The notes: generated by a model from the letters alone, not told the origin. Shown: positions 1 through 36,773, counted from the stretch's first letter. The stretch is DNA of 36,773 bases from Bacillota bacterium (GCA_021797775.1 JAJZZC010000025.1:1-36773); one strand, 5' to 3'. Program-made: numbers and translations.

Positions 1-420
1 AACACCTTCTTCCACAACACGGCCGTCAGACCGTGACGAGTGTGCATTGTCTTCGAGCAGCCAATCCGGACACCGGCCCCCCAACCCTTGTCACACTATG
101 CTTTTCGGGGGAGATCCAACAGCTCCAACAGGGGCTGAAACTCCGGGATCTCGTTGGTCTTGTGCGGGATGCACCCCTTCGCGATCACGACGCCCTGCCC
201 GTGCAGTAATGCCGCAAAGACGTGTTCCCGCCTTCCGCCGGTGCGCCGCGCGCCACGGAGCGCCTTGCCGTCCACCGCCACGCCGCCACCCGGCCCGGGC
301 GCACACCGGCTCGCCACCCAGTCGTTCAGCAGCCGGTCCAGGGCCTTGCCGTCCATCCGCTGCCGGGTGCGCCACCCTCTGGCGCAGCATGCGCTGCTAA
401 CCGACCCCCCACGCTGCCAC
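1..420 (-). pseudogene. ISAs1-family transposase remnant
   Basis: The minus-strand frame carries a run typical of ISAs1/H-repeat transposases: VDGKALRGAR (the first catalytic Asp region), then HVFAALLHGQGVV, then KTNEIPEFQPLLELLDL. The segment just before it (MDGKALDRLLNDWVASR) fits the N-terminal associated domain of the family. An in-frame TAG at 96-98 stops translation right after the LLDL motif. Only weak similarity (MHTRHGL, resembling the family's DALHTQ segment) follows toward the window edge. The upstream N-terminal half cannot be read as a clean family match in one frame. The gene therefore looks interrupted and decayed, and it is also cut by the window edge. No terminal inverted repeats could be assigned. 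Family identity rests on motif recognition; the exact limits are uncertain. Confidence 0.68.
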
Positions 421-794
421 CGCCTGCCCCGATCGCCCGTGTGCCCGTATCCGGCTTCGCCATCACTCGCCACCCGCACTCTGGCAGGCTGCTGCGCCGT
501 TCGCACCGGCGCTCCCGCAGGCTCCAGCCTCACCTGCCCGCTCGCACTCCCAAGCCCCGCCGGCCGCCCGCACCCGGAACCTGCCCGCGGTCCACCGTCC
601 TGCCGCAGTACCCGGACCTTACGCGCCCCGAAGCACAAGTTGGTAATGGTCAGTCCTAAGGCCGCCGGTCCCATCCTCCCCTCCGGCGCCGCACAGCCGG
701 TGCAGGCGGGAGGTCCTGCATGCGGCGTCGCCGAAGTGTCAGGGCAACACGGGGCGCATCACTCCACCCGCGCCCGGACGAACGGAGCAGGGCA
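421..794. other. Region without a recognisable gene
   Basis: This stretch lies between the transposase remnant and the FliY-like gene. Several frames are open because of the GC content, but none gives a recognisable protein. It may contain the decayed 5' half of the transposase. A GGAG at 784-787 is the likely ribosome binding site of the next gene. Confidence 0.5.
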
Positions 795-1679
795 TTGTCG
801 AAGCAGCAACTGACCCAGGCCGAAGTGGACGCGTTGATCAATGCCCTCCGGCAATCGCCTGGTTCCGAAAGCCATGCGCAGGAGGCGGGAGCGGCCGGTC
901 GCGTCTGGGAAGCGGTGGGTACAGAACTTGCGACGGTGCTGACCGATCTCCTCAACGGGGCCTGGCGCCGCGAGAATCCTGTGATTTTGGTGGTGCGGGG
1001 CGAGGCGGTGCCGGAAACCCTGGGTCCGGCCACGGCCGTGGTCCGTCTAGGTCCACCCGTCGGGCAGCGCATGTGGTTTTTGTGGAGCGAGGCCGGTCCG
1101 GGTGCCTCCAGGGTCTTGGACCACTTCCTCGCGGATATGGCCACGATGCTCCCCTGGGGCTTCACCCATCAGATCCTGGACCCGCAGACCGCGCTGCCCT
1201 CAGATGCGCTGCTCCTGCCGTTTCGCGGTGTGACTCCGAACGACAACGTGGCGTTGACGGTCGGCCTCGAGTCGCGGCATGTCGCTGATTTCGCCGAGCA
1301 CCTGGGACGCGAGCGAGAGGCCAGAGAGGCCGCCGCGGCTGCAGGTCCGGGTCGGGCGGTGGCGGTCGACGACCTCGAGGTGGATGCCTCGGTATATGTG
1401 GGCGGCGGGCTCTACCGCCTTGCGGTGCTTTCAGCCCTGCGCCCCGGCGCGATCCTGCCCCTGACCACCGAGGTTGGTGAGCCAGCGGTCATCGCCATTG
1501 GCAGTCGCGTGATCGCCAAGGGCGAGATCATGGTCGGCGATGATGGCAATCTTGCCGTACGAGTGACCGAGGTGCTGCTCGGCGAGGAGGGAAGAGCAGC
1601 CACGCCTCGGTGGTTGTTCCAGCCCCTCACCGGTACACGCGGGGTCGACAACACGCGCTTGCGCCCGCCGTCCCCCTGA
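795..1679 (+). CDS. fliY: FliN/FliY-type flagellar motor switch protein
   Basis: Predicted 294-residue protein of the flagellar C-ring, which sets rotation direction and interacts with CheY. The first residues (SKQQLTQAEVDALINAL) match the FliM/FliY N-terminal CheY-binding type motif LSQxEIDALLxxL. The C-terminal 85 or so residues form a SpoA (FliN-like) domain with VDDLEVDASVYVGG, an ALRPGAILPL segment and IAKGEIMVGDDGNLAVRVTEV. The middle is diverged and only loosely like the CheC/FliM core. I chose the TTG at 795 because GGAG lies 7 bases upstream and because it puts the conserved motif at the N-terminus; the frame is open further upstream. It is shorter than Bacillus FliY (about 378 residues). 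No other flagellar or chemotaxis gene is in the window, so it is isolated here. FliM or another SpoA-domain protein is a less likely alternative. Confidence 0.78.
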   Translation: MSKQQLTQAEVDALINALRQSPGSESHAQEAGAAGRVWEAVGTELATVLTDLLNGAWRRENPVILVVRGEAVPETLGPATAVVRLGPPVGQRMWFLWSEAGPGASRVLDHFLADMATMLPWGFTHQILDPQTALPSDALLLPFRGVTPNDNVALTVGLESRHVADFAEHLGREREAREAAAAAGPGRAVAVDDLEVDASVYVGGGLYRLAVLSALRPGAILPLTTEVGEPAVIAIGSRVIAKGEIMVGDDGNLAVRVTEVLLGEEGRAATPRWLFQPLTGTRGVDNTRLRPPSP

Positions 1680-1878
1680 GAGGCCGCCGCAATGGCGCCG
1701 TGCTGCTGGTGATCGACGGCGTGATCGCGGTCCGGCCGGCGGGGGCTGATGATCGGGGAACGGCACAACGGCTCTGCGAGCACAAGCTTGCGGTCAGAGT
1801 CAAACTGGCGGGGCCCCGTCGCGCGTTGCGTGCCCGCTCCTCGGCGCCTATGCTGGGATGAGCGAGGGGGGCGGCGGC

Positions 1879-2235
1879 ATGGACGGCGGGGGGGGCGACC
1901 CTCGGCCGGAGGGGGGACGATCTCCCGGGGGTGGTCTCGGGTCCCGGGTCGGGGACGAGCCCGAGACGCCAACAGCCGAGGGTCCAAGCCCGCAGACAGA
2001 GACGTCGGCGTTTGCCCTGGCTATGGGAGTGACGGCTGTCGCCGCCGCCGGCTGGTTGGCGTTCTCTGCCGCGCCCCACTTCTATGGGCGGTATTACCGC
2101 CTCACGGAGGGCCTGCTCCTGCTGGCCGCGGTCGCCGCCGCGGTGACTGTGCTGGGGGCGCTGCTGGGGGCCAGGACCCGCAAGCGTCGGTTGGCGGCGT
2201 CTGCCGACGCGGACGACGCGGACCGGCCGGTCTGA
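1879..2235 (+). CDS. Small two-helix membrane protein, unknown function
   Basis: Predicted 118-residue protein. The first 40 or so residues are Gly/Pro/Glu-rich and probably disordered. Two hydrophobic segments follow, at about residues 45-64 and 77-97, and then a basic RKRR stretch and an acidic tail. By the positive-inside rule the short C-terminal part is likely cytoplasmic. The ATG at 1879 is preferred over the one at 1858 because GAGGGGG lies 8 bases before it. I do not recognise a family. It sits alone between the FliY-like gene and glcE with gaps of about 200 bases on each side, so neighbours give no functional hint. Confidence 0.55.
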   Translation: MDGGGGDPRPEGGRSPGGGLGSRVGDEPETPTAEGPSPQTETSAFALAMGVTAVAAAGWLAFSAAPHFYGRYYRLTEGLLLLAAVAAAVTVLGALLGARTRKRRLAASADADDADRPV

Positions 2236-2455
2236 CCCTCTTCACGGAACGCCGGAACGCAGGGGCGCCGGGCAGGAACGGCCATGCCCGTACGGAAACC
2301 ACGCGCGATCCACGACGGCAGCCGACGGAACGGCGGTGGCGGGACGCCATGGCTTCCGTGGTTACCGCGGTCATGGTGCGGGTGGGTGTGGCGGCCCACC
2401 GCGGACGAAGGCGCGTCCGCACTCGTCGGGACGGGGACGCGGGGAGGGGAAGGCC

Positions 2456-3742
2456 GTGGCCGCCACAGAGATGCGGGCGCACATCGCCGGGGTCCTGCGT
2501 CGCGCGGGTGTGGACGCCGCCGTGGCGGCCCTGCCTGCTCCCGCGGGTTACGCCGTCGCCGGACCAGATCCGGTGGCGACGGTCCTGCCGCGAGACGAGG
2601 AGGCCGTTTGCGCGATCGTTGGCGAGGCCCGGCGCGACGGCTGGGTCCTGATCGTGCGCGGGGCCGGCAGCCGGGACGGATGGGGTGGGGTGGTGCGGCG
2701 GGAACCGGTGGTGGTGCTGGACACCTCGGAGCTCCGGGGTGTGGTTGCGCACGTTCCGGGTGATCTGACCGCGCGCGTCCGACCCGGGACGCCGCTGGCC
2801 CTGCTGAACGCCACACTGCGTCCGTTCGGCCAGTTCCTGGCCTGCGATCCGCCGTCAGCCGCGGCAACGACCGTCGGGGGAGTGGTCGCGGCCGACGCCT
2901 GGGGTCCCGGGCGCTTGCTGTTCGGGGGCCCGCGCGACTGGACCCTCGGGTTGCGCGTAGTGGACGGTGCGGGCAGGAGCTTCCAAACCGGCGGGCATGT
3001 CGTCAAGAACGTCAGCGGCTTGGATATCGGCAAGGCATTGGTCGGTAGCTTCGGTACACTTGGGGTTTTGACCGAGGTCGCCGTGAAGCTGCGGCCGCTT
3101 GCCGCCGCGACGGCGTGCTGGTCAGCGGTCTTCCCCGACGCCACCGCGGGCTGGGGGGTGGCCCAGGCGATCCTGTCCGGCGCCTTTCAGGCCGTCGGCG
3201 TGGTGCTGCTGCCCGCTCCGGGCGGGGGCGTGACGGTGGCGGCGCGACTGGAAGGCGCGCGTGGCCAGGTCGCCCGCCAATTGGAGCTCCTGCGGGGGAT
3301 GAGCGCCGGCGCTCGGCCCGCCCTGCCCGCCGAGGAGGTGTGGACGGACGCTCATGACCCGGCGGGCGCGGAGGGAGCCACGCTGCTTGTGCGCTGCGAC
3401 GTGCCCGAGGGGGCGTTGCCGGAGCTGTTCCGGGCGGCGGGCGAACTGCCGCAGCCGGTGAGGCGCACCGCTTGGGTGGGGCTGGGGGCCCTCTGGTGCG
3501 CGTACGGGTCGACCACTTTGGCCGCCGCTCCCGACGCCTGTCTTCAGACCGTCCGCGCCTTGCGCCGCGCCGCCGAGGCGTCAGGGGGAAGGGCCGTGGT
3601 CGCCGTCTCCCCGGGGGCCATTCGGCAAAGCGCCGCCCCACTCGGAGACCCGGGGGACCTCCTGCCGTTCTTCCGAGCGATCAAGGGTCGATTCGATCCC
3701 GATGGCATCCTGGCACCCGGTCGATGCCTCGGAGACCTCTGA
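2456..3742 (+). CDS. glcE: Glycolate oxidase subunit GlcE (FAD-binding)
   Basis: Predicted 428-residue FAD-binding subunit of the glycolate oxidase complex, which oxidises glycolate to glyoxylate and passes electrons to the respiratory chain. An FAD_binding_4 (PCMH-type) domain covers roughly residues 35-210, with VLPRDEEAV, the GAGSRDGWGG loop, a GGVVAADAWGPGR segment near residue 141, and HVVKNVSGLDIGKALVGSFG, the usual GlcE signature. The C-terminus ends with FDPDGILAPGR, as expected for the family. It is longer than E. coli GlcE (about 350). The GTG start follows a strong GGGGAGGGGAAGG site; the frame is open upstream to 2336 but that part is Arg/Gly-rich and unlike the family. It is first in a glcE-glcF-glcD operon, which identifies it as GlcE rather than another FAD-linked dehydrogenase. 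Confidence 0.92.
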   Translation: MAATEMRAHIAGVLRRAGVDAAVAALPAPAGYAVAGPDPVATVLPRDEEAVCAIVGEARRDGWVLIVRGAGSRDGWGGVVRREPVVVLDTSELRGVVAHVPGDLTARVRPGTPLALLNATLRPFGQFLACDPPSAAATTVGGVVAADAWGPGRLLFGGPRDWTLGLRVVDGAGRSFQTGGHVVKNVSGLDIGKALVGSFGTLGVLTEVAVKLRPLAAATACWSAVFPDATAGWGVAQAILSGAFQAVGVVLLPAPGGGVTVAARLEGARGQVARQLELLRGMSAGARPALPAEEVWTDAHDPAGAEGATLLVRCDVPEGALPELFRAAGELPQPVRRTAWVGLGALWCAYGSTTLAAAPDACLQTVRALRRAAEASGGRAVVAVSPGAIRQSAAPLGDPGDLLPFFRAIKGRFDPDGILAPGRCLGDL

Positions 3743-3849
3743 CCGGGTGCTGGCCGCTGTGGCGGCAGATCCGGACGCAACGCGGCAGACGTGCCCCCGC
3801 CGCCGTGCGACCGGCGGCGGCGATCCCGCCGCGAGGGGAGACGAGATGG

Positions 3850-5247
3850 ATGGGAGTCCCACCCGGCGTGGAAATCGCTGACAGCGAAGGCGCGGCCACG
3901 GCGCACGCCACCCCGGAGAGCCCGCCCGCCGTCGCCGCCGCGCCGGTGCGCGGCGGCCTCAGGCTTCCGGACGAGGCGCAGAGCCAACTGGACGCCTGTG
4001 TCCACTGCGGTTTCTGCCTGCCCGCGTGTCCCACCTATCGCGAACTCGGCATGGAGGCCGATTCCCCGCGCGGCCGGATCGACATGGTGGCCGCCGCCGC
4101 CTGCGGGGAGCTGGCCCTGAACGATCCGGACCTGTCCCTGCATCTGGACCGGTGCCTCGACTGCCGGGCCTGTGAGAGCGCCTGCCCATCGGGTGTCCAG
4201 TACCATCAGCTGTTCGAGGCCGCGATGACGCAGCTTCCCGCTCGCCGACCCTGGGCGCGGGGGACGGTGCACCCTGAGGGGCCCGCCTTTGCCGCGGCTG
4301 CGCGCCTGGTGCGCTCCGGCCTCCGGCACATCCTCCCCCGACCGCGGGTGCTCGCGTTCGCCGTGCGCCTGGCGACGGGCCTGCCGTTTTTGGCGCAGCG
4401 GCTGCCACCGGGGCCCGCCGCGCTGATCCCCGTTCTGCCGCGGCCGGCACAGGTCCCGGGCCGTCGCCGGCTGCCGCGGGTGGTGGCGGCCCGCGGCGAG
4501 TGCCGAGGGGAGGTGGACCTGTTCCTGGGGTGCCTGCAGGACGCGGTGCTGGGCGGCGACAACGTCGCCGCGGCGTATGCGCTCGCCGCCTGCGGCTATG
4601 ACGTGCACCTGCGCGGCGGTCAGACCTGCTGCGGCGCGCTGCACGCGCACATCGGGGATCGTGAGGCGGTGCGGCGCCTCGGCGCGGTCAACGTGCGCAC
4701 CTTCGCCGGGACCGGTCGGCCGCTGGTGGTTACCGCGGCGGGTTGCGGCGCGGTCCTGAAGGACTACGGCCACCTTCTGGCGGATACCGTTCACGCCCGG
4801 GCCGCCGCGGGGCTGTCCAAGCGGGTGCGCGGTTTCGCCGAGTTCGTGGGCACATGCGACAGCCGGCCGGTGGCCATGCCCCCGGCGGGCGCGCCCGTGC
4901 GCGTCACCTGGCACGATCCCTGCCATCTGGCGCATGCTCAGGGTGTGCGGCGCGAGCCCCGGGACATCCTGTGCGCCATCCCGGGGCTGGAGTACGTGGA
5001 ACTTCCCGAAGCGGACGCCTGTTGCGGCAGCGCGGGCGTGTACAATCTTTTGCAGCCCGAATTGGCCGAGGGCGTGCTGGCGCGCAAGATGGAAAACATC
5101 GCCGCGACCGGGGCGCGCTGGGTGGTCACGGAGAACGCGGGCTGCCTCCTGCAGTTGCGGCTCGGCTGCCGCCGCGCCGGGCTCGATGTACGCGTGCTCT
5201 CCCTGGCGGAACTGGTCGCTGAAGCGTACGGGGTGACGGCGCAGTGA
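3850..5247 (+). CDS. glcF: Glycolate oxidase iron-sulfur subunit GlcF
   Basis: Predicted 465-residue iron-sulfur subunit that carries electrons from the flavin subunits of glycolate oxidase. Two 4Fe-4S ferredoxin motifs are visible near the N-terminus, CVHCGFCLPACP (about residue 50) and CLDCRACESACP (about residue 102). Two CCG (DUF3483-like) domains follow, marked by FLGCLQDAV with TCCGALHAH, and by HDPCHLAHAQ with ACCGSAGVY. The ATG at 3850 is chosen because GAGGGGAG lies 9 bases upstream. The first 40 residues are Ala/Pro-rich and not conserved. The gap after glcE is 107 bases, and the 3' end overlaps glcD by GTGA. Related lactate-utilisation proteins (LldE/LutA type) lack this combination with both GlcD and GlcE neighbours. 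Confidence 0.93.
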   Translation: MGVPPGVEIADSEGAATAHATPESPPAVAAAPVRGGLRLPDEAQSQLDACVHCGFCLPACPTYRELGMEADSPRGRIDMVAAAACGELALNDPDLSLHLDRCLDCRACESACPSGVQYHQLFEAAMTQLPARRPWARGTVHPEGPAFAAAARLVRSGLRHILPRPRVLAFAVRLATGLPFLAQRLPPGPAALIPVLPRPAQVPGRRRLPRVVAARGECRGEVDLFLGCLQDAVLGGDNVAAAYALAACGYDVHLRGGQTCCGALHAHIGDREAVRRLGAVNVRTFAGTGRPLVVTAAGCGAVLKDYGHLLADTVHARAAAGLSKRVRGFAEFVGTCDSRPVAMPPAGAPVRVTWHDPCHLAHAQGVRREPRDILCAIPGLEYVELPEADACCGSAGVYNLLQPELAEGVLARKMENIAATGARWVVTENAGCLLQLRLGCRRAGLDVRVLSLAELVAEAYGVTAQ

Positions 5248-6695
5248 GTGTGCACGCAGACCTGACCGACGAGCTGGCGCGCATCGTGGGTCCCCGCTAT
5301 CTGCTGCGCGGGCACGCAGAGCTCCTGCCGTATATGACCGACGCCAACCGCATGTTTGCGGGGATGCCGCTGTGTGCGGTCTGCCCGGCCACCACCGCTG
5401 AGGTGGCGGCGGTACTTTCCGCCTGCCATCGGGCCGGGGTGGGCTTCGTGCCGCGCGGCGCGGGCACCGGTCTGTCCGGCGGGGCCACCCCCGGCGAGGG
5501 CCAGGTGGTGGTGAGCCTGGCGCGCCTGCGGCGCATCCGGAGCGTCGATCCCGCCGGCCGGACCGCTGTGGTGGAGGCTGGTGTGGTGAACGCGCACCTC
5601 TCACGGCGCGTGGAGCACCTCGGCCTGTACTACGCCCCGGATCCCTCCAGCCAGAGCGCCTGCACCATAGGCGGCAACGTGGCCGAGAACAGCGGCGGGG
5701 CGCACTGCCTGAAGTACGGAGTGACGACCAACCACGTGCTCGGCCTTGAGGTGGTCCTGCCGGACGGGTGCGTGCTGCGGACGGGGCTGCTTGGGCCACG
5801 GTGTCTGGGATACGACCTGACCGGTGTCTTCTGCGGCTCGGAGGGGACGCTCGGCATCGTCACGGCGGCCTGTGTCCGCCTGCTGCCGCGGCCGGAGGGC
5901 GTGCGGACCGCCCTGGCCCTGTTCCGCGGCGTCGATGACGCCGCGGCGGCCGTGGAGAGGGTGACCGCGGCCGGTGCCGTGCCTGCCGCCCTGGAGATGT
6001 TGGACCGGCACGCGATGACCGCCGTGGAGCGCGGAGCCTATCCGGTGGGCTACCCTGAGCACGTCGGCGCGGCGCTGCTCGTCGAATTCGACGGCATCGA
6101 GGCCGGCCTGGACGACTGTGTGGCGGACGCCATGGCCATCTGCCGCGAGTGTGCGGTGGTCGAGGTGCGCGCCGCGCGCGACACCGCCGAGCGCCAACTG
6201 TGGTGGAACAACCGCAAGGCGGCGTTCGCGGCCATGGGTCGGATGGCCCCGGCCTACTACGTGGCCGACGGCGTCATCCCGCGCACGGCCCTGACCCGAG
6301 TTCTGGGCGAGATTGCCGCCGTCAGCGCCGACGCCCGGTTGTGGACCGCCAACGTGTTCCACGCGGGCGACGGGAATCTGCACCCGCTCATCGGCTACGA
6401 CCCCGCGGTCCCCGGAGAGTCGGAGCGGGTGGTGACGGCGGGTTCGGCCATGCTCGCGGCGTGTGTCGCCGCGGGAGGTGCGGTGAGCGGGGAGCACGGG
6501 ATCGGCCTTGAGAAGCGCGACGAGCTCTACTACTGGTTCGACGAGGCTGACATGGCCGCCCAGCGCGAGGTGCATGACATCTTCGATCCGCGCGACCGGG
6601 CCAATCCTGGAAAGATGTATCCCCTGCCCGGGCGCTGCGCGGAGGTGCGCCGGGCGGCTTGGGATCCCAGAGCCCGTCTCGGCCTGGCGGATTAG
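5244..6695 (+). CDS. glcD: Glycolate oxidase subunit GlcD (FAD-linked)
   Basis: Predicted 483-residue catalytic flavoprotein of glycolate oxidase. The N-terminal PCMH FAD-binding domain includes FVPRGAGTGLSGGATP, a DPSSQSACTIGGNVAENSGG segment and KYGVTTNHVLGLEVV. The C-terminal FAD-oxidase domain includes NVFHAGDGNLHPL and GGAVSGEHGIGLEKR, ending with ANPGKMYPLPG. These are standard GlcD/D-lactate dehydrogenase signatures. The GTG start overlaps the glcF stop (GTGA), which implies translational coupling. The stop codon is followed immediately by the left end of a MITE-like repeat. D-lactate dehydrogenase is possible on sequence alone, but glcE and glcF beside it favour glycolate oxidase. Confidence 0.92.
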   Translation: MSVHADLTDELARIVGPRYLLRGHAELLPYMTDANRMFAGMPLCAVCPATTAEVAAVLSACHRAGVGFVPRGAGTGLSGGATPGEGQVVVSLARLRRIRSVDPAGRTAVVEAGVVNAHLSRRVEHLGLYYAPDPSSQSACTIGGNVAENSGGAHCLKYGVTTNHVLGLEVVLPDGCVLRTGLLGPRCLGYDLTGVFCGSEGTLGIVTAACVRLLPRPEGVRTALALFRGVDDAAAAVERVTAAGAVPAALEMLDRHAMTAVERGAYPVGYPEHVGAALLVEFDGIEAGLDDCVADAMAICRECAVVEVRAARDTAERQLWWNNRKAAFAAMGRMAPAYYVADGVIPRTALTRVLGEIAAVSADARLWTANVFHAGDGNLHPLIGYDPAVPGESERVVTAGSAMLAACVAAGGAVSGEHGIGLEKRDELYYWFDEADMAAQREVHDIFDPRDRANPGKMYPLPGRCAEVRRAAWDPRARLGLAD

Positions 6696-6857
6696 TACTG
6701 TCCTCCGCACTGGCAGAGCGTGGGCCGGGCCGGGGACTCATGAAACGGCGAACCGGGCATGCCCGTCCGTTCATCCCCTCTTGGGGCGCCCTTCCGACCT
6801 CTGAACAGATACTTCCGACCGTCGCCGGCGCAACTGCTGCCAGTGTGGAGGACAGTA
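6696..6857. mobile_element. MITE-like element with 21-bp terminal inverted repeats
   Basis: The left end TACTGTCCTCCGCACTGGCA(G) at 6696-6716 and the right end at 6837-6857 are inverted copies with one mismatch in 21 bases. Both ends begin or end in TA, so the element can be read as a 19-bp inverted repeat (CTGTCC...) flanked by a TA duplication, the target pattern of IS630/Tc1-mariner elements. The 120-bp interior has no open reading frame of note. It abuts the TAG stop of glcD exactly. A transcriptional hairpin is another possibility, though a 120-base loop makes that less likely. Only one copy is in this window. Confidence 0.6.
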
Positions 6858-7546
6858 TCAGGGAGATCCGCAGCAGTCACGCAACGTGGACGCACGGTCG
6901 GTTGCCGTGCAGGTGGGCGGCGCTCATTGGTGGCGGCGGGCGCGTGGAATCCGATGCGCATATGCCACGGCCCCTTTCTCCGCACGATCACAGCGGGCGC
7001 TGAGGGCAGGATGAGGTCTCCGCGGCGCAGGGCCGTCCCTCACGCCCGCAAGGGCGCGGAACAGGCGAGCCGCCGCGCATCCCGTTGCGCGCCGTCAAAG
7101 CCGGCGAGGCTGAACGGGTCTGCGGGATGCGTTCCTGCGACGGACGGGGAGCAGTATCGATATAAATCGACATAATGCCTGTGGACGGTATTGGGGATAA
7201 GCTCGGCGGCCTCGTTGCCGGTTACCGGGGGCGCGTTGGCCTCGTTGGGCCTGCGCTACGGGGACCCCCTGTGCATGATTCGGAGGCCCTGTTCGACAAG
7301 GGCGGGGGGGGCGCGCATAGACCGGCGGCACTCGCGGCCGCGGCCGGCGCACGGACTGCGCGGCGCTCGACGGCCCCTCGCGGGCGCGATCGTCCCGCCG
7401 CTCACCGGCGGTTGTCCGCGTTGCGGGTTCTCCTTATCTTTCCGTCTGGCGCCGTGCGGCGCTGGAGATGCAGTGTCCGCAAGACGATGGTCCGGGGGTT
7501 CGGCCCCCTCCGGCAGAAGCCGAATACGGCGCGTCAGCGTGACCGG
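6858..7546. other. About 690 bp without a recognisable gene
   Basis: Several frames are open, for example 7191-7550 on the plus strand with a CPRCG motif, but none has a convincing ribosome site with a recognisable product. I found no tRNA-like structure. The only notable signal is an AT-rich decamer repeat at 7155-7175. It may be decayed accessory DNA linked to the adjacent MITE-like element. Confidence 0.5.
7155..7175. repeat. AT-rich tandem decamer (ATCGAYATAA x2)
   Basis: ATCGATATAA at 7156-7165 is followed directly by ATCGACATAA at 7166-7175. The first unit is preceded by T so that TATCGATA (7155-7162) is also a palindrome. This is a sharp AT-rich island in very GC-rich DNA, and it could be a protein-binding site or promoter element. 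No gene is clearly served by it. Confidence 0.5.
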
Positions 7547-8533
7547 TTAGCGGCTCCAACGATCCGCCATCCCTCCGAGTGCAGCCGCCCACCAGCGCAG
7601 GAACGCGGCTCCCCTGCGCGGCCAGCGCGCGCAGCGCGGCCGCGCGCCCAGAAGCGCCGGCAGTTCCTCCACGAGCGCCCAGCGGTGGAAACGCCCCAGG
7701 ATCGCGCGCTCCGCCGCGGCGCGCAGCGCGGCCGCGCCTGGCGCGTCCGGCCGGAGGTGCCCCAGTTCGGTGCGGTACGCCTCGATCAGCGTCTCCTGCA
7801 AACGCTCAAAGCTCCGCCAGGGATAGACCCCGAACCATACGGTCGTCCAGGCCATGACGCCGAGGTCTTCGCCAGCGGCGGAGGGGCCGACGTCCGACCA
7901 ATCGAAGGCGATCGTTCCGGCCCTCCTCGCGGTGAGGTTGGCCGACCAGTAATCGCCGTGCGCCAGCGTTTCGACGTCATCCGCGCACTCCCGGCGCAGT
8001 CGCTCGAGGCGTTCGAGCAACCGGGCGAGCGGGCGGTGAGCCTCTGCCAGCGCCGTGGCGGTGCGCGGGTCGGACGCTCCCGCGGCCAGGGCAGTCACCG
8101 CTTCCGGCGCGGGCTCCGGCGGCACCCGTCCCCCGGCCGGCAGCATCCACGGCTCCTCGGGAATCCGGTCCCAGAAGGCGGCGTGCAGATGCGCCAAGTC
8201 GGCGGCGCAGCGCGCCAGGGAGCGGAGGGTCCGCGGTCTGGTGGGGCCCGTGTCCTCCAATGTCAGGCGCACCCAATCTCCTTTCCGTGACGGCACGGCG
8301 AGCAGTCGCGGGGCCCGGCAGCGCTGCGGCAGTCGAGCGGGCAGGCCGCTGCCGTAGAAGGCCAGTTCCCGCTCGCCCTGTGCGCGCATCTCCGGGGTGC
8401 GCAGGGTGAGGAACTTCACCACGGCCGTGCCGCCGCCGCCGGCGGGGATGCGGTAGACCCGGTTTGGGGTGGTCCCTCCCGACAGCGGGGCCGCCGGGGA
8501 AGACGGTGCAGGCCAGATCGACGGGGGCGCCAT
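7547..8533 (-). CDS. APH-fold phosphotransferase (small-molecule kinase)
   Basis: Predicted 328-residue protein of the aminoglycoside/choline/homoserine kinase fold. The catalytic loop reads AHGDYWSANL (Asp near residue 194), matching HGDxxxxN, and the metal-binding segment reads AFDWSDVG. A Gly-rich strand and VVKF lysine occur near residues 30-40. All key residues of an active kinase are present. I chose the ATG at 8533, where AGGGAA lies about 11 bases upstream; the open frame extends to 8650 but that part is not conserved-looking. It is divergent from cblS and next to the B12 genes, which have no visible L-threonine kinase. A role in supplying threonine phosphate is possible but is pure inference. 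Antibiotic or general metabolite kinase activity is equally possible. Confidence 0.82.
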   Translation of the reverse strand: MAPPSIWPAPSSPAAPLSGGTTPNRVYRIPAGGGGTAVVKFLTLRTPEMRAQGERELAFYGSGLPARLPQRCRAPRLLAVPSRKGDWVRLTLEDTGPTRPRTLRSLARCAADLAHLHAAFWDRIPEEPWMLPAGGRVPPEPAPEAVTALAAGASDPRTATALAEAHRPLARLLERLERLRRECADDVETLAHGDYWSANLTARRAGTIAFDWSDVGPSAAGEDLGVMAWTTVWFGVYPWRSFERLQETLIEAYRTELGHLRPDAPGAAALRAAAERAILGRFHRWALVEELPALLGARPRCARWPRRGAAFLRWWAAALGGMADRWSR

Positions 8534-8731
8534 CAGAATTCGGTTCCCTGCGTCGCCCCGTGCCTGGGGACCGAGGGATGCCGGGCCAGGTCCCTGCTGC
8601 AGGTGACAGGATGCGGCGTGACCATGAGCCCCGAAGCGGCGCCGCGGCATGATGCGTGGGCATGCCTCCGTCGCAGTCTCGGCGCTGGAGGGCGTGAAAT
8701 CCAGTCCCCGGGCGGGCAGGCCTGATCCACC

Positions 8732-8759
8732 TTGTCACCCCCACAACGCGCAGTATAGA
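8732..8759 (+). promoter_or_regulatory. Candidate sigma-A promoter for cblS
   Basis: TTGTCA (8732-8737) and TATAGA (8754-8759) are separated by 16 bases and lie 141 bases before the cblS start. On the other strand the overlapping bases read TATACT, a good -10 pointing toward the APH-fold kinase, but its -35 (TGTCCC) is weak. The rest of the 366-bp divergent gap (8534-8899) shows nothing else I can name, and no B12 box was seen there. Confidence 0.45.
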
Positions 8760-8899
8760 GTCCCTGCGTGGATCGGGACAGGGGCGGCCGGCCGCCCGGG
8801 CCCGCAGCCGGCCACCAGGGCGGGAAGTTGCGGGGCGCGGGGGGGCTGTGGTCCGCGGCAACGCCTGCACCGCGGCGCCGCGCATGAGGGGGATGCTCC

Positions 8900-9601
8900 G
8901 TGGCCATGCTGGCCGCGCGACCGACCCGTGACCTGGTGATCGTACCATTTTGCGGGAGCATGCTGGCCCTGGCCTGCGATTCCGCTGGCGGCGTCGGCGA
9001 CCAGCCCGCGGACGCGGTGGCCGCACCCGGAGAGGTGGTGGGGAGATTCACGGCGCGGGTGGCGCTGGCCGAAATCCTGTCGGTCGGCGCCACCCCGCTG
9101 CTGGCCAGTGCCTCTTGCTGTGTGGATCCCCGGTGCGCGGCCTCCCTGTTGGCCGGCGTGCGTGCGGAACTGACGGAAGCCGGCTGCCCCGAGCTTCCGA
9201 TCGCCATATCGACGGAGAAGAACCTGCCGACCGTGCAGACCGGGATCGGCGTCACCATCGTGGGCGCCATGGCGTGCCCTTGGGCCAGGGCCCGTGCCGG
9301 GGACGCCCTCTTCGTCCTCGGGGTCCCCAAGGTCGGACGCGCCGTCCGCCTGGGCGACCCGGAGATCGCGGACCTGCCGTTATTGCGCCGTGTTCTGCCG
9401 CAGGTGCGGGCCATCGTCCCCGCCGGCTCCCGCGGCGTCTGGCATGAAGCGCTGGTACTCGCCGCCGAGGCCGGCCTCGAAGCGGTAGCGGGAGAGGCCG
9501 TCCCCGCCGGTTCCGCGGGACCGGCGACCGCCCTTGTCGCCGCCGCGCCGTCGGCTCCGACGGGCACGCTTGCGCTGCGGCAGATCGGATGGCTCCGCTG
9601 A
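8900..9601 (+). CDS. cblS: Alpha-ribazole kinase (CblS, AIR-synthase-like)
   Basis: Predicted 233-residue protein related to the AIR synthase/ThiL ATP-binding fold. It matches the alpha-ribazole kinase CblS known from Geobacillus and Listeria. That enzyme phosphorylates alpha-ribazole to alpha-ribazole 5'-phosphate, the precursor CobS joins to GDP-cobinamide. Visible signatures are DLVIVPF, ACDSAGGVGDQPADAV, VVGRFTARVALAEILSVGATP and STEKNLPTVQTGIGVTIVG (about residue 104). The GTG start follows GAGGGGGA at 7 bases. It is convergent with cobS, with a hairpin between them. No CobT and no CblT transporter is in the window, so the alpha-ribazole source is not evident. Length fits the family. I am fairly sure of the family and somewhat less of the exact substrate. 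Confidence 0.82.
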   Translation: MAMLAARPTRDLVIVPFCGSMLALACDSAGGVGDQPADAVAAPGEVVGRFTARVALAEILSVGATPLLASASCCVDPRCAASLLAGVRAELTEAGCPELPIAISTEKNLPTVQTGIGVTIVGAMACPWARARAGDALFVLGVPKVGRAVRLGDPEIADLPLLRRVLPQVRAIVPAGSRGVWHEALVLAAEAGLEAVAGEAVPAGSAGPATALVAAAPSAPTGTLALRQIGWLR

Positions 9602-9605
9602 GCCA

Positions 9606-9652
9606 CCGGGTGCCCGGTACACGGGGCTTGCCCCGGGTGGCCGGGCACCCGG
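9606..9652. terminator. Bidirectional hairpin between cblS and cobS
   Basis: CCGGGTGCCCGG (9606-9617) pairs perfectly with CCGGGCACCCGG (9641-9652), and a smaller CGGGG/CCCCG hairpin sits inside. It lies in the 56-bp gap between two convergent genes. There is no U-tract, so termination is inferred from position and stem strength. Confidence 0.6.
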
Positions 9653-9657
9653 CAAGG

Positions 9658-10386
9658 CTACCGCCAAGTCATCGCTCCCAGGGCGGCCAGTTGCGCGGCG
9701 ATGGCGGTCGCCCCGAAGACGTCGCCGTTGGCGCCCCCGAGCGGGCGCGACAGGTAGACGGCGGTCCCGTAACCGGCGAGGCCGGCCGCGGCGAAGGCCG
9801 CCGGATGCCCGCAGGCCAACGCGGCGGCGGCCGCGACCAGGCTCGCCCCGACAACCGCCGGCCAACGGATACGTCCCGCCAGTTCGCGCCCGATGCCACG
9901 ACCGGGATCGGCCGGGGGCAGGAGTGCGGCCGCCACGACCACGGCCCACCGGGCCAGCGCGGCGGCCGCCGCGACCAGGGTGATCGCGTCGGCCGCCGGG
10001 GTCCCGCCCGCGCGCCAAAGCAGCGCCAGCATCGCCGTCATCCCCAAAACCAGGCCGAGAACCCCGCCTGAGCCGAGGCGCGGATCACGCATCACGCCGA
10101 GCCGCCGTTCCCGATCGCCCCCGGCGACCAGGGCGTCGCAGCAATCCGCGAAGCCGTCCCAGTGCAGCGCTCCCGTGAGGAGCACCTCGGTGCCGACGGC
10201 CGCCGCTGCGGCCACCGGCAGGCCCAGGGGGCGGAGGGCCAGCAGGGGGATCGCGGACGCACCACCGAGGACGGCGCCCACCACGGGCATCCATCCGGCC
10301 GCCGCCGGCAGGGGCGAGACGTCCCCCGGCCAGGGTACCCGCGTGAGCAGTATCCACGCGGTGCGCGGGCCCCGCAGCAGGCTCAC
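9658..10386 (-). CDS. cobS: Adenosylcobinamide-GDP ribazoletransferase (cobalamin synthase)
   Basis: Predicted 242-residue integral membrane protein that joins AdoCbi-GDP and alpha-ribazole (phosphate), the final assembly of the nucleotide loop. The family signature LTRVPWPG near the N-terminus and the catalytic region GALHWDGFADCCDALVAGGDRERRLGVMRD (Asp-rich, Mg-binding; shown here in part: HWDGFADCCDAL) are clear. The rest is a series of Ala/Leu/Val-rich membrane segments, with SRPLGGANGDVFGA near the C-terminus. The GTG start overlaps the cbiB stop (GTGA), showing coupling. It is the last gene of the minus-strand HAD-cobU-cbiB-cobS group. Confidence 0.93.
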   Translation of the reverse strand: MSLLRGPRTAWILLTRVPWPGDVSPLPAAAGWMPVVGAVLGGASAIPLLALRPLGLPVAAAAAVGTEVLLTGALHWDGFADCCDALVAGGDRERRLGVMRDPRLGSGGVLGLVLGMTAMLALLWRAGGTPAADAITLVAAAAALARWAVVVAAALLPPADPGRGIGRELAGRIRWPAVVGASLVAAAAALACGHPAAFAAAGLAGYGTAVYLSRPLGGANGDVFGATAIAAQLAALGAMTWR

Positions 10387-11351
10387 AGCAGCCACCTGGC
10401 GGCAGCCGCCGTCGCGCCCAGGGTCGAGGCGACCGCCAGCAGCCGCAGGGCGCGTCCGACGTCCCTTTCCCCCGGCGCGCGGCCGGCGGCGTTCAGCACA
10501 CCCCGGTCGCGGAGTTCCCCGTCGTACCGGCTCTGCCCACCGAGGCGCAGGCCGAGCGCCCCCGCATAGACGGCCTCGCCGATCCCCGCGTTGGGGCTGG
10601 CGTGGTGTCGGGCGTCCTGCCGCCACACCCGCCAGGCGGCGGACGCCCGCAGCCCGCACAGTGCCGCTGCCGCAACCGTCAGCAGGCCGCCGAGCCGGGC
10701 GGGCAGCCAGTTGGCCGCATCGTCCAGGCGGGCCGCCGCCCGCCCGAAGAGGTGATAGCGCGCATCCGGGTATCCGATCATGGAGTCCAGCGTGTTCACC
10801 GCTTTGTAGGCCAGGGCCAGGGGCGCACCGCCCACTGCCGCCCAGAACAGTGGGGCGAGCACGGCGTCCGAGGTGTTCTCCGCCACCGACTCGATCACCG
10901 CTCGCCGTATCTCGGACGCCGGCAGGCCTTCCGGGTCTCGGCCGACCAGTGCCCGCAGTTGGCGCCGGGCAGAGGGCAGGTCCCCGGCCGCGACCGGGCG
11001 CTCGACGCCGTACGCGGTGCCGTACAGTCCGCGCGCGGCAAGCGCCGTCTGCAGCCACCAGACCTGCAGCGTCCAGCGCAGCCAAGGGCTCACGCGTCCA
11101 GCCAAGTCCAGGGCCAGCAGAGACGTACCCGCGGTGCCGCCGACCACAAGGGCGACCAACACCGCCCCAGCGCCCAGCAGCCGCGCGCGCCGCTCGGCGG
11201 CCCCGTATAGCTGACGTTCCAGGAACGCGATCACTCTGCCGATCAGGACCACCGGGTGGGTCGGCCTGGGCGGGTCGCCGATGGCCCAATCCAGCGCATA
11301 GGCGGTGGCGATTGCGGTGGCTGTACCCGTGGAGCCGTCTATCCAGGCCAA
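10383..11351 (-). CDS. cbiB: Adenosylcobinamide-phosphate synthase CbiB
   Basis: Predicted 322-residue membrane protein, close to the usual 319 residues. It attaches aminopropanol phosphate (or aminopropanol) to adenosylcobyric acid. Signatures are ALDWAIGDPPRPTHPVVLIG at the N-terminus, RRAVIESVAENTSDAVLAPL in the middle, YKAVNTLDSMIGYPD, and HHASPNAGIGEAVYAGALG. Several hydrophobic membrane segments are present. The TTG at 11351 (GGGGGA 8 bases upstream) is the best start, since the conserved N-terminus begins about 15 residues later; this makes it overlap the end of cobU by 13 bases. Downstream it overlaps cobS. It works with CobD, found on the opposite strand at 13559. Confidence 0.93.
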   Translation of the reverse strand: MAWIDGSTGTATAIATAYALDWAIGDPPRPTHPVVLIGRVIAFLERQLYGAAERRARLLGAGAVLVALVVGGTAGTSLLALDLAGRVSPWLRWTLQVWWLQTALAARGLYGTAYGVERPVAAGDLPSARRQLRALVGRDPEGLPASEIRRAVIESVAENTSDAVLAPLFWAAVGGAPLALAYKAVNTLDSMIGYPDARYHLFGRAAARLDDAANWLPARLGGLLTVAAAALCGLRASAAWRVWRQDARHHASPNAGIGEAVYAGALGLRLGGQSRYDGELRDRGVLNAAGRAPGERDVGRALRLLAVASTLGATAAAARWLL

Positions 11352-11932
11352 GGGGCGGTCCCCCGCTTGATGCACACCGGCAGCCCGGCCACCAGCAGGT
11401 ATACGTGGTCGGCCACGGCGGCGAAGCGCTGGTTGCAGCGGCCGAGCACGTCCTGGAAGAGACGCCCGAGCGGGTATGGGGGAACGACCCCGCTGCCCAC
11501 CTCGCTGGTGACCACGACGGCAGGGCGGCCGAACGCCGCCAGGGCGGCGAGGAGCCTGTTCGCGCGCCCCATGATCATCGCCTCGGTGCTGGCCGCCACA
11601 TCCGCTGGCACCACCGTCGCGCCGGCGACGAGCGGATCGGCCTGCCACAGCCATGTGCCGGTAAGCACGGTGAGGCAATCCAGCAGCACCGCATCGTGGT
11701 CTTGCGCCTGTACGCCCCTTAGTGCCCCACCAGGGTCGGCGGCCGCCTCCAGGGTTGTCCACGCCGGGGGCCGCCGCTGCCGGTGGGCGTCGATCCGCGC
11801 ACGCATCTCCTCATCCGAACCCTCGGCGGGGAGGGTCGCGATGTACAGTACGCGCGGCCCGGCCCGCCCGGCCAGCGTCTCCGCGTATGCGGACTTGCCG
11901 CTGCGGACGCCGCCGGTGACCAGGGTCAGCAC
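11339..11932 (-). CDS. cobU: Adenosylcobinamide kinase / GTP:AdoCbi-P guanylyltransferase
   Basis: Predicted 197-residue bifunctional enzyme that phosphorylates adenosylcobinamide and transfers GMP to give AdoCbi-GDP. The P-loop GGVRSGKSAYAE lies at residues 6-17. Other family markers are VLYIATLP, RIDAHRQRRP, LLDCLTVLTG and VVTSEVGSGVVPPYPLGRLF. The GTG at 11932 sits just after a G-rich stretch and places the P-loop where the family has it. The frame is open upstream all the way to an ATGA overlap with the HAD gene stop (12211), which would add about 94 Arg-rich residues; I regard that extension as non-coding. The 3' end overlaps cbiB. Confidence 0.92.
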   Translation of the reverse strand: MLTLVTGGVRSGKSAYAETLAGRAGPRVLYIATLPAEGSDEEMRARIDAHRQRRPPAWTTLEAAADPGGALRGVQAQDHDAVLLDCLTVLTGTWLWQADPLVAGATVVPADVAASTEAMIMGRANRLLAALAAFGRPAVVVTSEVGSGVVPPYPLGRLFQDVLGRCNQRFAAVADHVYLLVAGLPVCIKRGTAPWPG

Positions 11933-12210
11933 GTCCCCCGCCCCCTTTGGGCGCAACTGCTCCGCAGCCCGGGCCTTGCGGCGGGCAGCTCCGCCAGCGC
12001 CGTCGTCAACCGTGTGCGGCCACACCCTCCGGTGGTCACTGCCCATGAGGCGGCCGCGGATGCCGCGCTCCGTTCCATTGCGGTTGTGGGCGCCAGATGA
12101 GCGCGGACGGGCCGCACGCCAGCGGCGTGGCGCCCCCCCCGCGGCCGCCAGCCGGAACGCCGTCCCCGGGAAGCGCGGGGAGGTCCTGCCGATGCCACAA
12201 GCGGTGCCGC
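11933..12210. other. Gap between cobU and the HAD gene
   Basis: These 278 bases separate the HAD gene from cobU on the minus strand. The cobU frame stays open through the gap, but the implied peptide is Arg/Gly-rich and unlike any cobU extension I know. I see no promoter or hairpin that I can defend. Confidence 0.4.
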
Positions 12211-12996
12211 TCATAGACCGAGGCATCGCGGCAGTTGTCCAAGATCGTCCAGAACTGGCACGGTGACGTCCGGAACCAGTCGGTGCGGATCGGCGCGCCG
12301 CCACAGGGCGCGGATGCCCTGGGCGCGTGCCCCCAGCACGTCGCCCTCCCACCAGTCGCCGACATGACAGACCTCCCTGGGTTCCAGGCCAAGCGCGCTC
12401 AGGGCCGTCGCAAAGATGCGCGGGTCCGGTTTGCACCGGCCCACGTCGCCGGAGGTCACCACCGCTGCAAACGTTCCGAAGCCGAGCGCGTCCAATTCCC
12501 ATTGGAGCGAGCGCGCTTGGAGCGAGACGTCGGAGACCACGGCAAGGCGGCAGCCCGCGGCGCGCAGGCGAGCCAGAGCCGTCAGGGCCCCGGGGGCGGG
12601 GCGGGTGAAGCGTGCCGTGGCACGGCGCATCGCGCGCTCAAGCGCCAGGGGGGCGGTTGGCGGCAGGTCCGGAAAGAGCATCGCCAGGGCCCGGCCGAAG
12701 GCAATGTCGCACCCTCTGGCCTGCAGAGGCCCCATGCAGGCCAGGAGGGCGGCGTCGAGCGCCTGAGGATCGATCAGGCACCCGAGTTCCTCGAGGCTGC
12801 GCGCAGCCGCCCGGACGGCGACGCGGCGCAACTGCGTTGTGGGGAGATCGAACTCGGCCAGCGTGTGGCCATAGTCGAGCAGAACGCCGCGCGGCGCTGT
12901 GCCCGACACCGCAGTGGGGGCAGCCACGATGTCCACGCCGGAAGTGGGCAGGCCTTGCTGCCATTGTCCCGCGGGCGGGTCCTGGCCGGTGGACAT
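12211..12996 (-). CDS. HAD-superfamily hydrolase
   Basis: Predicted 261-residue haloacid-dehalogenase-like protein, HAD-IA type. Motif I reads LLDYGHTL (nucleophile Asp41); the usual second Asp, two residues later, is Gly43. Motif II is the Ser in VVSDVS, motif III the Lys in GRCKPDPRIF, and motif IV is HVGDWWEGDVLGA with two acidic residues. A helical cap domain fills residues 55-130. The ATG at 12996 has AGGAGG 10 bases upstream. The 33 residues before the first strand are low-complexity. It is first in line before cobU, cbiB and cobS. Since no CobC-like phosphatase is present, it might dephosphorylate alpha-ribazole phosphate or AdoCbl phosphate, but this is inference from context only. 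Confidence 0.85.
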   Translation of the reverse strand: MSTGQDPPAGQWQQGLPTSGVDIVAAPTAVSGTAPRGVLLDYGHTLAEFDLPTTQLRRVAVRAAARSLEELGCLIDPQALDAALLACMGPLQARGCDIAFGRALAMLFPDLPPTAPLALERAMRRATARFTRPAPGALTALARLRAAGCRLAVVSDVSLQARSLQWELDALGFGTFAAVVTSGDVGRCKPDPRIFATALSALGLEPREVCHVGDWWEGDVLGARAQGIRALWRRADPHRLVPDVTVPVLDDLGQLPRCLGL

Positions 12997-13558
12997 CTCG
13001 GCAGAGCCTCCTGCAGCCTGGCCGGTTGGAGCGCGTGCAGCCATTGTACGGCGGCGCGGCCCCGGCCGCGAGCCCCGCCCCCGCAGATCCGCGGGCTGGG
13101 GTGCGGGACGGGTGCGGCGCGGCCCTGCGGACCTGCCCGCGGCCGCGCCATGGCTTGGAGAGGGCCACGATGGGTCCGGGCGTGCCCACCCCCCCTTTCC
13201 GCCAAAGCGAGCTCGTGGGATGATTCCTGATCAGGAGGTGACTGCGGGAGACACCTCCGCCGGTGTTGTGCAGGGCTTGGCGTCGGTCTGGTCGGCCCCC
13301 CCCCGCAGATTCCGCGGAACACGGGGATGGTCCGACCCATGGCCGCGGCGGAGGCGGGAGGATTGCGCGCCCGCGTGGGCCGGAGCGGCCGAGTGCCGCG
13401 GGCCCGGCAGGCCGGCGCGCGCTCGGGCGGCGAGGTTGCCCGCACTGATCCAGCAACGGCGGCGACAGGTGAACGGGACCCGATGCCGCTGGGCAGCCCT
13501 GGGCTGGGGGCCGCGGAGCGGCCACCACTGGACGGCGGGCGCACGCGGAGGCGATGGC
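12997..13558. other. Divergent intergenic region, HAD gene / cobD
   Basis: This 562-bp stretch should hold the promoters of the minus-strand HAD-cobU-cbiB-cobS group and of plus-strand cobD. On the minus strand TACAAT (13043-13048) is a fair -10, 47 bases before the HAD start, without a clear -35. A near-palindrome CCCCGCAGATCCGCGG at 13079-13094 recurs with one inserted base at 13301-13317. A palindrome/hairpin pair lies at 13225-13258. The cobD frame is open through the whole region, but the family N-terminus begins only near 13559. Confidence 0.45.
13225..13258. promoter_or_regulatory. Overlapping palindrome and hairpin, possible control site
   Basis: TCCTGATCAGGA (13225-13236) is a perfect 12-bp palindrome. 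Its right half overlaps GGAGGTG (13234-13240), which can pair with CACCTCC (13252-13258) across an 11-base loop. As RNA the two pairings would exclude each other; as DNA the palindrome could be an operator. No regulator is identified. Confidence 0.35.
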
Positions 13559-14584
13559 TTGACGCACCGATGGCCCACACACGGCGGGGCCCGCGAGTGG
13601 GCGGAGGCCCGGTACGGGCCGCCGCCGCAGGGGCGCTGGCTGGACTTCAGCGCCAATATCCATCCGTCAGGCTGCCCGCCGCGCATCCTGGAGGCGTTGC
13701 GCCGGGCCCTGGACCGCGTGGCCCTCTACCCGGACCCGGAAGCCGCGCGCACCACCGCCGCGCTGGCCCGGCGGCTCGGCGTGCCCGCGGAGTGCGTCCT
13801 CCTGACCAACGGGGGCTCCCAGGCCCTGTATCTGGCCCTGGGGAGCCTGCGTCCGGGGTCGGTGGGCGTGGTGCAGCCGTGCTTCGCCGAATACGCGCGG
13901 GCGGCGGCTGCGGTGGGGGCGACTGTCCGCGCCGTTGTCGCGCCGCCACCGTTTGCATGGCAGGCACCGCCGCCAGGGTGCGAGTGCCTGGTCCTGGGGC
14001 GGCCGAACAACCCCACCGGGATGCTGCCGCCGCCGTTGCAGCACCCGCGCGTGGTTTGGGACGAGGCCTTCATCGATTTCACCCCCGCGCCGGGCGCGGC
14101 CACCATGCGGTATCGGGCGGCGCGCGGCTCCTGCATCGTCGTCGGTTCGCTGACCAAGCTGTACGGGCTGGCGGGCCTGCGCGCCGGGTACGTGGTGGCC
14201 GAGCCCGGCGCCATTGCGGCCATGGCGCGGCTCCAGCCGGCGTGGTCGGTGAATACCCTGGCGCAGGTGGCCGTTGAGGCCGCTTGCGCCACAGCGGTGG
14301 ACCTCTCCTGGCTGGCGCCGACACGCGCGGCGCTGGCTGCCGGTTTGCGGAACTGCGGGTTGCGCCCCTTTCCGAGCAGCGCCAACTTCCTGCTGGTGGA
14401 TTGCGCCCCCATGTCCGGTCAGGCGTTGTGCGACCGGCTGGGACCCCGTGGGATCCTGATACGCGACGCCGGTAACTTCCCGGGCCTAGGTCCAAACTAT
14501 GTACGTGTGGCGGTCCGGTGGCCGGAAGAGAACGCCCAACTGCTCGCGGCCATCCGCGCGGCCACGGGGGACCGCCGGTCCTGA
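13559..14584 (+). CDS. cobD: L-threonine-O-3-phosphate decarboxylase CobD (PLP-dependent)
   Basis: Predicted 341-residue class I/II aminotransferase-fold enzyme. In this pathway it decarboxylates threonine phosphate to (R)-1-amino-2-propanol phosphate, the linker that CbiB adds. Visible signatures are THGG at the N-terminus, LDFSANIHPSGCP, the PLP phosphate region TNGGSQALYLAL, RPNNPTG, and the PLP lysine in GSLTKLYGLAGLRAGY (Lys200). The TTG at 13559 is preferred because GGAG lies 8 bases upstream and the THGG motif follows at once. It is slightly shorter than the Salmonella enzyme (364). Histidinol-phosphate aminotransferase is the main alternative by sequence, but the B12 neighbourhood supports CobD. 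Confidence 0.88.
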   Translation: MTHRWPTHGGAREWAEARYGPPPQGRWLDFSANIHPSGCPPRILEALRRALDRVALYPDPEAARTTAALARRLGVPAECVLLTNGGSQALYLALGSLRPGSVGVVQPCFAEYARAAAAVGATVRAVVAPPPFAWQAPPPGCECLVLGRPNNPTGMLPPPLQHPRVVWDEAFIDFTPAPGAATMRYRAARGSCIVVGSLTKLYGLAGLRAGYVVAEPGAIAAMARLQPAWSVNTLAQVAVEAACATAVDLSWLAPTRAALAAGLRNCGLRPFPSSANFLLVDCAPMSGQALCDRLGPRGILIRDAGNFPGLGPNYVRVAVRWPEENAQLLAAIRAATGDRRS

Positions 14585-14816
14585 CGCTGGAACGTGTGCG
14601 CGCCGCGGATGCGCCAACTGCGGGTGCAGGGCGCGCGTCGCCCCGGGGTACGCGACGACCGCCGGACGCAGTGCGACCGCTGTCCCTCCCACGGTGGGAA
14701 GTCCGGCACCAAGCGGCGAATACCGGCGCAGGGCAGAGGTCCGCCCGTCGCCCACCGCCGCGCCAGGAGCGCGGCAGCGGGCGGAAGGGGGTGCAAGGCC
14801 TGGTGGGGTGGACGGC
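14585..14816. other. Gap between cobD and cobQ
   Basis: A 232-bp stretch in which I see no gene. A short segment (GGTGGGAAGTCCGG at about 14692-14705) resembles one part of a B12 riboswitch, but the B12 box and the other conserved parts are missing. Confidence 0.4.
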
Positions 14817-16406
14817 GTGGAAAACCGAGTGATCGGTGGATACACGTTTTCCTGGCCAGGTGCGCCGTTGTCAGAATTCACCGGTCCCCGTCCGCTCCAG
14901 GGCCGCACCGTGATGGTGCAGGGTACGGCCTCGCACGTGGGCAAGTCCTGGATCGCGGCCGGCCTCTGCCGGTTGCTGGTCGAGGACGGTTGGCGCGTTC
15001 TCCCGTTTAAGGGACAGAATATGAGCAACAACGCGGCGGTCACCGCCGACGGCGGGGAGATCGGTCGGGCGCAGGCCCTTCAGGCCGAGGCCGCGGGGGT
15101 GCCGCCGCACACGGACATGAATCCGGTGCTGCTCAAACCGACCGGCAACCTCTCGTCGCAGGTGGTCCTCCAGGGACGGCCCATCGGCGTATACCGCGCT
15201 TCCGCCTATTACGCCGAGGCTCGGCCCCTGGCGCAGGCGGCCATCCGCGAGAGCCTGCACCGCCTGCGGTGTCAGGCGGACATTGTGGTCATCGAGGGTG
15301 CGGGCAGTCCCGTCGAGTTGAACCTGCGCGACCGCGACCTCGCCAATATGGCGCTTGCCGAGCTGGCCGACGCCCCTGTGCTGCTGGTGGCCGACATCGA
15401 CCGCGGAGGCGTGTTCGCCTCGCTGCTCGGAACCCTGGACCTGCTGCGCCCGCATGAGCGGGCACGGGTACGGGGCGTGCTCGTCAACCGTTTCCGCGGC
15501 GACCCGTCCCTCTTTGCCGACGGCGTACGCATCCTGGAGGAGCGCGGCGGGGTCCCCGTATTGGGCGTCATCCCTTGGCTGGACCTGGCCCTGCCCGAGG
15601 AGGACGGGGTGGCCCTGCAGCCCGGTGAGCCTGGCCGGCGGCCGGAGTCCGCCGCCGCCGATGTGTTTGTCGCGGTGGTGCACCTGCCGCGCATCAGCAA
15701 CTTCACGGACTTCGGGGCGCTCGGTGCAGTCCCGGGTGTACGGCTCTGCTTTGTGGACAGACCCGCCGAGGCGGCGGGCGCCGACCTGCTCATCCTGCCG
15801 GGAACCAAGAACACCGTCGCCGACCTCGGCTGGCTGCGGCGGCAGGGATGGGAGGCGGCGATCGCGGGAGCGCCACTGGTGCTGGGCGTCTGCGGCGGCA
15901 TGCAGATGCTCGGGCGGCAGTTGCGCGACCCGGAGGGGAGGGAGGACCTGGCCGGGACCACGCCGGGGCTCGGCCTGCTCGACCTGGTGACGACCTTCTC
16001 GGCAACCAAGCGCACGGTGGAGACCGAGGCGACGGTTGTCGGCGGCCCGGCGTGGCTGCCGGCCGGTCACCGTCTGCGCGGCTACGAGATCCGCGCCGGG
16101 CGCAGCGAGACCGCCGGGGAGTGGCTGACCCCGGCCGGGCTCTCCGCCGCCTCGCCCGACGGCCGTGTGCTGGGCAGCTACCTGCACGGCCTGTTCGACG
16201 ACCGCGTGCTGCGCGCGGCCTTCGTCAACCGTCTCCGCGAGCGGCGCGGGCTGCCGCCACTCCCGGAGACGGCCTTTGGCGACGCGGCCCAGGAGCGCCA
16301 GGAGTCCCTGCATCAATTGGCGGCCGCATTGCGGCGCCACATGGACTGCGCTGCCCTCTACCGCATCTGCGGGCTCGCGGGTCGACGGACACCCCAGCCG
16401 CCTTGA
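14817..16406 (+). CDS. cbiP: Cobyric acid synthase (glutamine-dependent amidotransferase)
   Basis: Predicted 529-residue enzyme (CbiP/CobQ) that amidates side chains b, d, e and g of adenosylcobyrinic acid a,c-diamide. The N-terminal dethiobiotin-synthetase-like ATP domain starts with MVQGTASHVGKSW and includes FKGQNMSNNAAVT, MNPVLLKPTG and VVIEGAGSPVELNL. The C-terminal class I glutaminase domain carries LGVCGGMQMLG (nucleophile Cys359) and SYLHGLFDD (His457). Length agrees with the family (about 500). The GTG at 14817 follows a G-rich stretch (GGTGGGGTGG); a second in-frame GTG at 14829 is possible. Its stop overlaps the -35 of the downstream promoter. Being outside the riboswitch operon, it seems to be expressed from its own or the cobD promoter. 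Confidence 0.93.
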   Translation: MENRVIGGYTFSWPGAPLSEFTGPRPLQGRTVMVQGTASHVGKSWIAAGLCRLLVEDGWRVLPFKGQNMSNNAAVTADGGEIGRAQALQAEAAGVPPHTDMNPVLLKPTGNLSSQVVLQGRPIGVYRASAYYAEARPLAQAAIRESLHRLRCQADIVVIEGAGSPVELNLRDRDLANMALAELADAPVLLVADIDRGGVFASLLGTLDLLRPHERARVRGVLVNRFRGDPSLFADGVRILEERGGVPVLGVIPWLDLALPEEDGVALQPGEPGRRPESAAADVFVAVVHLPRISNFTDFGALGAVPGVRLCFVDRPAEAAGADLLILPGTKNTVADLGWLRRQGWEAAIAGAPLVLGVCGGMQMLGRQLRDPEGREDLAGTTPGLGLLDLVTTFSATKRTVETEATVVGGPAWLPAGHRLRGYEIRAGRSETAGEWLTPAGLSAASPDGRVLGSYLHGLFDDRVLRAAFVNRLRERRGLPPLPETAFGDAAQERQESLHQLAAALRRHMDCAALYRICGLAGRRTPQPP

Positions 16407-16431
16407 CCGCTCCCAGTACACCCCCTATCAT
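16403..16431 (+). promoter_or_regulatory. Sigma-A-like promoter of the B12 operon
   Basis: TTGACC (16403-16408), a 17-base spacer and TATCAT (16426-16431) form a good vegetative promoter. It sits at the very end of cbiP and just upstream of the cobalamin riboswitch, so transcription would start near 16438-16440. The position makes it the evident promoter of the cbiX-cobO operon. Confidence 0.75.
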
Positions 16432-16449
16432 GAGGGCACAATTGAGAGG

Positions 16450-16670
16450 ATTGCGGACGGGCTGGTGCCCGGGGGGTGGCCCCGGGAGAATAGGGAAGAC
16501 CGGGCGGTGGGCCGAACGGGGGCCAGTTCCCCGCAAGGCATTGCCGAAGCCGGCGCGGTCCCGCCACTGTGAGCGTCTGGTCCGGTTGGCCATGGCGGCA
16601 CCCACTGACCGCGAGGTCGGGAAGGGAACCGGACGGCGGCGCGAGCCAGGAGACCTGCCAGCCCCGCATC
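16450..16670 (+). promoter_or_regulatory. Cobalamin riboswitch
   Basis: The conserved elements occur in order: AATAGGGAA at about 16489-16497, GCGGTCCCGCCACTGTGAG (the B12 box) at about 16555-16573, CCACTGACC near 16601, GGTCGGGAAGG near 16615-16625, and GAGCCAGGAGACCTGCC near 16643-16659, which is the kissing-loop partner region. This is the standard layout of the AdoCbl-sensing leader. It follows a promoter and precedes an intrinsic terminator and cbiX, so coenzyme B12 should switch the whole biosynthetic operon off by transcription termination. The outer limits are approximate. Confidence 0.95.
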
Positions 16671-16752
16671 CGGTCCGCCTCCGCGGAGAGGCGCCGGGGA
16701 CCGTAGTGCCGAGCGTTCCTGCCTCTAAAGACGGCAGGGTTGTTTCGGTCTG

Positions 16753-16783
16753 CACCCCCTTCGCGATGCGCTGGGGGTTTTTC
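16753..16783 (+). terminator. Riboswitch-linked intrinsic terminator
   Basis: The stem CACCCCC with inner CGC/GCG pairs and GGGGG, followed by TTTTT at 16777-16782, is a classic rho-independent terminator about 60 bases before cbiX. A second hairpin, CCTGCC...GGCAGG (about 16719-16738), lies between it and the riboswitch and could take part in the alternative antiterminated fold. Confidence 0.85.
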
Positions 16784-16839
16784 GTTTCCTCGCCCGGATG
16801 CGCACGGCCGCCCGGTCGGCGTGAAAGGTGGTCTCCGGG

Positions 16840-17634
16840 ATGGACACCCTGGTGCTCATGGCCCATGGCAGCCGCGACGCCGACGCCGTGCGCGAGCTCG
16901 CCGACCTGGGCGGCGCCGTGCGCGCGGCCCACGGTGGCCCGCTGGAGATGGGCGTCCTGGAATTCCCGGGGGCCCTGCCGTCCATCCAGGAGGCGTTCGA
17001 CCGCGCGGTCGCCAGCGGCGCTCGCAAGATCGTCGGCCAGCCCCTGCTGCTCTTCTGCGGGGACCACAACCACGGCGACATGCCCGAGCAGGTCGCGCTG
17101 CTGCGGTCGCGGCACCCGGGTGTCCAGGTGTCGCTCGGCAGCCATCTCGGGATCCATGACGACCTGCTGGACATCGTCGGCGAGCGTGCGGCGGCGGCCC
17201 TGGAATCCCTCGGCGCCCCGAGCGGTGACACGGCGCTCCTGCTGGTCGGCCGGGGCACCTATCGGCCGGAGGCGAACGCCGACCTGTTCAAGATCGCCCG
17301 CCTCTGCTGGGAGCGGCTGCAGCCCCACTGGGGCCTGGTCGAAGCGGCCTTCGTCAGCCTCGCTCCACCGGGCGTGCCCGAGGGACTGCGCCGTTGTGCC
17401 GCACTCGGCGCCCGCCGGGTGGTAGTGGTGCCCTACTTCCTCAACACGGGCACCCTGGTCAAGCGCATCGCCCAGCAGGCGGCAGAAACCGCCCGGGAGC
17501 TGCCTGGGGTGCAGGTGGCGGTCGCGGCACACCTGGGCCTTGATCCGCGCTGCATCGGATTGATCCTGCGACGGACCGAGGAGGCGGCGCGCGGGCTGCC
17601 GGCGGTCGGTTATGCCGCCGGGGGCCTGCGGTGA
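16840..17634 (+). CDS. cbiX: Sirohydrochlorin cobaltochelatase CbiX (long form)
   Basis: Predicted 264-residue chelatase that inserts Co2+ into sirohydrochlorin at the start of the anaerobic B12 route. Two CbiX repeats are visible. The first has LMAHGSRDADAV and PLLLFCGDHNHGDMPEQV. The second starts near residue 125 with LLVGRGTYRPEANAD and holds VVVVPYFLNTGTLVKRI. His residues in the first half are the expected metal ligands. The C-terminal His-rich and Fe-S tails of some Bacillus forms are absent. The ATG at 16840 is chosen over the GTG at 16828 because AAGGTGG lies 8-9 bases before it. It is the first gene after the riboswitch and terminator, and its stop overlaps the cbiC start (GTGA). 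Confidence 0.9.
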   Translation: MDTLVLMAHGSRDADAVRELADLGGAVRAAHGGPLEMGVLEFPGALPSIQEAFDRAVASGARKIVGQPLLLFCGDHNHGDMPEQVALLRSRHPGVQVSLGSHLGIHDDLLDIVGERAAAALESLGAPSGDTALLLVGRGTYRPEANADLFKIARLCWERLQPHWGLVEAAFVSLAPPGVPEGLRRCAALGARRVVVVPYFLNTGTLVKRIAQQAAETARELPGVQVAVAAHLGLDPRCIGLILRRTEEAARGLPAVGYAAGGLR

Positions 17635-18302
17635 CCGGGTTCGGCGGACCTGGGACCCTGCTCGGACGGTACGGGCTGCCCCCTGAAGAGATCGAACGGC
17701 GCAGCCTGGGCATTGTGGAAGGGGCGACGGGCCTCCTGCCGGCAGAGCCCCAGGCGCGGCGGTTGCTTGTACGCATCATGTACGCCGCCGGGGATCTCGG
17801 CCTGGCGCCTGCCGTCGTCATCCACCCCGGAGCGTGCGCGGCGGGGTCGGCGGCCCTGCGGTCGGGTGCGCCCATCATCTGCGACGGGGGCCTGACCGCT
17901 GCCGGCGTTTCGCCGCGTCTGGCGGCGCGCCTGGGCTGCCTCGTGCTCCAGGCGGTGGACCGGCCGGAGGTGGCGGAAGCGGCGGCGCGCAGCCGGCTGA
18001 CGCGGGCCGCGGAAGCCATGGCCTTGCTGTCCGACCGCCTGAACGGGGCGCTTGCGGTGGTGGGCACCTCGCCGACGGCGCTCCTGGCCCTGCTTGACCT
18101 GGCGGACGCGGGGGTGTGCCGTCCGGCACTGGTCGTCGGGATGCCCGTCGGTTTTGTCGCCGCGGCCGAGTCGAAAGAGGAACTTCTGGCGCGGGACATC
18201 CCCTTCGTCACGATCCGGGGCACGCGGGGAGGGTCCCCGCTGGCCGCCGCGACCGTGAACACACTGCTCGGATTCGCCGCGCAAGGGGCTGAGCAGCCGT
18301 GA
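17631..18302 (+). CDS. cbiC: Cobalt-precorrin-8 methylmutase CbiC
   Basis: Predicted 223-residue enzyme that moves the C-11 methyl group to C-12 to give cobyrinic acid. Family markers are EIERRSLGIVE at the N-terminus, PGACAAGSAALRSGAPIICDG, VGTSPTALLALLDL, and the end segment PLAAATVNTLLG. In most CbiC/CobH proteins the segment after the first helix reads RxxHxxGD, with a catalytic histidine (His43 in Pseudomonas CobH). Here it reads RIMYAAGD, so the position is Tyr51. The GTG start overlaps the cbiX stop and the gene's own stop overlaps the cbiD start, both by GTGA. Identification is firm; whether the tyrosine changes the mechanism is unknown. Confidence 0.9.
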   Translation: MTGFGGPGTLLGRYGLPPEEIERRSLGIVEGATGLLPAEPQARRLLVRIMYAAGDLGLAPAVVIHPGACAAGSAALRSGAPIICDGGLTAAGVSPRLAARLGCLVLQAVDRPEVAEAAARSRLTRAAEAMALLSDRLNGALAVVGTSPTALLALLDLADAGVCRPALVVGMPVGFVAAAESKEELLARDIPFVTIRGTRGGSPLAAATVNTLLGFAAQGAEQP

Positions 18303-19441
18303 TCGACGACACGCCGCGGCCGCCGGAGCAAGAGTACGAGGGGCTGCCGCCGCCGCCCCGCCGGCGTGGGCTGCGCACAGGCTTCACGACCGGTGCGACC
18401 GCCGCGGCGGCGGCGAAGGCGGCGACGCTGGCCCTGGTGCGCGGAGAGCGCCCGACCCGCATCGGCCTCGACCTGGTCGAGGCGGGCATCCGCGCCGAAT
18501 TCCGGGTCGTTGCCCTGGAGATCACCGGAGAACGGGCCGCCGCCACCATCCTCAAAGACGGGGGAGACGACCCCGACGCCACGCATGGGGCCGAGATCCG
18601 GGCCACTGTCTGGCGGACCGCGGAGGTGGGGATCCACCTGCGCGGCGGGGTGGGGGTGGGTACGGTGACCCGCCCCGGACTGGGGCTGGAGGTGGGAGGG
18701 CCCGCCATCAACCCGGTGCCACGGGTACAGATCCAGCGCGCGGTGGCGGAGGTTGCGGGCGGAGAGTTCGAACCCGGTGGGCTGGTCGTGGAGATTTCCG
18801 TCCCGCGGGGAGAGGAGATCGCCAAGCGGACGCTCAACGCGCGCCTGGGGATCCTGGGCGGGATCTCGATCCTCGGCACCACCGGCATTGTCTACCCATA
18901 CTCCACCGCGGCCTACCGGGCGAGTGTGATTCAGGGTGTGGACGTGGCCGTGGCCAACGGTTGCCGGATCGTGGTGCTGAGCACCGGGGGCAAGAGTGAG
19001 GAGTTCGCCCGGGGCCTCCACCCCGAGCTTCCCGAGATGGCGTTCGTGGAGATGGGCGAGTTCACCGGGGTGGCGCTGGACCGCTGCAAGGAGACGGGTG
19101 TCGCCGTCGCCGTCCTCTCGGGCATGATCGGCAAGTTCAGCAAGATCGCGCAGGGGCACTTCCAGACGCATGTCGCCGGCAATCGGGTCGACGCCGGCTT
19201 CCTGGCGCGACTGGCGGCGCAAGCCGGTGCGGACCCGGGAACGGTCGGCGAGATCGCCGCGGCCAACACCGCCCGGCATGTGCAGGAGATCGCCCTGGCC
19301 CACGGTTTGTCTGCGCTCTTTCCCCGGATCTGCGCGCTGGTCTGCGCGCGATCCCGGGACCGCGTCCGCGGCGCGCTCGCCGTCGAGGCGCTCATGTTCG
19401 ACTTCGGGGGCGCGGTCCTCGCGCGGTGCCGCCGTGGCTGA
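18299..19441 (+). CDS. cbiD: Cobalt-precorrin-5B C1-methyltransferase CbiD
   Basis: Predicted 380-residue enzyme that methylates C-1 during ring contraction in the anaerobic pathway. It carries the family start LRTGFTTGATAAAAAKAA, then GTVTRPGLGLEVGGPAINPVP in the middle, NARLGILGGISILGTTGIV, and SGMIGKFSKIAQGHFQTHV toward the end. CbiD has no counterpart in the aerobic pathway, where CobF does this step, so it is a marker for the oxygen-independent route. The first 25 residues are Pro-rich and extra. GTG start, overlapping cbiC by GTGA; overlaps cbiE-T by 8 bases. Confidence 0.94.
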   Translation: MIDDTPRPPEQEYEGLPPPPRRRGLRTGFTTGATAAAAAKAATLALVRGERPTRIGLDLVEAGIRAEFRVVALEITGERAAATILKDGGDDPDATHGAEIRATVWRTAEVGIHLRGGVGVGTVTRPGLGLEVGGPAINPVPRVQIQRAVAEVAGGEFEPGGLVVEISVPRGEEIAKRTLNARLGILGGISILGTTGIVYPYSTAAYRASVIQGVDVAVANGCRIVVLSTGGKSEEFARGLHPELPEMAFVEMGEFTGVALDRCKETGVAVAVLSGMIGKFSKIAQGHFQTHVAGNRVDAGFLARLAAQAGADPGTVGEIAAANTARHVQEIALAHGLSALFPRICALVCARSRDRVRGALAVEALMFDFGGAVLARCRRG

Positions 19442-20639
19442 GCGGGTCGTGGTGATCGGTATGGGCGCCGAGGGACCCGCGGGTCTGCCCGCCGGAGCGC
19501 GGCGCGCCATCGGCGAGGCAGAGGTACTGGTCGGGGGCAGGAGACATCTGGCGTTGTTCCCCGACCACCCCGCCGAGCAGCTGGTGCTGGCGGGGGGCCT
19601 GGAGGCGGTGCGGGCGATCGCCGCGGTGTGGTGCCGGCGGCGGGTGGTGGTGCTGGCCTCCGGCGACCCCGGGTTTCACGGCATCGCCCGCTCGCTGCGC
19701 GAGGCGCTCGGTGCGGAGGCCGTGGAGGTCTGGCCGGCGGTGAGTTCGCTGCAGTTGGCCTTCGCCCGCGCAGGGGAGTCCTGGGAGGACGCGGTGCTGG
19801 TGTCGGCGCACGGTCGGCCCCTGCACGCGGCGCTGGCCGAGGCGGTCCGCGCGCGCAAGGTCGGGTTCCTCACCGACCCTGGCAACCACCCCGGGCGGAT
19901 CGCCTCGGCGCTGGTGGAGGGCGGATGGAAAGCGGTGGCCTGGGTGGCCGAGCGCCTCGGTTCCTCGGAGGAACGCGTCCGGCGTTTCACCCTGGCGGAT
20001 CTGGCCGGGGCGACCGCGGGTGACTTCGATCCGCTCAACGTCCTGGTGGTGTTGCGGAGTGCGGTGCCAAGGCACGTGATCGGTCGGCCGGAGGACGCTT
20101 TTGCCCACGACCGGGGCCTGATCACCAAGGCCGAGGTGCGCGCCTTCAGCATTGGGCGCCTCGAGGTTGGGCCGGGGGATGTGGTCTGGGACGTGGGTGC
20201 CGGATGCGGATCGGTGGCGATCGATGCGGCGGCCGCGGGGGTCTTCGTCTGCGCGGTGGAGCGCGACGCGCGCCAGTTGGAACTGCTGCGGACCAACATC
20301 CGACGCTTCCAGGCCGCCAACGTGGCCGTGATCGCCGGTCAGGCCCCGGAGTGCCTCGGGGGACTGCCCGACCCAGACGCGGTATTCCTTGGCGGTAGCG
20401 GGGGGGAGCTCCCGGTACTCCTGGAGTGCCTTGAGGGGCGGCTGCCACCGGGGGGCCGGTTGGTCGGCAACTTCATCGCCGTGGACAATCTGCAGGTCTT
20501 CCTGCGCTGGCTGTCCCACGCAGGTTGGGAGGGGGGGGTCAGCCAGGTGAGTGCTGCGCGCGCCCGTTCCATTGCCGGCTCCTGGCGCCTGGCCGCGGAG
20601 AACCCGGTCTTCGTCGCCATGGCGAGGCGACCGGCATGA
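19434..20639 (+). CDS. cbiET: CbiE-CbiT fusion (CobL type), precorrin-6B C5,15-methyltransferase
   Basis: Predicted 401-residue two-domain protein. The CbiE domain (about 1-205) shows VVVIGMGAEGPAGL, EVLVGGRRHL and ASGDPGFHGIA, the tetrapyrrole methylase fold for C-5 methylation. The CbiT domain (about 215-401) shows ITKAEVRAFSIGRL and a SAM-binding loop VWDVGAGCGSVAIDAA. It decarboxylates the C-12 acetate and methylates C-15. This is the arrangement called CobL in the aerobic pathway, and such fusions are also found with anaerobic genes. GTG start at 19434, inside the end of cbiD; stop overlaps cbiL (ATGA). Confidence 0.93.
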   Translation: MAERVVVIGMGAEGPAGLPAGARRAIGEAEVLVGGRRHLALFPDHPAEQLVLAGGLEAVRAIAAVWCRRRVVVLASGDPGFHGIARSLREALGAEAVEVWPAVSSLQLAFARAGESWEDAVLVSAHGRPLHAALAEAVRARKVGFLTDPGNHPGRIASALVEGGWKAVAWVAERLGSSEERVRRFTLADLAGATAGDFDPLNVLVVLRSAVPRHVIGRPEDAFAHDRGLITKAEVRAFSIGRLEVGPGDVVWDVGAGCGSVAIDAAAAGVFVCAVERDARQLELLRTNIRRFQAANVAVIAGQAPECLGGLPDPDAVFLGGSGGELPVLLECLEGRLPPGGRLVGNFIAVDNLQVFLRWLSHAGWEGGVSQVSAARARSIAGSWRLAAENPVFVAMARRPA

Positions 20640-21340
20640 ACCCACGGCTCACGGGGGTGGGTGTCGGTCCGGGAGATCCGGAACTGCTGACGGTGAAGGC
20701 CGTGCGCCTGCTGCAGCGCGTGGCCTGGGTCTTCTACCCGGTCGCCGCGCCGGGGGCGGAGTCGATGGCCCTGCGGATCGCGCAGGGCTATCTTGATCCC
20801 GCGCGGCAGGAACTTGTGCCGCTGATCTACCCTTTCGGTCGCGGGCCGGCAGAGGAGGAGGCGGCATGGGCGGCCAACGGCCGGGCCATCGCCCTGCGGC
20901 TGGGTCGGGACGGGCACGGGGCCTTCCTCACCGAGGGTGACGCGCTGCTTTACAGCACATTCCTGTATACGGCCGAAGGCTTCCGCCGGGCCGCCCCGGA
21001 GGCCGAGATCGGGGTGATCCCGGGTATCCCGTCTTTTGTGGCCGCGGCGGCGGTGACGCGGGTCTCGCTCGGCCGCCGGTCGGACCGCGTGGCCATCGTC
21101 ACGGGGGGCACCGGCGTCGAGGATGCCCTGGCCAGCCACGAGGGTGTGGTGATCCTCAAGGCCTCCCGTGATTGGGAGGGAACCCTCGCCGCGCTGCGGC
21201 GCTGCGGCCGCAGCGGCGAGGCGGTGGCCGTAACCCGCTGCGGCTGGCCGGAGGAGCGGATCGAGTGGGACGTCGAGGCCCTCAGCGGGCGGCGACTGGA
21301 CTATTTCACTTTGCTGCTGGTGGGGAGGTGGCACCTGTGA
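20636..21340 (+). CDS. cbiL: Precorrin-2 / cobalt-factor II C20-methyltransferase CbiL
   Basis: Predicted 234-residue SAM-dependent tetrapyrrole methylase acting on (cobalt-)precorrin-2. Signatures are LTGVGVGPGDPELLTVKAVRLL at the N-terminus (here in part: GVGVGPGDPELLT), VFYPVAAPG, LTEGDALLYSTFLY, VIPGIPSFVAAAA and VTRCGWPEERI. The LTEGDALLYST segment is typical of CbiL/CobI rather than the other methylases. Length fits the family. ATG start overlaps the cbiET stop; its own end overlaps cbiF. Confidence 0.93.
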   Translation: MNPRLTGVGVGPGDPELLTVKAVRLLQRVAWVFYPVAAPGAESMALRIAQGYLDPARQELVPLIYPFGRGPAEEEAAWAANGRAIALRLGRDGHGAFLTEGDALLYSTFLYTAEGFRRAAPEAEIGVIPGIPSFVAAAAVTRVSLGRRSDRVAIVTGGTGVEDALASHEGVVILKASRDWEGTLAALRRCGRSGEAVAVTRCGWPEERIEWDVEALSGRRLDYFTLLLVGRWHL

Positions 21341-22149
21341 CGGCACCGGGATCCCTCGGTTGCGTCTACTTCATTGGTGCGGGTCCGGGGGCCCCGGACC
21401 TCTGCACCGTGCGCGGCAAGGAAGTGATCACGCGTGCCGACCTGATGCTCTATGCGGATTCGCTGGTGCATCCCGGCGTGCTCCGCTGGGCCAAACCCGG
21501 CGCGCGGGTCCTCGGCAGCGCGGGCCTGACCCTGGAGGAGATCGTTGCGGAGATGAGTGCGGTGGCGCGCACGGGTGGAACCGTCGCCCGCGTGCATTCC
21601 GGCGATCCCTCCCTGTACGGGGCGTTGCGCGAGCAGTTGTTGTGTCTGGAAGAAGAAGGGATCCCCTGGGAGATCGTCCCGGGCGTGTCTTCGGTGTTCG
21701 CGGCCGCCGCCGCACTGGGCTGCGAACTGACCGTCCCCGGGGTGGCGCAGACGGTGGTGCTGACACGCTTGGCCCGCCGTACCGACGGGCCGAGTGCCGG
21801 GGACCTCCGCGCCGTGCCCCGGGAGGGTACCACCGTAGTCCTGTTCCTGAGCCTCACGACCGTAGCCGAGGCAGTGGCCGAGTTGCTGGCGGCGGGGTGG
21901 CCGCCGTCCACCCCAGCCGCCGTGGCCCACCGGGTGACGTGGGAGGACGAGCGGTGCCTGCGCACCACACTCTCCGACCTGGATGTCGCCGTTCGCCGCG
22001 AGGGATGGACGCGCCACGGGCTGATCCTTGTCGGGCCGGCGCTGGACCCGGGTCCGGGCGCCTTGGCGGGGACCGAGCCGGCACAGGCCCGTTCCAGCCT
22101 TTACGATCCCGCCTTCTCCCATCTTTTCCGCAAGGGGCGGCGGGCATGA
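21337..22149 (+). CDS. cbiF: Cobalt-precorrin-4 C11-methyltransferase CbiF
   Basis: Predicted 270-residue SAM-dependent methylase that adds the C-11 methyl. It shows VYFIGAGPGAPDLCTVRGKE, LMLYADSLVHPGVL, ARVHSGDPSLYGALREQ, VPGVSSVFAAAAALGCELTVP and MT-type end segments such as PAAVAHRVTWEDE. HSGDPSLYGA together with YADSLV is characteristic of CbiF/CobM. The GTG at 21337 has an excellent GGGGAGG site 8 bases upstream and overlaps the cbiL stop by GTGA. The last 30 residues (after about 245) are an extra tail. Its stop overlaps cbiGH (ATGA). Confidence 0.93.
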   Translation: MTAPGSLGCVYFIGAGPGAPDLCTVRGKEVITRADLMLYADSLVHPGVLRWAKPGARVLGSAGLTLEEIVAEMSAVARTGGTVARVHSGDPSLYGALREQLLCLEEEGIPWEIVPGVSSVFAAAAALGCELTVPGVAQTVVLTRLARRTDGPSAGDLRAVPREGTTVVLFLSLTTVAEAVAELLAAGWPPSTPAAVAHRVTWEDERCLRTTLSDLDVAVRREGWTRHGLILVGPALDPGPGALAGTEPAQARSSLYDPAFSHLFRKGRRA

Positions 22150-23984
22150 GCGCAGTATGCGCGGAACGTCTCACCGCCGTCGCGGTTACACCCGCGGGGC
22201 TACGTGCGGCGCTCCGACTGGCCGAGACGGTCGGGGGGCTGCAGGTGTACGCGCCGCGACGGCTTGTGGCGGAGGGGTCCACAGCGCCGGTGCGGCCCTT
22301 TGACCGCATCGACACCCTGGCAGCCGAGTTGATGGCCACGGCCACGGGCATCGTCTTCTTCCTGGCGGCGGGGGCCGCAGTACGCCTGATCGCGCCGTAT
22401 TTGCGCGCCAAGGAGGCGGATCCGGGCGTGGTGGTGGTCGAGGAGACCTGCCGCTACGCCGTCAGTCTCCTCGCGGGCCACGTGGGCGGCGGCAACGCCC
22501 TGGCCCGGCGCGTGGCGGCATGTCTCGGAGCGGTGCCCGTCATCACCACCGCCACGGACGCCGCCGACCTCCCCGCGCCGGACCTGCTGGGCAGGGCCGC
22601 GGGGTGGCGGCACAAGACCCCGGCCAAGGCCGTGGCCGCGGCGCTGCTCGCCGGGGAGCCCGTGGGCCTGTATCAGGATGCCGGGGAACCGGTGGCGCAA
22701 CTGGACGGCTGGCCGTCACCCTGGCCTTCCGGCGTTCGGCAGCATGCGGCGTTGGCAGAAGTCACCGAGTCGGCCGCGATCATCGTCAGCGACCGCGTCC
22801 TGCCGGTGAACCGTCCCGACGGCTGGCTGATCATCCGTCCCCCCTCCCTGCATCTGGGCGTGGGCTGCGAGCGCGGAGTCCCCGAGGCCGAAATCGCGCG
22901 GGCCGTCGCGGAGCATCTGCGCGCGCACGGCCTGGCGCCCGGGGCCGTGGCTATGGTGGCGACGCTGGAGCGCAAGCTGGACGAACCCGGTCTGGCGGCT
23001 TGGGCAGCCGGAGCGGGATTGCCGCTGCGGGGTTTCCCGCCGGAAACACTCTCGGGCGTGCCCGTTCCCACGCCTTCGGAGGTCGTTCGCGCGGCGGTGG
23101 GCACCCCGTCGGTCGCGGAGGCGGCGGCCTGCCTGTCGGCCGGCGCGGATCGCCCCTGGACCGCCGAGCTTGCCGGGCCCAAGGGTGTCTACGGCCGGGT
23201 CACAGTCGCCGTCGCGAGACGGCGGGCGCGCGCCGGCCAGATCGCCATCGTCGGCCTCGGCCCCGGGGACCCCGCGCAGATGACGCCGGCGGCGGAGCGG
23301 GCCCTGGCCGCGGCGGAGGTTGTGGTCGGCTACAGCGGCTACCTCGCGCAGCTCGGCTCGCGCCCGGCCGGGCAGCGCGTCCTGGGGTACGGTCTCGGGG
23401 AGGAGCGGCAAAGGTGCGAGCAGGCCGTGGCCCTGGCGGCGCAGGGGTATCGGGCAGCCCTGGTCGGCAGCGGAGATGCCGGAGTGTACGGGATGGCCAG
23501 CCTCACCTTCGAAGTCCTGCAGGAGCGGGGATGGGACGGGCGGTGGCCGGAGGTCCGTGTCCTGCCGGGTATCACAGCGGCCACGGCCGCCGCCGCCCTG
23601 CTCGGCGCCCCGCTGGGCCACGACTTTGCCGCGATCAGCCTCTCGGATCTGCACACGCCGTGGGCGACCATCGCCTTGCGCCTTCGGGCGGCGGCGGACG
23701 CCGATCTGGTTGTCGCGCTGTACAACCCGCGCAGCGGGCGGAGGGCGGGGCACCTGGCCGCCGCAAGTGCTCTGCTCTCGGAGCGGCGGGCGCCCGCGAC
23801 CCCTGTCGGCGTGGTGCGCAACGCCTTCCGGCCGGATGCCTCCGTTATGGTGACGACGCTGGGGGAACTGGCGCAGGCCGAGGTGGACATGTTCACCATC
23901 GTCCTGGTCGGCAACTCGCAGACCCGGCTTGTGGCGGGACATATGGTCACGCCCCGCGGCTATCCGCAGGGGGGGGGCCGCTGA
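22146..23984 (+). CDS. cbiGH: CbiG-CbiH fusion (C-15 lactone hydrolase and C17-methyltransferase)
   Basis: Predicted 612-residue fusion. The CbiG part (about 1-355) opens the delta-lactone of cobalt-precorrin-5A. It carries GIVFFLAAGAAVRLIAPYL, SLLAGHVGGGNALARRVA and ITTATDAADLPAPD, then a C-terminal CbiG domain with LHLGVGCERGVPEAEI, TLERKLDEPGL and the PTPSEVVR segment. The CbiH/CobJ part begins near residue 363 with IAIVGLGPGDPAQMTPAA and has VVVGYSGYLAQL, LVGSGDAGVYGMA, LPGITAATAAAALLGAPLGHDFA and VALYNPRSG. CbiG marks the anaerobic route. The order hydrolase then methylase in one chain joins C17 methylation/ring contraction and lactone opening. Its stop forms TGATG with the next small ORF. 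Confidence 0.93.
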   Translation: MSAVCAERLTAVAVTPAGLRAALRLAETVGGLQVYAPRRLVAEGSTAPVRPFDRIDTLAAELMATATGIVFFLAAGAAVRLIAPYLRAKEADPGVVVVEETCRYAVSLLAGHVGGGNALARRVAACLGAVPVITTATDAADLPAPDLLGRAAGWRHKTPAKAVAAALLAGEPVGLYQDAGEPVAQLDGWPSPWPSGVRQHAALAEVTESAAIIVSDRVLPVNRPDGWLIIRPPSLHLGVGCERGVPEAEIARAVAEHLRAHGLAPGAVAMVATLERKLDEPGLAAWAAGAGLPLRGFPPETLSGVPVPTPSEVVRAAVGTPSVAEAAACLSAGADRPWTAELAGPKGVYGRVTVAVARRRARAGQIAIVGLGPGDPAQMTPAAERALAAAEVVVGYSGYLAQLGSRPAGQRVLGYGLGEERQRCEQAVALAAQGYRAALVGSGDAGVYGMASLTFEVLQERGWDGRWPEVRVLPGITAATAAAALLGAPLGHDFAAISLSDLHTPWATIALRLRAAADADLVVALYNPRSGRRAGHLAAASALLSERRAPATPVGVVRNAFRPDASVMVTTLGELAQAEVDMFTIVLVGNSQTRLVAGHMVTPRGYPQGGGR

Positions 23985-24232
23985 TGCGCTTGCAAGGCGG
24001 CGGCGCCGGCGGCCTCGGTGCTGGAGCGGGCCCTGGTACGGGCGCTTCGCACGCGCCGGAACCGGGTTGCGCGGCGGAGATCCCTCCAGCGGCAATGCGG
24101 CGGCCCGCGGACCCCGTTCGGGCACTGCCCGCCGGCGCCGTGCTCGGACCGGGGTACACCCTGGCCGAGGGCAGAGCGGGGCCGTCGACCGTTTGTGCCG
24201 GCGCGACCTGTCGCCGGTGTGTCGTTTCATGA
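23984..24232 (+). CDS. Small ORF of unknown function between cbiGH and cbiA
   Basis: Predicted 82-residue peptide. Its ATG overlaps the cbiGH stop (TGATG) and its stop overlaps the cbiA start (ATGA), so it is perfectly nested in the operon. The sequence is Gly/Ala/Pro-rich in the first half and ends with a cysteine cluster, CAGATCRRCVVS. I recognise no family. The operon lacks a precorrin-6A reductase (CbiJ/CobK, about 250 residues), but this peptide is far too short and shows none of its motifs. Either it is a real coupled small protein, or the 243-bp spacer just happens to be open. The start/stop overlaps are the only evidence for translation; I see no convincing separate ribosome site. Confidence 0.35.
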   Translation: MRLQGGGAGGLGAGAGPGTGASHAPEPGCAAEIPPAAMRRPADPVRALPAGAVLGPGYTLAEGRAGPSTVCAGATCRRCVVS

Positions 24233-25587
24233 GCGGCAGGCTGGTCATCGGCGGCTCGGGGAGCCACTCCGGCAAGACGACCGTCTGCATGGCGCTGGCC
24301 GCGGCGTTTGCGGCCGAGGGACTGGCCGTCGCGCCCTTCAAGGCCGGTCCGGACTTCATCGATCCGGCCTATGCGGCATGGGCGGCGGGCCGCCCGGCCC
24401 GGAACCTCGATACCTGGCTGCTCGGCGAGGACGGCTGCCGGGAGTTGTTCGCCCGCGGGGCCACCGGGACGGACGTCGCCCTGATCGAGGGCGTGATGGG
24501 GCTGTACGACGGGCGCGGGGGCGAGCCGGGCGCCCCCGGCAGCACCGCCCACCTGGCCCGGATCCTGGACACCCCGGTGCTCTGCGTGCTGGACATCGCC
24601 GGTGTGGGCGCCACGGCCGCGGCGGTCGCGCTCGGCCTCTCCCAGCTCGCGCCGGGTCTGGTGGCCGGGTTCGTCCTCAACCGCGCGGGCAGCGCCGCCC
24701 ACGCCGACCTGGTGCGGACGGCGGTGGAATCCGCCACCGGGCTGCCGGTGCTGGGGAGCCTCCTGCGGCGCGACGGACTCGGGATCGCCGAACGCCCCCT
24801 CGGCCTGCTGACCGTGCGGGAACGCCGGCCGGATACCGCCCTGCGGGAGCAGCTGGTCGCCGCCGCCCGTGCGGAACTGGACCTCGGGCGGATCCTGGCC
24901 GTTGCCCGGGCCGCCCGACCTCTGCCGTCCCGAGAGCCAGTGCTCTTCGCCGGGGAGGCGCGGCCGAGGCGCCGCCGCTTCGCCCTGGCCGAGGATGCGG
25001 CCTTCCAGTTCTATTACCGCGATGCCCTGGACCTGCTGGCCTTCCAGGGTATCGAGTGGGTGCCCTTCAGCCCGCTGGCCGAGGGTCTCCCCGACGGCGT
25101 GCACGGGGCCTACCTTGGGGGCGGCTTTCCGGAGCGCCACCTTGAGGCGCTCTCAGGCAACACCGCCCTCTGGCGGGAACTGCGCCGGCGCCGGCAGGAC
25201 ATCGAGATCTACGCCGAGTGCGGCGGATTGATGGTGCTCTGTCGGGATGCCGGGCTGGAGGGGGGACCCAGGTACCCCATGGCCGGGCTCCTCCCGGCGT
25301 CCGTAACGATCGGCGCGCGGCGCACCGCCCTCGGTTATCGTGAGGGCACCGCCGCGCGGAGGTCGCTGTTTCTGCGTCCCGGCGACCGCGTGCGGGGGCA
25401 TGAGTTCCACTATTCCCGCGCGGAAGGGCTGCCCGAGACGACGGCGGCCTACGAACTGACCGACAGCCGGGGGCGCCGGTCCGCCGACGGATACGCCGAG
25501 CCAGGGTTGCTGGCCAGTTATCTCCACCTGCATCTGGCGGCGCATCCGGAGTTGGCCAAACGCTGGGCGAAAGGATGCCGCGGGTAG
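24229..25587 (+). CDS. cbiA: Cobyrinic acid a,c-diamide synthase
   Basis: Predicted 452-residue CbiA/CobB amidotransferase that amidates the a and c side chains using glutamine and ATP. The N-terminal P-loop domain has IGGSGSHSGKTTVCMAL, PFKAGPDFIDPAYA, RNLDTWLL and LIEGVMGLYDG. The C-terminal glutaminase domain has AYLGGGFPERHLEAL, YAECGGLMVLCRD (nucleophile Cys331), MAGLLP and a final SYLHLHLAAHPE. Lengths and order fit the family. ATG start overlaps the previous small ORF; 67 bases separate it from cobN, the widest gap within the riboswitch operon. Confidence 0.94.
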   Translation: MSGRLVIGGSGSHSGKTTVCMALAAAFAAEGLAVAPFKAGPDFIDPAYAAWAAGRPARNLDTWLLGEDGCRELFARGATGTDVALIEGVMGLYDGRGGEPGAPGSTAHLARILDTPVLCVLDIAGVGATAAAVALGLSQLAPGLVAGFVLNRAGSAAHADLVRTAVESATGLPVLGSLLRRDGLGIAERPLGLLTVRERRPDTALREQLVAAARAELDLGRILAVARAARPLPSREPVLFAGEARPRRRRFALAEDAAFQFYYRDALDLLAFQGIEWVPFSPLAEGLPDGVHGAYLGGGFPERHLEALSGNTALWRELRRRRQDIEIYAECGGLMVLCRDAGLEGGPRYPMAGLLPASVTIGARRTALGYREGTAARRSLFLRPGDRVRGHEFHYSRAEGLPETTAAYELTDSRGRRSADGYAEPGLLASYLHLHLAAHPELAKRWAKGCRG

Positions 25588-25654
25588 CAGGGCGGTGGGC
25601 GCGGCAGCGCCCCGCGCTTCGCGGCCATCCCCGGCGTCAAAGGAGTTGTTGCCC

Positions 25655-28600
25655 GTGATCCTGTATCTGACCACGGCCGATACGGAACTGCTCATGCTCA
25701 GCCGTGCCCTGGCGGCGTTGCCCGAGGGCTTCCCACGTGTTCGGGCCGGCAACCCGAGCGACTGGAACGGCGATCTCGCGCCCCTGGAGGCCTTGCTCGC
25801 CGAGACGCGGGTGGTCGTGTTGCGTTGGCTGGGCGGCCGCCGGGCCTTCCCGGAGGCCTTCGACCGGATTGTGGCCCACGCCCGGGAGCGGGGTGCGGTC
25901 CTGCTGGCCTGGCCCGGCGACCAGGAGCCCGATCCCGAATTGGCCGCGGCGACCACGGTGCCGGAGGAGGATTCCGAGCGGGCTTTCCGCTATGCGCTCC
26001 TCGGAGGGGTGGCCAACTTCCGCCATCTGCTCCGGCTGCTTGCGGACGCCTACCTGGGCACGACCTTCGGGTACGGCGAACCGGAGCCCCTCCCCTGGCA
26101 GGGCATCTACCTACCGGGGCAGGAGGGGGCCGGCACGCGAGAGGAATGGCTGCGGCGCCACGCGCCGGACGGCAGGCCGGCGGTGGGTCTGCTGTTTTAC
26201 CGGGCACACTGGATGAGCGGCAATCTCGCCTTCGTCGATGCGCTCGCGGCCGCGCTGGAGGAGGCGGGCTGCCGCCCCCTGGCCGCCTTCTGTTACAGCC
26301 TGAAGCCGCCGACGCGGCACGAGCCGCCGGCGGTGTTCAGCGAGTGCCTGCAGGACCAAGACGGCCGACCCCTGGTCGACGCGGTGGTCACCACGCTCAG
26401 CTTCTCGCTCGGGCATCTCGACGAGGCCTCCGGGCGGATCGCCGACGCCTGGGCCGCCGACGCCCTGGAGCGGCTGGACGTGCCGATACTGCAGGCCGTG
26501 GTCTCAGTGTCGGAGCGGGCTCGCTGGGCGGAGAGCAGCATGGGACTCGGACCCCTGGATGTGGCCATGAACGTCGCCATGCCCGAACTCGACGGCCGGA
26601 TCATCACCGTCCCGGTGTGCTTCAAGGCCGAAGCCCTGCGGGATCCGGTGCTCGACGCGCCTGTGCGGCGCTATCAACCCGTGCCCGACCGCGTGCGCCA
26701 GGTGGCGTCCATCGCCGCCCGCTGGGCGCGCCTGCGCCGTAAGCCCAACGGGGAAAAGCGCCTGGCCATCCTGCTCACCAACTACCCCGCGAAGAACTCG
26801 CGCATCGGCAACGCAGTGGGGCTCGACACCCCGGCTTCGGTGGTGCGCCTGTTGCGGGCACTCGCCGCCGCCGGCTACCGCGTCGAGGGCATCCCCGAGG
26901 ACGGCGACCGGCTGATCACGGCGCTGATCGACCGCTGCACCAACGACCGCGAGTATCTGACCGACGAGCAATTGGAGATGGCCGCCGGGCACCTGCCCGC
27001 GGCCGATTACACGCGCATTTTCGACCGTCTGCCGGACGCGGTGCGGGCCGGCCTCCAGGGCGCCTGGGGCACGCCCCCCGGCTCCGTCATGGTGCACGGC
27101 GGACGCATCGTGATCGCGGGCATCCAGCTGGGTGCCGTCTTCGTCGGCATCCAACCGCCGCGGGGCTTCGGTGAAAACCCCATCGCCGTCTACCACAGCC
27201 CGGACCTCCTGCCGACGCACCACTACGTCGGATACTACCGCTGGCTGCGGGACGACTTCTCGGCTGACGCGGTGGTGCACGTCGGTAAGCACGGAACACT
27301 CGAGTGGCTGCCGGGCAAGGGGATCGGCCTGTCCGCGGAGTGTTATCCAGAGGTCATCCTCCAGGACCTGCCCAACTTCTATCCGTACATTGTCAACAAC
27401 CCGGGTGAGGGTACGCAGGCCAAGCGCCGCAGCCATGCCTGCATCATCGACCACATGATCCCGCCCATGCAGCGGGCCGAGGTCTATGACGATCTGGCGC
27501 GGCTGGAGCACCTGCTGGACCAGTATTACCAGGTGCAGTCCCTGGACCCGAGCAAGATCCCACTTCTGCAGAGCGAGATCTGGGACGTGGTGCTCGCGGC
27601 GCGGCTGGATCACGACCTGGGCGCGGAGGCGCGGCCCCACGACTTCGACGCCTTTCTCCAGGAGATCGACGGCTATCTCTGCGAATTGAAGGCGGCCCAG
27701 ATCCGCGACGGGCTGCACACCCTGGGGGACATACCCGAGACGGTGGAGGCCTTCGCCAACGCGCTCCATTGGCTGGTCAGGCTGCCGAACGGTGAGATTC
27801 CCTCGCTGCCAGCGGCACTCGCCGCCGAGCGCGGCCTGGATTGGGATGCGCTGCGCGCCGAACCGGGGCGGCCGCTCCCCGGCGGACCCTGGCCGACCCG
27901 GGGGGATGCCTGGGAGGCGGTGGAGGCGGAGGCGCAGGCGCTGTTGCGGGCGGCCGTCGCCGAGACGGGCTGCCAGCGGGGGGGAGCCCGCCGGGCCGAG
28001 GGTGCCTCCGCGGGCAGAGGGCCGCGGGTGAGGGCCGCTCTCGACTACGCCACTGCCGATCTCGCCCCGCGGCTGCGCCGCACGGGCGAGGAGATCTCCA
28101 ATCTCCTGCGCGGGCTGGAGGGGCGCTTCGTACCGCCGGGGCCGAGCGGCGCCCCGACGCGGGGGATGGCCTCCATCCTGCCGACTGGACGCAACTTTTA
28201 CTCGGTGGACCCGCGGGCCCTCCCCTCCCAGGCGGCCTGGAGCGTCGGCCGCCAACTCGGTGATGCCGTGCTCCAGCGGTACGGCCGTGAGGCCGGCCGC
28301 CCCCCGGAGACCGTCGGCATCGTGCTCTGGGGGACAGCGGCCATGCGGACCCAGGGCGACGATATCGCGGAGGTGCTGCACCTGCTCGGGGTGCGGCCGA
28401 AATGGCAGCGGGAGAACCGGCGCGTCGCGGGCATCGAGGTGGTGCCGCTGGCTGAACTGGGCAGACCGCGGATCGACGTGGTGGTGCGGCTGTCAGGCTT
28501 CTTCCGCGACGCCTTCCCCAACCTGATCCACCTGATGGATCAGGCAGTGCACATGGTGGCCGAACTGGATGAGCCGGCCGAGGCCAACTTCGTGCGCAAG

Positions 28601-29413
28601 CACCTCCTGGAGGATCTGCAGCGCGCTCGGGCCGGCGGTGGGGCCGACGACGAGGCCCGGGTCCGGGCGCTGTACCGGCTGTTCGGCAGTCGGCCCGGTA
28701 GCTATGGGTCGGGCATCCTGCCGCTGATCGAGAGCCGGCGCTGGGAGGGTGACGCCGATCTGGCCCGCGTGTACGTGACATGGGCCGGCTACGCATACAC
28801 ACAGGCGGAGTTCGGCCGTCCGGCGCCGGCGGAGTTCCGCGCACGGCTGGCGCAGGTCGCTGTGGCGACCAAGAACCAGGACAATCGGGAACACGACATC
28901 TTCGACTCCGACGACTACTTCCAGGACCACGGCGGCATGGTCGCGACCATCCGCGCCATCACGGGGACAAACCCCCGCCAGTACTTCGGGGATTCGGCCG
29001 ACCCGAGCCGGCCAGCGGTGCGTGACCTCGCCGATGAAGCGCGCCGGGTGTTTCGGACGCGCGTGGTCAACCCGCGCTGGCTGGACTCCATCCGGCGGCA
29101 CGGGTACAAAGGGGCCATGGAACTGGCGGCCACCGTCGACTTCCTCTTCGGCTATGACGCCACCGCACACGTGGTGGAGGATTGGATGTACGAGCAGGTG
29201 GCTGAGCGCTACGCCCTGGACCCGGACATGCAAGCCTTCTTTTCGCGAAGCAATCCCTGGGCCTGGCGCGATGTGGCGGAACGCCTTCTGGAGGCTGCCG
29301 CGCGCGGCCTGTGGGAGCAGCCGGACCCGGCCCTGACCGGGCGCCTGCGTCAGGCCCTGCTGGCCGCCGAAGGGCTGCTCGAAGGCCGCCAGGAAGGAGG
29401 GACGCGGGCATGA
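25655..29413 (+). CDS. cobN: Cobaltochelatase large subunit CobN
   Basis: Predicted 1252-residue chelatase subunit of the CobN/BchH family. Characteristic segments include GKHGTLEWLPGKGIGLSAEC, LPNFYPYIVNNPGEGTQAKRR, DSDDYFQDHGGMVATIRAITG (here DSDDYFQDHGG) and RRHGYKGAMELAATVDF. The DSDDY..HGG run and the total length favour CobN over the magnesium chelatase BchH. AAAGGAG at 25639-25645 serves a start in the cluster TTG-TTG-CCC-GTG; I take the GTG at 25655 because the conserved ILYLTTADTE begins there. It is followed by a ChlI-ChlD fusion that would act as its ATPase partner. CobN normally inserts cobalt late, into hydrogenobyrinic acid a,c-diamide, whereas this operon also has the early chelatase CbiX. 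Confidence 0.93.
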   Translation: MILYLTTADTELLMLSRALAALPEGFPRVRAGNPSDWNGDLAPLEALLAETRVVVLRWLGGRRAFPEAFDRIVAHARERGAVLLAWPGDQEPDPELAAATTVPEEDSERAFRYALLGGVANFRHLLRLLADAYLGTTFGYGEPEPLPWQGIYLPGQEGAGTREEWLRRHAPDGRPAVGLLFYRAHWMSGNLAFVDALAAALEEAGCRPLAAFCYSLKPPTRHEPPAVFSECLQDQDGRPLVDAVVTTLSFSLGHLDEASGRIADAWAADALERLDVPILQAVVSVSERARWAESSMGLGPLDVAMNVAMPELDGRIITVPVCFKAEALRDPVLDAPVRRYQPVPDRVRQVASIAARWARLRRKPNGEKRLAILLTNYPAKNSRIGNAVGLDTPASVVRLLRALAAAGYRVEGIPEDGDRLITALIDRCTNDREYLTDEQLEMAAGHLPAADYTRIFDRLPDAVRAGLQGAWGTPPGSVMVHGGRIVIAGIQLGAVFVGIQPPRGFGENPIAVYHSPDLLPTHHYVGYYRWLRDDFSADAVVHVGKHGTLEWLPGKGIGLSAECYPEVILQDLPNFYPYIVNNPGEGTQAKRRSHACIIDHMIPPMQRAEVYDDLARLEHLLDQYYQVQSLDPSKIPLLQSEIWDVVLAARLDHDLGAEARPHDFDAFLQEIDGYLCELKAAQIRDGLHTLGDIPETVEAFANALHWLVRLPNGEIPSLPAALAAERGLDWDALRAEPGRPLPGGPWPTRGDAWEAVEAEAQALLRAAVAETGCQRGGARRAEGASAGRGPRVRAALDYATADLAPRLRRTGEEISNLLRGLEGRFVPPGPSGAPTRGMASILPTGRNFYSVDPRALPSQAAWSVGRQLGDAVLQRYGREAGRPPETVGIVLWGTAAMRTQGDDIAEVLHLLGVRPKWQRENRRVAGIEVVPLAELGRPRIDVVVRLSGFFRDAFPNLIHLMDQAVHMVAELDEPAEANFVRKHLLEDLQRARAGGGADDEARVRALYRLFGSRPGSYGSGILPLIESRRWEGDADLARVYVTWAGYAYTQAEFGRPAPAEFRARLAQVAVATKNQDNREHDIFDSDDYFQDHGGMVATIRAITGTNPRQYFGDSADPSRPAVRDLADEARRVFRTRVVNPRWLDSIRRHGYKGAMELAATVDFLFGYDATAHVVEDWMYEQVAERYALDPDMQAFFSRSNPWAWRDVAERLLEAAARGLWEQPDPALTGRLRQALLAAEGLLEGRQEGGTRA

Positions 29414-31305
29414 CGAGGGCGGATGCGTCCCTTCCCCCCGCGTTCCCGTTCTCCGCCCTGGTCGGTCAGGACGAGCTCAAGGCCGCGCTGCTCTGCGCCG
29501 CCGTGGCCCCGGACGTCGGGGGACTGCTGATCCAGGGCGAGCGCGGGAGCGCCAAGTCCACCGCGGTGCGGGCACTGGCGGATCTGCTGCCGCCGGTGCC
29601 CGCGGTCCCCGGATGCCCGTTCGGCTGCGACCCGGAGGCTCCGTTCTCCTTCTGCACGCACTGTCAGGGTTGCCCGGGCGCCGAGCCCGCGGTGCTGCGG
29701 CCCGTCCGCGTCGTCGAGCTGCCGCTTGGGGCCACCGAGGACCGGGTCCTCGGTCACATGGATCTGGAAGCCGCCATCGGCCGGGGGCAGGCCCGCTTCG
29801 TCCCGGGCCTGCTCGCCCTGGCGCACCGAGGGATCCTGTACGTCGACGAGGTGAACCTCCTCCCGGACCATCTGGTCGACCTGCTGCTGGATGCGGCCGC
29901 CTCCGGGTGGTGCCGCGTGGAGCGGGAGGGGCTCTCGGTGAGCCACGCCGCGCGGTTCCTGCTGGTCGGGACGATGAACCCCGACGAGGGGGAGCTCCGG
30001 CCGCAGCTCCTGGACCGGTTCGGGCTCGCCGCGGGGGCGGGCCGGTTGGGGGATCCGGCGTTGCGTGTCGAGGTGCTGCGGCGGCGCGCCGCCTTTGAGC
30101 GCGATCCCAGAGGGTTTGTGATGCAGTGGGCGGATCAGCAGCGGGGGGTCGCCGGGCTGGTGGCGGAGGCGCGCCGGCACCTCCCCGAAGTGGCGGTCGA
30201 CGACGCCGCGCTGCTGCACATCGCGGAACTGGCCCTGGAGAGCGGTGTGGAGGGGCTGCGCGCCGACCTCACCATCCACCGGGCGGCGCGGGCGTTCGCG
30301 GCGCTCGCCGGCAGGGACAACGTGGATGCCGCAGACATCACACGGGCGGCGGAACTCGCGCTGCGGCACCGCCGCCGTCAGGCGCCGCCCCCTCCCCCTC
30401 CTCCTCCCCCTCCTCCTCCTCCCGCAGGCCCACCGGGCCCTCGGCGTGACGAGGGGCAAGGCGGCACAGAACGCCCCCCGCAGGTGGCCTCGATCCGGAT
30501 GCCCGATCAACCGGCCCGCATGCCGGATGTATGGTCGCTTCGGCCCTCGGAGCGGGTCGCGTGCCCGGCACGGGGGACAGCCGTTCAGCGCCGACCGGAG
30601 ACCCCGCGTGGCCCGCGGGTGGGACACAAGCCTTGGCACAGCGGTCCCGTGGACCTCTGGCCGAGTCTGCTGTCGGCACTGCGCCATCCGCTGCCCGGAG
30701 AACGGGCCGCGTTGCGCGTGGCCGCGGCCGACCTGCGCGCCCCCGTACGCCGCGCCCGGCCGCGGCGCCTCGTCCTGTTCCTGGTGGACACCAGCGGGTC
30801 GATGGGAGCCCGGCGGCGGATGGAACTGACCAAGGGCGAGGTGCTCTCTCAGCTCCGCACCGCTTACGTCCGGCGTGACCAAGCGGCGCTGATGACCTTC
30901 CGCGGGGAGGGGGCCGAACTGATCCTCCCGCCCACCAACAGCGTCAACCGGGCCGAGCGGCTCCTGCGCGGCCTGCCGACCGGGGGGCGCACCCCTCTGG
31001 CTGCGGGGCTGCGGGCGGCTCGGGGCTTTCTGCTGCGTTGCCGGCGGGCCAGCCCCGGCCTGGCCCTCACCCTGGTGGTGGTCACCGATGGGCGGGCCAA
31101 TTGCGCCTCTGGGACTGAGGGGCCGCTGGCGGCCGCGCTGGCGGCCGCCAGGGCGATCGCGGTCGACCACATCGCCTCTATCGTGGTGGATACCGAGGAG
31201 GTCGGCGTGCGGCTCGGTTTGGCCGGTGAACTGGCCGCCGTCCTGGGCGGTCCGTGCGTTCCCCTCGGGGCTGCGTTCACGGGCCGGGCGGATGCTGGCG
31301 CATGA
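29410..31305 (+). CDS. ChlI-ChlD fusion, ATPase/VWA partner of CobN
   Basis: Predicted 631-residue protein, start overlapping cobN (ATGA). An AAA+ domain covers about residues 10-320, with Walker A GERGSAKST, a cysteine-rich insert (CPFGCDP, FCTHCQGCPG), Walker B GILYVDEVNLLPDH, and sensor segment LLVGTMNPDEGELRPQLLDRFG. A run of 13 prolines follows at residues 326-338 and then about 110 disordered, Arg/Pro-rich residues. The C-terminal von Willebrand A domain (about 450-625) carries the MIDAS motif DTSGSMG and later TDGRAN. This is the BchI+BchD pair fused into one chain, as in the ChlID/CobN systems that replace CobS/CobT. It likely powers metal insertion by CobN. Confidence 0.92.
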   Translation: MTRADASLPPAFPFSALVGQDELKAALLCAAVAPDVGGLLIQGERGSAKSTAVRALADLLPPVPAVPGCPFGCDPEAPFSFCTHCQGCPGAEPAVLRPVRVVELPLGATEDRVLGHMDLEAAIGRGQARFVPGLLALAHRGILYVDEVNLLPDHLVDLLLDAAASGWCRVEREGLSVSHAARFLLVGTMNPDEGELRPQLLDRFGLAAGAGRLGDPALRVEVLRRRAAFERDPRGFVMQWADQQRGVAGLVAEARRHLPEVAVDDAALLHIAELALESGVEGLRADLTIHRAARAFAALAGRDNVDAADITRAAELALRHRRRQAPPPPPPPPPPPPPAGPPGPRRDEGQGGTERPPQVASIRMPDQPARMPDVWSLRPSERVACPARGTAVQRRPETPRGPRVGHKPWHSGPVDLWPSLLSALRHPLPGERAALRVAAADLRAPVRRARPRRLVLFLVDTSGSMGARRRMELTKGEVLSQLRTAYVRRDQAALMTFRGEGAELILPPTNSVNRAERLLRGLPTGGRTPLAAGLRAARGFLLRCRRASPGLALTLVVVTDGRANCASGTEGPLAAALAAARAIAVDHIASIVVDTEEVGVRLGLAGELAAVLGGPCVPLGAAFTGRADAGA

Positions 31306-31323
31306 GGGAAGGGGGGAGCGGGC

Positions 31324-31920
31324 GTGCAAGAGCAGCAGGGGGTCGCGCACGGCGAGCAACCGGCGGAGGATGAGGAGATCGGCCGGGAACTGCCCGGGTT
31401 GATCATCGTCCATACCGGTGATGGCAAGGGCAAGACCACGGCCGCCCTCGGTTTGGCGCTGCGTGCGGTCGGCAATCGCTATCGGGTGGCTGTCGTGCAG
31501 TTCATCAAGGGGCAATGGCAGCCAGGAGAAAAGAAGGCGGCCGCCCACCTGCCCGGGTTGGAGTTCGTGCCGCTGGGCAAAGGGTTCACCTGGACCAAGA
31601 CCCCCGATGTGCACATGGCCGCCATGGCCGCGGCCTGGGCCCGGACGCAGGAGGTGATCGGCGCCGGCCGGCATGAGGTCGTGATCCTGGACGAGATTAA
31701 CTATGCCCTGGCCAACACCCGGATTCCGGTACATGAGATCTTCACGGTGCAGGACGTGGTGGACCTGCTGCGGCGCCGCCCTGCGAAGATGCACGTGGTG
31801 CTCACCGGACGCTACGCCAAGCCGGAGATCGTCGAGATCGCCGATCTGGTTACCGAGATGCGGCTGATCAAGCACCCCTTCCAGCAGGGCCGGCGGGCGA
31901 CGCGGGGGATCGAGTTCTAA
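31324..31920 (+). CDS. cobO: Cob(I)yrinic acid a,c-diamide adenosyltransferase CobO
   Basis: Predicted 198-residue corrinoid adenosyltransferase of the BtuR/CobA/CobO family. It transfers adenosyl from ATP to the cobalt of a reduced corrinoid. The P-loop HTGDGKGKTTAALGLALRA is at about residues 31-48, followed by VAVVQFIKGQW, LDEINYAL and VLTGRYAKPEIVEIADLVTEM; the end reads RRATRGIEF as in the family. The GTG start has GGGGGGAG 5 bases upstream. It is the last gene of the riboswitch operon and is followed by a convergent hairpin. The first 25 residues are a Glu/Gln-rich extension. Confidence 0.94.
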   Translation: MQEQQGVAHGEQPAEDEEIGRELPGLIIVHTGDGKGKTTAALGLALRAVGNRYRVAVVQFIKGQWQPGEKKAAAHLPGLEFVPLGKGFTWTKTPDVHMAAMAAAWARTQEVIGAGRHEVVILDEINYALANTRIPVHEIFTVQDVVDLLRRRPAKMHVVLTGRYAKPEIVEIADLVTEMRLIKHPFQQGRRATRGIEF

Positions 31921-31931
31921 CATCCGGTTCG

Positions 31932-31977
31932 AGGGTGGGGCAGGCGGCGGCGAAGCTGCGCCGTCCGCACCCACCCT
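31932..31977. terminator. Convergent hairpin after cobO
   Basis: AGGGTGGG (31932-31939) pairs with CCCACCCT (31970-31977) around a GC-rich inner region. It lies in the 82-bp gap between cobO and the convergent NUDIX gene. There is no U-tract; function as a bidirectional terminator is inferred. Confidence 0.5.
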
Positions 31978-32002
31978 GGCAGGGCATCCGCCCGCCGGGT
32001 GC

Positions 32003-32488
32003 TCATAGGCGGTCGCCGTTGCCGCGCAGGGCCCGGAGCGCCAGGGAGACCACATCGAAGGGAAGCAGACCGGGTAGAGAGGAGGGGTTGCCCTCCCTCA
32101 GGTCGGTCTCCGTCCACCAGCGCAGGGCCGACGCCTCCTCGTTCGGATGCACCGACCGCGGGTCGGCGCCCGCTGCGGGGCGGGCGAAGAACACCATGTC
32201 CACATGCAGGTGACCCGGTTCCACCTCGACCTCGAGGACGGCCTCGGGACGGGGCAGAGCGCGTGGCTCTCCCTCGGGGAGGCGGGGCGAGGTGATCTCC
32301 ACCTGCAGCCCCGTCTCTTCCCACACCTCGCGGACGGCAGTGGCGGCGGGAGCCTCATCCGGCTCGACGTGCCCACCGGGAGGGAGCCACAGGCTCTTGC
32401 GGCTGTGCAGCAGAAGCAGCGTGCACCCGTTCCAGACGGTGAAGGCGCTCGCGGTGAAGTGGCGGCGAACGGACGGGGTCGGGGCCAT
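32003..32488 (-). CDS. NUDIX hydrolase
   Basis: Predicted 161-residue NUDIX-fold pyrophosphohydrolase. The NUDIX box runs from GGHVEPDEAP through REVWEETGL, matching Gx5Ex7REUxEExGU with all the metal-binding Glu residues. The preceding LWLPPGGH and the HVDMVFFARP strand are typical. The ATG at 32488 is chosen because AAGGAGGG lies 10 bases upstream; an ATG at 32545, one base after the preceding gene's stop, is a possible alternative that adds 19 Arg-rich residues. It probably shares a transcript with the upstream phosphohexomutase. The substrate cannot be told from sequence. Confidence 0.9.
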   Translation of the reverse strand: MAPTPSVRRHFTASAFTVWNGCTLLLLHSRKSLWLPPGGHVEPDEAPAATAVREVWEETGLQVEITSPRLPEGEPRALPRPEAVLEVEVEPGHLHVDMVFFARPAAGADPRSVHPNEEASALRWWTETDLREGNPSSLPGLLPFDVVSLALRALRGNGDRL

Positions 32489-32546
32489 GGAGCGCCGACC
32501 CTCCTTCCGGCCGCGCCTCACGCCTGCCGTTCCTCGGCGCGACATC

Positions 32547-33950
32547 TCACTCCCAGCGGACGGGGGAGACTTCCGGGCAGGTCTGCAGGGCCCGTTCCAT
32601 CTCTGCCTGGATGCGCGCGAGCGCTGCGGCATCCGTGCCCTCGCAGCGCAGCACAAGCACGGGCTGCGTGTTGCTCGCGCGGACCAGTCCCCAGCCGTCC
32701 CCGAACAACACGCGCGCCCCGTCGACGGTCACAACCTCGTGGTCGGCCAGGAAATACTTCTGCAGCCGCTCCACCACGAGGAACTTGACAGCGTCGGGGC
32801 AACCCACCCGCGTCTCCGGGGTGGCGGGGTAGCGGGGCAGGGCCGCGGCCAGGGCCGAGAGGGGCTGGTGTCCCTGCGACACCAGGCGCAGCAGGCGGGC
32901 GGCCGCATAGGTGGCGTCGTCGTATCCGGGGAACTCGTCGTGAAAGAAGAGGTGTCCGGACAGTTCGCCGGCAAAGGGGAGGTTCCGCGCATACAGCGTG
33001 GCCTTGATGTGAGAATGCCCTGTGCGGTGGAAGAACGGGCGGCCGCCGTGCGCCGCGGCGTCATCCCATAGGGCCTGTGAGCACTTCACCTCCACGAGCA
33101 CCGGGCTGCCGGGGTAGCGGGGAAGGAGTTCACGCCAGAAGAGCATCATGAGTTCGTCGCCCCACAGGATCCGGCCGTCGTCGGCCACTGCGCCGATGCG
33201 GTCGCCGTCGCCGTCGATGCCGATCCCGATGTCCGCACCCTGCCGGTGTACGGTGGCGATGAGCTCGCGCAGATTTTCGGGACGGACGGGGTCGGGATGA
33301 TGGTTCGGAAAGGTCGGGTCCGATGTGCAGTAGAGCTCGGTCACGCGGCAGCCGAGGCGGCGGAAGACCTCGGGCGTGATGGGCGAGGCCGTGCCGTTCC
33401 CACAGTCGACCACGATGTGCAGCGGCCGCTCCAAGCGCACCCGCCGCTCCAGATCCGCGAAGTAGGCGGGAAGGACGTCCATCGTCTGCACGGCGGGCCC
33501 CTTCTGGCCGTCGACCACCGTGCCGGCTGCGGCGAGGGCCCGCACCCGGTCGCGGAGGTCGGTGATCTCGCCGCCGACGAGCGTGCCGCGGCCCAGGGCC
33601 AGCTTGAAGCCGTTCTCGTGACCCGGGTTGTGGGAGGCGGTCACCATGATGCCCGGTTCGATGCCGAGGTGGATACGGGCGAAATAGAACACCGGGGTGG
33701 TGACCTGCCCCAGATCCACCACCGCCAGCCCCGCGGCCCGGAGTCCCTCCACCACGCCGCGCGCCAATTCCGGTGAGGACAGGCGGTTATCGCGTCCGAC
33801 CAGGGTCTGCTGCGCGCCGTACGCAGTGGCGAGGCGGCCGAAGGCCAGACCGAGCAGCCGTGCCAGTTCGGGCGTCAGGTCGGACCCGGCCACGCCGCGG
33901 ACGTCATACTCGCGCCAGATGGATTCCGGAACCGCGACAGCCGACACCAA
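32547..33950 (-). CDS. manB: Phosphomannomutase / phosphoglucomutase
   Basis: Predicted 467-residue alpha-D-phosphohexomutase that interconverts hexose 1- and 6-phosphates. All four family motifs are present: the phosphoserine loop VTASHNPGHENGFK, the Mg-binding loop GIDGDGDRIG, the sugar-binding loop FAGELSGHLFF, and the phosphate-binding loop RASNTQPVLVLRCEG. The N-terminal IWREYDVRGVAG is typical of the AlgC/ManB type. The start is TTG 33950 or the adjacent GTG 33947; a GGGGGTGGG run lies just upstream, close to either. It is followed by the NUDIX gene. GEMSGH in the usual form is GELSGH here, consistent with dual PMM/PGM enzymes; exact sugar preference is not certain. Confidence 0.92.
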   Translation of the reverse strand: MVSAVAVPESIWREYDVRGVAGSDLTPELARLLGLAFGRLATAYGAQQTLVGRDNRLSSPELARGVVEGLRAAGLAVVDLGQVTTPVFYFARIHLGIEPGIMVTASHNPGHENGFKLALGRGTLVGGEITDLRDRVRALAAAGTVVDGQKGPAVQTMDVLPAYFADLERRVRLERPLHIVVDCGNGTASPITPEVFRRLGCRVTELYCTSDPTFPNHHPDPVRPENLRELIATVHRQGADIGIGIDGDGDRIGAVADDGRILWGDELMMLFWRELLPRYPGSPVLVEVKCSQALWDDAAAHGGRPFFHRTGHSHIKATLYARNLPFAGELSGHLFFHDEFPGYDDATYAAARLLRLVSQGHQPLSALAAALPRYPATPETRVGCPDAVKFLVVERLQKYFLADHEVVTVDGARVLFGDGWGLVRASNTQPVLVLRCEGTDAAALARIQAEMERALQTCPEVSPVRWE

Positions 33951-34349
33951 CCCACCCCCGTTGTCCTCTCGCCGCCCGCGGGACCGAGGGGTCTCGCTTC
34001 GCGCCAGCCTTCGGCCGCGCGCCCAGGGATTCCTGCCGCCCTACCCCCTGGAGGCGCCGCTGTCGTTACCGGGCGAGGCAAGCGCCGCGGCCGCCCGTCG
34101 ACCGGGCATCCACCGCCGGGCGCGCTGTCCGACACGTTCCCGCGGGGCCGGGGCATATGCTCCGCCGATGGATGTCCGTTGTATCCGCCTGTTCCGCTGG
34201 GCCACGAAGCGGTGAGACCTGAAACCGGTCCGCCATTGGGAGGGGTTCCCCTGTCCGGTGCACACGTGCCCGATGCCGTTGTGTCTCAAGATGCCCGATC
34301 CCCGCATCCATCCGCTCGGCCCCGTATCCTATCTGAGGAAGTCGGCCGG
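33951..34349. other. Divergent intergenic region, manB / pseudokinase gene
   Basis: About 400 bp between two divergent genes. No promoter with both boxes could be defended on either strand. GAGGAAG at 34335-34341 is the likely ribosome site of the next gene. No gene is recognised. Confidence 0.4.
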
Positions 34350-35438
34350 GTGAAGGGGGGTGCCGCTGCGGGACGCGCCGAGCGCCCCGCCGACAACGCT
34401 GGCGCGGCCGGTCCGCCATCGCACCTCTGCGCGGCCCCACCGTCCCGCCGTGCCGCGGTGGCGCCTGCGGCGGGAGGCGCCTCCCGCGCCCCAGACGAAG
34501 CGGCGCTGGCGGAGCTGGCCACAATGCTTGGGGTGCGGCGCCTGCAGGCCTCGGCCCCCTGGGGGAGTTCCGTCGGGCGGGTGTGGCGTTTGCAGGCGCC
34601 GGAAACGGGAGAGGCCTGGTACTGGAAGGGGCGGCCCCATCCCCGCGAACTGTTCTTGCTGGAATTCCTTGGTGGAACCGCCCGCGTCCCGGCGGTCGCG
34701 GCGTGCCTGCCGCGGCGACCGTCAGAGCCGCCTCCGGCGGCCGCCGGCGTCGCCGCCGCCTGCCTGACCGAGGTGGCGGGCATCACCTTGGCACGGGCGC
34801 TGCACGCCGGGGTCGCCATTCCGGTGGACGCGTGGGGTCGGGCGATGGCCGTAGTGCATGGTCCTTGCGCGGCCGCACGCCGTTTGGAGGCATGGGCGGA
34901 TGTCCCGCAACGTCTGCCGGATCCCCTGACGGATGTGGGGGAGCGCCTGTCGCGTTGGGCGGAGACAGCGCGGCGGGTGCAGACGGCGGACGCGCAGGCC
35001 ATCATCGGACAGACGCTCGGCGCCCTGGCGGGCCTCGGTGCCCGTGCGGCGGCGGAATGGCGGCCGGACGAGGCGATCCTGTGCCACGGGGCCTGGAGCC
35101 CCGACCACCTACTGCTCGACCACGGCGAGATATCGGGTACGGTGGACTGGGAGCACGCGCGTTTGGGCCCGCCAGGATACGATCTGGCGACGGCCGTCCT
35201 GGGCCTGTTCCAGAGCGGGGTGTCGGCGCGGGCGGCCCTGGCCCTGGGTGATGCGCTGGCCGCCGCTTACGTGGCGGCATCGGGCAGACAGGTTCGTCTG
35301 ACGGCCTTCTACCTCGTTCTGGGTGCCGCCGAACGGCTGATGGAGGCGGTGGGCCTGAGGGCGGCCCGGAGGGGCGGGGCCGACGTGCAGGCCTGGACGG
35401 GACTCCTCGGGATGTGCCTGGCCCGTGCCTCCGTCTGA
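34350..35438 (+). CDS. APH-fold protein, probable pseudokinase
   Basis: Predicted 362-residue protein with the aminoglycoside-phosphotransferase fold. The segment that should be HGDxxxxN reads LCHGAWSPDHLLLD: the catalytic Asp is Ala248 and the Asn is His253. The later metal-binding Asp is kept (GTVDWEHARLGPPGYDLA, Asp266). A strand with the ATP-binding lysine (WYWKGRPHPRE) and a preceding Ser/Gly loop are visible. The GTG at 34350 has GAGGAAG 8 bases upstream; the first 60 residues are Ala/Pro-rich. Spore-coat CotS-like and other APH relatives include such degenerate members, so a non-catalytic role is possible. It is followed by a strong hairpin, and no neighbour explains its function. Confidence 0.72.
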   Translation: MKGGAAAGRAERPADNAGAAGPPSHLCAAPPSRRAAVAPAAGGASRAPDEAALAELATMLGVRRLQASAPWGSSVGRVWRLQAPETGEAWYWKGRPHPRELFLLEFLGGTARVPAVAACLPRRPSEPPPAAAGVAAACLTEVAGITLARALHAGVAIPVDAWGRAMAVVHGPCAAARRLEAWADVPQRLPDPLTDVGERLSRWAETARRVQTADAQAIIGQTLGALAGLGARAAAEWRPDEAILCHGAWSPDHLLLDHGEISGTVDWEHARLGPPGYDLATAVLGLFQSGVSARAALALGDALAAAYVAASGRQVRLTAFYLVLGAAERLMEAVGLRAARRGGADVQAWTGLLGMCLARASV

Positions 35439-35450
35439 GCACGCCGGCCT

Positions 35451-35501
35451 CCGGGCAAGCTGGCGGGGGGAGCGTGGGTCCCCCCCCGCCAGCTTGCCCG
35501 G
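35451..35501. terminator. Perfect 20-bp stem-loop
   Basis: CCGGGCAAGCTGGCGGGGGG (35451-35470) is followed by an 11-base loop and its exact complement at 35482-35501. It lies between the pseudokinase gene and a convergent gene. No U-tract follows, but the stem is the strongest in the window and placement suits a bidirectional terminator. Confidence 0.7.
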
Positions 35502-35520
35502 ACCGGCTGTTTCGGGGCGG

Positions 35521-36126
35521 TCAGCGGATGCAGCGGAACGGAAGGAGGAAGTCCGAGCAGCCGCAGTCGGCCCCGGAAGGGTCCGTGCGGCACGGCCGGA
35601 CGATCGGCGGCAGGAAGCCGCCCGTGGCCCGGAAGACGTGCTCGCCAGCGGCCGGCGGTGCTCCGGAAGGCCATCGGGCCGCCTGCGGAGGCGGAGACAG
35701 TGGAGGCGGAGGGGCAGGACCGAAAGCAGCCGGCGCCGTGCCGGCCGCGGGCCAGCCCGGACCCGGCGCGGAGGGAGCCTGCGCCAGACCCCGGGGAGCG
35801 GTTGGTGCATCTCTCCCGGACGCGGGCAGCGGGAACCCGCGCCAGGCCGGCATCGCCGATGTGCCGGCGATGGGGCGGGCCACGCCCGCCGATGATGCAG
35901 CCGGGTCGGGCGCGGGACCCTGTCCCGGACCGGAGTGCACGGCGGGCTTGAGCCCCTGCGCCGGTGGGTGGTGCGGGAATACCCGCGCGCGGGCCATGGC
36001 TGCCCCGGGGGGCAGCCATGGCCCGGTGGCAGCAGCGATCGTGCCCACGGCCGTCGCCCCGCGGGGTAGCAGGCGCTGCTGTCGTGCTGCGTTGGGCCAG
36101 ACATGTGCGGAATCGGTAGCTGGCAT
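35521..36126 (-). CDS. Pro/Ala-rich protein with C-terminal cysteines, unknown function
   Basis: Predicted 201-residue protein. GGGAGGA lies 7 bases before the ATG, one of the best ribosome sites in the window, which supports translation. The composition is dominated by Pro, Ala and Gly (for example APPPPLSPPPQAARW). The C-terminus holds four cysteines in about 20 residues: one in RPCRTD, two in DCGCSD and one in FRCIR. I see no signal peptide or membrane segment of standard form. The low-complexity body and Cys tail would suit a spore-coat or surface protein, but I do not recognise a family. It follows another Pro-rich ORF on the same strand with a 95-base gap. Confidence 0.5.
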   Translation of the reverse strand: MPATDSAHVWPNAARQQRLLPRGATAVGTIAAATGPWLPPGAAMARARVFPHHPPAQGLKPAVHSGPGQGPAPDPAASSAGVARPIAGTSAMPAWRGFPLPASGRDAPTAPRGLAQAPSAPGPGWPAAGTAPAAFGPAPPPPLSPPPQAARWPSGAPPAAGEHVFRATGGFLPPIVRPCRTDPSGADCGCSDFLLPFRCIR

Positions 36127-36221
36127 GCCGCCGTCCTCCCTGCGCACATCGTTGCATGTGCGCGTGCGCGTGTCGGCACGGATGCGGCAGGGGGCAGCGG
36201 TCCCGCCAGGTGCGGGCGGAC

Positions 36222-36773
36222 TCACCCCGCGCCGTCGCCGCTTCCGGTCTGCGCAGCCGGGTCGTCGCCCACCGTATCCCTTCGCGCTTTCCCCTCTCGC
36301 GCCGCTGGTTTGGCGGGGCCGGTGGAGGGGGCGGATTCCAAGGTACGCGCGTGCCCCCTTGTTGGGTCCCGCGCCGCCACCACAGTTCCGGTGAATTCCT
36401 CGCTCCGGTCAGCACCGTGTGCCTGATGGCCTTCGGTCTTGGCGGCTTCCAGCGAAGGTCCGCGGTTGCCCGCGGCCACGGGCTGCGCCTGCTCTGGAGC
36501 GGCGGGTGCAGAGGGCTGCAGCCCCGCGTCTGCCCGCCGCTCCGCGATCCGACCGGACCCTCCTGCGGAGCCCGGCGCCGTTACCGGCGTGGGGGAGAGG
36601 GGCTCGGGCGCCGCGGACCACAGTTCGGCCGCGGGTTCCTCCACTGCGGCGGCGGGCGGTGTGGGCGGTGCGGGCTCCCCCGCGGGTGCGGTGGGCGGTT
36701 CCGCGGCGGCGGCGGACGGTGTGGGCGGTGCGGGCTCCTCCGGTGCGGCGGGCGGTGTGGGCGGTGCGGGCTC
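36222..36773 (-). CDS. Pro/Ala/Glu-rich repeat protein, partial (runs off the window)
   Basis: The frame is open for 183 residues from the window edge to a TGA at 36222, so the N-terminus lies outside. The visible N-terminal part is made of repeats of about 12 residues (EPAPPTPPAAPE, EPAPPTPSAAAA, EPPTAPAG, EPAPPTPPAAAV). The rest is Ala/Gly/Glu/Arg-rich without recognised domains. Such repeats resemble extended linkers of surface, spore-coat or LysM-type proteins. A GC-rich open frame by chance is possible, but the in-frame spacing of the DNA repeats (60 and 36 bases) favours a coding region. Confidence 0.45.
   Translation of the reverse strand, partial: EPAPPTPPAAPEEPAPPTPSAAAAEPPTAPAGEPAPPTPPAAAVEEPAAELWSAAPEPLSPTPVTAPGSAGGSGRIAERRADAGLQPSAPAAPEQAQPVAAGNRGPSLEAAKTEGHQAHGADRSEEFTGTVVAARDPTRGHARTLESAPSTGPAKPAAREGKARRDTVGDDPAAQTGSGDGAG
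36658..36773. repeat. Three copies of a 20-bp GC-rich direct repeat
   Basis: GGTGTGGGCGGTGCGGGCTC occurs at 36658-36677, 36718-36737 and 36754-36773. The offsets of 60 and 36 bases are multiples of 12 as well as of 3, in keeping with repeats in the partial minus-strand gene. The third copy touches the window end, so the array may continue. Confidence 0.8.

What the first reader, a model, noticed from the sequence alone, without database searches (positions are those of the whole stretch)
16840..31305. Early (CbiX) and late-type (CobN/ChlID) cobaltochelatases in one riboswitch operon
Seen: cbiX is the first and cobN-chlID among the last genes of one overlapping operon that also carries the anaerobic markers cbiD and cbiG. 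Known: CbiX puts cobalt into sirohydrochlorin at the start, while CobN with ATPase partners inserts it after ring contraction in the aerobic route. Both in one operon implies redundancy, a switch between cobalt-early and cobalt-late synthesis, or a different role for one of them (for example remetallation of scavenged cobalt-free corrinoids).
Basis: partly seen in the sequence, partly recalled or inferred. Interest (0 to 1): 0.6.

Follow-up and report, generated by a model that had tools for sequence, protein, structure and literature searches.

The report
Vitamin B12 operon with two cobaltochelatases
A bacterium carries, under one B12-sensing switch, two unrelated enzymes that can load cobalt into vitamin B12; the pairing is real and recurs in several phyla, but biologists have already reported it elsewhere and nobody has yet shown what the second enzyme is for.

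Summary
Window 16446-31920 is a B12-riboswitch-led cluster: cbiX, cbiC, cbiD, cbiET, cobI/cbiL, cbiF, cbiGH, cbiA, cobN, chlID, btuR. Both chelatases look intact. CobN passes the CobN cut-off, misses the BchH one, and groups with cobaltochelatases, away from BchH and HmuS. The pairing is no oddity: all 20 named genomes reached through CobN also carry CbiX, and 12 carry CbiD. Six other genomes of the class, TL1-5.bin8, an actinobacterial MAG and a Deinococcus plasmid hold the set in one cluster. It is also in print: Shelton 2018 notes the chelatases are not pathway-exclusive; Pfeiffer & Dyall-Smith 2021 describe CbiX plus CobN/ChlID in haloarchaea and suggest salvage. CbiX accompanies CbiD in 34 of 35 genomes while CobN is optional; no CobG reached its cut-off and no CobW was found here. 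Best reading: CbiX does de novo cobalt insertion, CobN-ChlID is an accessory chelatase for metal-free corrinoids at the a,c-diamide stage (inferred, untested). A switch to the full aerobic route is disfavoured. New detail: the cluster fills a 25.3-kb stretch missing at the same site in two same-family genomes. New member of a known kind.

The parts
16403..16431 (+). promoter-like site (TTGACC, 17 nt, TATCAT) just upstream of the riboswitch
   Evidence: 1 found, shuffles mean 0.0; consensus match only
16446..16676 (+). cobalamin riboswitch aptamer (RF00174)
   Evidence: 67.4 bits, gathering 31.5, E 1e-14
16758..16777 (+). terminator-like hairpin followed by T run; likely expression platform
   Evidence: 1 found, shuffles mean 0.2; consensus match only
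16840..17634 (+). cbiX, long two-domain sirohydrochlorin chelatase; N-domain His/Glu/His motif kept, C-domain motif lost as in most other long CbiX compared
17631..18302 (+). cbiC/cobH, precorrin-8X methylmutase
18299..19441 (+). cbiD, cobalt-precorrin-5B C1-methyltransferase
   Evidence: TIGR00312, 390 bits over cut-off 200
19434..20639 (+). cbiET fusion
20636..21340 (+). cobI/cbiL, C20-methyltransferase (metal-free or cobalt substrate not decided by the models)
21337..22149 (+). cbiF/cobM-type tetrapyrrole methylase; named cbiF from context and tblastn matches
22146..23984 (+). cbiG-cbiH fusion
24229..25587 (+). cbiA/cobB-type a,c-diamide synthase
   Evidence: named CbiA rather than CobQ by context, cobQ being separate at 14910-16406
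25595..29413 (+). cobN, large subunit of class I cobaltochelatase
29410..31305 (+). chlID, fused AAA+ (Walker A GERGSAKST, Walker B) and VWA/MIDAS (DTSGSM) subunit
31324..31920 (+). btuR/cobO, corrinoid adenosyltransferase
   Evidence: TIGR00708, 194 bits over cut-off 168
14910..16406 (+). cobQ, cobyric acid synthase, directly upstream of the riboswitch
   Evidence: TIGR00313, 479 bits over cut-off 310
9658..11926 (-). cobS, cbiB and cobU-type genes (nucleotide-loop assembly) on the other strand
6695..32003 (.). 25.3-kb stretch holding the whole B12 cluster; the same flanks are adjacent in same-family genomes G003 and G004

Best explanation
A B12-repressed operon for cobalt-early corrin synthesis to which an ATP-dependent class I cobaltochelatase is added. 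CbiX inserts cobalt into sirohydrochlorin, the step that the cobalt-dependent enzymes CbiG and CbiD need. CobN (substrate-binding subunit) with ChlID (AAA+ plus VWA motor in one chain) puts cobalt into metal-free ring-contracted corrinoids, most likely at the a,c-diamide stage, so that corrinoids lacking cobalt are rescued instead of lost. Shown by sequence: gene content, riboswitch, intact catalytic motifs, CobN placement, recurrence. Inferred: CbiX as the main de novo chelatase, CobN's substrate and its salvage role.
For: Gene set and riboswitch. CbiX N-domain His/Glu/His kept. CobN closest in the PDB to M. tuberculosis CobN 7c6o, then CobN 9uk9; ChlH and HmuS far behind; the tree separates BchH and HmuS-like rows with support 98-100; the shared motif HxGKHGxLEWLPGK is intact. 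CbiX is present in 34 of 35 CbiD genomes and in every CobN genome where it was searched, while CobN is absent from 9 of 11 CbiD genomes in the 61-genome class sample. The order cbiA-cobN-chlID-btuR matches the late steps of the pathway. No CobG over its cut-off and no COG0523 gene found; published thermodynamics say CobNST needs CobW except at surplus cobalt, while the class II chelatase CbiK does not (PMC10206600). Sirohydrochlorin supply is encoded: SUMT-HemD fusion and a precorrin-2 dehydrogenase in the hem cluster. Same reading proposed for haloarchaea (PMC8305020).
Against: No biochemical test of any of these proteins. The source of metal-free corrinoid is not identified; uptake genes were not searched. 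In six related clusters cobN follows a SUMT-type methylase gene, not cbiA, so gene order does not point to one step. The genome is about 90% complete, so absence of CobW, CobG or CobK may be a gap in the assembly.
Confidence: 0.5

Rival explanations
1. Redundancy or conditional backup: CobN-ChlID supplies cobalt to the same de novo pathway when CbiX fails, for example under oxygen or at a different cobalt level.
For: Both genes are intact and, on the simplest reading, share one riboswitch. Facultative organisms are described as holding both routes (PMC9227772, its introduction).
Against: CobG, the oxygenase of the classical late route, was not found. CbiX is not lost in any CobN genome examined, which full redundancy would allow. 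CobNST without CobW works only at surplus cobalt in vitro and in engineered E. coli (PMC10206600).
Confidence: 0.22
2. CbiX is the siroheme ferrochelatase and CobN-ChlID is the real cobalt inserter, with CbiG and CbiD homologues acting on cobalt-free intermediates.
For: The nearest solved relative of this CbiX is the Bacillus siroheme chelatase SirB. The genome encodes NirA- and CysI-like siroheme enzymes and only one CbiX gene. Some CbiX-CobN clusters lack CbiD.
Against: cbiX is the first gene of a B12-riboswitch operon; B12 control of siroheme supply would be odd. CbiG is described as cobalt-dependent (PMC8305020). CobN is absent from 9 of 11 CbiD genomes in the class sample, so CbiD pathways there run without it.
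Confidence: 0.13
3. CobN-ChlID handles another metal, or removes metal from corrinoids or haem as HmuS does for haem.
For: The superfamily includes Mg-chelatase H and the haem dechelatase HmuS (PMC12583661), and TonB-linked CobN relatives exist.
Against: Window CobN sits inside the cobaltochelatase clade, with HmuS-like and BchH rows outside; it scores over the CobN cut-off and under the BchH one. It is next to chlID, and no haem-uptake gene was recognised among the window proteins scanned.
Confidence: 0.07

Closest known systems
Haloarchaeal B12 cluster with cbiX1, cobN and chlID (Haloferax volcanii HVO_B0054, B0051, B0050; PMC8305020)
   Same: Cobalt-early gene set with CbiX, CbiG, CobN and a ChlID-type subunit close together; function of CobN open, salvage proposed
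   Different: No CbiD match in Haloferax among the control genomes; several cbiX paralogues; archaeal; CobN about 39% identical in Halobaculum
Cluster of seven genomes in the window's own class (G130 = Bacillota TL1-5.bin8, G137, G139-G143)
   Same: cobN, chlID, cbiC, cbiET, cobI, cbiF, cbiG, cbiX, cbiH, cbiD in one cluster; a cobalamin riboswitch in all five whose upstream side was scanned; CobN one clade with the window at 100 support
   Different: Different gene order; a SUMT-type gene (and sirC in G141) inside the cluster, a CobK/CbiJ-like gene or domain between cbiH and cbiD judged by eye; CbiD history differs
Actinobacterial cobQ-cobN-chlID-btuR-cbiA clusters (for example MAG YX2bin24)
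   Same: CbiX, CbiD, CbiG and CobN-ChlID in one cluster
   Different: Gene order; CobN 52% identical; Solirubrobacter versions lack CbiD
Classical aerobic CobNST with CobW (Sinorhizobium, Azotobacter)
   Same: CobN homologous, about 42% identical, conserved chelatase motifs
   Different: There cobW precedes cobN; here the ATPase is a ChlID fusion and no CobW was found
Deinococcus aquaticus plasmid pDATS01 B12 cluster
   Same: CbiX (fused to CbiC), CbiD, CbiG, CobN and VWA subunit in one cluster
   Different: CobW-like GTPase and bluB in the cluster; cobN split in two by a transporter gene

Membership tests
CobN, large subunit of class I cobaltochelatase | Full-length match above the curated CobN cut-off | tested here: met
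   TIGR02257 1243 bits over 822; BchH model 799 under 829
CobN, large subunit of class I cobaltochelatase | Groups with cobaltochelatases, not BchH or HmuS | tested here: met
   BchH pair and HmuS-like four on separate branches, support 98-100; nearest PDB entries are CobN
CobN, large subunit of class I cobaltochelatase | AAA+ and VWA partner subunit encoded | tested here: met
   chlID 29410-31305 with Walker A/B and DTSGSM; TIGR02442 best match but under its cut-off
[quoted passage not shown]
   needs an enzyme assay
Long CbiX sirohydrochlorin chelatase | Two CbiX domains, one with a His/Glu/His site | tested here: met
Long CbiX sirohydrochlorin chelatase | Cobalt rather than iron specificity | not testable with these tools
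   nearest solved relative is SirB; sequence does not decide
Cobalt-early (anaerobic) corrin pathway | CbiD and CbiG present, CobG absent | tested here: met
   the genome is about 90% complete
Cobalt-early (anaerobic) corrin pathway | CbiJ/CobK reductase | tested here: not met
   no PF02571 match in the genome; rings in only 3 of 14 controls, and the assembly is incomplete
Cobalt-late (aerobic) corrin pathway | CobG | tested here: not met
   only NirA- and CysI-like matches, under cut-off
Cobalt-late (aerobic) corrin pathway | CobW/COG0523 cobalt chaperone | tested here: not met
   no PF02492 match in the genome; 13 of 14 controls have one
Cobalt-late (aerobic) corrin pathway | CobF, or CobZ in place of CobG | not tested

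The most novel reading that the evidence does not exclude
An oxygen-independent cobalt-late route: CbiG and CbiD homologues of the CobN-bearing lineages work on cobalt-free intermediates, CobN-ChlID puts cobalt in after ring contraction, and CbiX serves siroheme.
Probability: 0.06. Interest if true: 0.8.

Novelty: new member of a known kind. Interest (0 to 1): 0.33.

Why it matters
Why cobalt-early organisms keep a large ATP-consuming late chelatase is an open question already raised for haloarchaea. This genome and its class add bacterial clusters in which the two chelatases have stayed together, some of them in nearly finished genomes (G141-G143, one to three contigs), which may point to cultivable strains for deletion tests. 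If CobN-ChlID rescues metal-free corrinoids, B12 economy includes a repair step that pathway maps lack.

Tried and rejected
Bin contamination: the neighbouring phosphomannomutase-type gene is 79 and 78% identical to two same-family genomes and falls off with kinship, and composition fits other contigs of the genome, so the contig is native. Mg-chelatase or HmuS identity for CobN: tree and cut-offs against. CobG candidates in the genome: NirA- and CysI-like. CobW near cobN in the other class clusters: none within the fetched stretches, and only these stretches were searched. A common origin of the cobN and cbiD parts: CobN groups with the class clusters at 100, but CbiD in that grouping is rejected at p-AU 0.017, so the cluster looks mosaic; one short protein, weak. 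Target-site repeats or a tRNA at the island edges: repeats found are short and of doubtful meaning, no tRNA. Gene order as proof of CobN's step: inconsistent between lineages.

Full report
What is there. Window 16446-31920 is a cobalamin-riboswitch-led run of genes on the + strand: cbiX, cbiC, cbiD, cbiET, cobI/cbiL, cbiF, cbiGH, cbiA, cobN, chlID, btuR. The riboswitch is bracketed by a promoter-like site and a terminator-like hairpin, which fits transcription attenuation; both are consensus matches. Most neighbours overlap by four to eight bases; the exceptions are about 245 bp between cbiGH and cbiA, 7 bp before cobN and 18 bp before btuR. The 245-bp gap holds no promoter or terminator match. 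cobQ lies just upstream, and cobS, cbiB and cobU lie on the other strand.

Both chelatases look functional. CbiX is the long form; its N-terminal domain keeps the His, Glu and His motif positions that nearly all the long CbiX compared also keep, and its C-terminal domain has lost them, as in most of those compared. CobN scores 1243 bits on the CobN model (cut-off 822) and 799 on the BchH model (cut-off 829). Its closest solved relative is M. tuberculosis CobN (the organism of 7c6o is from memory). In a 39-row tree it forms a clade with the CobNs of its class at 100 support, inside a group with Sinorhizobium and Azotobacter CobN and apart from BchH and HmuS-like rows. Superfamily motifs are intact. 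ChlID has Walker A, Walker B and a MIDAS motif in one chain.

The pairing is common. All 20 named genomes reached through CobN also have CbiX, and 12 of the 20 have CbiD. In the class (154 genomes held) 10 have CobN; in seven of the others (G130, G137, G139-G143) cobN, chlID, cbiX, cbiG and cbiD lie in one cluster. G130 is taken to be the same genome as the named TL1-5.bin8, by equal contig number, length and position. One further genome, G037, has its cbi cluster and its two cobN-chlID sets on different contigs; in G118 the contig ends close to cobN. Outside the class the combination appears in the actinobacterial MAG YX2bin24, on a Deinococcus aquaticus plasmid and, with no CbiD in the stretch seen, in Halobaculum.

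What CobN is for. Counting the class sample, the named genomes, the six controls with CbiD and the six further class genomes, 34 of 35 CbiD genomes have CbiX; the exception, G048, is 84% complete. CobN is present in 2 of the 11 CbiD genomes of the 61-genome class sample. The named genomes were chosen through CobN, so they do not bear on how often CobN is missing. This asymmetry says that CbiX is the regular partner of the cobalt-early pathway and CobN an extra. The genome has no CobG over cut-off, no COG0523 gene found and no CbiJ/CobK found; it is 89.7% complete, so each absence is provisional. Published work says CobNST draws cobalt against a steep gradient unless CobW helps, while CbiK with sirohydrochlorin does not need help (PMC10206600, PMC7689651). 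Together this favours CbiX for de novo insertion and CobN-ChlID as an accessory for metal-free corrinoids, as was suggested for haloarchaea (PMC8305020). The step is inferred, not shown.

What is already known. [quoted passage not shown] Pfeiffer and Dyall-Smith describe the same mixture in Haloferax volcanii (PMC8305020). Use of ChlI and ChlD in place of CobS and CobT goes back to Rodionov and others, as cited in PMC9227772. So the finding is a new member of a known, unexplained kind.

A side result. The flanks of the cluster, the glcD-type gene (ending at 6695) and the NUDIX plus phosphomannomutase-type pair (from 32003), are adjacent in same-family genomes G004 and G003, with gaps of about 0.24 and 0.6 kb. 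The 25.3 kb between them in the window hold the whole B12 cluster. No other genome of the order held here has CbiD or CobN. Gain in this lineage is the shorter account, but the CobN tree, where the window is sister to the others of the class in that clade, also fits old presence and repeated loss. The identity of the class is not told; the named member suggests Bacillota.

Noticed in passing
window 6695-32003; L138, L139: The B12 cluster fills a 25.3-kb stretch; the same flanking genes are adjacent in two same-family genomes.
   Followed up: yes
G037:C89 and G037:C42 (L004, L005): A class member with a CobN-free cbi cluster carries two further cobN-chlID sets elsewhere; one lies near an ABC-transporter-like and a radical-SAM-like reading frame, judged by eye.
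   Followed up: partly
L136 11944-17134: Deinococcus aquaticus cobN is split in two by a formate/nitrite transporter gene; the same cluster has a CbiX-CbiC fusion.
   Followed up: no
window 8900-9601 +: Reading frame beside cobS with a weak AIR-synthase match (21.1 bits, cut-off 24); possibly an alpha-ribazole kinase (CblS-like), from memory only.
   Followed up: partly
window 18299-19441 and relatives: CbiD and CobN trees disagree on the window's neighbours (p-AU 0.017 for CbiD in the CobN grouping), hinting at a mosaic cluster.
   Followed up: partly
window 30370-30440: ChlID carries a run of 13 prolines between its AAA+ and VWA parts.
   Followed up: no
window 2456-6695 +: glcE/glcF/glcD-like glycolate oxidase genes upstream of the B12 cluster.
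   Followed up: no
window 720-1679 +: Protein with a FliM/FliN C-terminal domain beside the glc genes.
   Followed up: no
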